From: Erigeron canadensis
Taxonomy: Eukaryota > Streptophyta > Magnoliopsida > Asterales > Asteraceae
DNA: 64,000 bases
Assembly (NCBI RefSeq): GCF_010389155.1
Contig: NC_057765.1
Location: 21,160,270 to 21,224,269 of the forward strand
Direction: 5' to 3'
Position numbers and translations under genes: made by a program
Part shown: in pieces, positions 1 through 64,000 of the stretch
Numbering within the stretch: position 1 is the stretch's first letter
Layout: each line of letters starts with the position of its first letter
Notes under the pieces: model-generated
What the model was told of the DNA's origin: nothing
The model's database searches: none
Seen by the model: the letters and a program-made list of their open reading frames with translations, nothing else

Positions 1-335
1 TTTATGTCGGCGATCCTCTAAGGATTAAGGGCTTTTCCTCGTCAACAAATATCGGTGTTATTGCTTCTTACTATTTATTTTACGCATTTCTTATTTGATT
101 CTTACTTGATACTTGTTTATCTTAACATATTTTGCATCATTTACATTAGTTTGCGATTACCTTAACCTTCTTTATTGTTTAGTCGACATAATCTATTGTC
201 AAAAGTTTTTCTTAACAACGCATATTTGCAACTCAACACATTTTACAAGCACACAACCTCACGAACGAAAGTTTGGTTACTTAATTAATCTAAGTCTTCG
301 ACGTAGATTATCTTAGGTGATTTTCGAGCAAAACA
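1..335 (+). repeat. 3' part of a Tat-like Ty3/gypsy LTR
   Basis: This stretch is a diverged copy of the last third of the LTR of element E (compare 45470-45807 and 50290-50639). It shares the 'aaggattaagggcttttcc' block, the 'aacctcacgaacgaaagttt' block and an end of the type 'gattatctta...caaaaca'. The LTR ends in CA at 335 and is followed directly by copia gag sequence, not by a primer site. It is therefore the right end of a solo LTR or of a 3' LTR inserted in A1 gag. The left side and target duplication lie outside the window. Confidence 0.75.
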
Positions 336-1523
336 ACCGGAAAGGCCAATTCACCACCAAAGTTGATAAGCTTTGACAGATACTTCAATTGGAAGGGCAG
401 ATTCTAGTCATACTGTAGACTGATGGATGTGAGGATGTGGATATGCATTACAAACGGTTATACTCATCCAAAAGTAACAGTTGATACATCAAGTTCGGTC
501 AGTGCTAGGCTGGCTACATATGAGCAAATAGATGTCGATAAGAAGAAAGATTATGAAGCTGAGAGCATGGCAATGGGTTCGCTCCGAATGGCTCTCCAAG
601 GGGAAGTTCTGCATCTATTTAAAAAGTATGATATAGCAAAAGGCTTATGGGATGCACTCAAAGAGCATTGTGAAGGTCACGCCGATCTCAAGAAGAGTAG
701 GAAAGATTTGTTAAAGAAGCAATATTATGTGTTCACTAGCTTCAAAGATGAAACTGTTGATGAGATGCTGGTTCGTTACAGTCATCTACTGATTGAGCTT
801 GCCTACTTTGGGTATAATCCGGATCCAGAAGACGTGATCGAGAAGTTGTTGGAGTCACTTCCTATCAAATGGGAAGGATTCATGACATCTATCCAACAAA
901 ATCCCGAATTTAGTACATGGACTCTGGAACAGATAATTCAAAAGCTGAGAAGCCAAGATATGAAAAAGAAATCAAAGAAAGCAAGTAGCAATGATTTTGT
1001 TCAGCGTCTTGAACTTTATCATAGCAAGGCAAGCATCCCTTCCTCAAGATCTTCAAGTGGAGGGATTACAGCCTTTTACATCGGAGATGATGAGAAAATG
1101 AAGAGGACGATGGATTCTGACAACAACTTGTTGTATGTAAGCTCTCCGGAATCAGTGATTATTGTGCATAATGGTAATCAGAATAGTAATTCTCCAATCT
1201 CGGGTTTAACAGGTATGCTGATGAGCATAAGATCTGCTGAGGGACATCTAGGTATGCTCGCTTCTCTTGTGTCGGCTCATGAAAAGCTAATTGGAGGAAA
1301 ACTGACTGATCCTGAACTGGTTAGGGAGGACTACAAACAAGTTGATCCAGATGATCTGGAAGAAATGGACCTGAACTGGCAATTGGCTATGTTAACATTG
1401 AGAGTTCAGGGTTTCACTGATAGAACCGGAAGGAAGATTGTTGACGAAAAAGTAGGATTTGATAAAACCAAGGTGAAATGTTTCAACTGTGATGGCTTTG
1501 GACATTTTTCTCGTGAGTGTTAG
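336..1523 (+). pseudogene. gag: A1 gag (Ty1/copia, Sirevirus-like), 5' truncated
   Basis: Capsid gene of element A1. The left end is cut by the LTR at 335, so the true start is missing. The reading frame from 336 has a TAG at 405-407 and then runs open from 423. It matches the copia Gag (UBN2-type) pattern, including an aromatic-rich 'FNWKGRF' segment, a 'LWDALKEHCEG' segment and a 'LLESLPIKWEGF' helix, aligning with B and D Gag. It ends in a CCHC zinc knuckle, CFNCDGFGHFSREC (about 1480-1521), which binds RNA in this family. A TAG follows immediately, where B and D read through into the linker. It packages element RNA in cytoplasmic particles when intact. Here it is a decayed copy. Confidence 0.85.
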
Positions 1524-3331
1524 AGGCCAAGACGGGACAACAATTCAGCTACAGGTCGTCAGAACTTCAATCAGGGAGGTTCTATTGCTAGTCAGAATTC
1601 TGGACGTCCATATGCTAATACTGGGAACCGAAGCTCCGGAGAAGTTGATAACTCAAGAGCATTGGTGGTTCAATTTGATGGTACATATAATTAGGGTTCG
1701 ACTAGTGTCGATGATGAGAATCATGCATTCATGGCAGAAATTCAAGACTTTGATGGAGGAATGAACGATCTTGTTGATAATTCATTTGACTATACATTGT
1801 ATGCCAGCACGGATGATCATGATAGTTTTCATTAGAAGGTAGAAGAGGAACTGGAACCATCAGAACTAGTAAGAGCAAATAATAGTGTTGCTGAGAAAGG
1901 GCTCATGGCACACTTGGAAGTCATTAAACAACCGGAACCACTAAGGAAAGCTATAGGAATGTGGTTTGTCGATAGTGGATGTTCAAGATACATTACAGGA
2001 GATAAGTGATTGCTGACTGAATTCACTCCTGTTAGAGGTTCCTATGTCAGTTTTGCTGGTCCCAAGGGTGGCAATATTTCTGGAATTGGGAAGGTCATCA
2101 ATGGGAAGATCAAAATGGACAACGTGAACTTTGTTGAGCAGCTGGAGCATAACCTGATAAATGTATCTCAGATATGTGATAAAGGGAATCTAGTTCATTT
2201 TACAGAAAGGGAGGATTTAATTCTGAAACCAGGTTATGTTATTCCAAAAGAATGGATTTTGCTGAAGGATCCAAGGAAGAAAGACATCTATGGATTGGAA
2301 TTAGGTGTAGTTGATTCAGTGGAGCCAGTGTGTTTGTTGACAAAAGCTTCAGAAGATGAATCTCTGCTATGGCATAGAAGGATGGGTCATATCTATTTTA
2401 GAAAAATGAAGCATATTACCAGCAATGGATTAGTCCTTGGTGTTCCTAGCAAAAGATTTATGGTGGAGGACAAATGTGTGCCGTGTTTAAATGGGAAACA
2501 GACTAAGAAGCCGCATAAGTAAAAGATCCAAAATTCTATTGCTGCTCCATTTCAGCTACTACATATGGATCTATTTGGGCCAGTAAGCATTCGAAGCATA
2601 GGGCTTATGTACTACTGCCTCGTAGTTACTGATGATTACTCTAGATTCATGTAGGTATCCTTCTTGAAGACCAAGGATGAAACAACTCAAATTCTTATGG
2701 AGTTCCTTGAAAGAGTCGAAAATCAATACAACACAAGAGTGAAGAGAATCAGAACTGATAATGGGACAGAGTTCAAGAATCAGATTATGGAAGTTTATTG
2801 TCTAAGCAAAGGAATTGAACATCAATTCAGTGCACCCTATGAGCCCCAGCAAAATGGGGTTGCGGAGAGAAAGAACAAAACATTGATAGAGACTGCCCGT
2901 ACCATGTTGGCAGATTCAAGGCTTCCCACCATGTTCTGGGGGGAAGCAGTGAACACTGCATGTCATGTCTTAAATAGGGTTTTAGTTGTTAAAAGATTTA
3001 ATAAGACACCTTATGAACTTTTAAACAATCGAAAACCGAATTTAACCGGGTTGGAACCTTTTGGAGTCCCTTGTACGTTTTTAAAAGTTCGTGATCAACC
3101 TAAATTTGTTGAGAAAGCAGAGGAGGGAATTTTTCTTGGTTACAATCCGAGATCTCCAAGTAAGAGGGTGTACAGTATTAAGGCTGAAATAGTCGATGTT
3201 GGCCATAATGTCGTGATTTCTAGCTATAATTCACCTGTACATCAAGGGTCTACTATCTTGTTCAATTGTGATGACGTGTTTACTTCCTTTAATGGACCTA
3301 TGGTGCAGGTAGTTCTAAGGAAGAAGATGTG
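1524..3331 (+). pseudogene. pol: A1 gag-pol linker, protease and integrase
   Basis: Continuation of A1 pol in the gag frame, with several stops (for example near 1693, 1833, 2007, 2520 and 2652). Protease is marked by VDSGCSRYITGDK, with the catalytic Asp codon at 1971-1973 intact. A GAG-pre-integrase zinc segment follows (LLWHRRMGHI ... CVPCLNGKQ, about 2368-2505). The integrase core then has LLHMDLFGPV, RTDNGTEFKN and NGVAERKNKTL, giving the D, D and E residues of the DDE triad. No 1.5-kb gag extension sits between the zinc knuckle and protease, unlike B. In this respect A1 resembles the intron-less arrangement of D. Nonsense codons show it is dead as a protein. Confidence 0.85.
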
Positions 3332-4733
3332 ATATTGCTACGAAATCAAAGCAAGAATAGTAGTTCAGTTGCATCGGAAACTTCGACTGACACAACCAAG
3401 AAGGATGATACGGAGCAAAGAACGGAACAAGAAGTAAACAAGCCTGACGAGCTTATGTCAGATCTTTCAGCAGATGGTTCATTAAAGGATACTGATATTT
3501 TAAACGCACAAGAGGTTGAACCTGTTACTCCATTGCCACAAGAATTATCAAATGAAGGAGAGATAGGTTCAAACTTAGGTGTAAATCTTCAAGTTGATAA
3601 AGCTACTCAGCATAGAGTCAACAAGTATCATCCAGTTGAGGATATTATTGGTGAACTAAGTGCCAGGGTAAAGGCAAGAGCTCAGATTGGCAGGCTATCA
3701 GGTTTATTCGTAGAGATGAAAGAAACCGGAATAGTTGATGAATGCAAGTTCAGCTGTTTTGTATCTCAAGAAGAACCTAGCAATATCCAAATGGCATTAA
3801 AAGATCAATCGTGGTTAGAGGCTATGCAGCAGAAACTTTTTCAGTTTGATAAATTACAGGTTTGGGAACTGGTTGATTTGCCAGCTGGAGAGTATCCTTT
3901 CGACACCAGATGGGTTTTTAGATGCAAAATGGATGAGAAAGGTGGTGTTACACGTAATAAAGCTCGGCTAGTTGTTCAAGGTTTTGCTCAACAGGAAGGG
4001 TTGGATTACACTGAGGTGTTCGCACCAGTTGCAAGGTTCGAAGCTATTAGGTTATTTCTGGCTTTTGCTGCTTTCAAGGACATTAAGGTATATCAGTTGG
4101 ATGTCAAAAGTGCATTCTTATACGGTACTATCTAGGAATTAGTGTATGTTACCCAACCGCCAGGGATTGAATATCCAGATCATCCTGATAGAGTCTATCG
4201 ACTGAATAAGGCACTGTATGGATTACATCAACCACCCAGGGCATGGTATGATAAGCTGTCGAAGCATCTTCTCGAGAATGGTTTTGAAAGAGGATTGTTT
4301 GATAGTACCCTGTTTACAAAATGAAAGGGAGAGGATTTCCTACTCGTACAAGTTTACGTAGATGACATCATTTTTGGGTCATCAGACGAAAAGATGTGCA
4401 AGGAATTTGAGTAGATCATGAAAGGGACTTTTGAGATGAGTGCTATGAAAGGGACGGATTCTTTATTTATCAGACGAAGTATGCACAAGATATATTGAAA
4501 CGCTTTGAAATGGAAGATACTTCACCAATGGATATTCCTATACAAAAGAACCGTCAACTTGGGATGTTTTCTCTTAATGATCAAGAAGTTGATCCTACTC
4601 GATATAGGGCCATGATAGGTTCCTTGATGTATCTTACAACATCAAGACCAGATATCATGTTTGCGGTTTGTTTGTGTGCACGTGATCAGTCTTGTCCCAG
4701 AGAAAGCCATATGAAGGTTGTACCCTTAAAGCC
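3332..4733 (+). pseudogene. pol: A1 reverse transcriptase, 3' part interrupted by chromovirus
   Basis: The variable pol linker is followed by the copia reverse transcriptase. Visible segments are 'WELVDLPAGEYPFDTRWVF', 'NKARLVVQGFAQQEGLDY', 'APVARFEAIR', 'YQLDVKSAFLYG' and the catalytic YVDD at 4355-4366. The frame changes at about 3330. TAG at 4134 and TGA at 4322 break it, and a small deletion near 4450 joins 'EMSAM' to the next conserved segment. The 'TSRPDIMFAVCLCAR' start of the RNase H-proximal region is present. The coding sequence stops abruptly at about 4733, where the LTR of a reverse-oriented gypsy element begins. The missing RNase H resumes at 12753. Confidence 0.85.
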
Positions 4734-7235
4734 ATATAATAGATATATTCCAAAAACATGAGTTCAAAGTCATAACAATGCTAGGATAGCGTATTACCAA
4801 CAAAGTCCATAAAGAAAGAATCCAAGGCATGTAGCCTTAAAGTCTGAAAATAAATAAAGGAGCACTAATCTCTGAAGTCCAAGCCTAGCATAACAGTCTT
4901 TATTCCTGATTAGCCTCAGTACTTGAAAAGTATACTAAAACGTGTCAACACAAAGGCTGGTGAGTTCGTAGGTTTTATGTCAAAAGTCTTAGTCAAAGAA
5001 ATAAGTCTTTTGTCGATTCTTCTAAATCTAAATAAGTAATAGTTCAATATATAACGAGCAGAGTTACGCCATAATAAGTCCAAAAGTCTCAAGTCTCAAA
5101 GTCAGGCCTTACGGTACCTGCCTTAGTCTAAAGTCTCAAGTCACCACACACACAAAACCACGTCAAATAAGCATGTCATATAGCACAGTACAAGAAGACA
5201 GAAGCACGTCAAATGGCATAAGTAACTCTATACGTACAGGCTCAATATTGAACATAAACAGAAATCGACAAAGCTGTTTAAAAAGAACAAGTATACTTTC
5301 CACCCTAAAACATGTTAAAAGAGAGGCTATGAAACTCACTTGAAAAGTGTTATGAAAGTATAATGAAAGAGCACGACAAGCACAATCAAAGTCCACGACA
5401 ATCAACACCTATCCATAATACATGACAAGTAAAAATGAATGTCTTTTGTCTTAAGTCTTAGCCTATTAGAAATGCCTTTAATTCCATATGTCTTTATTTT
5501 ACTTTTAAAACGACGTTTGTTAAAATTTACGAGACTCGAATAAACCGAACAAGAGTCTGGATTTGACACCAATGACCTTTCTTAAGTTTAAAATACATTA
5601 TTTTATCAATGCAACCTGATTTGAAATCATTACATAGCCCAAAATAAGTTTTACTCGAATTTAGTCGAAACTAGACGAAACTAGAGATTTTAACCGAAAA
5701 GCTTACGAAACGAAACGAGTTGAGGTTGAGCTCAACCTTATGGTTGAACTCGACCAACTACAGCCCAAAAATGTTATTTTGAAACCATTTAATCATACGT
5801 TATTCAATTGGACCAAAACTACACTTTTTGAGAAAACTAGTCAAGTTTAAGAACCGATTAAGCGCGTATGGACACGAAAGGCTAATGAAATTGACTATAT
5901 GAGTTTGTAAATGGTCGAACTCGACCATTACAGGTGTAGTTCGACCAGGACAGAGGTCAAAATGATTTTATACCAAGTCTTAAAGGTCCGAGAGTTAAAA
6001 CAAGTCATTTCGGTCAAACTAGGAACCTTACGCGCCATTTAAGCGACAAAAACCTATGGAGGTCGACCTAGACCATCATAGGTCGAGCTAGACCTGGTTG
6101 AGGTCGAGCTAGACCTGCCTAGGTCGAGCCAGACCAGCCTAGGTTGAGCTAGACCTGGCTGGGGTCGGATTCATACGCGATTTGAGCAAAAACGAACGAT
6201 TTTGACGCGATTTTGTAAAATAACGAGATCTAAGGCTAGCCAATTCACACCCATGAGTCTTGATTGCACAAAAGTGTCACAAATCAGTACAAAAAAGGTG
6301 AAGTTTGACCGATTTCATACATGATGTGATCGACAAATGCACAACCTTAATCTTGGATACGGAATCGACTAGTTTTGGAGTCTTTTAGCCAAGTAAAGAA
6401 TATCTTCAATTTTTGTAGTTGCACAAAATCCAAATTACATGAGAGCATAATGTATCAAATCAAAGCCTTAATCAAGGTTCAATTCGTTTCTTACACACAA
6501 TTGTAACCGAAATTGCACAATCAACAATCAAAGACATGATTCGCTTAGCTTTTGATAAGAACCGAAAAGTAATTACATAAATATGTTAAGGTCTGAATTA
6601 AAGACATGGAAATCAGTACCTTTTTATATTTTTGATGAAGAAAATGATTACACACACACCAGTTTCTTGATCGAAGATTGAAGCCTTGATTGATTTGCAA
6701 GCGTTTAGAACCGAAATCAAGCAATTTTTGCAAGATAGAATTTGAAAGCAAAATTCTATGTGTGTGAGGTGATATGGACGACCAAAAAAAGAAAAGAAAA
6801 GCAAAAGGTTTGGCTTTGTATTTATAGGCAAGGCCAACGGAGTGGGGGGGGGGGGGGTCCGTCAGACTAACGGAACGTCTGACAGTTTTAGTCCTTTTTG
6901 CTTACCGGGTGAACACCGAATGTCATAGAAATGATTTGACCATATTTTATGATATATTTTTGAATTACGAACACAACGACTAGTCACATGACCATATTTG
7001 ACTCACGAAAGTATTTTAAGTCTTTATTTAGGCATTTCTATTAAACAGCTAGTTTTTTTCAAACATTCGCACCAAGTCTTAAATAGTCTAAAACACTAGT
7101 ATACAATAAAACGACATGTCTTAATTATACTTTAATCCATAAAAACTCACGTCTTTAGACTTATATTTGACGGTTACTAACCATATTCGAACGGAAAAGT
7201 ACAGTCAGACGAACGCTCAGGTGACAGTTCTTACA
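4734..7235 (-). repeat. 3' LTR of the chromovirus, outer end truncated
   Basis: Aligns with 10658-12752 over its whole length, starting at 'atataatagatatattcc' and ending '...cagttcttaca'. Compared with the other LTR it keeps about 410 bp (roughly 5752-6164) that is missing there. That extra part includes a run of about five units around 'ggtcgagctagacctg' at 6060-6170. It also holds palindromes such as AGGTTGAGCTCAACCT near 5725 and a run of 14 G at 6844-6857 that is shorter in the other LTR. Transcription of the element would read leftward. Confidence 0.85.
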
Positions 7236-7269
7236 TCATTACCGCGTTAAAAGAATTTCGTCCCGAAGT

Positions 7270-8422
7270 TCAACCCGAACTAGTCTCATTAAACAATTGG
7301 GGGTATTTTGTCTTGAAATGATCTTCCCGTTCCCAAGTATACTTAAGCTCTTCCAAAAGTCTTAACCGATAAGCTACCTCGCCAATTCTTTCTAATATCT
7401 CGAAAGGTCCAGTAAATCTTGGTCCAAGTTTTCCACTCTTGACGAATCTAACCACTCCTTTCCACGGGGAAACCATAAGAAGTACACGGTCCCCGACACT
7501 GAATTCCAAGGGTCTACGTCTGACGTCAGCATAGTTCTTTCGACGTTCGCGTGCTAATCTAAGTCTCTCTTTAATCTGAATTATTTTCTCGGCAGTCTCT
7601 TCAATAAGCTCAGGCCCAACCAACTGGCTATCGCCAAAGTCAGACCATGCGATAGGTGATCTACACTTCCGTCCATTCAATGCCCTGAAAGATGCCATAT
7701 TAATACTCGCGTGATAACTATTGTTGTAAGAGAATTCTATCAAATGTAGATGGTCATCCCAGTTACCACCAAAATCTAAGACACAGGCTCTCAATATGTC
7801 TTCTAAGGTCTGAATCGTACGTTCACTCTGACTATCGGTTTGTGGATGGTACACTGTACTCATGTCTATCCTAGTCCCAAAGGCCTTCTGAAACCCTCGC
7901 CAAAACTGAGAATTAAAGCGAGTATCTCTGTCTGAAATAATCGAAACTGGTACGCCATGTTTCGATACGACTTCCTTTATATACTTCCTCACCAATTTCT
8001 CTGTGGGGTCTTTTTCACGAATGGCCAAGAAATGAGCAAACTTTTTCAGTCTATCGACGATCACCCATATCATATCATGACCCTCCTTCGTCCTAGGTAG
8101 CTTGGTAATGAAATCCATAGTTATGTTCTCCCACTTCCATTTGGGAATTTCTGGTTGTCTGAGTAATCCCACAGGCTTTTGATGTTCCGCTTTCACCTAT
8201 AGACATGTCAAGCATCGACTCAGCAACCTCTTTCTTCATGCCAGGCCACCAATATAAGTCACGTAAATCATAGTACATCTTGTCGGTGCCCGGATGTACC
8301 GAATACCTTGTATTATGAGCTTCGTTCAATATCAATGTTCGTAAATCACTAGTGGAAAGAACCCATAGTCTGTCCATGAAATACAAGCCGTCATCGTCTC
8401 TTTTATCTAAATGTTGTTCCAT
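7270..8422 (-). pseudogene. pol: Chromovirus integrase with chromodomain remnant
   Basis: Reading on the minus strand, the H2C2 zinc-binding domain comes first ('EAHNTRYSVHPGTDKMYYDL' and 'YWWPGMKKEVAES', about 8340-8210). A frameshift near 8200 follows, then the core with [13 protein letters not shown] and [18 protein letters not shown], which supply D, D and E. The C-terminal GPY/F-like segment ([13 protein letters not shown]) is present. After 'EVAYRLRL' the sequence jumps to a '[17 protein letters not shown]' tail typical of the end of a Tekay chromodomain. The core of the chromodomain therefore seems deleted. The stop is at 7270. It would insert cDNA when intact and is now broken by frameshift and deletion. 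Confidence 0.85.
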
Positions 8423-8425
8423 TCC

Positions 8426-8773
8426 TCATAGTTCCTTCTTAAGAAGATCTTTATCGCCAACAACTACTGACTGTGCTTCTATGATTTGGTCTCTAACACT
8501 CCTTTGTACCGTAATACTCATAACACGTACCCGTCTAGGCTTAACCCTTTCTTTACGGCTTAGGGCGTCGGCCAATACATTGGCTTTCCCCGGGTGATAA
8601 CGAATGTCACAGTCATAATCACTGAGTAACTCAAGCCATATTCGTTGTCTCATATTCAAATAACGTTGATTGAAAATATGTTGTAGACTCTTGTGATCCG
8701 TGTAGATTACAAACTTGGTTCCATGTCCCACTGCCTTCCTTCCTTTTCGTCCCAACAGCAGTAATAGTTCCAC
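8426..8773 (-). pseudogene. pol: Chromovirus RNase H fragment
   Basis: Minus-strand coding remnant with the Ty3/gypsy RNase H signatures FVIYTDHKSLQHIF and 'CDIRYHPGKANVLADALSRK'. The N-terminal half of RNase H and the whole reverse transcriptase are absent: its left edge (about 8760) abuts gag sequence in another frame. The downstream linker 'VRVMSITVQRSVRDQI' leads into the integrase zinc domain, as expected for the family. It is a residue of a gag-to-RNase H deletion. Confidence 0.85.
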
Positions 8774-9860
8774 ACTGAACCAACTTCTCTGTCATAGCTT
8801 CAGACCTCAATACAACCTCCTCTAGGGTAAGTGGGTGAACAGCAGCCATAGTCGACCTAACCTGAGGAATTAACCCATGAAGATACTTCTTTATACCTTT
8901 GTTTTCAGGTTCAACCAAATGTGGAACGAGCCTTGAGAGTTCATTAAAATGCGTAGTATATCCAGCATGATCAACACCGACCATCTTATGTTCCAAAAAC
9001 TCTCGTTCTAGCTTCACCAGTTTGGTTGCTGTACAGAACTTTCTCATCATCAATTCTCTGAAGTTATACCAAGACATCGCCTCTGCCGCTAATCTGCCTC
9101 TGATTCGGCACTGAGTGTTCCACCAAGACAAAGCATCTTTAGTGAAAGAGTTTGCCACATACTTAACTCTTTTCTCATGGGTACATTCGCTAATACCGAT
9201 CACAGCCTCCATCTTTTCTAACCATTAGATAAACTTGACTGCTCCACCTATACCGTCATACTCTTGCACCCCACAGTCCTTGAAGTTTTTGTAAGTACAG
9301 GTCCTGACGCCACTTCTAAGTCCCCTCGGTACATTTACAACACGAATTCCTTGATCAACGTCTTCATAGTATTCACCACCCTGATTATCCTCTACATCCT
9401 CATACTGAGCATCCTCATTCTGAGCATCCTCATATTGAGCATCTTCATTCTCTGCATTTTATGCATTTTGAGCATTTTGTGCGAGTATAGTATTAACCAC
9501 TTGGGTAATCATGGCAATCATAGATGGGTCTGGTTGCATTCCAGCTTGCTCATTAGTAGTTTCATTTTTAGCTGGACCACGACCGCGTCCACGACCACTA
9601 CCTCGACCGCCACCACGACCAACGCCACGGCCAGCACCTCGACCTTCAACCTCTTCATTTCCACGACCAGGACCACGACAAACACCCTGAACTACCTCAG
9701 GCCCAGTGCCACGACGAATACCACGGCCTCCACTCAGTCCAGTTCCTCGACCAATACCACGACCTTGACCAGAGTCTTCATTTTCACCACGGCCTCTTCC
9801 ACGACCGCCGCTAGTTCCAGTACTAGATCTTGTTCTTGCCATTGTCCTATAACCACTCAT
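8774..9860 (-). pseudogene. gag: Chromovirus gag with RG-rich N-terminus
   Basis: The start is at 9860 (MSGY) or 9842 (MART). The first about 120 residues are dominated by Gly-Arg repeats (GRGRGRG, GRGIGRGTG), a low-complexity nucleic-acid-binding tail. A stop then falls near 9457. Short Asn/Glu/Asp/Ala/Gln repeats (9390-9475) follow, then the Retrotrans_gag domain at 9212-8774 with 'EKMEAVIGISECTHEKRVKY', 'DALSWWNTQC' and 'FRELMMRKF'. A second stop precedes that domain. Gag ends at the deletion junction with RNase H near 8765, so its zinc knuckle is gone. Confidence 0.8.
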
Positions 9861-10551
9861 CGTTAGTCGGGGAAGAATACACTCGACGATGTTGATATCA
9901 CATGATACTCTCAGTAAGCTCTCTCGTCTTATGTTCTAAGGGATGTTATCTAGAACATAAACTAGTCATGCAATTCATGTCAATGCAATACATATATATA
10001 TAATAATAATATATAACCCTAAATCGCAGTTAAAATGTGGTCCCAAGCTAACCCTCTACAACCCTAGTACATCTAATGCAAGGTCGGATCACGGTACTGG
10101 TATGCTCTCTAGGTATTGGCTCGGTATGTATACAGGGTGTACCAGCGGCTAACCCTCCACCTAACCAACACCCATTAAACAGCCCAGGGTAGCTACCACA
10201 CTCTCACTACAAGTACAATCACTGATGTCAATAACTGTCGCAAGGCATGGCGGTAATCATAGAACAGTTGATCAGGCTTTTCTATGATTATTGCTATGCG
10301 ATACTAGTTAGCGCCATCACATCATCTTGCTCTAATACACATAAATAATCACAATAACACCAAAAGTACACACTCACCAAATGATAGCCATAGTCAAAAT
10401 AAACACAGGGATAATAAGTCTCAATAGGATATGAACTCAAAATATAAGCGACGTTAGCACGTCTAGGATGCATCTACGATTCCTATCGTAAATGTTATAC
10501 GGGGTTCTTAGGTTATAGTCTAGGCTTTTCCACCTAGTTCTATACAACCAC
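9861..10551 (-). other. Untranslated leader of the chromovirus
   Basis: Lies between the primer site and gag on the minus strand. I see no open frame, array or hairpin that stands out apart from a short AT-rich run near 9990-10010. It has the expected place and size for a 5' leader carrying packaging signals, but no motif identifies them. Confidence 0.6.
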
Positions 10552-10564
10552 GGCTCTGATACCA
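10552..10564 (-). other. Primer binding site, tRNA-Met type
   Basis: On the minus strand the sequence reads TGGTATCAGAGCC, the plant initiator-tRNA-Met-complementary site. It lies three bases inside the LTR end at 10568, as expected for minus-strand DNA priming. Confidence 0.85.
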
Positions 10565-10567
10565 TTC

Positions 10568-12752
10568 TGTAACACCCCACCGTTGGCGGAAACATGAGGT
10601 GTCATGAAGAGTACAGCACGACGTGGAATTACATAGATACTACTAAATGAAATAGAATATAATAGATATATTCCAAAAACATGAGTTAAAAGTCATAACA
10701 TTGCTAGGATAGCGTATTACCAACAAAGTCCATAAAGAAATAATCCAAGGCATGTAGCCTTAAAGTCTAAATATAAATAAAGGAGCACTAATCTCCGAAG
10801 TCCAAGCCTAGCATAACAGTCTTTATTCCTGATTAGCCTCAGTACATGAAAAGTATACTAAAACGTGTCAATACAAAGGCTGGTGAGTTCGTAGGTTTTA
10901 TGTCAAAAGTCTTAGTCAAAGAAATAAGTCTTTTGTAGATTCTTCTAAATCTAAATAAGTAATAGTTCAATATACAATGAGCAGAGTTACGCCATAATAA
11001 GTCCAAAAATCTCAAGTCTCATTGTCTCAAAGTCCAGCCTTACGGTACCTGCCTTAGTCTAAAGTCTCAAGTCACCACACACACAAAAGCACGTCAAATA
11101 AGCACGTCATATAGCACATTAGCAAACACATAATCACACACATACAACAAGACAGAAGCACATCAAATGGCATAAGTAACTCTATACGCACAGGCTCAAT
11201 ATTGAAGATAAACAGAAATCGACAAAGATGTTTAAAAAGAACAAGTATACTTTCCACCCCAAAACATGTTAAAAGAGGGGCTATGAAACTCACCTGAAAA
11301 GTGTTATGACAATATAATGAAAGAGCACGACAAGCACAATCAAAGTCCACGACAATCAACACCTATCCATAATACATGACAAGTCAAAATGAACGTCTTT
11401 TGTCTTAAGTCTTAGCCTAGTAGAAATACCTTTAACTCCATATGTCTTTATTTTACGTTTAAAACGACGTTTGTTAAAATTTACGAGACTCAAATAAACC
11501 GAACAATAGTCTGGATTTGACACCAATGACCTTTCTTAAGTTTAAAAAACATTAATTTATCAATACAATCTGATTTGAAATCATTACATAGCCCAAAATA
11601 AGTTTTACTCGAATTTAATCGAAACTAGACAAAACCGGAGATTTTAACTGAAAAGCTTACGAAACCGAAACGAGTTGAGGTTGAGCTCAACCTTGAGGTT
11701 GAACTCGGATTCATACGCGATTTGAGCAAAAACGAACGATTTTGTTAAAATAACGAGATCTAAGGCTAGCCAATTCATACCCATGAGTCTTGATTGCACA
11801 AAAGTGTCACAAATCAATACAAAAAGGGTGAAGTTTGACTGATTTCATATATCATGTGATCGACAATTGCACAACCTTAATCTTGGATACGGAATCGACT
11901 AGCTTTAGAGTCTTTTAGCCAAGTAAAGGATATCTTCAATTTTTGTAGTTGCACAAAATCCAAATTACATGAGTGCATAATGTATCAAATCAAAGCCTTA
12001 ATCAAGGTTCAATTCGTTTCATACACACAATTGTAACCGAAGTTGCACAATCAACAATCAAAGACGTGATTCGCTTAACTTTTGATAAGAACCGAAAAAT
12101 AATTACATAAATATGTTAAGGTCCGAATTAAAAACATGGAAATCAGTACCTTTTTATGTTTTTTATGAAGAAAATGATAACACACACTAGTTTCTTGATC
12201 GAAGATTGAAGCCTTGATTGATTTGCTAGCGTTTAGAACCGAAATCAAGCAATTTTTGCAAGATAGAATTTGAAAGCAAAATCCTATGTGTGTGAGGTGA
12301 TATGGACGACCAAAACAAGAAAACAAAAGCAAAAGGCTTGGCCTTGTATTTATAAGCAAGGCCAAGGGAGGGGGATCCGTCAGACTAATGGAACGTCTGA
12401 CAGTTTTAGTCCTTTTTGCTTACCGGGCCAACACTGAATGTCATAGAAATGATTTGACCATATTTATGATATATTTTTGAATTACGAACACAGCGACTAG
12501 TCACATGACCATATTTGACTCACGAAAGTATTTTAAATCTTTATTTAGACATTTCTATTAAACAACTAGTCTTTCTCAAACATTCGCACCAAGTCTTAAA
12601 AACTCTAAAATACTAGTCTACAATAAAATGACATGTCTCAATCATACTTTAATCCATAAAAACTCACGTCTTTAGACTTATGTTTGACGGTTACTAACCT
12701 TATTCGAACGGAAAAGTACAGTTAGACGAACGCTCAGGTGACAGTTGTTACA
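10568..12752 (-). repeat. 5' LTR of the chromovirus
   Basis: Bounded by TGTAACACCCC at 10568 and ...TTGTTACA at 12752, so it has inverted TG/CA ends. It pairs with 4734-7235 but lacks about 410 bp, with the gap at about 11711 ('gaactcgg'). The next host bases at 12753 are the resumed A1 pol frame. Confidence 0.85.
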
Positions 12753-13243
12753 AGTATTCAATTGGGGGAGATTTTGAGTTCATTAGCTATACAGATGCTG
12801 ATTATGGTGGCTGCAATTTCGACAGGAAATCGACTTCAGGTGGATGTCAATTTTTAGGAGGAAGACTGGTTTCATGGCAGTGCAAGAAGCAGACCTCTGT
12901 TGCTATCTCATCTTGCGAGGCAGAATACATGGCAGCTGGTGGATGTTGTTCACAGGTTCTATGGATTCAGCAACAGCTGCGTGATTACGGTCAGAATTTT
13001 CTTTCTACTCCTATTAATATTGATAATGAATCCACCATATCCATTACTAATAATCCTGTTAAGCACACTAGGACTAAGCACATAGATATAAGGTTTCATT
13101 TTATTCGTGATTGTGCTGAAAAGAAGTTAACAGTCCTAGAAAAGGTGCCGAGTGACTTTAATTTAGCTGATATGTTCACTAAGGCTTTCGACCGAACTCG
13201 TTTCGAGTTGCTAGTCCAATTGATTGGAATGAGAAATCTATAG
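12753..13243 (+). pseudogene. pol: A1 RNase H, 3' end of pol
   Basis: Resumes the A1 frame on the far side of the chromovirus. Copia RNase H signatures are visible: 'YTDADYGGCNFDRKSTSGG', 'SSCEAEYMAAGGCCSQVLW', 'KHTRTKHIDIRFHFIRD' and 'ADMFTKAFDRTRFE'. It stops at 13241-13243. Its 5' neighbour is at 4733, and a few codons at the join are lost because the left LTR boundary is damaged. It degrades RNA in RNA-DNA hybrids in intact elements. Confidence 0.85.
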
Positions 13244-13754
13244 TGACAGTGTCTCTCAACAGGAACTTTGTAAAATGAGTCGTGTTGTATTGTGTGTCAA
13301 ATAGAGTCATAAAAACAAAATAAAAATCAAAAAAATCAGAAAAGAAAAAGAAAATAATAAAAAAGAGTAAGGTCACTGTATGAAAGACGATTAGACGTGA
13401 CGATACTTTAGCTTTTAAGCCTACTTAATTGTACTTTAATATTGCTTTGTTCAATGACTCCATTATATGATGTATCAATAGGCACAAGGTACCAAGGTTT
13501 CCATATAATCTGAACTTAAATGTATACAATGTTCTTATGGGAAAGATATTAAGATTTATGGCTGAGAATGCCTGCTCTTTATTTAGAGTATGGTCCTTAA
13601 ATCTTACTAAAGATCTAGCATTGTAATTTTCTATATTTGGTCATTATATAGAAGGTCTCGGGTACATACATAAGTGTGTATTGCTTTTTCGAATGTGTAC
13701 TTGTGAAAAGATATGCAAATATCTAATTAATCTTTTGAAAATTATGGAGCTAAT

Positions 13755-13867
13755 GTGCCCTTTGAGATTCGGACAAGTAAGTCCTTGGGGTGTCTTTGTA
13801 TACCTAGCCTACCTAAAGCTTCCAACTTGGGATAGGTTGTCAGAAAGTTCGCTACACGGGTCTCATA
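13755..13867 (+). other. Conserved post-pol block 1 with consensus splice donor
   Basis: Nearly identical to B 33555-33667 (about five differences in 106 bases by eye) and to D 62114-62205, whereas coding parts of A1 and B differ much more. It contains CAA|GTAAGT at 13774-13782 (B: CAA|GTATGT; D: TAA|GTATGT), a match to the plant 5' splice consensus. The acceptor before the post-pol gene at 18976-18977 is the natural partner. Function is inferred. Confidence 0.55.
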
Positions 13868-14045
13868 AAAAGTCACAGGTTTTCATAAGTGCTTTAAAGT
13901 TATGTCACAAATATACAAGTACTTGGCATTATGTAATGTTGGGTATATTTCACCGACCTGTCACTCTGCGTGTGAGGAATCACCGACTTGTCACCGCTGA
14001 CTTGATTCTTAAAGACTGTCTCCCTTTAGTGACCAAATGTCTTAA

Positions 14046-14240
14046 TCTTAGTGCTTGTGTCGATTGTGGGAGTATATCTGAATGTGGGTCACTTAAGTTC
14101 GCAAACTTGATTAAGTGGCATATTAGGCTACTCGGGTTACATGGTGACTATCCTTGACCAGGGTATGTCGAAAGTGTCACAAAACAAAAGGAAACTGGAA
14201 GTACCGAGTGTTTAAGAGGACAAATATATTGGTAATCATC
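14046..14240 (+). other. Conserved post-pol block 2
   Basis: Colinear with B 33804-33993 and D 62344-62535. Shared strings include 'agtatatctgaatgtgggtc', 'aggctactcgggttacat' and 'actggaagtaccgagtgttt'. No open frame is kept in all three copies, so conservation looks like an RNA or DNA function, or recent common descent. Confidence 0.55.
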
Positions 14241-14649
14241 TTGGATCACTGTTCATAATTAATAATAAGAGAATTATTTCTCATGTGGGCTTATGTAACA
14301 TGCTAAGCTGATCTAATCAATACAGCACTTTAGCTCTTGTAACTATGTTATTCGTTTATGTTCGTGTGTGTATGTGTTATGTGTCTCGTAAACTATGTGT
14401 ATGTTTATTTATATTTGTGTTGTTTTAAATAAAGAGTTCCTATTGCACGAGAGACAGAGTTAGAATAGAATCTAGTTTCCAAGAGGACTCAACTACGTTC
14501 TTAAGGAACAGCGAATAAACGAGTAGGGTAGTTAAGCGATAGTGAAAGGATCATAAACTAAAAGAAAGTTGTTTTTTTTTTTTTTAACAAAGATATCGGT
14601 TTAAGAAGAAGAATACAAAGTTGTTGATTTCAATAAACAAATATTGGGT

Positions 14650-14890
14650 TAATATAAATTTCTTAGAAAGATGATTTTCTTAAGAATGAACACATAGTTG
14701 TTCATAGTTTTGAACTTTATCTTTGAAAGAAATGTTTCTATTCTTAGAAAGAAGATTTTCTTTAGAATGAACCCAAAGTTGCTCATAGTTTTGAATTTGA
14801 TCTTTAAAAGAACTAATTTGATCTTTAAAAGAACTGATTTGATCTTTAGAAGAAAGATTCTCAAAGAATGAATGGGGAGATGATTCATAG
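14650..14890 (+). repeat. Degenerate tandem repeat in A1 post-pol region
   Basis: About three units of roughly 100 bp, each containing 'gatctttaaaagaac' and 'cttagaaagaagattttc'-like strings. They enclose three direct copies of a 21-bp 'atttgatctttaaaagaact' unit at about 14803-14860. Confidence 0.6.
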
Positions 14891-15379
14891 TTTGAGAATT
14901 ATTCTTGAAAAGATGTTTGTTAAATCAAAAAGATTTGAAACTGAGATTTCAAATGATTGTGTTAAGAATCGAAAGTGCTTGCCAGTGAATTATAGACCTT
15001 CATGATACTTAGCTTAATAATAGATTGCTAAGCAGATTCATGTATTTTATCTTGCTGAATTATTCATTTCTTCAGATTGTATGTTATTACTTTGAGAAGA
15101 TATGATGATTGTTTGTTGAGATGTGCAGGACAGCGAACAAATGTTTAATTTTGTAGGTTGTCAAGCAAGTTCTCAACATGGAGCAAGAAAGACGAATACA
15201 CAGGGATGTATAGGTCATATTACTTTTAACAAAGATAAATACTAGTATGATGAGGCAATCATAGAAGTATACATATGGTATTTGTTTTACACTACAAAAG
15301 TATAAGTGATTAAGTTTAGTTATGGAATTTTACTGGGTTAAAATCAAGTGACTAGAAACGAAATCAATATAGATTTGCA

Positions 15380-15550
15380 AGGAAGACCTCAGGATATGTT
15401 ATCCATAGATTTAAAGGAAGACCTCAGGGTAGGTTATCCTTAGATATAAGTGAAAGACCTCATGGTAGGTTATTCAAAGTTATAACTGGAAGACCTCAGG
15501 GTAGGTGATCCATAGATTTAAGTGAAAGACCTCATGGTAGGTTATTCATT
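15380..15550 (+). repeat. 36-bp tandem repeat, five units
   Basis: Five units of the form 'gaaGACCTCAGGGTAGGTTATCC' followed by about 13 bp ('atagatttaagt'). Alternating units carry 'cagggt' or 'catggt'. The array is inside the post-pol non-coding region. Confidence 0.8.
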
Positions 15551-16429
15551 ATTACCTTAGAGTAATAAGACAGTGCTCTTAAGATTCTAAATCTCTGATA
15601 AGTATCAATGGAACAATAAGACAGAGTTCTTAAGGTTCGATACTTTATAATTATTTTGTAGTTCTTAGACTAAGATAAGGTCATATGGGACTTATGACTT
15701 ATAATAGTAAAAGAAGAACAAAATCTGGAAAAGAAAATGAAAAATGTAGTTCTAGATTAAGTCATTGGTGACATGGTAATGAAATAATAAAGAAGAACAT
15801 TTGTATTTTTATCTCTGTATGGTATGTTTTAGCTTGATTGTGCAGGTATTGCCACAAAGAAGCATAATATTTTTGCTTTAGAGACAAAGAATTGTTGTGA
15901 AACAGGAATTTCCATGCTCCTGAAGTTTGAGCTTCAAATCTCAAAGTTTCTGGTTTTCATGATAGTCAACTAGTACATGATTGATTGCTGGAAATTCAAC
16001 TCCTCTATTACATGCCGGTTATGCAAGGCGAGCAGAGACTCAGAATATGCTTAATACGGAGGGATTTATCGTTGAGGGGGAGGACTACAACAAGCTTTGG
16101 TGGATTAGTTGATTGTTATGACGATACAGAAAATTTGAAGTTTGCTGTTTAACTCTGCAGTTTCAGGATATCAAGTTTCGGGTATGGCAATTAATTTGTT
16201 GTCTCGAATTTTTTTTTTATTATTCAATGTATTTGCAAAGAATTCAATCCAAAGGAAGGAATTTTGAGCAAAAGACTGAAGATCGATAAGCAAAGCTAAG
16301 ATCATCAGGTTATTAAAAGGATCATTGCTCTGACAAGGTTAATGCCAGACTTACTCTGATACAGTTATTAACAAGATGATTTTAGTAATGTTTATAATAC
16401 TATTAGTTGAAGATCTTAGATATAGATAT

Positions 16430-17110
16430 CTTGATTTAAATATGAAAGATTATCAACTATGTATATTCAAACATAACTCTTATGGAAATCCTTAGACATA
16501 GACTTAATATGAATGTAAAAGGTTAAGGAAGACCTTAACATCAATATTAAGTAAATGTGAAAGGTTATGTGAACTTTGACATTGTGTGAATGTAGAAGAC
16601 TATTAGGTCTTAGACATAGACATAATCAAATTTCACAAGTGGTTAAGTACTATCCTTAGATATAGATAGTTTGTGAATGTAGAAGATTACTTAAAATCTT
16701 AGACATAGACTTACTGTGAATATAAAAGGTTATAATAAAATCCTTAGACATCGACATAATGTAAGTGTAGAAGGTTAGATAAACCTTTGACATATACATA
16801 ATGTGAATGTAGAGGTTATGTTAAATCCTTAGATATAGACTTAATGTACATGTTATAAACACATTAAGTGAATATGAAAGGATTTACATTATTATATGCC
16901 TTAGACATAGAAACATAATGTTTAGTGTTTAAATGTGAAAGGTTGATGTTATATATACCTTAAACATAGATATTTCGTTTAAATTTGAAAGGTTTTTATA
17001 GGTATAAACCTTAGAAATAGAAACGAATATATGAATGTGAAAGGTAAATTATACTTTAAACATGAGTATTATGTTTAAATATGAAAAATGTTCAAAAATA
17101 TTTTGAAACT
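16430..17110 (+). repeat. About 45-bp tandem repeat, roughly 13 degenerate units
   Basis: Successive units of the form 'ccttagacatagacataatg' followed by 'tgaatgtagaaggtta'. Spacing is irregular and divergence increases towards the 3' end. There are no spacers of constant length, so it is an ordinary expanded minisatellite within the element. Confidence 0.75.
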
Positions 17111-17329
17111 TTAGATATAGAAACATATACTCATCTATAACTATTGATTATTTAGGTCATATAGATATGAAATTATAATCAATATGTTAAAGTGTATGAA
17201 ATTTATATAATGTAAAGATATGTTATAAGAATTTCTACATTTCATAATGTATATTTTGCTCTGATAATATGAAATTTCTATGATATAAAGGGATTTTATA
17301 TCATAAGAATTTCTATTGCTCTGATAATT

Positions 17330-17500
17330 AATCATAGTTATGTATTGAGGGTGAGTAGATAAGAATGATTAATTATTCAAAACAACATCATAGTTATGTA
17401 TCCTAGTCATAAATTGAGGGGGAACACATAAGAATGATGGTAGTTATGTTGATTGATCATAGTTATACTCCTAGTCATAAAATTGAGGGGGAGTGTAAGA
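17330..17500 (+). repeat. Triplicated polypurine tract unit
   Basis: Three units of about 70 bp, each with 'cctagtcataaattgagggg' or a variant: polypurine tracts at 17344-17353, 17413-17424 and 17483-17493, with another at 16073-16083. Multiple polypurine tracts downstream of pol are a described trait of Sireviruses. The last one is followed directly by TGTAAGAATG, so it could also mark an old LTR start. Confidence 0.65.
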
Positions 17501-17834
17501 ATGAAGAATCAATTTTATAACTATGAATATGTTGTGAAACTGTATGAATACGTTTGTCAATTTTACAAGTGGTAGATTAATTGCAAGTGGTACAGTAAGG
17601 GAAATCTCGTTTCGAGATTGTTTACGAAAGATTGATCGTGGAAAAGTTAAAGAATTTTGTGTAAGTTTATTATCTTTTCCGGTTTAAGACGAAGATCAGG
17701 GAAAAGATGAATATTCGATGGCTACGGGTTTGGTCATTTTAATTTTTCATATTTCCAGGAAGTTCGTAGTAAACGTTGATCAATTATTCAGAAACTTTGA
17801 CGAAAATTGAAGTTTAAAGTGTGCAGGAGGTGAG

Positions 17835-18565
17835 ATTACGACCTCGTAATTGAAGATGGCAGAATACGACCTCGTAATTGGTCTATTGGGCTAAGTTTGA
17901 TTACGACCTCGTAATTGGTGGGCCGGGTTGACCCAGACCCATTCGGGTCAAGGGGGTATATAAATCAAATAACCCTAATCACGACCTCACAAATTAAATA
18001 TCAATTTTAGAGCTTTACGACCCCGAAAATCCACTTTGCTACCCCGTTGGTGATTTGATAGATACAATTAGATCGAATGTTTTTCGTTGATATATTCATC
18101 ATCCTCGTGAAATACTGAATCTAGGTATATAATCTAATCGTCCAATAGTTAACCATGCAACAAGAAAATCAAGAAAATAGGGTTCGAAATTTTCGAATAA
18201 GTTTTTCCTAAGTTCTTTGATTTTGATGTTTTCTGGGTAAAACTAAGGGTTGGGGTATGTTTATCACTAGAATACGAACGTACAGATACAATTTTTACAA
18301 GTTTTGGTTAGGTAAATCATGAAGTCGAGTTGGGGAAGATGAACAGTGCGACGACCTCGTATTTAGGGGTTTGCTAGCCCGGAAATACGACCTCGCATTT
18401 GTCAATTGATTTTGACTTTTGTTGACTTCCAGAATACAATGCCAATTTACGACCTAGACTAATACGATGCCATATTGGAAAATACGACCTCGTATTTTAG
18501 AGTTTGGTTGACTGTATTTTGACCTTCAAATACGACCTCGTATAGGGATACGACCTCGTATTTTG
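17835..18565 (+). promoter_or_regulatory. Palindrome array and TATA box upstream of the A post-pol gene
   Basis: At least eight copies of a near-palindrome of the type AATACGACCTCGTATT or ATTACGACCTCGTAAT lie here (17835, 17863, 17899, 18350, 18384, 18479, 18529 and 18548 are clear). A TATA box, tatataaat, is at 17957-17965. The same palindrome recurs in the LTR at 21250-21390, also just upstream of a TATA box. This looks like a second promoter copy driving the 3' gene. An LTR remnant is the alternative reading. Confidence 0.5.
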
Positions 18566-18979
18566 ACTTAACAGATTTTCAAAAGTTTTATTTTTATAAA
18601 ATATTTGAAAATGAGTTAATTTTTAATTTTAACTTAATTACAAGGTTAATTTAAGTTAAGTTAACAGATTTTCATAATTTTATCGTAATAAAAATTTGAA
18701 AATAAGTCAATGAATCGTATAACTAAATTACCGAGATAATTTATTTACATGTTTTAATTGTAAATTACCGAGATAATTTATAATTAGTTAACATAATTAC
18801 AGAGATAATTATAGTAAATGATATTAACAAGAATTACAGAGATAATTTATGTTAATTGTGTTTAATATATAATTTATATGTGTTTGACTAGATTACCGAG
18901 ATAATTCTAGTTGTGTATAGTATGCGTGTGAAGTTTTATGTCGATTTAGGTAATTAATGGTTTGTTATTGATTACAGAA

Positions 18980-20306
18980 ATGGCAAGAAATTTCATCGGT
19001 ATGCATAATTACGTGATGAACTTCATGTAATCAGGAAGGCACAGAGTACTATCATGAGATATTTGCATTATTCCGAAGATCTCAAGTTCATTATGCGTTG
19101 ACTCATTCTCCAGTGATATATCTCGATTATTTGAGAGATTTTTGGACAAATGCGAACATTGTTCGTGCTGGAGATGTGTATATTTTTCATACCATTGTTG
19201 TCGGACAGCAGATACAGTTCACTGCTGCAGATCTCATTGATATACTTTGTTTAGGCACTGTTGAGCAGGAAGGTGGTGCTACAGGTCTCACCAGATTCCG
19301 ACATGAATTGATACAGGGTGCTTTCCGGAGGATGGGGTTTGCAGGTGACCTGGCCAGTAGAACGTTGTTTAAGAAAGGTTTCTATGGCAGGTGGAGGTAT
19401 CTAACTCATGTGTTGAATGTTGGTTTAAGCAACAAGAAATCTGGTTTTGATACGTTGAACCAAGAAGCACAGGCGCAGATAGTTGGCTTGGTGTTTAACA
19501 AGCCGTATAGCTTTTCGAAGTTCTTCTTCGATGAGATGAGAAAACAGATCACAGCTGCGGGCAAGAGGAGGTTTTTGGTGTTTCCTCGACTTGAGATGAT
19601 GATTATCAATACTTGACTTCCGAATCTACCTGCTAGAAGGGAAGTAAAGCAAGTGAGTACGATCATTCGCCGTGGTTATGATGAGTTTTTGTCTCGCTAT
19701 CTGAATGATCCAAATGCACAAGATGTTGCATTATTTGGTGCAGCTACAGGGAATGTTGAGCTTCCAGAGCAGCTACATGATGTAGAAGTGCAAGGAGATG
19801 CACCAGAACAGCCTGATGTTGTTGTACAGGTTGCAGATGATGTGATTAACCAACCTGGTGCCAATCCTGAAATGGTTGATGATATTTTGGAGGAGATGGC
19901 TGATCCAGATGGTGACATTGCACAAGTGCAAAGGTACAATCCCAATGATGATGATCTAGTGGATGTGGACCTGAACCAGGACATTGATGAATATGTGGCT
20001 GAAGCTGCAGCTAGTTCTGAAGCAGCTAGAGCTAGTGGTTCAGGTTCTGGTGAAGCTAGTGGATCTAGAGTTGGACAAGCTAGTGGGTCAGGTGGTGATG
20101 TTGTAGGTAGAGGAAAGGCTGTTATTGATGTTGAAGCAAACAAAGAGCCTTCTGTCCATTCTGATGATGATTCTAGCAGTGATGGTGATGAAGATCCTTA
20201 CAGATCTCATGCTTTCATCAGAGTTGGATCTCGAATGGTTCCTAGACCTACTGAGGTCACTCAAGGAAGTAGAAGAACAACAAGAGATGATGATGACGCT
20301 GATTGA
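18980..20306 (+). pseudogene. Post-pol ('env-position') gene of the A element, decayed
   Basis: Occupies the place of the Sirevirus env-like gene. An acceptor-like 'ttgttattgattacag' ends at 18977, two bases before the ATG at 18980. That frame stops at 19028, but the homologous protein continues in the frame of 19098-19616 and 19653-20306 (TGA between). It aligns with B 35894-36345 and 39339 onward, sharing 'LRDFWTNAN' (B 'IREFWNSAR'), the 'QFTAADLIDILCLG' segment and 'NKPYSFSKFFFDEMRKQ'. The C-terminal half is acidic and Ser/Gly-rich. I see no signal peptide or transmembrane segment, so an envelope role is not supported by the sequence. Confidence 0.65.
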
Positions 20307-20464
20307 GAGCTAGAGCAGCCCATACCTAAAAGAAGAACACTTATCAGGGAACAAGAGACTTATGCTGTTAGTGTCTCACAAAGCGTACCTATTGTTGTAC
20401 AAGAGACAAGATAATCACAGACGTCGGAAGAAGCGTACCAATTGTTGCTAGTCTGCAAAGACTA

Positions 20465-20773
20465 TTGTCTGAGCAAAAGCAGCAACATGACAGAGACTTG
20501 TCTGAGATGAGGAGCTTGATCCATAGTTTATCTGAGAGCTTCAAGAATGAAGCTGCCAAAACTGTAGAGCTTGCCGATAAGCTGAACAAGGCAGAGGTTG
20601 TAGTTTCTAATATGTACAAGAAGTATTTGGCTCTAGATGAGAAGGTTGTTAGGATGGCAAATGCATTAAAGAAGGAGTTAAGATTACTGAAGACAAACTG
20701 CATGAGCTCATCGACAACTATCTCAAGGTTAGACATGAAAAGGATAACTCAGGTTGTAAGGGTGATGAGCTAG
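20465..20773 (+). pseudogene. Coiled-coil C-terminal part of the A post-pol gene
   Basis: An open frame of about 100 residues rich in heptad-like Leu, Glu and Lys ('EMRSLIHSLSESFKNEAAK', 'LADKLNKAEVVVSNM'). It corresponds in order and style to the coiled coil at 40579-40720 of the B post-pol gene. It is separated from the preceding part by stops and probably by frameshifts. The role is unknown; oligomerisation is an inference. Confidence 0.5.
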
Positions 20774-21082
20774 CTAAGGCAGGAAACAAAGATGATTAGG
20801 ATGAAGATCCTAATGCTGCTCGAGTTATTCAAGAGCTTGGAGGAAGTTCTGTGACCAGAACAGAGACTCAGTAAGAGTCTAGCCAGGCTAGTTATGTCGG
20901 CAAGGCTACCTCAAAAGCTCTACAAGCTCAAAGAATAGCTGTTTACAGAGATAAACATAATAATTGAGCTTGAGGTGCCTTAAGCTATATCAACCTGAAG
21001 TTATAATTCTCAAAGGAAGCAGGATAAGTAGATTGATGACAAAGACGAGACGAAGACTTTTATTGTAACGTCTAGAAGCTAT
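20774..21082 (+). other. Non-coding 3' end of the A element
   Basis: Remnant frames without continuity lie between the coiled-coil segment and the polypurine tract. I see nothing else in it. Confidence 0.5.
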
Positions 21083-21097
21083 TGCCAAGGGGGAGTC
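21083..21097 (+). other. Polypurine tract before the A LTR
   Basis: The sequence 'tgccaagggggagtc' directly precedes the LTR start TGTAAGTGCACC at 21098, the standard plus-strand priming position. Confidence 0.75.
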
Positions 21098-21650
21098 TGT
21101 AAGTGCACCTCTATGTCAATAGCAGTCTAGATAGTTTGGATTTATATTGTAATATGTCTTTGTCATTGTAATTGTCATTAATGAACTTTGTATTATGCAT
21201 AGAATACTAGATTAAGTTTGAGTATTGAATGTATAATTAATTTGCTTGAGAGGGATTACGACCTCATAATTGTAAGGACGATTACGAGGTGGACATAGGA
21301 AATACGACCCCGTATTTACTGGGACAAATACGAGGCTAGAGCACGATTACGACCTAGTAATTAGGTCAAGCTGTGCATGAAATACGACCTGGTCGTGCTG
21401 AAGCCTTTGGGAGGTTTTCCTATAAATACCAGAACCCTAACAGAGATTAGGGTCGAACATTTGTCGAATTATCAAGCATATTTGTGCAGGTTAATAGGTC
21501 AAAGGTCGTTCCGCTAGCCCGAAAAAGACCTGCGAGGCAGCAGGTGATCTAGGGGCTTTTGTTGTGAATCACCACGTTTTAGAGGGGGATTCCGCACCTC
21601 TGGATAACGGGATCAAACTATTAACGATCCGCTTCAAGGGGTCTTAGACA
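21098..21650 (+). repeat. LTR shared by A1 (3') and A2 (5')
   Basis: Starts TGTAAGTGCACC after a polypurine tract. It contains four AATACGACC-type palindromes at 21255-21390, a TATA box (tataaata, 21421-21428), and a 3' part resembling the B LTR ('ggattccgcacctctggata' against 'ggattccgcactcttgacat', then 'acgatcc'). The right end is uncertain (about 21648-21653). The sequence after it, 'catcagaagg', looks like a primer site that lost 'gtggt'. The same LTR thus ends one internal region and starts the next. Confidence 0.65.
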
Positions 21651-21818
21651 TCAGAAGGTTCGATTTCATCTTAGCTCGGCAAAAGCATAGATCAGTGGGT
21701 TTGAATTCTGGTTGATTTTAGATAATAATTTGTTTGAGGATTTGTTCGCACTTGTTTTCTAAACAATTTGGTACAAATTTGGAGCTTTAGTTCTCATAAT
21801 TGAAGAAGAAAATGAAGA

Positions 21819-22315
21819 TTTTCAGTATGCTCGGCATTTAAGGGTTGCTGGACGAAGAAGACGACTGCAAATCGACTAGTTTGTCGTTTTGTCATCTCTA
21901 GTATTTGTAGAGGATGTTGATTTAGATTTGTTCTCTTTACAGAGCTCCTTACTAGGCAATTCCAAGCATACAGAAGATAAAACAAATAGTGGAGAAATTG
22001 TTTTATTTGCAGAGTTACTAACTCGACAAATAATTGAGTTTATACCTATTTGATTTCTTGGTTATGTGTTGGAACGACTTGTTCAGTTTGCAGAGATATC
22101 ATCTCGGCAAACAAGTGAAGTTGAATACATTGGTTAAGTATTGGTGATCTGTGTTAGTGATTGTACTAGTTGCCAAAGTATAAGCTCGGTACTTAGTTAA
22201 AGTTGACATTGATCAAAATACTTAGTTTGTATACCGAGATATTTGCTCGGCATTCTTCACAAATCAACTTTTGTCAAGAACATCTTGTTCTATTTGCCGA
22301 AGGCTGAGCTCGGCG
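21819..22315 (+). repeat. Hairpin array in the A2 leader
   Basis: Seven inverted-repeat units of the type TTTGCCGAGAT ... ATCTCGGCAAA, spaced 60-110 bp: about 21819-21839, 21932-21961, 22006-22030, 22087-22111, 22170-22192, 22230-22253 and 22293-22315. The best one (22087-22111) pairs 11 bases with one mismatch around a short loop. The array lies between the primer-site region and the gag ATG, where packaging or dimerisation signals of retroelement RNA usually lie. Confidence 0.7.
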
Positions 22316-22374
22316 TTAATCAGAAATCCAGTTTCAAAATCTTTAAATTTTTTTTTATTTCTCAAATTTTTACC

Positions 22375-24207
22375 ATGTCTTCAAGAGAGGCTTTGGCTCT
22401 AGGTTCGGATGGAAGACCTCCTGTGTTGTTTAGAGGATCTTACCCTCTATGGAAGAAAAGATTTCTGAATTGGATTGATGGACAAAAGAATGCAAAGAAC
22501 ATCAGAAAGTCTTTGAAAGATGGTCCTGAAATTCTCAAAAACCCAGTGAATAATGAACCTCTTCCGGAAGAAAGCTGGAATGTTGAGCAGAAAAATCGTG
22601 TGGAGGCTGATCAAATGTCCATTGCTTATCTTTATCAAGCACTTTCGGATGATATATATTGCAATGTGGACTCATATTAAACTGGAAAGGATATTTGGGA
22701 TGAGGTTGAAAAACAAATGGAAGGTTCTGATGTTTCTAACACCATAAGGTTGTCAACTGTTTTGAACATGTGTGAAACATTCAAACAGCAGAAAGGAGAA
22801 CCTCTCAATGATGTCTACATCAGATTTTGTAATATCATCAATGAACTGAGGAAAAATGATGTCAAATGAACAAACATGGAGTTGAACATCAAGTTCATCA
22901 AGAATCTTGAACAAGAGTGGCAAGTTTATGGGACTTACCTGAACTAACAAGCAGACTTTGGGAACTTGACGATTCACACTTTGTTTGAAAAATTAACATT
23001 GAACACTGATCAAGTTCTAAAGACTCAAAAGATGAAAGAGGAAACTGTTCATTCTGACCCACTGGCTCTTGTTGTTGAAAAGAAGTCTTCAAGAGGTTCA
23101 AGGAAAAGCAGAGTTAAACTTGAAACTGATTTGGAGGTAAGTGATGTAAGTGATCCTGAACTAGATGAAAAGGACCTTGAGATGTATAAAGAGTTAGCTT
23201 ACTTCACAAAAGCTTTCAAGAAGAAACCTACCAACAATCAGCTTCGGTCTTCCTCAGTTTCATCATATGCCAAGAATGCAAGTGTTCCTAAGTTTGAGAC
23301 CTACAAGGAACCTGTTAGGGAAAAGAAGTTTGATATTGAGAAAAAGTTTGAAAGGAAAGTCTTGGAAAAGAGGAATGGGGATAGAAAGTGCTATAATTGT
23401 GGGATTCCTGGTCATATTGCCACAGAATGTACCAAACCTTGTCAGAAAAATTCAGAGTACTACAAGTACAAACTCATGTTGGCAAAACAAGAAAAAAGTG
23501 GGATTGCTCTTCTAGCTGAGGATGACAAATGGCTTCATCTCACTAATGATGAGACTGATGAACTGGCAGCAAATGTGTGCTTCATGACGAAGATCAAGAA
23601 GTCAAAGGAACTTGATAATGAAGCTGCAGATTCTACTGAAGAGAACGATGAGGTAATCATAATTCCCAAGAAACTTTTAGGTTTTTACATTGATAAAAGT
23701 GAAGCAGCTATTCAAGAAGGTAAAAAGAAAAGCAAAAAGATTTCAAAAATAAACAACGATTTGAAAGAAAAATACCAAATTCTACTCAATTTTCAAGTTA
23801 AGTTTGATCTTCTTCAAAAAGAATTTGATAATTTGAAATCTGAAAAAGCTGCAGTCACTTTTACTCCAAATTCCAAGCTTCATCTTGAGAAACAAGAACT
23901 TGAAACAAAAGTTCTTGAATTAAACAAGATCATGAAACAATTGGAAGTCGAGAAGACAAATGAGATGCTTCGGGCAAATGCTTTGGTTGAGGACATAGAG
24001 TCATTAAATGTCAAATTGAATGAGTCTACCCCTGGGTTGAAAGAAATGGAAGATCAAATTTCTAACCTAAAATATGATTGTTGTATAAAAGATTCTCTTT
24101 ATCAACAACTTGAAAAGAAAAATGAGGAACTCAAAACTAAAATAGATTTTTATCAAAAAAAAGTTGTACAAGCTAAATTGAACTTATCAACAAATCTATT
24201 TGAATAG
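22375..24207 (+). pseudogene. gag: A2 gag with zinc knuckle and coiled coil, cut by element C
   Basis: The start is the ATG at 22375 (MSSREALALGSDGRPPVLF), the standard Gag N-terminus of this lineage and of C. One frame spans the gene with three in-frame stops (22678 TAA, 22867 TGA, 22945 TAA). Domains are the capsid-like helical region, 'FGNLTIHTLFEKLTLNTDQV', a basic stretch, a CCHC knuckle CYNCGIPGHIATEC (about 23390-23431), a 'LLAEDDKWLHL' acidic segment, then a long coiled coil to 24204. The junction with element C follows shortly after the TAG at 24205-24207. A donor-like GAG|GTAATC sits at 23650-23658 in phase 0, at the position homologous to the donor in C. Confidence 0.8.
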
Positions 24208-24233
24208 GCCAAGAAATTCAAAAACTCAGTTCA

Positions 24234-24566
24234 TGTTAGAAATTCAAAATAGTGATAAATTGTAATTTAGATTAGATGTCTTTCTTGTTGTTAAGTCATA
24301 GGTAAATGATTACTAAGGTTGGGGGGCTAATTGTGATAATTAGCATAATTGTGTAGTTAGCCTATAAATACCCCTCATGCCTTAGTAATCATAACTTTGA
24401 ACACATACACAATCATTGTAACCTTCGCCATTCTCATTAATTCCAATCAGCTAACTTTCCTTTACACACACTTTCTCTCTCAAAACACACACAAACACCA
24501 AGAACACACACTCACCAAAAACCGCCATTGATGAAGTGAATTCGGTAGTGAAATCGTGTAATAACA
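24234..24566 (+). repeat. 5' LTR of element C
   Basis: Ends ...GTGTAATAACA at 24566, directly before a primer site. It contains a TATA box, tataaata, at 24363-24370 and a CA-rich U5. The start TGTTAGAAATTC at 24234 is the best candidate; 24254 (TGATAAATTG) is possible, because the 3' LTR and target duplication are outside the window. At about 333 bp it is short for this lineage. Confidence 0.6.
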
Positions 24567-24568
24567 TG

Positions 24569-24580
24569 TGGTATCAAAGC
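24569..24580 (+). other. Primer binding site of element C
   Basis: TGGTATCAAAGC lies two bases after the LTR end. It is the tRNA-Met-type site with one change from TGGTATCAGAGC. Confidence 0.75.
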
Positions 24581-25667
24581 AAAACATCATTGTGATTCGA
24601 TCCATAACTAAATTTAGTCACAGATTCATCAAAAAATCAAAATCAAAAAGTTTTTTTTGTTCGTCATTTTCTCTTCACTGTTCTTCGAAATTTCACCTCA
24701 CAAATCACATAAAATCACAGATATTTGTTCACCAATAGATTCCTGATAGTTAAAAACATAATCCTGTCAAGTTTCAAGTTCTAATTCGATCTAAATCTCG
24801 AGTTTGAATTTTAGAGTTTTAGCGCGAATTTTCGGGATTCGAATTGGTTGTGTTTTGTGTTGAATTTTGTTCGTAGATGTGTAGCTGAGGTGAAAACAAT
24901 CAGTTTGCAAGTTAATTCAAGTTCTAACTCCTAGTAAATCAAAAGTATTGAAGCTTTTTGAAGTCGTTAATGGAGTTTGTGTGTGAAACTGATGTTCTGA
25001 TGAAGAAGATGACAATAGAACGATCTTGGCTAGGATGATCTTCACAAGATCGTCTCAGCCTTTAAACTTCTCATTTTTCATTCTAAGTGGATTGTGGCTT
25101 GTAGGACGATCCTCACAAGATCGTTCTGACAAGTGGTGTGTGGTGTAGTGTTTTTTTGTGGCTAATTAATCCGCAAGGATTGGTTTGGTCAATTCAAACA
25201 CTTGGAAAGTGTTTACATTTAAAAGTTTTAAGGAAAGAAAGCTTGGACGATCTCAACAAGACCGTCCCAGCACACTGAACCTAGGATGATCTTGCCAAGG
25301 TCGTCCCAGTTCCTTTGAACACCGTCCCAGTTCCCTTGTATAGTACATTGGTGTGTTTTGGTTGATCATTTGAAGTTGTTGTGATTTGGAATCACACACT
25401 TATTGGGTAACTGATCTTATTGATTGGTTTTGCTCAAATTTCTTTCATTCCATTACATACTATTGCTCTGTCCAATTCTTTCCAAAATACTTGGAAAAAT
25501 TCTTCATTTCCACAAATATACAGGACGGTCTTCAACAAGATCGTTTCACTTTTCATTCTCAAACCCTAAAACGATCTCACCAGGACGATTCTCTCTAAGA
25601 TCGTCCCAATTCCTGTTTTACCTTCAACTCTTAATTCAATTCAAGTTTCAAATCAAATCAATTTCAA
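24581..25667 (+). repeat. Leader of element C with a hairpin array
   Basis: About six units combine an AGGACGATCTT arm with an AAGATCGTCCCA arm: about 25017-25060, 25104-25130, 25251-25280, 25292-25318, 25520-25550 and 25569-25610. The arms are complementary, so each unit can fold as a hairpin, and the sequence is unrelated to the arrays in A2 and B. Copies occur in the order primer site, array, gag. No open frame of interest was seen. The stretch from 25487 on is repeated at 42786. Confidence 0.7.
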
Positions 25668-25826
25668 TTAGCTTCTCGTGAAGCATTGGCTTTGGGTTCA
25701 GATATAAGACCTCCAGTTCTCTACCGTGGTTCCTATGGACTATGGAAGAAAAAAATTAATGGACTATGTGGAAAGTCAACCAAATGGTCATATACTTAAA
25801 GATTCCATTCTTAATGGACTTGCAGT
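25668..25826 (+). pseudogene. gag: C gag N-terminus, interrupted by element B
   Basis: Begins with the Gag segment SREALALGSDIRPPVLYRGS, homologous to A2 gag at 22378. The start codon is changed: TTA here and TTG in the repeated copy at 42967. A frameshift occurs near 25755 in an A-rich run. The frame is broken at 25826 by the LTR of B, and the 5 bases before it (25822-25826, GCAGT) are the target duplication. The gene resumes at 43810. Confidence 0.8.
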
Positions 25827-26510
25827 TGTAGATGCAGATTCGTTGTGACAATCTAAACATACATTTGATTATTGTTTATGTTTTAGGAACTATGTTTGTA
25901 ATCATTTAAATAAGAACTTGTGTTGATATTTAATGATTACAGTTGGACTTCAATATTATATCTGTTTGTGTTTTATATTGTGTTTGTGTGTTATATATTG
26001 TTTTGCAGGTACAAGAACATAGAATCAAGGTTTATAAGTGTAATAGTACACTTAAACGGTGATTGAATGTTATGTACGAGTCAAACAAAGGACCAAAGGC
26101 ACGTCCCTCGTGCTGACGTCATAAACACATGAGATTACCCTCGTGCTGACGTCAGCACGAAGTGTATTGGTTATTGTTAATTACGGGCCTAATACGTAAT
26201 TAAGGTCGAAGCCCACATGAACCCAATACCAATTAGTATAAATACAAGACCTAATCTACGAAATTAGGTTAATCGTTTCGAATCGTTTCTAATCCTTTTA
26301 GATCTTAGTGATTATACACGAATGAAGGTTATTTGTTCCTTCGTGTGATCTCCTACACGAACCACAAGCCTTGTGCATCTCCTTGGGTTGGTTAATTACT
26401 TATTAATCAACAAAAGGCAATAGTAATCTAGTAATCTCAAGAGGATTCCGCACTCTTGACATAACGAATCACATCTTATTACGATCCACGCAACAATAAG
26501 GCACCTTACA
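25827..26510 (+). repeat. 5' LTR of element B
   Basis: The 684-bp LTR starts TGTAGATGCAG and ends CCTTACA. Its upstream 5 bases GCAGT match the 5 bases that follow the solo LTR copy at 43809. It contains the perfect 20-bp palindrome TCGTGCTGACGTCAGCACGA at 26141-26160, a partial copy at 26108, and a TATA box at 26237-26244. The core TGACGTCA is the classic plant bZIP (C-box/CRE-type) site, so bZIP control is a reasonable inference. Confidence 0.85.
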
Positions 26511-26512
26511 AG

Positions 26513-26525
26513 TGGTATCAGAGCC
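26513..26525 (+). other. Primer binding site of element B
   Basis: TGGTATCAGAGCC, complementary to plant initiator tRNA-Met, two bases after the LTR. Confidence 0.9.
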
Positions 26526-26606
26526 CTGAGGTTGATTACCAGAAGGTTTAAGATCGTTTGATTTGCTATTAATTGCAAAAATCTTTCGAATTTCATGTTT
26601 TAATCC

Positions 26607-26860
26607 GTGCTTCGTGCAACCTCGTGCTTACGTCAGCACGAGGTGATCTTCTTGATTCGTGCTTACGTCACCCAGTGTTCTTTGTGTTCACTTCGTGCCA
26701 AGTCAGTACGAATAGCGCTTCGTGCTTCAAGTCGTGACAAGTGTACTTCGTGTCCACTTCGTGCCACGTCAACACGAACTACCCTTCGTGACTTAGGTCG
26801 TGACGAGTGTATTTCGTGCTTCACTTCGTACCACGTGTCCTTCGTGCCACATGAACTAAG
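26607..26860 (+). repeat. Leader array of element B (TTCGTG ... CGTCAGCACGAA units)
   Basis: About nine degenerate units combining TTCGTGC with (C)ACGTCA(A/G)CACGAA, related to the palindrome in the LTR. One copy is 'cgtgcttacgtcagcacgag' at 26623-26642. G-box-like CACGTG also occurs near 26850. The position between primer site and gag matches the arrays of A2 and C. Confidence 0.75.
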
Positions 26861-26896
26861 TAGTTTTTCGTTTTATTTGAATTCAAAATATTCGAA

Positions 26897-28577
26897 ATGA
26901 TGACTATACCAGCTACCACAAACTCACCTTATGCCCTACTTATCAGCCAGATAATCATGCACGATCATGAGGTTGGTCGGGGTAATACACCTCCAAAGCT
27001 TTTCCGTATGGAAAACTATTGGATGTGGAAAAGACGTTTTGAAGACTACATTCGTCTCACCGACATGGAAATGTGGCTTGTGATAACTCAAGGTTTTGAT
27101 TGGCCTTTGTATGGGAAGAATGGAGTGATCGGTAGGTATACTTATGCTGATATGCCGATTGAAGAACGTAAAAGATACGCAATTGAAGGATAGGCCTTAT
27201 CCACTCTTACTATGGCCTTACCTCAAGATAGTGTACATTTGTTCAAAAAGTACACTACTTCAAAGGATTTATGGGACCCTCTTGAAAGATATTGTGAGGG
27301 CGATGTAACCTTGAAGAAGAATCGTATCAAACTCCTGAAGCGCCAGTATGAAACCTTTAATGGACTGAAAGGAGAATCTCTTGATGAGATTATTATTTGA
27401 TTCAGTCATTTGACCACTGAGCTGTCGTACTTTGAGGTTGTTTATCCTCAAACTGAGCTAGTTGATAAGTTTTTAGACTCATTGCCTAAGACATAGACTG
27501 ATTATGTTCATCAACTTCAAGATGAACAGGAATACAGTACATGGGACTTTGAAAAGGTAGTTTCCAAGCTGAAGAACATAGACATGAAGAGAAGAATTAA
27601 AGATACTCACTCGGATTTCACACAAGATCCATCTTTATATCATTCTAAGTCTGTTCATTTAGCAAGCTCTAGCTCGGGAAACAATGCATTTCTAAGTGGT
27701 GCAGAAGCTACACCAATAGTAGATGCTGAAGGTATTGCTAGATATGTTGCTTATGACAATACACATTTGAATGTCAAGAGCAATGTACAATCTTTTCATT
27801 CTATGCCAATGAGTATGAGTTCTGCAGAAGGAAGACTGAGTGTTTACTCAGCCTTTTGTAATGCTCATGAAGCATTTATCGGAGGAAAGATTACTGATCC
27901 TGTAGTAATTGATGAGAATTACAATCAAATAGATCCTGATGATTTGGAAGAAATGGATCTACAATGGCAGCTAGCTATGCTCACTATTAAGGTCAGAAGA
28001 TTCACTCAGAGAACTGGGAGACCTATAGGTAATGGCACTAAAGGCTTTGACAAATCCAAGGTGAAATGTTATAACTGCGATGGATTTGGTCATTTTGCAA
28101 GAGAGTGTCAACGACCTAAGAGGATTGATATAACCGTTGCTGGTCGTCAAAATTACAATCAAGGCAGTATTACTCCGAGTAATCATAAGACGCAAGCAAT
28201 GATTACATATCCGGCTACTCCACAATAGCCAGTTTCGTCACCATTTTCGGAGTCAAAGGCTGTTGTTGTTCAGAATCCAGATGGTACTTATATGATGAGG
28301 TAGCTGCAACAATTGATTATGTTGTATACTCAAGTGAAAAAGTGCATCTGAGATAGTTCAGAAGAATGTATGTAATGTTGCTGAGACCGTAAGATCTGAG
28401 AGTGAACAAATGACAGCAGTAAAAGCATCTAAAGAAAAGGAAGAGTCATCGAGTCCTGTTGATGACATTTCTATGAAGAGCATTGAAGAACAAATGAAGA
28501 ACTTCGTGATACCTAAAGGTATGACAACTGAAGACTTTGTTACATACATGGCAGATTGCAAGGCTGCAGATCAGAAG
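26897..28577 (+). pseudogene. gag: B gag, first coding segment up to putative splice donor
   Basis: The ATG at 26897 is colinear with the D start at 56528. It encodes the copia Gag domain ('PPKLFRMENYWMWKRRFEDY', 'DMEMWLVITQGFDWP') and the CCHC knuckle CYNCDGFGHFARECQR. It is broken by TAG at 27191, TGA at 27398, TAG at 27494 and TAG at 28226, and by a 54-bp deletion near 28292 and a 1-bp loss near 28339 relative to D. Several stops are C-to-T or G-to-A changes, as expected from deamination of methylated DNA. The segment ends at 28577 with CAGAAG|GTATCT, a phase-0 donor-like site after which D jumps straight to protease. Confidence 0.8.
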
Positions 28578-30047
28578 GTATCTTGTTCTTTATCTTTTAT
28601 AATTAACGTGTGTAAAATGATGTCAGATTTAAAACTTGAGGTGTTTATTTTGAATAAGTCATTTATTAACTTAACTAGTCAGAACAACATGTTTAAAAAG
28701 GAAAACGACTCTTTGTTTGCCAAAATTTCTGGATTGGTAAAACAAGAAAGTCTTTATCAAGATAAGATTCATGCATCTGATAAGGATATTCTTGCATTAA
28801 AAGAAAAACTAAAAGAGTCAGTTCTGATGGAAAAAGTGGGAAATGAACAATACGCTCAACTAACTGAAGACTTTTCTAAAAAGGAGAAAGAATTGGTTAA
28901 CGCACAGTTGGAGATAGTTAAGCTTAATACAAGACTAGATCAAATTAGGGGATCTGATTTAATAAGATCAATGCAGATGCAAAAACCTGTACCACGGAAT
29001 TCACAAGATAAAAGTGTTTTGGGTATGAGTTATAATGAGGTTAGAGGTCCATTCAATGATAATTATACTGAGTCTCTAACACAGCTTACTGAAAAGATCG
29101 ATATTGGTGAAATTGGTCCAATCGTTTCAGAAAAACAAAATGTTGATCCTAAGACCCCTAAAAGCTCTAAAAGCTCAATTGATAAAATTAAAAAGCTTAA
29201 CAAGAAACATAAGCTTGAAAGTTCATTTGTTAAACTAGTGGATCCTAAGAATAGAGTTTATGATGCTAGTGCTTCTAAAGGATCTAGTCAAGTAAATTCA
29301 ACTTGTCCTGTCAATAAGAACATTAAATGTTTTACAATGAAAGGAAGTGATACTGTTTTTACATCCAATGAAATTGATTTTGAAAAGATAGATCATGACA
29401 AGATTGATAAAGTATGGAATAAGGATGAATCTACGTCTAGTGGAGTCCCCTTAACTCCATATAAGACTCATAAGAATTCTCAAAAGAAGGTACATTTTTC
29501 GGATAAAAATGAGTCAACTGGTTTATCAAAAGAGGAGTCAGCCACAATTGAACTTAAGGAATGTTTAGGCATGACTTCAGCTGAGTTTGATGTTAAAGCT
29601 AAGAAAGCAAGAGCTAAAAAATCTTGTTTCTATTGTTATGAAGTAGGACATGTTTATAGTTGTTGTCCAAATAGGAAACGAAGATGTCCAGAAAAGGGTA
29701 TGTCTTCTGGAGGATCTAGTGACTCAGATATTGTTGCTCATAATAATAGATCTAAGACTCCAAAACAACAGGGACCTTCACAGAATACTACTTCTAGTAG
29801 TGTAAGTCCGAGTCGTTCTCGTACACCTCAAAGGAGTAATTCACCTAGGAAGATGGCTCAACAAAATCGATCTCCTCCTTCTAGAATTAATAGTTCGTCT
29901 AAATTCTATGATCGATTAGGGAGTCAACCTAGATTTGGTACTCACTCACCAAGGAATTCACCTCCTAAGACTCGTTTCACTTCACCTAAGAAACAGTCTG
30001 TGACACCATCTTCATCCAAGGCTCTATTACAGAGCAATGGATATTAG
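28410..30047 (+). CDS. B Gag extension: coiled coil, second zinc knuckle, RS/SP-rich tail
   Basis: An open frame of 545 residues. The first about 56 residues are the end of the Gag exon ('MKSIEEQMKNFVIPKGMT'). The remainder lies within the intron-like segment 28578-30142. It has a long coiled coil with Glu/Lys-rich heptads (about 28620-28970), a Ser/Lys-rich linker, a zinc knuckle CFYCYEVGHVYSCC (about 29625-29666), and a tail rich in SP, SR and RS dipeptides (about 29800-30010, e.g. SPSRSRTPQRSNSPRK). The stop at 30045-30047 lies before protease, so unspliced RNA would make Gag only. The segment is absent from D and A1. RNA binding and oligomerisation are inferred from composition. Unlike the rest of B gag it has no internal stop. 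Confidence 0.7.
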   Translation: MTAVKASKEKEESSSPVDDISMKSIEEQMKNFVIPKGMTTEDFVTYMADCKAADQKVSCSLSFIINVCKMMSDLKLEVFILNKSFINLTSQNNMFKKENDSLFAKISGLVKQESLYQDKIHASDKDILALKEKLKESVLMEKVGNEQYAQLTEDFSKKEKELVNAQLEIVKLNTRLDQIRGSDLIRSMQMQKPVPRNSQDKSVLGMSYNEVRGPFNDNYTESLTQLTEKIDIGEIGPIVSEKQNVDPKTPKSSKSSIDKIKKLNKKHKLESSFVKLVDPKNRVYDASASKGSSQVNSTCPVNKNIKCFTMKGSDTVFTSNEIDFEKIDHDKIDKVWNKDESTSSGVPLTPYKTHKNSQKKVHFSDKNESTGLSKEESATIELKECLGMTSAEFDVKAKKARAKKSCFYCYEVGHVYSCCPNRKRRCPEKGMSSGGSSDSDIVAHNNRSKTPKQQGPSQNTTSSSVSPSRSRTPQRSNSPRKMAQQNRSPPSRINSSSKFYDRLGSQPRFGTHSPRNSPPKTRFTSPKKQSVTPSSSKALLQSNGY

Positions 30048-30142
30048 ATCGAATTGATCATTAGAAATGAATTCGGAAAACCTAAACCTTAAAAGGTTTG
30101 GGTTCCCTTCAGAAACTAACCATCTTATCGTCTGATGTGCAG
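28578..30142 (+). other. Putative phase-0 GT-AG intron between B gag and protease
   Basis: Bounded by AAG|GTATCT at 28578 and TGATGTGCAG|GAA at 30142. Alignment with D places the D junction (58264/58265) exactly at these bases: 'gatcagaag' before and 'g(a/g)agaacca' after, with 1565 bp absent. Both edges are between codons, so removal fuses gag to protease in frame and removes the gag stop. An insertion in B is less likely, since there is no target duplication and the segment carries a second zinc knuckle in the gag frame. Confidence 0.7.
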
Positions 30143-31915
30143 GAAGAACCAAGGAAGCCTATTAGTCTTTGGTATGTTGACAGTGGATGCTCTCGGCACA
30201 TGACAGGGGACAAGAATGTTTTTTCCAATTATGAAGATGTAAATGGTTCATATGTTAGTTTCTCAGGTCCCAAGGGCGGCAACATCTCGGGCCAAGGTGA
30301 TGTTGTCAATGGGAAGATTACGTTGGAGAAAGTCAATTATGTGGAACAGTTAGCACATAATTTATTAAGTGTTTCTCATATTTGTGACAAGGGTAACAAT
30401 GTCCATTTTAATGAGAAAGAAGCACTTATATTGAAACCGGGATATGTTATTCCGGAAGACTGGATCCTGCTAAAAGCTCCTAGGAAGAAAGACATCTATG
30501 GCCTTGTGTTAGGTGTTGATGATCCAAAGGAGTCTGTTTGCTTGTTATCAAAAGCAAACGAATCTGAATCTTTACTATGGCATAGAAGAATGGGACATAT
30601 CAATTTCCAAAAAATTAATGACATTGTCAAACATGGTTTGGTTGAAGGCGTTCCAATGAAACGGTTTGGAATGGAAGACAAATGTGTACCTTGTCTGAAA
30701 GGTAAACAACAAAAGTCTACACATAAACCGAAACAAGAAAATTCTATTGCCAATCCTTTCGAGTTACTTCACATGGATTTATTTGGTCTAGTGAATGTAA
30801 GAAGTATCGGTGGGATGTACTACTGTTTGGTGGTTACTGATGATTACTCGAGATTCTCATGGGTAATCTTTCTTAAATCGAAAGATGAAACTCCGCAGAT
30901 TTTGATAAATTTCTTTGTCAAAACTGAAAACATTTATGGAGTTCGTGTTAAGAGAATCAGGAGTGACAACGGAACTGAATTCAAGAATAATGTGATGGAT
31001 GTCTTTTGTTTGTCAAAGGGAATCCAACATCAATACAGTTCTCCGTATGAACCACAACAGAATGGAGTTGCTAAAAGAAAGAATAGGACTCTAATCGAGA
31101 CAGCCAGAACTATGCTTGCAGATTCAGGGCTTCCTACTATGTTTTGGGCGGAAGCGGTGAATACAGCTTGTCATATTTTAAATAGGGTTACTGTAGTTAA
31201 GCGTCATAATAAGACATGTTATGAGCTTCTACATAAGAAGAAATCGAATTTACAGAATGTTGAACCATTTGGTGTACCGTGTACTTTCTTGAAGTATCTA
31301 CCTCAGTCAAAGTTTGATTCAAAGGTTGAAGAGGGGTTTCTCATGGGTTATAAACCGGGAACATCAATTCGACGGGTTTACAACAAACAGACTGGCAAAG
31401 TTGATTTGGGAACAAATGTCAAGATTGTCAGTCATAAGCCCGCTATTCATTCTGGAAATGGCAAAAACTTCGATTATGATAGTGTATTTAGTTCACTACA
31501 TGGTCCTGATTCTTATTCAGATCCTGAGACAGTTGATGATGTGATTATTTTAAGAGATCACATGGATAATACTCCTATATCTCCGCCTACTCGAAATGTC
31601 GATACTACTCCAACCAACGTTCAATCTACTACTGATGTTGATGAAAATGGTAAGGACAAGAATAAGACACCAGATTCAGATAATAGTGAACCCGAGAACA
31701 CTTCACCACTTACTCCATCAAAGGTTACATTGCCTGATGATGATCGTATTTCTGAAGAATCGGAAGATGATTTTAGCTCTCCTGAGTTTCAGATTAGAAC
31801 AAATTTAGGAGAAAGTCTGAATGTTGATTTGGTTCCTCAATATCGAATTAATAAGGATCATCTAGTTGATAATATTCTTGGAAATGCTACAAAACCTGTT
31901 CGAAATAGAAATTAG
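30143..31915 (+). pseudogene. pol: B protease and integrase
   Basis: Protease VDSGCSRHMTGDK has its catalytic Asp intact (codon 30179-30181). The integrase zinc segment LLWHRRMGHINF ... CVPCLKGKQ is followed by core segments LLHMDLFGLV, RSDNGTEFKN and NGVAKRKNRTL. In the last one the catalytic Glu of the DDE triad is replaced by Lys (codon 31073-31075, AAA for GAA; D has Glu). The open frame runs to 31913-31915, where CAG became TAG. The protein is about 95% like D by eye. Protease could be active in principle, but integration is expected to be lost. Confidence 0.85.
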
Positions 31916-33055
31916 TTGAATAAGGATCTGACTAGTTTGTTTTGTGAAGTGAAAGACACTGGATTGTTAACTGAGTGTTTATATTCTGGTTTCATTTCAC
32001 AAGTAAAACCTAAGAATGTTAAGGCAGCACTTCAAGATCCATGTTGGGTTGAAGCTATGCAAGAAGAATTAGCTCAATTTGAAAAACTTGGAGTTTGGGA
32101 GTTAGTAGATGTGCCTAGAGGTAAAGAACCGATTGGAACTCGTTGGGTATATAAATGCACTCGAAATGACAAAGGGATCGTTACTAGAAATAAAGCACGT
32201 TTGGTTGTTCAGGGGTTTGCACAACGAGAAGGATATGACTATAACGAAACTTTTGCACCAGTTGCTAGGATTGAAGCTATAAGGTTATTTTTAGCCTATG
32301 CAAGTTTCAAAGGTATAAAGGTGTATCAGTTAGACTGGTGAATAAAGAATCCTTTCCAAGGGAAAGATGAACTTGTGGATGCAACTTATTATCGTGCTAT
32401 TATTGGCTCATTGATATATCTGACGACTTCACGTCCAGATATTATGTTCGCCGTTTGTCTTTGCGCTAGATTTCAAGCTAGTCTGAAAGAGTCACATTTG
32501 ACTGCAGCAAAACGTATTCTACGTTATCTTAAGGGAAACCAAGGGCTTGGTCTATGGTATCCTATGGGAGGAACGTTTGATTTTGTTGCATATACTGATT
32601 CGGATTTTGGCGGTTATAACAATGACAGAAAGTCTACGACTGGAGGTTGTCAGTTGTTAGGAGGAAGATTAGTATCGTGGCAGTGCAAGAAGCAGACATG
32701 TGTTGCTCAGTCTTCATGTGAGGCAGAGTATATGGCTGCTGGTAGCTGTTGTTCCCAGGTATTGTGGATTCAACAACAACTTCGTGACTACGGTATGGAT
32801 TTTCTTGATACTCCTATTAGAATAGACAATAAGTCAGCTGTAGACATTACAAATAACCCTGTCATGCATAAGGTCACCAAGCATATTGATATTAGACATC
32901 ATTTCTTGCGTGATTGCGCCCAAAAGAAGTTAATTCATTTGGAAAAGGTTATAACCGATGATAATTTAGCTGATCTGTATACCAAAGCATTTGATAAGAC
33001 TCGATTTGAGAAGTTAATTCTTCTCAATGGGATGAAGAATGCTGATTCATATTAA
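31916..33055 (+). pseudogene. pol: B reverse transcriptase (core deleted) and RNase H
   Basis: The N-terminal RT segment runs from 'EAMQEELAQFEKLGVWEL' to 'IKVYQLD' (32332). The sequence then jumps, after a short unrelated stretch, to 'DATYYRAIIGSLIYLTTSRP' (32375). The D equivalent keeps about 500 bp between these points, including YVDD. The catalytic RT core is therefore gone. RNase H (YTDSDFGGYNNDRKSTTGG, SSCEAEYMAAGSCCSQVLW, 'KHIDIRHHFLRDCAQ') is complete to the stop at 33053-33055. B must depend on other elements for reverse transcription. Confidence 0.9.
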
Positions 33056-35140
33056 ATCTCTCAAAGAACTAATTTTGTAAGTTTGTGTCTGTAAATAGCT
33101 AGAGTCATAAAAATACAAAAAAAGTTCTTAGTGTCATAAAAAACCATAAAAATGTGAAAAATGAGAAAATGAAAAAAATATGGCATAGATTTAAGTTAAT
33201 GCTTTCAGATGATTAGAAGTGAGGATACTTAGCTTTTAAGTCTGCTTAATCGTAATATAACTGCTTAGTTCAGTGATTACAATTTGGGATATATTGGTAG
33301 ACACAAAGTAGCAAGGTTTCCTTAATCTGAACTTAATTTATACAATGTTCTTGTGGGAAACATATTCAGAAATATGGCTGAGAATGCTTGCTTTTCAGTA
33401 ATGAATTAATTTAGTCCTTAAATTTTGTGAAAGATCTAGCATTACTATACGATTTGTTCAATGTATAGGCAAAAACCTCTACCAATCATGAGCATGAAAG
33501 TTAAATGTGACATTGTTTATGCAAATGACATGAATGTTAACTAAGGGGCTAATGTGGTCTTTGAGATTCGGACAAGTATGTCCTCGGGGTGTCTTTGTAT
33601 ACCTAGCCTACCTAAAGCTTCCAACTTGGGATAGGTTGTCAGAAAGTTCGCTACATTGGTCTCACAGAAAATCATGGGTTCTTTATAAATAATGAAATAC
33701 AAAAGCAAATAAGTTAAATCACAAAGGAATTAAATTCTGTTATCTAAAAAGTGTCTCATGATTTGTTTAAGGATGTCTTTGAATATATATTGAATATTTT
33801 TTATCTTAGTGCTTGTATCAATTACGGAAGTATATCTGAATGTGGGTCACATAAGTTCGCAAACTATTCAATGGCATATTAGGCTACTCGGGTTACATAG
33901 TGACTGTCCTTGGCCAGGGTATGTCGAAAGTGTCATAACTCAAAGGAAACTGGAAGTACCGAGTGTTTAAGAGGACAAATATACCGGTAATCGTGGTTCA
34001 GTCACTGTTCATAACTAATAATAAGAGAATTATTTCTCACTTGCAGACTTATGTAAATGTTAATCTGATCTAATCTGCAGAAACTTAAAATTTCTTGTAA
34101 ATAAATAAAGTAGCTTAGTTTTTATTTTATTTTATTTTTTAGTTTATTTTGTTTTGTTTTCGTTTTTATTTTTATTTTTGTAATAAGTGTCAGTTTGTGT
34201 GTCAAACTAGTTCTTATTGCACGAGAGATTTGATAAACATTAAATGTTATAATTCTTAGTGAATTATATAAGTTTTGTTGCTTACGGTATAAATGTTTAA
34301 AAGATGGATTTTCTAATTAATACATAAGTTGTTTAATTTAGAAAATGAAATGTTTTGAAAATTGAAAAGTCAAAATATTTTTGAATGTATTTCAAGTGAA
34401 TTTTTGAAATTTCAATTGTTTTTGGTTGATAAGTATGCATGACAAAGATTGGACTTGCCTTAGATCTTGTAATGATTGCTAGGTGAAGATTTTGATTGAT
34501 TTGCATATTTATGATATTTTTATTGTTTTCATGCATTGATGAAGTTTGTTAAGTGTGCAGGTTACAGATAATAAACTCATTTTAAATGATTTTGGCATCA
34601 AAATTTCAGATTGTGATTAAAGGCAAAATTGTTTTCGCTTGCTTATTAGAATTGCATTGCGACGGACAATAAAAGTTGCTCAGAAATTACAAGAACTGTG
34701 CTACAAGGATGGATTGCCTTGTCTTTTTTAACCTAAGACTTAGTGTGATAGGTTACCATTGTATGATCAAGATCACAACCTAAGATGTAATGTGTTACGT
34801 TGTTGATATGATATTTTGTTGTATTGTGATGCTTTATACATTAAATATGTTTTAATGTAAGTTTGCATTTGTTGAGTTAAACATCAATAAAGAAATGATC
34901 GATTTTATGTCAAGATAATAATGTAAGATTTATTTGATACATTATTGTGGTAACAAGTTAGTACGGATGATCTACGATTGCATATTCGAGTAGATTCAGG
35001 TTTTTGGTAACGAGTATCTACAGGTTTATGTTTCTGGAACCTTCGTAATTTTTCCTTCTTTAGAATTCTGGAAAATTCACGAAATTTTGGCTAAGGAATG
35101 AAGCTTGTGTGAATAAAAAATCTGAAAATTCGAAGTCATT
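33056..35140 (+). other. B non-coding post-pol region with conserved blocks
   Basis: No gene seen. Block 1 (33555-33667) contains CAA|GTATGT with GT at 33576, and block 2 is 33804-33993; both are strongly conserved with A1 and D. An A/T-rich run of T-rich repeats lies at 34110-34190. Most of the remainder is colinear with D 61627-63650. A donor in block 1 and an acceptor at 35891 would give a subgenomic RNA for the post-pol gene. Confidence 0.65.
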
Positions 35141-35231
35141 CGTGCTGACGTCAGCATGCCTCGCGCTGATGTCATCACGAAGCCCACGAACCAAGTGTTC
35201 GGCCCGGCCCACGAAGCTCCGAATATAAATA
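35141..35231 (+). promoter_or_regulatory. Internal promoter-like array before the B post-pol gene
   Basis: CGTGCTGACGTCAGCATG at 35141-35158, then CGCGCTGATGTCATCACG, then 'agcccacgaacc', then a TATA box, tataaata, at 35224-35231. The LTR has the same order: palindrome pair, 'agcccacatgaaccca', tataaata. A third palindrome, TCGTGATGACGTCATCACGA (perfect, 20 bp), lies at 35788-35807 in the leader just upstream of the gene. The arrangement suggests a second promoter for the 3' gene. Confidence 0.55.
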
Positions 35232-35893
35232 TGAATTTTACCTTTTCATTAATTATCTTTAATCGAAAATTAACCCTAATTAATCACACGAATTACTTTC
35301 CTTCGTGCTACTATTCATCCGCCCCCTATTTCGATTGATTCCTTCTTTCTTCGTGTTATTCATCCAGATTTGTTGGTATAATTTCAATCTAGGATGACTG
35401 ATTGATGTTTTGACTATAAGAATTAACAGTAACTCGGACGAACGACGAATTAGATCTTTGATTTTTGATGATTTGGACTTAAATTGGACTTAAAATTAGA
35501 TTAATTGATGTTTAAAAATGTTAAATCTAACAAAACTTTAAGTAAACAGGTGTTAAATCAAGATTAATCAAAGAGATTTGTGTTTCGGTCACTATTCACA
35601 CGAAGAACCTGAACCAACTTCGTGTTCATCGAATTAGTTTCGATTTTGTTTTCTGGGCATACACGAACCATAAACAAGTCCACGATGATGTTTTTGATTA
35701 ATTTTAACATCGTGTGGAGATGTTTTGTACTTCGTGTTTCTGGGTTCATGGTGGCTCGTGCTGATGTCACGACGAGGGAAATTCTCCTCGTGATGACGTC
35801 ATCACGAACCAGAAAACCAAAACCCTAATTTTTGTCTTTCGTTTATTCTAACTTATTGTTTTTCTTGTCGTTTTTTGTCTGTTTTGTGCAGGT
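35232..35893 (+). other. Leader of the B post-pol gene with acceptor-like site
   Basis: Non-coding. A pyrimidine-rich stretch, 'ttgttttt...tctgttttgtgcag', ends with AG at 35890-35891, two bases before the ATG at 35894. The A element has the same layout (AG at 18976-18977, ATG at 18980). Confidence 0.5.
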
Positions 35894-36350
35894 ATGGCTG
35901 GACAAGGTGATAATGCTCGTGTGTTCGCAAAAGAGCACAATGCTGCACTCGATCTTAGCATTACGCAGACGGGGTGCACTCCAGAGTTTCACGGTGTTCT
36001 CCAGTTTCTTGCACGTTGTCGCATTAGCTTTGCGTTGACCAAGAACCCTCCGTTGGTAATAAGTCTCATTCGGGAGTTTTGGAACTCAGCCCGATCAGTG
36101 CAGATGGGTGATCATTTGTACATTCACACTACTGTTGGAGGACTTTCTATTTCAATCTCAGCTGGAGACTTAAGGACTATTTTACGCTTAGGTGTTGATG
36201 ACATGGAGCAAGGTCCTACTGAGTTTACAGAAGAATTCTGTGACGGTGCTCTACGTCGTATGGGTTATGCTGGAAACATTACACACCCATACTTTAGGAA
36301 GAATCTTCGCGGCAAATGGAATCTACTTGCTTACTATTTGTTGAGGTCTA
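35894..36350 (+). pseudogene. B post-pol gene, N-terminal part
   Basis: Begins MAGQGDNARVFAKEHN and runs open for about 152 codons to the solo LTR at 36351. It contains 'SLIREFWNSARSVQMGDHLY' and 'SISAGDLRTILRLGVDD', and is homologous to the A gene at 18980-19616. It belongs to a plant transposon-associated protein type found 3' of copia pol. I recognise no catalytic motif. No hydrophobic signal or membrane segment is visible, so an envelope function cannot be claimed. It resumes after the target duplication at 39339. Confidence 0.65.
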
Positions 36351-39338
36351 TGTAACATCCTAAACTTTTCGATCTTTGACCTTGACTTTGTCGTTAGTCA
36401 ATCGACAACTTCTATCGTTTACCCTTAGTGATCTTTGACGACGTTAGTCTCTTTAATTGCTAGGTGATTAATTAGTTGTTAAATAATAATTAAGGTTCCT
36501 TATATGTGGATATATAATTGAGTTATGTGATGCTAAAATGGTGTGTCGGTTCATATTATGTGCTTAAGACGTTAATTAGTCATCCGTTAGTGTACGTATT
36601 AGCTTCGGGCCTTAGTTTTTAGGCTAAAATAACTTTTTGGGCTAGTTTGAGTAGGCTTTAGCTAGGCCCAATCCTCATGAACGAATTTGGAAGATAAAAT
36701 CAGGTTTATTAGGGTTTGAAAACCCTTACTAACTTATTGTTAACTCACCATAATGACATATTTAAGCCACCACATCTCATAGCCTCCATTTCCCTTATCT
36801 TTTCATTATTTTCTCACTTATTTCTTCATCTTTTCTCTCAAAATTCATGGGTCCTTTCCTGGAAATCAGTAGGTAACATATTCTTGTTCATTATGTGTTC
36901 TTTATAATGATCCTTGCTTGTGTCTAGAGATTTTCATAGCGAAAATTAACGTTTTCGAGGTTATTTTGGGATCTCAATGATGACGGTTTTACAATAAGGG
37001 TTAAGTATAGTAAAATCATTCTCTTTTGATGTATTTCAATGTTATGTAGTTATTTGAAAGTATTTTGATTCATACATATGGATTTCAAATCGATTTGTAA
37101 ACGTGTTTAACGTCTTTTTTCATTAGATCTGAAGAAAGAAACTTTTAAAATGGGATTTTCTTCTGGAATTAGAATCTCTATTGAAAAATCATGAGTTTTG
37201 CAAAAAGAATCACGTGATTTGGTTGAATAACGAACCGGGAATCTTGTTTTAAAGATTTATAAGGATGTTGCAATGTTTTTGTTGTTTATTATCAAAAAAA
37301 AAGAAATTAAAATGAATTATTTTCTAGAGTTATATTCTTTAATGAAAACCGAAGATTATGCAAAAAGAATCATTTAAATTTATCAAGTAACGAAGTAGAA
37401 ATCTCGATTTAAAGTTGTTTAAGCACTTAGCAATTATTTGTGAATGCAAAATAAGGAACAAGAGAAGAGCAGCAGCCCCGTCGATCTCCATTTTTCATCT
37501 GCTTGCATCATGATGATGTCAGCATGGTGACGTCATGCTTATGTCATAGTCAACTAGAATTTACACTTTTAGTCCCTCCAGTTGTAGTTTTGCATTTTTC
37601 TTGGTCCCTGTAGTTTCAGACTTGCCGTTTTCAGTCCCTGAAGTTTCTAAATTGACATAAAAGGTCCCTGAAGTTTCTGATTTGACATAAACGGTCCCTG
37701 TAGTTTCAAAAATGACAGTTTTGATCCCGTAGTTTTGAAAGTGACAATTTTGATCCCTATAGTTTGAAAAGTGACTGTTTTGATCCCTACAGTTTTGAAA
37801 TTGACAGTTTTGATCCCTACAGTTCTGAATTGACATATTTGGTCCTTGCGAGATTGAAATTGTGTTTTGAATCTTGTGAGATTAAAATTGTAACTTTTGA
37901 TCTTTATGGTTCAAGATTGAAATTGTCATTTTTGAATCTTGTGGTTCGAGATTGAAATTGTCATTATTGAACCAAATGCTATTGAATATTTAACACCTTA
38001 AATTAAACGCATGATGTTGAGTCCTCATTAAAAGACAATGATAGTGAGTAAATTAGCAATTAATTGGACTCTTTTGTACATCGTAGGTTCTGAAGGTTTG
38101 AGCATTCACTGTTGAGTCTTAATTGGTGTGACACTTTGTTATTGCATTCTTATTGAGGTAAGATAACATTTTTCGTCACCTGAGGGTACAATAAAATATA
38201 GTTTTTATTAGTTAAAACCCCCAAATGAATATAATTGCATACTTGTATGATTATGGGATTATATGGGAGGCTTTATGGGATATGTATGATTATCATTGAT
38301 GATGTATGGTAAGATATGAATGATTTAAAGGTATGATGTTATGGATGTGAAATGAAATGATGAAATGTTTTTATGAATGTTTGCATAGCTTGAACACCTA
38401 GTCACTAGACATATGAATAGGATTGCCATGATACATGCACGATTAAGGGCCCTAAAGTAAATGATGATGTATGTGATTAGTTTAGGTGAAAGTGTAGCCT
38501 AAGCTAATATAATTAAGAAGTCTCGAGCATATTTAAGATGTTGTGTTAAGCTTAACCCGTGCTAGTTCTTCGGAGCTAGGGCGTATGTGGTCACGTGGTT
38601 TGGGAATCATGATACCTCCCATGGCATAGTTACGTTTGAGTATTCCGGGTGGAGTAACTAACCACCATTGCGTAAAGGCATAAACGGTTTATTCAGTTGG
38701 AAATGACTTTGTCAATTCCTTAACGACGCCGATGGACCACCGAAAGGTTTACCCATCATGTCGGGTGTGAGGACTCCATGTATGGTCTATGACCGCCTGC
38801 ACACAAACCCCACATCCCTATGTAAGTGGCGTAAGTCACTTAGCCTACGTCTAGGCAAAGAAACAAAGTAAAGAAAGAAAGATAAGAAAGAAATGCTAGG
38901 CACATTAGGAATATGATGATCCTATTGTGTTTTGTCTATCTTGTGATGTGATATGTATGTGATATTAATACTTGTTCTTTGAAAATGTTGTGCCTTCAGG
39001 ATAAGCAAGCTTGAGCTAGGAAAACATTAGCTCGGTGAGATGGGTAGAAGTAATAAAGATGACTAGTATAGATTGTTGAATGCTTAGACTTCCCTTGGCC
39101 TTACGTTTTGGCTACTTTCATTTATGATTTATGAATATGTAATAATGATGGCATTTATGTTGGTGCCATAACTTGGATTTCATTTATATTGTTTTGATGA
39201 TGAACATTAGTAACACCATTTTATAAAGGTACCATCCGGTTGATGTGGCAGTTTTAAAGTGATCCTTTTCTGATAGTTTTTAAATGCCGTTTGGCAAAGT
39301 TTTTTGAAATCCAAATTTTTAAATGACAGGTGTTACAG
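36351..39338 (+). mobile_element. Solo gypsy LTR (2988 bp) with target duplication GTCTA
   Basis: Starts TGTAACATCC and ends GGTGTTACA, flanked by GTCTA at 36346-36350 and 39339-39343. No internal region, primer site or coding sequence is present, so it is a solo LTR. The TGTAACA/TGTTACA ends and size fit Tekay-type chromoviruses. It splits the B post-pol gene. Orientation is uncertain. It contains the tandem array at 37561-37860 and otherwise nothing gene-like. Confidence 0.9.
37561..37860 (+). repeat. Tandem 'gatccctatagtttt' minisatellite in the solo LTR
   Basis: About nine units of 30-39 bp of the type 'ggtccctgaagtttctgatt' or 'gatccctacagttttgaaat' followed by 'tgacagtttt'. The units change from 'ggtccctg' to 'gatcccta' forms along the array. 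It has a degraded tail to about 37975. Confidence 0.8.
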
Positions 39339-41386
39339 TCTATTAGTCATCGGAGTACGGGTCACGATCAGATGAATATCCCGAATGCATCTCAGTTGGT
39401 TGCCTTGGTGCTGAACAAGCCATACAACTTTTCTCAGTACATATTTGATAATTTTGAGAGGCAAATGAGATCATTTGGAACCGACAAAAAGTTTTACTTG
39501 TTTCCGAGATTTGTGATGATCATAATTCGTCACTTTGCAGTTGATTTGCCATTTGACGGTCCTACGTTCAATTTAGGTCGTCTTACATATAAGGCATTTG
39601 TTGAAAGTGTGAAGCACGTGTCGGGAAGAAATGTTCCGATTGAGGTTGATAATCCACCTCTGTTCAGACATTTGATTGATCCTAACTATGTTGCCCCTAG
39701 ACAAGGTTGGGAAGATGACGAACCCGTTGCTGCTGGTGGTGGTGGTGATGATCAGGCTCAAGATAATCCTCCATGAGAGCGAGCTGATCAGTTTGAGGGA
39801 CTTAATGATGTTCCTTTGTTTGCTGGAAATCTGGAGGATGATCCAGATATGGATGCTCTTATGGAGGATATTGATGATCCTACAAATCTTGTCCCACCAT
39901 CTACTGGAGTTTCTTCTTCTACCTCTGCTCCAGTTGTTGTTGATGTTGGTCCTTCTGAAATCCCTGTTAATGTTGTTGAGGATTCAGAAGATGAAGAAGA
40001 GGAAGAAAGGTTGCCGAAGCAAAGAAGAAGACTAGAAAGATCTCAAGCTGAAGTTAATAGAGAATTTGCTGCTTATAATGAAGCCATGGAGATGTCTCAT
40101 GCACCTAATGTTGGTGATACTCCATTGGTTGTTGCTTTAAGAGCTTCTGTTTCTGAGATTCCTGTTTCTGTGTCTGCTACTTCTGCTACTGATGTTGTTA
40201 TTGGGGAGAGAAGGTCGAGACCAAAGTTTATTATACGAGGAATTGGTTCTCGCGCACAAGTTGTTACTGAGGCTACAACTGTTACGATTCCTACTGCTCC
40301 AGAGTCTACAGTTCATCAAGAGCCAGAAGCCGACACTTGTTGCTCCTAGGCCTTCGTCTGCTCCTATTCAGGCGACAGTTCCTGTTTCTACTGTCATGGG
40401 ACGTCTGTTGGCCCCTCTGCAAAGACCTCAGATGCCTCCCACATGAACTTTCAGTGCTCGTATGCCTTCTTTTGAAGCTACGATGCCACCTTAGGCCTCT
40501 ACATCTGATGTTGCTTCTACGTCACGTCCAGTTGCTCTTGTTCAAGTGCAGCCGAGTCGTTGATTTTCTGAGAAGAAGATGTTAGAGTTGAGGGTTACAG
40601 CTTTGGAGAATAAGCTACAGCTCCAAGCTGCTAAGCATCAAGAAGATATGGACGTAATGACAGCTCTTGTTCATTCTCTTGGTTCTAGACTTGACGAATT
40701 CTTGGCTCAAGGGGGAGATAGAAGTAGTTGTAAGGATGATGAGCTAGCTAAGAAGACAAGAGATGATGATCATGAAGATCAAGATCAAGCTCAAGATCCA
40801 AATCAACAACAACCAACAGATGGTGAGCCAGAGAATAGAGGTCAAGATCAAGATGCTGCTGATGATGTTATGGATACAGAGACTGCAGATATTCAGGGGG
40901 AGTTGTCAAGACAAAGAGAGTCAGAGATTGCTGGTACAGCTGGTGCTAGTACTTCTAGGACTCAAGATAAAGGTAAAGCTGTGATGGCCGCTCCAGATGC
41001 AGATCCTGATGATCCAAATAATGATGATGAAGAAGATTCCAATTCAGGTAACTCCGATTCTAAGTCTAATAGAATTGAAAGGGAGATTCGAGAAAAGCTA
41101 GTGAATGATCCTCATAATCAAATAGAAAAAGAGAATCTTAGCAAAGGAAAATCTACTCAGGATAGTGAGTCAACTAAGACTGATTCTACTACCAATGCCT
41201 CTACAGAGTCAGAGATTGGGATATGATCCACAAGCTCATATCAGAGCTAGAGCAGAGATTATGGATTATGATAATTATTATGATCCAGGATCACTTAGGG
41301 ATCAAATGAAAGAACAGTCAGGGTTATCTCATACATCTTCAGAGTCAGAGTCAGATTCGGATTCAGATTCGGATTATGAACCTTAG
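39339..41386 (+). pseudogene. B post-pol gene, C-terminal part
   Basis: Resumes the frame after the solo LTR ('NASQLVALVLNKPYNFSQYI', 'LFPRFVMIIIRHFAVDLPFD') and reads to a TGA at 39774. The same frame continues 39816-40349 with acidic Asp/Glu-rich and Ser/Val-rich sequence. A coiled coil with long hydrophilic Asp/Gln-rich sequence is at 40579-41226, and a Ser-Glu-Asp repeat tail (SESESDSDSDSDYEP) ends at 41386. Frameshifts lie near 40350-40570 and 41165-41226. The protein looks like a disordered, highly acidic, non-membrane protein. Function unknown. Confidence 0.6.
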
Positions 41387-41641
41387 TGCTAATGATTTTT
41401 GTTTTTGTAATTATAAGATAAATATGAATGTATTTGTTACATTATATTTATGATATAATATTATTGTTGTAAATTAAAATAGATAAAGATTATAAGATAA
41501 ATATTAATGTAATTGTTGCATTATATTTATGATATAGTATTATTTATTTTAATTTCTTTTATGTATTTATACTATTTTATTATGTCTTGACTTATGATTT
41601 ATGTTCTTTATCTTTGTATATGTAAATCGTTTGAATTGCAG
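41387..41641 (+). other. AT-rich spacer, possible intron
   Basis: Very AT-rich, with a partial duplication of 'aagataaatatgaatgtatt'-type sequence (41415-41460 and 41490-41540). It ends 'cgtttgaattgcag' at 41641, an acceptor-like site directly before the next open frame. A donor was not clear. Confidence 0.45.
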
Positions 41642-42785
41642 ATAAGCTTCAAAGGATAGGTGCATTGGACGGTCTTGATGCTGAAGAAGACTTAGAAAGT
41701 ATCAATAATGAAGATATGGCAGAAGGAGAGTTCATTACTTCATAAGCTGATAGAAAAAGGTTACTTGATATACCTTATGACTTTGAACGTGTCTTTAATG
41801 AAGATGAAGTCAATCAACTTGAACCAATAGCTGAAGTGGAACATCTCAATCTCAATCCAATCAGAGACAGTCCAGATGAACCTAAGAATGCAACAAGTTT
41901 GAGGTTTGCTGTATATGCAAATATAGTAGATGAAGGACATGATAATATTTTTGATCTATACTGGAATATAGATGCTACACGAGAAGTTGATCTTGGAAGA
42001 TTTAATATACCTCCGGTGCAGCAAGATCATGAGTTTATTATTAATAGACTGATTCCAGGTTATAGAAGACATACTGGTTTGGTAATACGTGATACGTATA
42101 AGCCATCGATGTTTTGGGAGTTTATCTCAGACAAGGATGCACTCAAGTATTTCTCAGTGATACAAAGTTGGTTTTATGATCAGAGAATTGATTTATTTGT
42201 TATCAAGAGAAAAGAGGGATGCCAGTATATGTCATTGAGTCAAAGACATTTCCACTCTCTTAGTGATTCTGATATGATAGATTTGGAAAGACGATGGTTT
42301 GTTAATCTTCAGAGCAATGGACTTGCAGATTTCTATTGGAATAGATTCAGAGATGAAAGAATTAGAAATTTCAGTGATAGAGGTCTGAAGCCAGAAGATA
42401 GGTTGATTAAGCTAACATCTTTGAAGAAGATTAAGAATCAAGATGGCACATTTCGTTTTCTCCAACGAAGGATTAAATGTATTAAGAAGGTTCCCGCTAT
42501 CAGATGGGATCAAGATATGCTGACAGAGATGACATTTTGGCAGATAGATATCAAGTCAGGCGAAGCACAGATGTTTGTTGATAATTCACAAAAACAAATG
42601 TTGCTACGCATGTATGATCCAATGCAGGTTGTCAATTTGTCAAGAGGTGATCAGAGAAGACTTTTGGATACACCTTGTTCAGCAGTGGACTTTTGGAGAG
42701 TTGAAGAAAGGCGCTATCGCAACATTCTCGCACATTGTTTGCAAGAGAGAATTCACGCGAATAGTAAAAGGCTTTTGTTTAATGT
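41642..42785 (+). pseudogene. Second 3' ORF of element B, unknown, 3' truncated
   Basis: Frame from 41641 with one TAA at 41743-41745, then open for over 300 codons. Segments include 'LRFAVYANIVDEGHDNIFDL', 'IINRLIPGYRRHTGLVIRDT', 'FWEFISDKDALKYFSVIQSW' and 'MTFWQIDIKSGEAQMFVDNS'. It is charged, with no membrane segment and no motif that I recognise. Its codon use and position suggest it belongs to the element, perhaps as a last exon of the post-pol gene. The frame is cut at 42785/42786 by the repeated piece of element C, which adds unrelated residues before a chance stop. Confidence 0.55.
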
Positions 42786-43125
42786 ATACTTGGAAAAATT
42801 CTTCATTTCCACAAATATACAGGACAGTCTTCAACAAGATCGTTTCATTTTTCATTCTCAAACCCTAAAACGATCTCACCAGGACGATTCTCTCTAAGAT
42901 CGTCCCAATTCTTGTTTTACCTTCAACTCTTAATTCAATTCAAGTTTCAAATCAAATCAATTTCAATTGGCTTCTCGTGAAGCATTGGCTTTGGGTTCAG
43001 ATATAAGACCTCCAGTTCTCTACCGTGGTTCCTATGGACTATGGAAGAAAAAAATTAATGGACTATGTGGAAAGTCAACCAAATGGTCATATACTTAAAG
43101 ATTCCATTCTTAATGGACTTGCAGT
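42786..43125 (+). repeat. Second copy of C leader and gag N-terminus
   Basis: Aligns without length change to 25487-25826 (four differences by eye). It includes the last hairpin units and the gag start region (TTG at 42967). It ends with the target duplication GCAGT at 43121-43125. The join at 42786 lies inside the B 3' ORF and has no LTR or TSD signature. Confidence 0.9.
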
Positions 43126-43809
43126 TGTAGATGCAGATTGGTTGTGACAATCTAAACATACATTTGATTATTGTTTATGTTTTAGGAACTATGTTTGTAA
43201 TCATTTAAATAAGAACTTGTGTTGATATTTAATGATTACATTTGGACTTCAATATTATATTTGTTTGTGTTTTATATTGTGTTTGTGTGTTATATATTGT
43301 TTTGCAGGTACAAGAACATAGAATCAAGGTTTATAAGTGTCATAGAACACTTAAACAGTGATTGAATGTTATGTACGAGTCAAATAAAGGACCAAAGGCA
43401 CGTCCCTCGTGCTGACGTCATTAGCACATGGGATTACCCTCGTGCTGACGTCAGCACGAAGTGTATTGGTTATTGTTAATTACGGGCCTAATACGTAATT
43501 AAGGCCGAAGCCCACACGAACCCAATACCAATTAGTATAAATACAAGACCTAATCTACGAAATTAGGTTAATCGTTTCGAATCGTTTCTAATCCTTTTAG
43601 ATCTTAGTGATTATACACGAATCAAGGTTATTTGTTCCTTCGTGTGATCTCCTACACGAACCACAAGCTTTGTGCATCTCCTTGGGTTGGTTAATTACTT
43701 ATTAATCAACAAAAGGCAATAGCAATCTAGTTATCTCAAGAGGATTCCGCACTCTTGACATAACGAATCACATCTTATTACGATCCACGCAACAATAGGG
43801 CACCTTACA
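43126..43809 (+). repeat. Solo B-type LTR in element C gag
   Basis: 684 bp, TGTAGATG...CCTTACA, flanked on both sides by GCAGT (43121-43125 and 43810-43814), so it is a clean solo LTR. It differs from 25827-26510 at about 17 positions. It contains the palindrome TCGTGCTGACGTCAGCACGA at 43440-43459 and a TATA box at 43536-43543. Confidence 0.9.
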
Positions 43810-43814
43810 GCAGT

Positions 43815-44899
43815 TCATCGCCATCCCACTACTGGTGCAATACTGACTCTGATCTTTTGAATGCTGAACAAAAAGATCGAACAGCTGCAGATAATAGAGC
43901 TAGATCATGCTTATACAAAGCTCTACCAGATGAAATCTATGGCTCAGTTGATTTATATGATACAGCCAAGGAAATATGGGATGAGGTGGCAAGACAGATG
44001 GAAGGAGCTGACGTGACTTCAACAATTCGATTGACCAATGTTTTGACTGAGTTTGACAACTTCCCCAAATTGCCAAATGAATCTATTGAAGCTGTCTACT
44101 ACAGATTCTGCAATGTCATAAATGCACTGAGGAAGAACAATGTCAAGAAAATAGAGATTGAGTTAAACATCAAAATCATCAAAGCTCTTGGTCCAGAATG
44201 GGAAGATTTTGGAACACAGATCAAGCAACATCAAAATCTGACCAAGTTCACCATTCATACTCTTTATGAATCTTTCAAACTCAATGAAAACCAAGTTCTA
44301 AACAAAGCTTCATCAAGCAAAATGCCAGAAGTTGTATCTTCTGATCCTTTGGCATTGATTGTTGAGAAGAAAGTATCTGAAGCTCTTAAGAGGCAAATGG
44401 TAGATGAACTATATCAAGCTCTTGCCGCAGTAACAAAGCATTTCAAGAGAAAATTTTACAAAGCGAGGCCAGCAAACAACAATCTCCGCATTTCTTCTAC
44501 AAGCGCATTTCCCAAGAAGGATCACTATCATGCTAAGGGTTAGGAACAAGGTGAAGCAAGTGGATCAAAGCATGGTGAGAAGTAGGAAGCTAATGAGAAA
44601 CAAGTTGATGAGAAGGGTAAGGCATCAGACAAAAAGTGCTACAATTATGGTATTCCCGGCCATTTTCAATTGATTGCAAGCAACCTTGAAAGCGGAACTA
44701 TGAGTATTACAAGCAGAAGATGCTGTTAGCCAAACAAGTTGAAGTAGGACATGCATTACTCGCTGAAGATGACAAATGGCTATTACTCTCTGATGACGAG
44801 GATGAAGATCTCTCTGCTAATGTTTGCTTTATGGCAAGGTTGGCCAAGGACAAAGTCTTTGAAGCAGAAAGCACTGATGATGAATACCCAGATGATGAG
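43815..44899 (+). pseudogene. gag: C gag continued, up to putative splice donor
   Basis: Capsid region continuing the fragment at 25668/42967: 'AEQKDRTAADNRARSCLYKA', 'DTAKEIWDEVARQMEGADVT', 'TIRLTNVLTEFDNFPKLPNE', then a basic stretch. Stops occur at 44541 and near 44584. The zinc knuckle at about 44635-44675 is damaged: the second Cys is Tyr (CYNYGIPGHF) and a base is lost. It resumes in the 44720 frame with LLAEDDKWLLLSDDEDEDLS. It ends at 44899, where element E inserted. The host bases around the duplication read GATGAG|GTAAAT, a phase-0 donor-like site matching A2 at 23653. Confidence 0.8.
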
Positions 44900-45807
44900 T
44901 GTTATGGGTGAAATTTCAGATTTCATTATCTTGGGACCTCAAGATCATGGACCTTTAGGATCTTGACACGCCTTGACGAATTACTAACGATAAACTTCAA
45001 GTATTGTTTCTATGAGATGCAGGTAACTTGATATTTATCACAAGGGAAATATCTCTAACGGTACAAAAGAGATTCAACACATGTCTTATTTGATCAACAC
45101 GCAAAGAAGACTTAGTCCAGCATCATAATCGGACTTCAAGAGGAATTTAGCATGGGGAGAATATCTTCAAACGGCTACAATATCAGTCAAGATATGCTCC
45201 AACGTTCACCAAATGAAGACCAGGAAGATCCCTGTAATTTCGGAAAATTAGTTACTAGCTTGCTCTATATAAACGAGGACCTGATCGATCATAGGTAATA
45301 CAATGTTACACAGACTCACATATTTACCTGCTTATTTTCTCTGCTCAAACTTGTAAACAACCAACACACTTTTCTTTACTTAGAAAGATCGATCAACTCG
45401 CTCTATCATTGTAACCAATTTACACCGTTAATAAAAGAACAAGGTAGGGACGATTGCTTCCTCCCGGGGTTTTTATTCCGGCAATCCATAAAGGATTAAG
45501 GGCTTTTCCTTGATAACAAATCTCGGTGTTCTTTGTTCCTTTCTCTTTATTTTCCGCATTTATTTACGTTTATCTTTCTTTATCTTGCTTAATCTATCTT
45601 ATATTTAATTATATAGTTATTTGCGAAATCTTTTGACTACCTTCTTTTGTTTAAGTCGACATAATCTTGATTTATCATACTTATTTTAAACGCATCTTTG
45701 AATCTAAACCAATTTTACAAGCCCTTAACCTCACGAACGAAAGTTTGCTTACATAATTGATCTAAGTCTTCAAGATTGATTATCTTAGATAATTTTTGAC
45801 CAAAATA
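44900..45807 (+). repeat. 5' LTR of element E
   Basis: Starts TGTTATGGGTGAAATTTC and ends GACCAAAATA (CA mutated to TA). A TATA box, tatataaa, is at 45266-45273. 908 bp against 913 bp for the 3' copy. Confidence 0.9.
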
Positions 45808-45810
45808 ATT

Positions 45811-45828
45811 TGGCGCCCACCGTGGGGC
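45811..45828 (+). other. Primer binding site of element E
   Basis: TGGCGCCCACCGTGGGGC lies three bases after the LTR, a form usual for Tat/Athila-type gypsy elements and unlike the tRNA-Met site of the copia elements here. Confidence 0.8.
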
Positions 45829-45903
45829 AAAAGGTGCTTTCGATCTGATAAAAAATCTTTTTGATTTTCATAAATCTCGATTTTTCAAAATCTAATACCG
45901 AAG

Positions 45904-48036
45904 ATGTCGACTCAACTAACTAATTCTTCGCAAATTACTCCTGTTCTTTCTTCTCATTTGCCTCCTCTACCTCCAGGACGTGTTTTTTATCGAAGAAACA
46001 GGAACAATGTTGCTCGAACTTCTGCCCAGGAAAAAGGAAAAGAGCCAATGGATTCATTCCAGATCCCAGACTTATCTAGAGAAATTCCGGCAGGAAACTC
46101 ATCTCAGGAGAATGCAAGATCAAGATAGACTCAAAGAAGGAGTTTTTACGACGATTATGGCAATCCGGATCCCTACAATACCAGATCTAGGAATGTTAAC
46201 TCTGAAGAACTGCCTGACTTGTTTACATTTTGCAGAATCTTGATAAGACAATTAAGACTAATCAAGAATATAATCAGGCACAATTCAAAATTCTTGAGTC
46301 AAGGGTTTTTGAAAACAGACCACTGATGACTCCTAGGAATTTGTTTTCAACGACTCCAACTGCTCCTGAGTCTGCTCCTATTAATACGTCGATGCCAACT
46401 GCGACTCCTAATTTTGGGAGTAATGTTCCGCAAAACACTCATGTTGCTGGAACATCGGCCACCATGAGTGCAGGTTTGAACAATTCTAATTATTTTGCTG
46501 GATCTTTTGCTTTTAAATCCATCGCAGGGACAAGGAGCAAATGATAACATCGCTAGAGAATTTCAGAAGATTAAAGACATGATTTCGAGCGTTCCTGGAT
46601 TTTACAATCCAATTCCTGAAGTCAAACCTGCGTCCTATCTAATCAACAGATATGGCGACAGGATTGCAAACGTAGAAATCCCGAAGAAATTCCAAGTTCC
46701 AAATATGAAACCATATGATGGAACCACTGACCCACAGGAGCATATCGCGCTGTATCTGGAGAAAATGGAAACAGTGCCGATTCCATCAAATTTGAAAAAA
46801 GCTTGCTTATGCAGAAGCTTTGGATCGACACTATCTGGATCAGCTTTAAAATGGCTGCAGAGTTTGCCTCCTCTATCTATTAATTCTTTCGCTGATTTAA
46901 CAAATTTATTTTATAGTCAATTTTCACGCAGTAGGACTTTTGAGAAAGTGACTGATGATCTATATAAAATAATTCAAAAACCGCATGAATCACTTAGAGA
47001 TTTTATGACTAGATTTACAAAAGAATCTCTTAATATTCCTAAATTAGATATGTTGACCGCTATTCAAGCTTTGCAGAAAGGTCTCCATAAAGGATCTAAA
47101 TTCCAGGAAGATCTCATAATGACGCCATGCAGAAATTTAGATGAAGCAAAAGCAGGGCAGCAAGATTTATAAGGCTCGAAGAAAATGAACTTACAACTTC
47201 GAAATTAGATGCCTTATCATATGATCGTCCAAATCGGAAGGCAGAAACCCCGGTGTTTAAACCGAGACACAAACCTTACTCAAGACATGTAGATGATCAA
47301 GTCAATGTCGTTGAAGAAGATGACGGGGTCGAATATCCAACTTTGGCATTATACTGTTTCTCTGTAGGAACTCCTGGCATTATAATGGCGCTTAGAGATC
47401 TTGAAGACAAGGTGAGATGGCCTCAGAAGAAAAATGACGGATACTTCAAGAAGAAAGATCCTAGCCAGTGGTGTGCTTATCATGAAGACTTTGGCCATAT
47501 CACCGAAGATTGCAAGATGTTAAGAAGAGAAATATCCACTTTATTAGCAAAAGGATATTTGACAGAACTCCTTGGAAGGAAGAAGGCCAAAGATGTCGAA
47601 GGCTTGGACTTTTCCAAACCAAAATCAACACAAAAAGCAGACTCCCCACCAGCGAATGCAAAAGTAATTAATACCATCTCTGGGGGATCGGAAGTGTGCG
47701 GGACAACATATTCAGCAGCAAAAAGACTTGCAAAGCAAAGCAAAGCAGATAAAGGAGAAAGAAGTGTGAAGAAAGCATCAATTTCGGACTCAGACATTAT
47801 CTCCTTTGAAGAAGATTTTGATGATATCATGGAACCTCATCATGATGGGCTGGTAATTACTCTTTTTATCGCTAACCATTATGTTCGCAGGATTTTGATA
47901 GATAATGGGAGCTCAATGAATATCCTCAAGCTCCAAACAATAGTAGAAAGCTCCAAGGATTTGGATCCTCATGCCATTGAAAGCTTGGGAATTGCAGATT
48001 TGAAACAGCAAAGAAAATATTTCGCTTGTGGTTAGG
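45904..48036 (+). pseudogene. gag: E gag and partial protease
   Basis: ATG at 45904 (MSTQLTNSSQITPVLSSHLP), with frameshifts near 46127, 46500 and 47172. The Retrotrans_gag domain of Tat type lies at 46550-47171, with 'PKKFQVPNMKPYDGTTDPQE', 'LSGSALKWLQSLPPLSINSF' and 'LYKIIQKPHESLRDFMTRFT'. It is followed by a knuckle-like CAYHEDFGHITEDC (about 47470-47511) and a pepsin-like protease start, RRILIDNGSSMNIL, with the active-site Asp at 47901-47903. Coding ends at a TAG at 48033-48035, and pol enzymes are absent. The remnant resembles the gag-only, non-autonomous gypsy class. Confidence 0.8.
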
Positions 48037-49026
48037 GAAAAGAAACTCCTAGACTCAGCGAAATCCAATTGCAAAGTATCAACCCCTTTGATTCTACTAG
48101 AATAATTGTTGCAGGAACACGACCGGAAGATGACGTCGATACGTCAGAAATAACTAATTAGGGAATTTGGAACCTTTGAAACACAGGGTTTACAAATAAC
48201 AAATTGTTTGATGTTTTGAACAGGTACAAAAATCAGGAAACTCAGCTACGCTAGTAACAACGTGGAACAAGGTCTTCACCTTTTGGCTTTCACGCCAACT
48301 TTTGGTTGGGGGTTTTCACCCTCTCTTACGGTTTGCCCATGTCGCACGTTCATTAATTTCACAGCTGAAGGGTTAAATTCCAAGGTTGTCGAAATTAATT
48401 CTACCGATTATGGATGTCACCATCGATCTCCCGAAATGGCTAACCATGCCACCCATTACACAAACACATACGAAAAGGCTAACCACGCCTCCCAAGCATG
48501 TTCAAGATATTGAAACACCCTCATTATCTTGGACTCCAATGTCCCTATGAGAATATTAAAATTCAGAATTCCCTTCTTAATTTTAATCCCCTCCAAAGAT
48601 CATATCGGTCCCATTTATATTTTATTGCTACAGGAATATAGTGGAACTGACAAACAATTAAGACGCTGGATGCTTGAAGATCACAATTTACAACTGGATC
48701 TTAATTACATATCACAAGGTGCATGTATCTTACCCTATAATTATTACTTTGATTTGATTTATTACTGTTGATATAGTCAAATAAGTCAAGGGTAATAATT
48801 AACTAACATGTGATATCATGCAAACGATTATTTAATTTTCCAATTTTAACCCCATTAACATCATTGATTTTTGGAATCGAAGCAATAAAGATCAAAAGAT
48901 AAATATTTTTCATTAATAACGAAAATATTTACAAAAGATAAAACTACTTGATAGCAGTTACAATCAAAAGAGTTTAAAAATGGGTTCTGGCCTTTGCATT
49001 ATATCCGTCATCGCCCATCAAAAACT
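48037..49026 (+). other. E non-coding 3' region
   Basis: I see no gene on either strand here. One imperfect direct repeat, 'aaatggctaaccatgccacc' / 'aaaaggctaaccacgcctcc', occurs at 48434 and 48475. The right part is the 3' flank of the antisense ORF. Confidence 0.6.
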
Positions 49027-49443
49027 TTACAGAAGAACGTCCCAGTAAAGCTCAGGGTTAATCTCCTTCAACTTATTCAAAATTGACCTAACCCTTTCTA
49101 GTTCCTCTCAAGCCCCTCGGAGTTCTTCCTGCGTTGCGCCAAGTTCGCAACAAATGTCTCTCAAAGCATTGTTGAGAATCTTATTTTTTGCTTCGAAACT
49201 CTTTTTCACCTCCAGACCCATTTCTTTTTCGGTCTCAATGGATTCCCTTAAGATTTGAGTAGGCCTTCCATAGTTTGGATGATCTCATCGTTTATCTTGT
49301 CTTTGGCGATCTATTGTTCTTCGAGATCAGCGAAAGACTGAAATATGAAATAAATAAGTTATAAATAACAAGCAAATAACTTAAGGAAAAAGAAGATTTA
49401 AATATACCTTTTGAAGGAAATCCCCAAAAGATTTTAGAGACAT
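49027..49443 (-). pseudogene. Antisense ORF of element E with a 70-bp intron
   Basis: Minus strand. ATG at 49443, exon 1 of 12 codons to 49408, donor AAG|GTATATTT at 49407, acceptor TTTCAG at 49338, exon 2 from 49337 to a TAA at 49027-49029. The product is about 115 residues with heptad-like Glu/Lys/Leu sequence ('EMGLEVKKSFEAKNKILNNA', 'ELERVRSILNKLKEINPEL'), so a coiled coil is likely. One in-frame TAG near 49311, one lost base near 49255 and a TGA near 49107 show decay. A TATA box lies 65 bp upstream. Antisense ORFs before the 3' LTR are known in Tat-lineage elements; the function is not known to me. Confidence 0.65.
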
Positions 49444-49507
49444 ATTGAAAGTATGGATTTTAAAGAAAAGAAGATTTTTCGTGACTTCAAAAGACTGAGG
49501 GCACTCG

Positions 49508-49519
49508 CTTATATAATAG
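49508..49519 (-). promoter_or_regulatory. TATA box of the antisense ORF
   Basis: On the minus strand the sequence reads CTATTATATAAG, 65 bp upstream of the antisense ATG. It suggests independent transcription towards the interior of the element. Confidence 0.5.
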
Positions 49520-49711
49520 GGTAAAAGGACATGAATGAATCATCGGGTAGTTACCTATCAAGTCAAGACTCTTGGTTATCTTATCTCCATGCGTCTTATC
49601 CTCGGGGTGAATTCAAAAATTAACTCCTTGACTTTGGTCAAAGCGTAGTCCTGAAGATTCAAAATTATTTTGAGCAAAGTTATTTTAAACAAAATTGATT
49701 TTTTATCAAAA

Positions 49712-49726
49712 TAACTTTGGGACAAT
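49712..49726 (+). other. Polypurine tract of element E
   Basis: 'taactttgggacaat' directly before TGTTATGGG at 49727, degenerate but correctly placed. Confidence 0.6.
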
Positions 49727-50639
49727 TGTTATGGGTGAAATTTCAGATTTCATTATCTTGGGACCTCAAGATCATGGACCTTCAGGATCTTGACACGCCT
49801 TGACGAATTACTAACGATAAACTTCAAGTATTGTTTCTATGAGACTATTATGCAGGTAACTTGGTATTTATCACAAGGGAAATATCTCTAACGGTACAAA
49901 AGAGATTCAACACATCTCTTATTTGATCAACACGCAAAGAAGACTTAGTCCAGCATCATAATCGGACTTCAAGAGGAATTCAGCATGAGGAGAATATCTT
50001 GAAACGGCTACAATATCACTCAAGATATGCTCCAATGTTCACCAGATGAAGACCAGGAAGATCCCTGTAATTTTGGAAAATTAGTTACTAGGCTGCTCTA
50101 TATAAACGAGGACCTGATCGATCATAGGATATACAACGTTACACACACTCACATATTTACTTGCTTATTTTCTCTGCTCATACTTGTAAACAAGCAACAC
50201 ACTTTTCTTTACTTAGAAAGATCGATCAAGTCGCTCTATGATTGTAACCTATGTACACCATTAATAAAAGAACAAGGCAGGGACGATTGCTTCCTCCCGG
50301 GGTTTTTATCCGGCAATCCATAAAGGATTAAGGGCTTTTCCTCTATAACAAATCTCGGTGTTCTTTGTTCCTTTCTCTTTATTTTCCGCATTTATTTACG
50401 TTTATCTTTTTTTATCTTGCTTAATCTATCTTATATTTGATTATAAAGTTATTTGCGAAATCTTTTGACTACCTTCTTTTGTTTAAGTCGACATAATGTT
50501 GATTTATCATACTTATTTTAAACGCATCTTTGAATTTAAACCAATTTTACAAGCCCTTAACCTCACGAACGAAAGTTTGGTTATATAATTGATCTAAGTC
50601 TTCAAGGTTGATTATCTTGGATAATATTTGACCAAAACA
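49727..50639 (+). repeat. 3' LTR of element E
   Basis: TGTTATGGG...ACCAAAACA. Followed by the target duplication ATGAG. Confidence 0.9.
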
Positions 50640-50644
50640 ATGAG

Positions 50645-53088
50645 GTAAATCTCGACTCTTCTTTTTCATTGATTAAGGATAAAGAGTCATGTAGATTAGC
50701 TTTGTCAAACCTGAAAACTCATATCAAATCTTTAGCCAAAACAAACAGAAAATTAAAGAGTAGCATTTTATTTTCTAAAAGTGAATTTTCAAAACTTCTT
50801 GAAGAACATTCAAAATTACTTTTTGAACATAATGCTATTAAACAAGATTTTCAAACATACAAAGACAAAATTTTGGTTAAAGAATGTAAGTTGAATGCCT
50901 CTCCTGATTCTAAGTTATTACAAAAATGTCACAATCTTGAAAAGACCATTCATGATCTTAAAAAAGTCAATCAAGATCTTGAAACTCAAAAGACCAATGA
51001 ATGGCTTCGGGCAAATGCTAGACAAATGGATGTTGATATTCTCAATAAAAAGCTCCAAGAAGCTAAACCAAACAATGTTGAACTCGAAAGGAAGATTTCT
51101 GATATAAATCATAATTGTTTTCTAAAAGGCATAGTGAGAATCTTGAAAAACAAGTTGAGGAATTTAAAAAGAATATATTTTTCGATCAAGAAAAGTTATA
51201 TAAAGTTGAACAAAACCTTCTCTTGGATTTCACTGCCTATTTCAACAAGTCAAAAATTGACAAAAAGGATCTTCTTCCCGGGTTGGGATTTGAGAATATC
51301 ACACCATTACAAAAAGCCAAAGAAGAAATTGAACCTTTGTATAATGAAAAATTCCTTCGACTTAGTATGGTACAACAATTTATTCGTCAATTGGATGACA
51401 AATTTGAGATTGATGAAGTTGAGAGGATACCTAAAGATAAATTTTTGGTTAATTATGATGCAATAAATGCTTCGTACAAAACTAAAGAATCTTCAATTTT
51501 TAAATTGGAAAAAATTGCATCAAATTTTCAAAACCAAGAATCTGTCGGTACTCCACCTAAACCAACTAAAATGTATGTTCCAACAACATATTTGGAAAAA
51601 CAAATAGAAGGTTTACAACAAAAGGTGGAATCTCAACAAAATGTTATTAATCACCTCAAGTCTCAAAGTCCGATTTCAGAGGAGAAATGTATTGTTGTTG
51701 ATACTAAGAAAGTTTGTGTGAATGTTTCTACTCAAACTGATCTAAGTGCTTTAGTAGACCATTCTACCCAAACTACCTGTGATTCATCTACAAATTCCTC
51801 CACTCAAACCTTGACTGATTCTCTTGAATGCACTTATCAAAATACTGCTAGTCTTATAGCTGATGATTATGTGCAATCTAATTTATCTGATGAAGAACTT
51901 GCACATAGTTTAATTTTGATATGGTACTTCTATAGGTTTTTCACATGCAATTCAATTGATGAGTTAGTTGTTCACCCTAAGCTTAGTGCTAGTTTATGTG
52001 TTGATACTTCTACTCAGTTTTCTTGTGAGACCAAAGATGTGTCAGTTCAAGTTGACATAATTTCTAAGACTATCCATGATGTGAAGTTGGACACCAAGAT
52101 TCCTGATTTTTCAAAACTTTCAAAAGAATTTGAAACTAATCAACTTTCATTGAAATTTTTCACAAAAGATGATTTTAATAAATTCATGGAGGGAGAATAT
52201 ATTTTTGATTCAGAAACTGAGAAAAAGATTGAATCTACCAAAATCAAAGTTGAAACAAAAGAGGAATCTCAAAATCCATTGTCCAAAGCTCCAACTTCAT
52301 ATTATTCAAAGGAACAAGTTAAGACCAAACTCGTCAAGACTGAACAAAAGACCATTAAGTTAGAACCAAAGATTCCTACCCCGGTTAAACATGTCAAAAA
52401 GGAACAAGCTGAGACCACACCCAGATCAAAGTACACCAAAGTGAAACTTCCAAAAGACTATCCTAATGCTTCTCCTTCTAGCTCTCAATCTAGTTCTTTA
52501 CCTAAGGTGTCTAAGTCAAGCTCAGTTTTGCTAAATAAGGATGCATCTAATGGTACAACTAGATATAGGGATAGATATGGATGGTTCTTTCATGATAAAC
52601 CAAAGAAGCAAGAAGTTTCCTCACCACCAAAAGATTCTAAAAGGATGAAAGTGTTTAAAACCCCTCGTTCTAATCTTCTTAGTTTCAAATCAACAAGTGG
52701 AAAGAGCATAACTAGTGATGCTAAATGGGTTGCTAAAACTTTTGTACCTAAGTCCACTAGTAATCAAATGCATGTTGAGAAAAAGAAGAAAAGACGGAGG
52801 AGAAAGGCTGGTAATAGGAAGAAGGATGTTCCTATTAATTCAAACAATTCATCTTTGTTAAATAATGTTGAATGTGCTAAGGCAAGGCCTTCTGAGCTTG
52901 TGAACAATTTTAATTCATGTACTCGTGTGGTTGATGTGAATGCTTGTAGACGTGTTACTTTTAACTCTCATGTTAATGTTCGTACTTTTTATCCAAATGT
53001 GCTTGTTGATGATGTGCTTGTTAATGCTTATGATGATTCAAAAGCATGTTTGAATGCATTTCCTAAGTATATACCCTGCCTGTCTTAA
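50645..53088 (+). pseudogene. C Gag extension: coiled coil, TQT motifs, basic tail
   Basis: The first part (50645-51118) is a coiled coil continuing the gag frame ('ESCRLALSNLKTHIKSLAKT', 'EKTIHDLKKVNQDLETQKTN'). A frameshift near 51120 shifts to the 51115-53088 frame. There, three STQT motifs lie exactly 12 residues apart (codons at 51730, 51766, 51802), with further STQF and SVQV at about 52012 and 52041. TQT motifs bind dynein light chain 8, and Sirevirus Gag proteins are reported to bind LC8-type proteins, so this is a good lineage marker. The C-terminal part is Lys/Ser/Pro-rich with KKKKRRRRKAGNRKK near 52785-52830, and ends TGA-free at a TAA, 53086-53088. LC8 binding here is inferred. 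Confidence 0.75.
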
Positions 53089-53151
53089 CTAACCACAAAG
53101 GACCCGTCTTCAAGTGGGTACCTAAAGTAGGTTAAATTTCTATGATTGCAG
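50645..53151 (+). other. Putative phase-0 GT-AG intron of element C holding the Gag extension
   Basis: Donor GAG|GTAAAT (GT at 50645, just after the E target duplication) and acceptor 'tttctatgattgcag|gaa' (AG at 53150-53151). Both edges are between codons in the gag and protease frames. Removal would skip the gag stop at 53086-53088 and join gag to the protease frame at 53152. The position and phase are the same as in B although the sequences are unrelated. Confidence 0.55.
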
Positions 53152-54664
53152 GAAATAACCATCTGTGTTTGGATACTCAATTCCGGGTGTTCGAAGCACA
53201 TAACTGGAAATAAAGCTTTGCTCAAGAATTTTGTTGAACGATTCATGGGAACTGTTCGCTTTGGAAACAACAATTTCGCTCCTATCTTAGGTTATGGGGA
53301 CACTGAACGAAATGGAATTGTCATCAAGAAAGTTCACTATGTTGAAGGATTAACTCATAACTTGTTCAGTGTTGGACAATTCTGTGACAACAATCTTCAA
53401 GTTCTTTTTTGACAATCTCTTTGTAAAGTCCAAACTCTAGATGGAGTTGACATTCTTTGCGGTGATCGTGATGATAATCTTTTTACCGTCAATCTCGATG
53501 ATAACCAACCAACCGATAATATTTGTCTCATTTCAAAGGCTACATCAAAGAATTCTTGGTTATGGCATAGACTGCTGTCTCATCTGAATTTCCAAACCAT
53601 CAATACTTTAGTCAACAAGAATCTTGTTGAAGGCTTGCCTGACTACAAGTATGAAAGTGAGCATGTTTGTCCTTCTTGTGCTGTTGGGAAGATTAAGAGA
53701 GCTTCTCATAAACCGAAGAAATCTCCAAACTCTTTAGCACCTCTTCATTTGCTTGACATGGATCTTTGTGGGCCAATGAAAGTACAAAGCCAAAATGGGA
53801 AGAAATACATCTTGGTTATTGTTGATGATTTTTCAAGATATACTTGGGTCAAGTTCCTCGCATTACATCCGTTCATTACATCTCCAAACAACTCAAGTTT
53901 TGATCGATTTTATCACTACTACTCAAGTAAATCTTCAACTTCCAATTCATTACATCCGTTCGGATAACGGTATTGAGTTCAAGAATGTTGTTTTTGATGA
54001 ATTTTGCAAATCCAAAGGCATTACTCATCAATTTTCAGCAGTTCGCACCCCACAACAAAACGGTGTTGTTGAAAGGAGAAATCGAACGCTTGTGGAAGCA
54101 GCAAGGACAATGCTTTCTTATTCCAAATTGCCATCTAATATGTGGGCTATCATCAATCAGCGTTTCAAAAAGACTCCTTATAAGGTTGTTAACAAACGCA
54201 AACCCAACATCAACTACTTTCATATATTTGGGTATGTTTGTTACACTTTGAATGATCAGGAGAATCTTGGAAAGTTCGAGAAGAAAGGTGATGAAGGATA
54301 TTTTGTTGGTTATTCCAAATCATCAATTGCCTACCGAATCTACAATCGCCGAACAAAAACAATTCAAGAAACAATGAAGGTTTGGTTTGATGAGATGTCA
54401 GGCATGATATTTGAGCAAGAAAGTTTGCTACCAACAAGTAATGATCCAAGTGCTTCAAGTACTTCTACAAGGACTTCTACCTTCGCTTCCAAATTCAAGA
54501 AGTTTCCAACTCCAACAAGTGATGAATTAGATATTCTTGTTGAAGAATTCTACAATTCAAAACCGATTTATGATGAAGAACCTCAAGTCATCGTTGAACC
54601 AATTCCAAACAATGAACCAATTCAAAACAACGATCCAAGCGACTTGCATATACTATGTATGTAA
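53152..54664 (+). pseudogene. pol: C protease and integrase, RT missing
   Basis: Protease reads LNSGCSKHITGNK: the catalytic Asp is Asn (codon 53179-53181). The gag-pre-integrase zinc segment has 'WLWHRLLSHLNF' and CPSCAVGKIKR, with a TGA at 53410. Integrase core: LLDMDLCGPM, frameshift near 53880, RSDNGIEFKN, NGVVERRNRTL (D, D and E present) and a small deletion after 'SNMWA' near 54145. The linker runs to about 54645. Sequence then changes to AT-rich non-coding DNA, so reverse transcriptase and RNase H are deleted. Confidence 0.8.
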
Positions 54665-55455
54665 CCCGTTTTTCATTGTTTTTATTTATTTCAAAATGGC
54701 TTATATATACTCCGTGTATAACCCGTTCTTCAAAGTTTTATTTATTTAAGAGGATTTATACATTCTAAGATCCTGTTGTTATACATATAGATTGATATAA
54801 GATAACAAGGAATCGAACACCTTTGTGTACTTCCAAGTGGTCTTATATGAATATGTATGTGTAATAGCAGTTAATTGCTTTCAAATAAAGTTTTTTGAAC
54901 TCTTAATTGTTGATATGAGAAGCGAAGGATCGAACGCCTTTGTGTACTCACTAGTTGTCTCATTTTGAACAATTGATTGAGTTAAAGTTTGCTTAAATGT
55001 TTTATTGCCTCCAACTTGTTGATGTAAGATGCGACGGATTGAACGCCTTGTTGTACTCCCTAGCAGTCTTACTATGAACATTGTTGTTGAAGCAAAACTT
55101 TGTGCTTCTCAAATGAAAAATCTTGTTCACAATAGACTCTCAAGTTTTCCGAAAATATCACAACAAAGATTTTACTCTTTTTGATTTCACAAAAATCGAT
55201 TTTTGCTCCACCTTTCTATGGAAAACATTTTGATCTATTCTTGCATAGATTAAGGAGGAGTTTGTAATTTCAAAAACTTCCAAAACGTCAAATGTGTTTC
55301 AAACATTTTCATTCACACATTTGATGTTTTTCCAATAAATTTTTCATTCAAAAGAAGTCCGGTGATTAGTTTGCACATGACCGATTAGGTTTCTCAAAAT
55401 TTACTCCATGAACTTCATCATCGTCAATGAGTTCTAACCCCGGAGTATTTCTATC
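54665..55455 (+). other. C post-pol non-coding remnant with three-unit repeat
   Basis: About three degenerate units of roughly 110 bp at 54775-55080, each with 'gatataaga' or 'gatatgaga', then 'ggatcgaacgcctttgtgta' or a variant, 'ctc..tagt' and 'gtct.at.tgaac'. A 'aaggaggagtttg' polypurine stretch is at 55250-55262. No gene seen. It ends at the D insertion, where 'ctatc' (55451-55455) should be the target duplication. Confidence 0.65.
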
Positions 55456-56140
55456 TGTAGATACAGATTCGTTGTGACAATCGCAACATAGATTTGATTA
55501 TCGTTTATGTTTTTAGGAACTTGTGTGTAATCATTTAAATAAGAACTTGTGTTGATATTTAATGATTACGTTTGAACTTCAACATTATATCTGTTTATGT
55601 TTTGTATTGTGTTTGTGTGTTATATATTGTTTTGCAGGTACAAGAACATAGAATCAAGGTTTATAAGTGTTGTAGAACACTTAAACGATGATTGGATGTT
55701 ATGTACGAGTCAAACAAAGTCAAACAAAGAGTCAAAGGCACGTCCCTCGTCCTGACGTCATCAGCATGAAGGATTACCCTCGTGCTGACGTCAGCACGAG
55801 GTGAATTGACTTATTGTCAATTCGGGCCTAATTACGTGATTAAGGCCGAAGCCTACACAACCCAATACGTAACTAGTATAAATACAAGACCTAATCTACG
55901 AAATTAGGGGAATGATTGACGAATTCTTGATAGTTATTCACGAATTTACGATCTAAGGTTATTTGTTCCTTCGTGTGTTCTTCTACACGAACCACAAGCC
56001 TTGTGCACCTCCTTGGGTTGATTAATTACTTATTAATTAATAAAAGGCAATAGCAATCTAGTTATCTCAAGAGGATTCCGCACTCTTGACATAACGAATC
56101 GCATCTTATTACGATCCACGCAACAATAGGGCACCTTACA
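55456..56140 (+). repeat. 5' LTR of element D
   Basis: 685 bp, TGTAGATACAG...CCTTACA, aligned to the B LTR. Palindrome TCGTGCTGACGTCAGCACGA at 55780-55799 and TATA box at 55877-55884. Preceded by CTATC. Confidence 0.85.
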
Positions 56141-56142
56141 AG

Positions 56143-56155
56143 TGGTATCAGAGCC
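56143..56155 (+). other. Primer binding site of element D
   Basis: TGGTATCAGAGCC, tRNA-Met type, two bases after the LTR. Confidence 0.9.
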
Positions 56156-56239
56156 CTAAGGTTGATTACCAAAAGGTTTAAGATTGTTTGATTCGCTATT
56201 GTTTGCAAAATCAATTCGAAATTCGTGTTTTTGGTCAAG

Positions 56240-56490
56240 TTCATGCTCTTCTTCGTGTTACTTCGTGCATACGTCAGCACCAAGTGAACTTCGTGTTCGT
56301 GCTTACGTCACCCAGCAGACTTCGTGTCCACTTCGTCCCACGTCAGCGCGAACCACTCTTCGTGACTTAGGTGGTGACTTGTGTTTCGTACTTCGTGCCA
56401 CGTGTCCTTTGTGCTATACGAACTTCGTGCCACGTGTCCTTCGTGCTATACGAACTTCGTGCCACGTGTCCTTCGTGCTATACGAACTAA
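56240..56490 (+). repeat. Leader array of element D
   Basis: TTCGTGC and ACGTCAGC-type units as in B, plus three direct copies of about 34 bp ('aacttcgtgccacgtgtcct' and following 'tcgtgctatacg') at about 56390-56486. Each contains the G-box-like core CACGTG. Confidence 0.8.
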
Positions 56491-56527
56491 GTAGTTTTTC
56501 GTTTTACTTGAATTCAAAAGATTCGAA

Positions 56528-59500
56528 ATGACGACCTTACCAGTTGCCGCAAACTCACCCAATGCCTTACTTATCAGCCAGATGATCATGCACGATCATG
56601 AGGTTGGTTGGGGTAATACACCTCCAAAGCTTTTCCGTATGCAAAATTATTGGATGTGGAAGAGACGTTTTAAAGATTACATTCGTCTCACTGACATGGA
56701 AATGTGGCTAGTGATAACTCAAGGTTTTGATTGGCCTTCATATGAGAAGAACGGAGTGATCAGTAGGTATACTTATGCTGATATGCCTATTGAAGAACGT
56801 AAAAGATACGCTGTTGAGGGAAAGGCATTGTCTACTCTTACTATGGCCTTGCCTCAAGATAGTGTACATATGTTTAAAAAGTACACTACTTCAAAGGATT
56901 TATGGGATGCTCTCGAAAGATATTGTGAGGGCGATGTAACTTTGAAGAAAAATCATATCAAGCTTCTCAAGCGTCAGTATGAAGCCTTTAATGGACTGAA
57001 AGGGGAATCTCTTGAAGAGATTATTATTCGATTCAGTCGTTTGACCACTGAGTTGTCATACTTTGAAGTTGTTTATCCTCAAACTGAGCTAGTTGATAAG
57101 TTTCTGGATTCACTGCCTAAGACATGGACTGATTATGTTAATCAACTTCTAGATGATCAGGAATACAGTACATGGGATTTTGAAAAGGTAGTCTCCAAGC
57201 TGAAGAACAGAGACATGAAGAGAAGGATTAAAGACACTCACTCGGATTTTACACAAGATCCATCCTTAGATCATGCTAAATCTGTTCATTTAGCAAGCTC
57301 CAGCTCAGGAAACAACGCATTTCTAAGTGGTGCAGAAGCTACACCAATAGTAGATGCTGAAGGTATTACCGGATATGTTGCTTATGACAATACAAATTCA
57401 AATGTTAAGAGCAATGTACAATCTTTCCACTCTATGCCAATGAGTATGAGTTCTGCAGAAGGAAGAATGAGTGTTTACTCAGCCTTCTGTAATGCTCATG
57501 AAACATTTAATGGGGGAAAGGTTACTCATCCTATAGTAATTGATGAGGATTACAATCCTATAGATCTTGATGATTTGGAAGAAATGGATCTACAATGGCA
57601 GTTTGCTATGCTTACTATTAAGGTCAGAAGATTCACTCAGAGAATTGGGAGACCTATAGGTAATGGCACTAAAGGTTTTGACAAATCCAAGGTGAAATGT
57701 TATAATTGCGATGGATTTGGTCATTTTGCAAAAGATTGTCAACGACCTAAGAAGATTGATAATACAGTTGTTGGTCGTCAAAATTACAATCAAGGCGGTA
57801 TTACACGGAATAATCATAAGACGCAAGCAATGATTACATATCCTGTTACTCCACAACAGCTAGTTTCGTCACCATTTTCGGAGTCAAAGGCTGTTGTTGT
57901 TCAAAATCCAGATGGTACTTATCAATGGGATACACAATCCGATGGTACCTCGAATCATGCCTACATGGTAGAATTATATGATGAGGTAGCTGCAACGATT
58001 GATTATGCTGTGTACTCAAGTGAAGAAAGTGCATCTGAGATAGTACAGAAGAATATGTATAATGTTGCTGAGACTGTAAGATCTGAGAGTGAACAAATGA
58101 CTGCAGTAAAAGCATCTGAAGAAAAGGAAGAGTCATCAAATCCTGTTGATGACATTTCCATGAAGAGTATTGAAGAGCAGATGAAGAACTTCGTGATACC
58201 TGAAGGTATGACAACTGAAGACTTTGTTGCATACATGGCAGATTGCAAGGCTGCAGATCAGAAGGGAGAACCATGGAAGCCTATTAGTCTTTCGTATGTT
58301 GAAAGTGGATGCTCTCGGCACATGACAGGGGACAAGAATGTTTTGTCCAATTATGAAGATGTAAATGGCTCGTATGTTAGTTTCGCAGGTCCCAAGGGAG
58401 GCAACATCTCGGGCCAAGGTGATGTTGTCAATGGGAAGATTACGCTGGAGAAAGTCAATTATGTGGAACAGTTATCACATAATTTATTAAGTGTTTCTCA
58501 GATTTGTGACAAGGGTAACACTGTCCATTTTAATGAGAAAGAACCATTTATATTGAAACCAGGATATGTTATTCCTGAAGACTGGATTCTGCTAAAAGCT
58601 CCTAGGAAGAGAGACATCTATGGCCTTGTGTTAGGTGTTGATAATCCAGAGGAGTCTATTTGCTTGTTATCAAAAGCAAACGAATCTGAATCGTTACTAT
58701 GGCATAGAAGAATGGGACATATCAATTTCCGAAAGATGAATGACATTGTCAAACATGGTTTGGTTGACGGCATTCCCATGAAGCGGTTTGGAATGGAAGA
58801 CAAATGTGTACCTTGTCTGAAAGGTAAACAGCAAAAGTCTGCACATAAACCGAAACACAAAAATTCTATTGCCAATCCTTTCGAGTTACTTCACATGGAT
58901 TTATTTGGTCCAGTAAATGTAAGAAGTATCGGTGGGATGTACTACTGTCTGGTGGTTACTGATGATTACTCGAGATTCTCATGGGTATTCTTTCTTAAAT
59001 CGAAAGATGAAACTCCGCAGATTTTGATAAATTTATTTGTCGAAACTGAAAACATTTATGGAGTTCGTGTTAAAAGAATCAGGAGTGACAATGGAACGGA
59101 ATTCAAGAATAATGTGATGGATGTCTTTTGTTTGTCAAAGGGAATCCAACATCAATACAGTTCTCCGTATGAACCACAACAGAATGGAGTTGCTGAAAGA
59201 AAGAATAGGACTCTAATCGAGACAGCCAGAACTATGCTTGCAGATTCAGGGCTTCCTACTATGTTTTGGGCGGAAGCAGTGAATACAGCTTGTCATATTT
59301 TAAATAGGGTTACTGTAGTTAAGCGTCATAATAAGACATGTTATGAGCTTCTACATAAGAAGAAATCGAATTTACAGAATGTTGAACCATTTGGTGTACC
59401 GTGTACTTTCTTGAAGTATCTACCTCAGTCAAAGTTTGATTCAAAGGTTGAAGAGGGATTTCTCATGGGTTATAAACCGGGAACATCAATTCGACGGGTT

Positions 59501-60199
59501 TACAACAAACAGACTGGCAAAGTTGATTTGGGAACAAATGTCAAGATTGTTAGTCATAAGCCCGCTATTCATTCTGGAAATGGCAAAAACTTCGATTATG
59601 ATAGTGTATTTAGTTCACTACATGGTCCTGATTCTTATTCAGATCCTGAGACAATTGATGATGTGATTATTTTAAGAGATCACATGGATAATACTCCTAT
59701 GTCTCCGCCTACTCGGAATGTCGATACTACTCCAACCAAGGTTCAGTCTACTACTGATGTTGATGAAAGTGGTAAGGATAAGGATAAGACACCAGATTCA
59801 GACAATAATGAACCCGCAAACACTACACCACCTACTCCATCGAAGGTTACACTTCCTGATGATGATCCTATTTCTGAAGAATCGGAAGATGATTTCAGCT
59901 CTCTTGAGTTTCAGATTAGAACAAATTTAGGAGAAAGTTTGAATGTTGATTCGGTTCCTCAATATCTAATTAATAAGGATCACCCAGTTGAAAATATTCT
60001 TGGAAATGCTACAGAACCTGTTCGAACTAGAAATCAGTTGAATAAGGATCTGACTAGTTTGTTTTGTGAAGTGAAAGACACTGGATTGATAACTGAGTGT
60101 TTATATTCTGGTTTCATTTCACAAGTAGAACCTAAGAATGTTAAGGTAGCACTCCAAGATACATGTTGGGTTGAAGCTATGCAAGAAGAATTGGCTTAA
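56528..60199 (+). CDS. gag-pol: D Gag-protease-integrase-RT N-terminus, single open frame
   Basis: ATG at 56528, 1223 codons to a TAA at 60197-60199. Gag helical domain residues about 30-250 ('PPKLFRMQNYWMWKRRFKDY'). CCHC knuckle CYNCDGFGHFAKDC about 391-404. Protease at about 585-600 reads VESGCSRHMTGDK, with the catalytic Asp replaced by Glu592. Zinc segment LLWHRRMGHINF ... CVPCLKGKQ about 720-770. Integrase D791, D854 and E890, with D-35-E spacing intact. Acidic/Thr-rich linker about 1060-1180, then the RT start. Gag joins protease directly at 58264/58265, exactly where B has its GT-AG segment, so D looks derived from a spliced RNA. The Glu592 change probably inactivates protease. Confidence 0.9.
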   Translation: MTTLPVAANSPNALLISQMIMHDHEVGWGNTPPKLFRMQNYWMWKRRFKDYIRLTDMEMWLVITQGFDWPSYEKNGVISRYTYADMPIEERKRYAVEGKALSTLTMALPQDSVHMFKKYTTSKDLWDALERYCEGDVTLKKNHIKLLKRQYEAFNGLKGESLEEIIIRFSRLTTELSYFEVVYPQTELVDKFLDSLPKTWTDYVNQLLDDQEYSTWDFEKVVSKLKNRDMKRRIKDTHSDFTQDPSLDHAKSVHLASSSSGNNAFLSGAEATPIVDAEGITGYVAYDNTNSNVKSNVQSFHSMPMSMSSAEGRMSVYSAFCNAHETFNGGKVTHPIVIDEDYNPIDLDDLEEMDLQWQFAMLTIKVRRFTQRIGRPIGNGTKGFDKSKVKCYNCDGFGHFAKDCQRPKKIDNTVVGRQNYNQGGITRNNHKTQAMITYPVTPQQLVSSPFSESKAVVVQNPDGTYQWDTQSDGTSNHAYMVELYDEVAATIDYAVYSSEESASEIVQKNMYNVAETVRSESEQMTAVKASEEKEESSNPVDDISMKSIEEQMKNFVIPEGMTTEDFVAYMADCKAADQKGEPWKPISLSYVESGCSRHMTGDKNVLSNYEDVNGSYVSFAGPKGGNISGQGDVVNGKITLEKVNYVEQLSHNLLSVSQICDKGNTVHFNEKEPFILKPGYVIPEDWILLKAPRKRDIYGLVLGVDNPEESICLLSKANESESLLWHRRMGHINFRKMNDIVKHGLVDGIPMKRFGMEDKCVPCLKGKQQKSAHKPKHKNSIANPFELLHMDLFGPVNVRSIGGMYYCLVVTDDYSRFSWVFFLKSKDETPQILINLFVETENIYGVRVKRIRSDNGTEFKNNVMDVFCLSKGIQHQYSSPYEPQQNGVAERKNRTLIETARTMLADSGLPTMFWAEAVNTACHILNRVTVVKRHNKTCYELLHKKKSNLQNVEPFGVPCTFLKYLPQSKFDSKVEEGFLMGYKPGTSIRRVYNKQTGKVDLGTNVKIVSHKPAIHSGNGKNFDYDSVFSSLHGPDSYSDPETIDDVIILRDHMDNTPMSPPTRNVDTTPTKVQSTTDVDESGKDKDKTPDSDNNEPANTTPPTPSKVTLPDDDPISEESEDDFSSLEFQIRTNLGESLNVDSVPQYLINKDHPVENILGNATEPVRTRNQLNKDLTSLFCEVKDTGLITECLYSGFISQVEPKNVKVALQDTCWVEAMQEELA

Positions 60200-61626
60200 T
60201 TTAAAAAACTTGGAGTTTGGGAGTTAGTAGATGTGCGTAGAGGTTAAGAACCGATTGGAACTCGTTGGGTATATAAATGCAAACGAGATGACAAAGGGAT
60301 CGTTACTAGAAATAAAGCACGTTTGGTTGTTCAGAGGTTTGCACAACGAGAAGGATATGACTATAACGAAACTTTTGCACCAGTTGCTAGGACTGAAGCT
60401 ATAAGGTTATTTTTAGCTTTTGCAAGTTTCAAAGGTATAAAGGTGTATCAGTTAGACGTTAAGAGTGCCTTCTTGTACGGTGAAGTTAAAGAAGAAGTGT
60501 ATAATTACCAGCCACCAGGGTTTGAAGATCCGAATTATCCAAGAAGAGCATATTGTTTGGATAAGGATCTTTATGGATTGCATCAAGCACCCAGAGTGTG
60601 GTATGAAAAGTTGTCAACGCATTTCTTGATAAATGGTTTTACAAGAGGATCGATAGACAGCACATTGTTTATCAAGTGGAAGAAGCGAGATCATCTAATT
60701 GTACAAGTTTACGTGGATGATATCATTTTTGGTTCATCTAATATAAAGATGTGCAAAGAGTTTGAAATGAGCATGAAAAATGTATTTGAAATGAGTGCTA
60801 TGGGGGAATTACAATTTTTCCTCGGACTACAAGTAGATCAAAGGAAAGATGGATTCTTTATTCACCAGTCTAAGTATGTCGATGACATCTTGGAGAGGTT
60901 TCAAATGCTAGAGTCCAAGACATATGGTACTCCTATTCAGCAAAATCATGGTTTAGGAGTTCTTGATCCGAAAGATGAACTTGTGGATGCAACTTATTAT
61001 CGTGCTATTATTGGCTCTTTGATGTATCTGACTGCTTCGCGTCCAGATATTATGTTCGCTGTTTGTCTTTGCGCTAGATTTCAAGCTAGTCCGAAAGAGT
61101 CACATTTGACTGCAGCAAAACGTATTCTACGTTATCTTAAGGAACTTTTGATTTTGTTGCATATACTGATTCGGATTTTGGCGGTTGTAACAATGACAGA
61201 AAGTCTACGACTGAAGGTTGTCACTTGTTAGGAGGAAGATTAGTATCGTGGCAATGCAAGAAGCAGACATGTGTTGCTCAGTCTTCATGTGAGGCAGAGT
61301 ATATGGCTGCTGGTAGCTGTTGTTCCCAGGTACTGCGGATTCAGCAACAACTTCGTGACTACGGTATGGATTTTCTTGATACTCCTATTAGGATAGACAA
61401 TAAGTCAGCTATAGACATTACAAATAACCCTGCCATGCATAAGGTCACCAAGCATATTGATATTAGACATCATTTCTTGCGTGATTGTGCCCAAAAGAAG
61501 TTAATTCATTTGGAAAAGGTTATAACCGATGATAATTTAGCTGATTTGTATACCAAAGTATTTGATAAGACCCGATTTGAGAAGTTAATTCTTCTCAATG
61601 GGATGAAGAATGCTGATTCATATTAA
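60200..61626 (+). pseudogene. pol: D reverse transcriptase and RNase H
   Basis: Continues D pol after TAA 60197 and a second TAA at 60245-60247, then open from 60323. RT segments 'APVARTEAIRLFLAFASFKG', 'YQLDVKSAFLYGEVKEEVY' and YVDD at 60710-60721 are intact. RNase H begins, but a deletion of about 37 bp near 61141 (between two GGA repeats, compared with B 32535-32571) shifts the frame. The domain resumes in the 61225 frame with SSCEAEYMAAGSCCSQV and 'KHIDIRHHFLRDCAQ', ending at 61624-61626. Only a few lesions separate it from an intact pol. Confidence 0.9.
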
Positions 61627-63654
61627 ATCTCTCAAAGAACTAATTTTGTAAGTTTGTGTCTGTAAATAGCTAGAGTCATAAAAATACAAAAAAAGTTCTT
61701 AGTGTCATAAAAAACCATAAAAATGTGAAAAATGAGAAAATGACAAAAATATGGGGAGATTTAAGTTAATGTTGTCAGATGATTAGAAGTGAGGATACTT
61801 AGCTTTTAAGTCTGCTTAATCGTAATATAACTGCTTAGTTAAGTGATTACAATTTGGGATATATTGGTAGACACAAAGTAGCAAGGTTTCCTTAATCTGA
61901 ACTTAAATTATACAATGTTCTTGTGGGAAACATATTCAGATATATGGCTTAGAATGCTTGCTTTTCAGTAATGAATTGATATGGTCCTTAAATTTTGTGA
62001 AAGATCTAGCATTACTATAAGATTTGTTCAATGTATAGGCAAAAAACTTCTACCAATCATGAGCATGAAAGTTAAATGTGATATTGTTTATGCAAATGAA
62101 ATGAATGAAAATTAAGTATGTCCTTGGGGTGTCTTTGTATGCCTAGCCTACCTAAAGCTTCCAACTTGGGATAGGTTGTCAGAAAGTTCGCTACATGGGT
62201 CTCATAGAAAATTATGGGTTCCTTATAAATAATGAAATGCAAAAGCAAATAAGTTAAATCACAAAGTAATTATATTCTGTTATCTAAAAAGTGGCTCATG
62301 ATTTGTTAAGGATGTTTTTGAATATATATTGAATTTCTGTTATCTTAGTGCTTGTATCGATTACGGAAGTATATCTGAATGTGGGTCACATAAGTTCGCA
62401 AACTATTCAATGGCATATTAGGCTACTCGGGTTACATGGTGACTGTCCTTGGCCAGGGTATGTTGAAAGTGTCATAACTCAAAGGAAACTGGAAGTACCG
62501 AGTGTTTAAGAGGACAAATATACCGGTAATCGTGGTAGAATCATTATTCATAATTAATAATAAGAAAATTATTTCTCACTTGCAGACTTATGTAAATGCT
62601 AATCTGATCTAATCTGCAGAAACTTAGAATTCCTTGTAAATAAATAAACTAGCTTAGTATTTTTTTTTTATTTTTTTTATTATTTTTTATTTTTGTTGTG
62701 TTTCTTTTTATTTTTATTCTTGTAATAAGTGTCAGTTTGTGTGTCAAACTAGTTCTTATTGCATGAGAGATTTGATAAGCATTAAAAGTTATAATTCTTA
62801 GTGAATTATATAAGTCTTGTTGCTTACGGTATAAATACAGATTTTCTAATTAATACATAAGTTGTTTAATTTAGAAAATGAAATGTTTTGAAAATTGAAA
62901 AGTCAAAATATTTTTGAATGGGTTTCAAGTAAATTTTTGAAATTTCAATTGTTTTTGGTTGCTAAGTATGCTTGACAAAGATTGGACTTGCCTTAGATCT
63001 TGTAATGATTGCTAGGTTAAGATTTTGGTTGTTTTACATATTTATGATATTTTTATTTGTTGTTTTTGATGCATTGATGAAGTTTGTTAAGTGTGCAGGT
63101 TACAGATAATAGACTCATTTTAAATGTTGTTGGCATCGAAAATTTCAACTTGTGATTGAAGGCAAAATTGTTTTCGCTTGCTTATTTGAATTGTATTGCA
63201 ACGGACAACAAAAGCCCCTCAGAAATTGCTTCTACAGACTATGTTACAAGGATGGATTGTCCTGTATTTAACCTAAGACTTCGAGTGATAGGTTACTATT
63301 GTATTATCAAGATCACAACATAAGATGTAATGTGATAGGTTGTTGATATGATATTTTGTAATGCATTGTACATTAAAATGCTTTGCATTGTTGAGTTAAA
63401 CATCAATGAAGAAATGATCGATTTTATGTCAAGATAATAATGTAAGATTTATTTGATACATTATTGTGATGACAAGTTAGTACGGATGATTTTTGATTGC
63501 ATATTCGAGTAGACACAGGTTTTTAGTAACGGGTATCTACAGGTTTATGTTTCTGGAATTTCTGGAATTTTTCCTTGTTTACATTTCTGGAAAATTCGCG
63601 AAATTTGGCTACGGAATGAAGCTTATGTGGTTTAAAATCTGAAAATTCGAATTC
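61627..63654 (+). other. D non-coding post-pol region with conserved blocks
   Basis: Colinear with B 33056-35140. Block 1 at 62114-62205 has lost its left 15 bases but keeps AA|GTATGT (GT at 62116). Block 2 is 62344-62535. No gene seen. Confidence 0.7.
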
Positions 63655-63750
63655 ACCTTGTGCTGACGTCAGCATGCCTCGCGCTGACGTCATCACGAAG
63701 CCCACGAACTGCAAGTTCAGCCCGGCCCATGTGGATTCGAATATATATAT
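63655..63750 (+). promoter_or_regulatory. Internal promoter-like array of element D
   Basis: TTGTGCTGACGTCAGCATG, then CGCGCTGACGTCATCACG, then 'agcccacgaact', then an expanded TA repeat (atatatatatat, 63741-63754) replacing the TATA box seen in B at 35224. It presumably served a post-pol gene beyond the window. Confidence 0.55.
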
Positions 63751-63796
63751 ATATGGGCTATTACTATTCATTAATTACCAATTACTCGAAATCAAC

Positions 63797-64000
63797 TGTA
63801 ACAACCGTCTTAGAAATGTAGTAAATAAAATCCACAAATTCTATCTAAGTTCATGACGTGCTTTAGACTTAAGATATGTGCTCATATGAAGGTCAATTTA
63901 ACCTTAAACCTTGAATTATAAGACCAGTTTATGATTTATTACGATAAAATACTAGATTTCGAGTTGTAAACGATCGTATTTATGAAAGTTCTAGTCCAAA
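63797..64000 (+). repeat. Start of a gypsy-type LTR inserted in D
   Basis: TGTAACAACCGTC begins where colinearity with B ends. The ends and start resemble Tekay-type LTRs (compare minus-strand TGTAACAACTGTC of the chromovirus at 12752). The expected target duplication would be TCAAC (63792-63796). The other end is outside the window. Confidence 0.55.

Follow-up and report, generated by a model that had tools for sequence, protein, structure and literature searches.

Why does one copy of a copia-type LTR retrotransposon carry 1565 bp between gag and protease that another copy of the same family lacks to the base? Both copies, B and D, belong to one copia family and lie in a single 64,000-nt stretch of the Erigeron canadensis genome (the window, G000:C5:21160270-21224269, to which all coordinates refer), and the search set was the 426-Mb genome in 356 contigs. 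The following features of the two elements, with copy counts from the alignments described below, bear on the question.

25827-26510, + strand: 5' LTR of B, TG..CA, 684 bp, matching the 5' LTR of D and 43126-43809, with the primer binding site next to it
26513-26524, + strand: primer binding site of B, TGGTATCAGAGC
26897-28577, + strand: putative exon 1 of B, N-terminal Gag with the first zinc knuckle (28067-28108), by Pfam on the D homologue
28578-30142, + strand: putative intron of B, GTATCT...TGTGCAG, 1565 bp, encoding the C-terminal part of a long Gag
28578-28583, + strand: putative 5' splice donor GTATCT of B, preceded by AAG (G in 39/40, T in 40/40 copies)
29625-29666, + strand: second zinc knuckle within the intron, CFYCYEVGHVYSCC
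30045-30047, + strand: TAG stop, B only (TGG in 36/40, TGA, also a stop, in 3/40, TAG in 1/40)
30116-30120, + strand: CTAAC, with the long-Gag stop TAA (30117-30119) inside it (C 39/40, T 40/40, A 39/40, A 40/40, C 37/39)
30141-30142, + strand: putative 3' splice acceptor AG of B (A 39/39, G 37/39; a deletion in one further copy)
30143-32335, + strand: putative exon 2 of B, protease, integrase and RT start, phase 0
55456-56140, + strand: 5' LTR of D, the putative spliced-form copy
56528-60199, + strand: gag-protease-integrase of D, a single open frame of 1223 aa
58264-58265, + strand: exact putative exon-exon junction of D

D belongs to Ty1/copia by its Pfam domains, which are Retrotran_gag_2, zf-CCHC, Pol_BBD, gag_pre-integrs and rve, with RVT_2 in the next frame piece. 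Its primer binding site lies at 56143, and that of B is presumably of the initiator-Met tRNA type. B is defective in gag, with in-frame stops and a deletion of roughly 50 bases, and its RT is short of about 510 bp at 32335-32362, where 26 bp stand in their place relative to D. The exon 2 frame of B is offset by 2, i.e. -1, from the long-Gag frame. As a separate observation on the surroundings of B, the 340 bp upstream of its 5' LTR (25487-25826) are repeated at 42786-43125 in a block that is about 98% alike, and a second LTR (43126-43809), with GCAGT on both sides, lies downstream of the repeated block. Perhaps the insertion site was duplicated and one copy holds a solo LTR, or the assembly placed two haplotypes one after the other.

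The upstream edge of the segment in B reads CAGAAG/GTATCT, with GT at 28578-28579, and the downstream edge reads TGTGCAG/GAAGAACC, with AG at 30141-30142, while D reads CAGAAG/GGAGAACC at 58264/58265. A first-pass annotation of this DNA had described the segment as exactly absent from D and as lying between codons on both sides, and this was accurate in each respect: the coordinates are exact, the difference is 1565 bp and the phase is 0. Judged from its anatomy and from the genomic copies examined below, 28578-30142 is probably a spliceosomal GT-AG intron of a copia-type LTR retrotransposon, and one that is itself protein-coding.

The mechanism proposed on this basis, which I regard as likely when taken as a whole, is a coding intron whose retention would give long Gag, whose removal would give short Gag-Pol, and whose spliced RNAs would at times be reverse-transcribed. 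Unspliced RNA would be translated into N-terminal Gag, zinc knuckle 1, a coiled-coil-like stretch, zinc knuckle 2, an RS/SP-rich tail and the C-terminus KVWVPFRN, and translation would stop at TAA 30117-30119, 23 nt ahead of the end of the acceptor AG. In the spliced RNA, AAG/GGA would be joined in phase 0, fusing a short Gag to protease-integrase-RT, and incomplete splicing would set the amounts of Gag and Gag-Pol. Spliced RNA would occasionally be packaged and reverse-transcribed, yielding intronless copies such as D, complete with LTR and primer binding site. Going by anatomy and selection, the element would make and translate RNA of either form, and the balance between the two would matter. 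As the insert length is 2 modulo 3, the unspliced frame reaches Pol only by a frameshift.

The insert search gave 40 scored copies of 94-100% identity, the best of 687 first-look candidates, and B plus 39 fetched copies formed the aligned insert-bearing set. The donor GT was intact in 39 of these 40 copies, and the acceptor was conserved as listed above. Some traits speak against the intron reading. Coding constraint alone could account for the conservation of the donor, as 101 of the insert's 192 fourfold sites are likewise invariant. The 5' splice consensus has G at +5, which the donor GTATCT is without, and the donor is not a strong one. Taken whole, the insert is not rich in T: T content was 30% in the insert vs 26% and 30% in the flanks, though 46% in the first 100 bases of the insert. 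The CTAAC at 30116-30120, 23 nt ahead of the end of the acceptor AG, I take to be a branch-point-like motif.

The segment had also been annotated as encoding a coiled coil, a second zinc knuckle and an RS/SP tail and as carrying the gag stop. A coiled-coil-like stretch (by inspection), the zinc knuckle and an RS/SP-rich tail are indeed present. The stop does lie inside the segment, but it has to be moved: the TAG at 30045-30047 is private to B, and the family stop is at 30117-30119 (TAA in 39/40 copies, TGA in 1/40). The frame of 513 codons from donor to stop is open in 9 of the 40 copies, and a stop or shift comes earlier in the other 31. Across all pairs of the 40 copies, which are non-independent, dN/dS of the insert was 0.31 in the coding frame vs 0.78 in each other frame; the neighbouring gag end and protease gave 0.32 and 0.39, and the C-terminal stretch 29751-30116 was under weaker constraint (0.56). 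Going by these ratios, the insert is under purifying selection as a protein. Searching with its ORF returned no protein at E <= 0.001 among the 7986 candidates sharing most words in a set of 5.8 billion proteins and no PDB entry at E <= 0.1 by sequence, and the three Pfam matches of the insert were each below the cut-off.

Counting junctions genome-wide at <=1 mismatch gave 438 donor junctions, 434 acceptor junctions and 41 exact joined junctions (AG/G), 24 of the latter perfect, while the reversed-pattern control for each gave 0; these counts are far beyond chance. No joins carrying 1-30 extra bases were found genome-wide with the exact pattern, and the junction patterns are blind to deletions that also take flanking bases or leave >30 bases. 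When D and 39 fetched joined copies were aligned, 39 of the 40 were gapless at the junction and one had a 6-base deletion there. The genome-wide test proposed with the first-pass annotation thus turned up two family classes that differ exactly at these bases and have the same GT/AG edges throughout, and the ragged deletion ends that it had named as one refuting outcome did not appear, either as joins with 1-30 extra bases or in those 39 copies. Joined copies make up 41 of the 475 B-family copies detected by the two patterns (8.6%). This share fits a minority spliced RNA if packaging is non-discriminating, and later amplification of joined copies also counts towards it. The joined genomic copies appear to be a fossil record of splicing.

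Among the matches listed, 31 pairs of donor and acceptor sites were found, one acceptor being matched to two donors: 14 pairs were 1549-1576 bp apart, 14 were 1120-1201 bp apart and 3 lay between. Inserts therefore come in two length classes of about 1565 and about 1193 bp with common edges. The most frequent length in the shorter class, 1193 bp, falls short of 1565 by 372 bp, a number divisible by three. Two joined copies, L057 and L082, have near-identical flanks, with many small gaps in L082, and are a recent copy or a duplication.

The history of the joined class was read from trees of the flanks of 80 copies. Flanks <150 bases were excluded, which left 78 rows for the 5' flank, 77 for the 3' flank and 79 for both combined. 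On the both-flank tree the insert state takes 17 changes (bootstrap range 17-19), of which at least 7 are forced by well-supported branches, and a single origin occurred in 0% of bootstrap trees. The 5' flank alone takes 17 changes, at least 5 of them forced, and the 3' flank alone takes 20, at least 4 of them forced, while shuffled labels require about 26. Insert states are partly clustered on the tree, so some joined copies derive from joined copies or from one parent; clustering was weak for the 3' flank alone, where 5 to 11 of 500 shuffles were equally low. With midpoint rooting, several joined-only groups appear basal. Repeated origin with identical GT/AG edges is expected from reverse transcription of spliced RNA, and the earlier suggestion that D is such a copy gains support from a joined class that arises repeatedly, with exact edges, among the long class. 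Earlier trees had placed B and L067 as sisters, which was an alignment artefact from two different deletions, and for the final trees the leading columns of both rows were blanked.

The insert-bearing rows were the 40 nearest to B out of some 434 and hence a sample biased toward B, so two genome-wide nearest-relative checks were run, one with the pol of D (1935 bp) and one with the gag (349 bp) of L080, a member of the joined group that seemed basal. The best 40 places for D pol comprised D, 2 other joined copies, 12 insert-bearing copies and 25 places in neither junction listing. For L080 gag, the best 40 comprised L080, 3 other joined copies, 14 insert-bearing copies (11 via a listed donor, 3 via a listed acceptor with the proper spacing) and 22 places in neither. 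Joined junctions were listed completely at <=1 mismatch and insert junctions in part, as 100 matches per search, so the unlisted places are most likely insert-bearing. The window also holds a sister family, A (423-3838), with 67% aa identity to D in protease-integrase and about 70% nt identity. In a tree of pol sequences with family A as outgroup the earliest branches were insert-bearing, but their support was low and joined copies supplied only 2 rows, since 3 of the 4 that were newly fetched matched too briefly; L024 gave no match.

A second, distant copia family in the window, F2, shares 39-42% aa identity with D in protease-integrase and has a like layout, for which the following features were read.

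44747-44899, + strand: end of putative F2 exon 1 (GATGATGAG), then a nested LTR element
50645-53151, + strand: putative F2 intron GTAAAT...TTGCAG, long-Gag C-terminus with the stop ahead of the acceptor
53152-54364, + strand: putative second exon of F2, coding for protease and integrase in phase 0
23653-23658, + strand: candidate donor GATGAG/GTAATC in a related gag fragment, F, phase 0

The LTR element nested in F2 spans 44900-50639 and has LTRs at about 44900-45809 and 49727-50639 that are 95% alike; its target duplication, ATGAG, makes the F2 donor readable. This donor, GATGATGAG/GTAAAT at 50645, is in phase 0 and lies between the acidic and coiled-coil-like parts, and the donor of fragment F is at the same place. 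The long Gag of F2 ends in FKWVPKVG and a stop, followed by TTGCAG/GAAATAACC, with the protease in another frame. TTGCAG stands at the acceptor in 20 of 21 rows and TTGTAG in one.

Donor and acceptor together predicted a joined F2 sequence, GATGAG/GAAATAACC, which is absent from the window copy. It was found in the genome once perfect, once with 1 mismatch and once with 2, with a control of 0; one more match, the fourth, differs at 3 positions, carries GTGCAG/ and resembles an acceptor that is still unspliced. Two of the three joined copies were read: L111 joins exon 1 (44747-44899) exactly to exon 2 (from 53152) in frame, and L112 does likewise. Against 894 F2 acceptors genome-wide (<=2 mismatches), the 3 joined copies amount to about 0.3%, a share that may be underestimated because one exon-1 end was assumed. 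The offset from gag to protease frame is +1 in F2 and -1 in B, so splicing would be the route to the same fusion in both. Homology between the B insert and the F2 long Gag was unconvincing, both by blastp (E 0.006, run without low-complexity filter or composition correction) and by hhalign (E 0.11, probability 0.5%).

Three other explanations were weighed. The segment could be spliced and Pol yet be made from the unspliced RNA, via a -1 ribosomal frameshift before the TAA, with the spliced copies as mere by-products. In B-type copies there is room for such a shift, since 32 of 40 have an open protease frame over the 19 codons that precede the junction (fewer codons in 5, more in 3), which gives an overlap of about 31 nt with the end of long Gag. 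The canonical slippery heptamer is X XXY YYZ, and none was seen in the B overlap by inspection. F2 speaks for the shift in 2 of 21 rows, in which the last 20 codons of the protease frame before the junction are open; the other 19 have a stop there, and in 17 of those it lies beyond the Gag stop, where it would keep a ribosome that shifted inside Gag from reaching Pol. The F2 offset is also +1 instead of -1, and what the B and F2 families have in common is the stop, the acceptor and the phase-0 fusion, not the frameshift geometry. On this evidence I consider a frameshift origin of Pol unlikely.

Alternatively, the family may have been intronless originally, like A and D, with B gaining the segment by insertion or domain capture and recombination later mixing the two states. 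Family A is apparently intronless in its best 40 matches (40/40), although this ranking favours contiguous copies, and recombination of RNAs packaged together would spread both states across the tree, on which several spliced-only groups appear basal under midpoint rooting. The apparently basal group, however, has insert-bearing copies among its nearest relatives, and the A-rooted pol tree, for all its low support and 2 joined rows, starts with insert-bearing branches. The forced changes (at least 7 with both flanks, 5 and 4 with single flanks) would imply repeated exchanges on either side of the junction. The edges are GT and AG and come with a branch-point-like motif, no target duplication was seen by inspection beyond the AG/G common to the edges, and F2 has a like layout with its own spliced copies; gain by insertion is thus very improbable. 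Finally, an origin of the short copies by DNA deletion, through the AGG of 3 bp common to both edges, can be dismissed almost entirely: the microhomology (AG/G) exists and one of the 40 joined copies sampled lacks 6 bases at its junction, but 41 exact joins stand against 0 with 1-30 extra bases (larger or flank-removing deletions fall outside these patterns), origins are repeated on the tree, and F2 has exact joins at different GT/AG edges.

If the segment is indeed a coding intron, a broader reading becomes possible, which I put forward tentatively and would not call probable: the gag/protease intron may be an old, shared expression switch of a copia group, the spliced share would record how RNA was spliced and packaged in the past, and families without the intron, A among them, would go back to spliced copies as founders. 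Genome RNA would then serve both as long-Gag message and as Gag-Pol precursor, and packaging would hardly discriminate between the two forms. Family A in particular may have descended from a spliced copy.

How LTR retrotransposons make far more Gag than Pol is a standing question, and dozens of natural spliced copies would offer a record of splicing and reverse transcription that is readable from DNA alone. Because the intron is a conserved part of Gag, the two RNAs should yield structurally different Gags, which would give splicing a clear, testable role. Protein-coding introns inside the coding sequence of plant genes are called exitrons; the B intron would resemble them in being itself coding and within coding sequence, and would differ in carrying a stop that ends one of two products.

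Among copia elements, splicing has been described in the opposite direction. According to the sections cited here, BARE1 of barley has a facultative GT-AG intron near the gag/pol boundary with a proposed role in shifting the balance between Gag and Pol; this intron is 104 nt long and its removal creates a stop, so the spliced RNA encodes Gag only (PMC3735527). Splicing also separates Gag from Pol in EVD/ATCOPIA93 of Arabidopsis and in Drosophila copia, where protease or pol is spliced out to leave a Gag-only RNA (PMC12786077, PMC3735527). The first-pass remark that reported copia cases run the other way round agrees with these two sources as far as the cited sections go. Judged by sequence, a spliced RNA for Gag only is not what the B family presents: its gag-protease join is gapless in 39 of 40 sampled spliced-form copies, and in D a single open frame runs across it. 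Spliced isoforms of sunflower elements are described with a truncated Gag in the part of PMC7730604 cited. The copia lineage Bianca has two ORFs with a gap of 172 bp on average, and the cited section of PMC6317226 describes no intron there; in B the long-Gag and protease frames overlap, with 23 nt from Gag stop to junction. Among the open-licence papers listed in literature searches, none was seen to report an intron between gag and protease in a copia element.

The closest precedent is the intron of Ogre, which the first-pass annotation had not named. In these Ty3/gypsy elements of the Tat lineage, an intron is removed from a subset of transcripts, allowing translation of the whole polyprotein, and its place is between gag-pro and RT-RH-INT, where the region has a mean length of 274 bp (PMC6317226, in the section cited). 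The B family does not share that division of domains: it has copia-type domains, with the putative intron between gag and protease, and the intron is about 1.2-1.6 kb long, forms a conserved part of Gag and has left many spliced copies. The Ogre-type scheme itself, in which spliced RNA encodes the full polyprotein and unspliced RNA the first ORF, would fit the B-family sequence together with its 41 spliced copies. If this is true, copia elements can splice in the Ogre direction, and not only in that of BARE1 and EVD.
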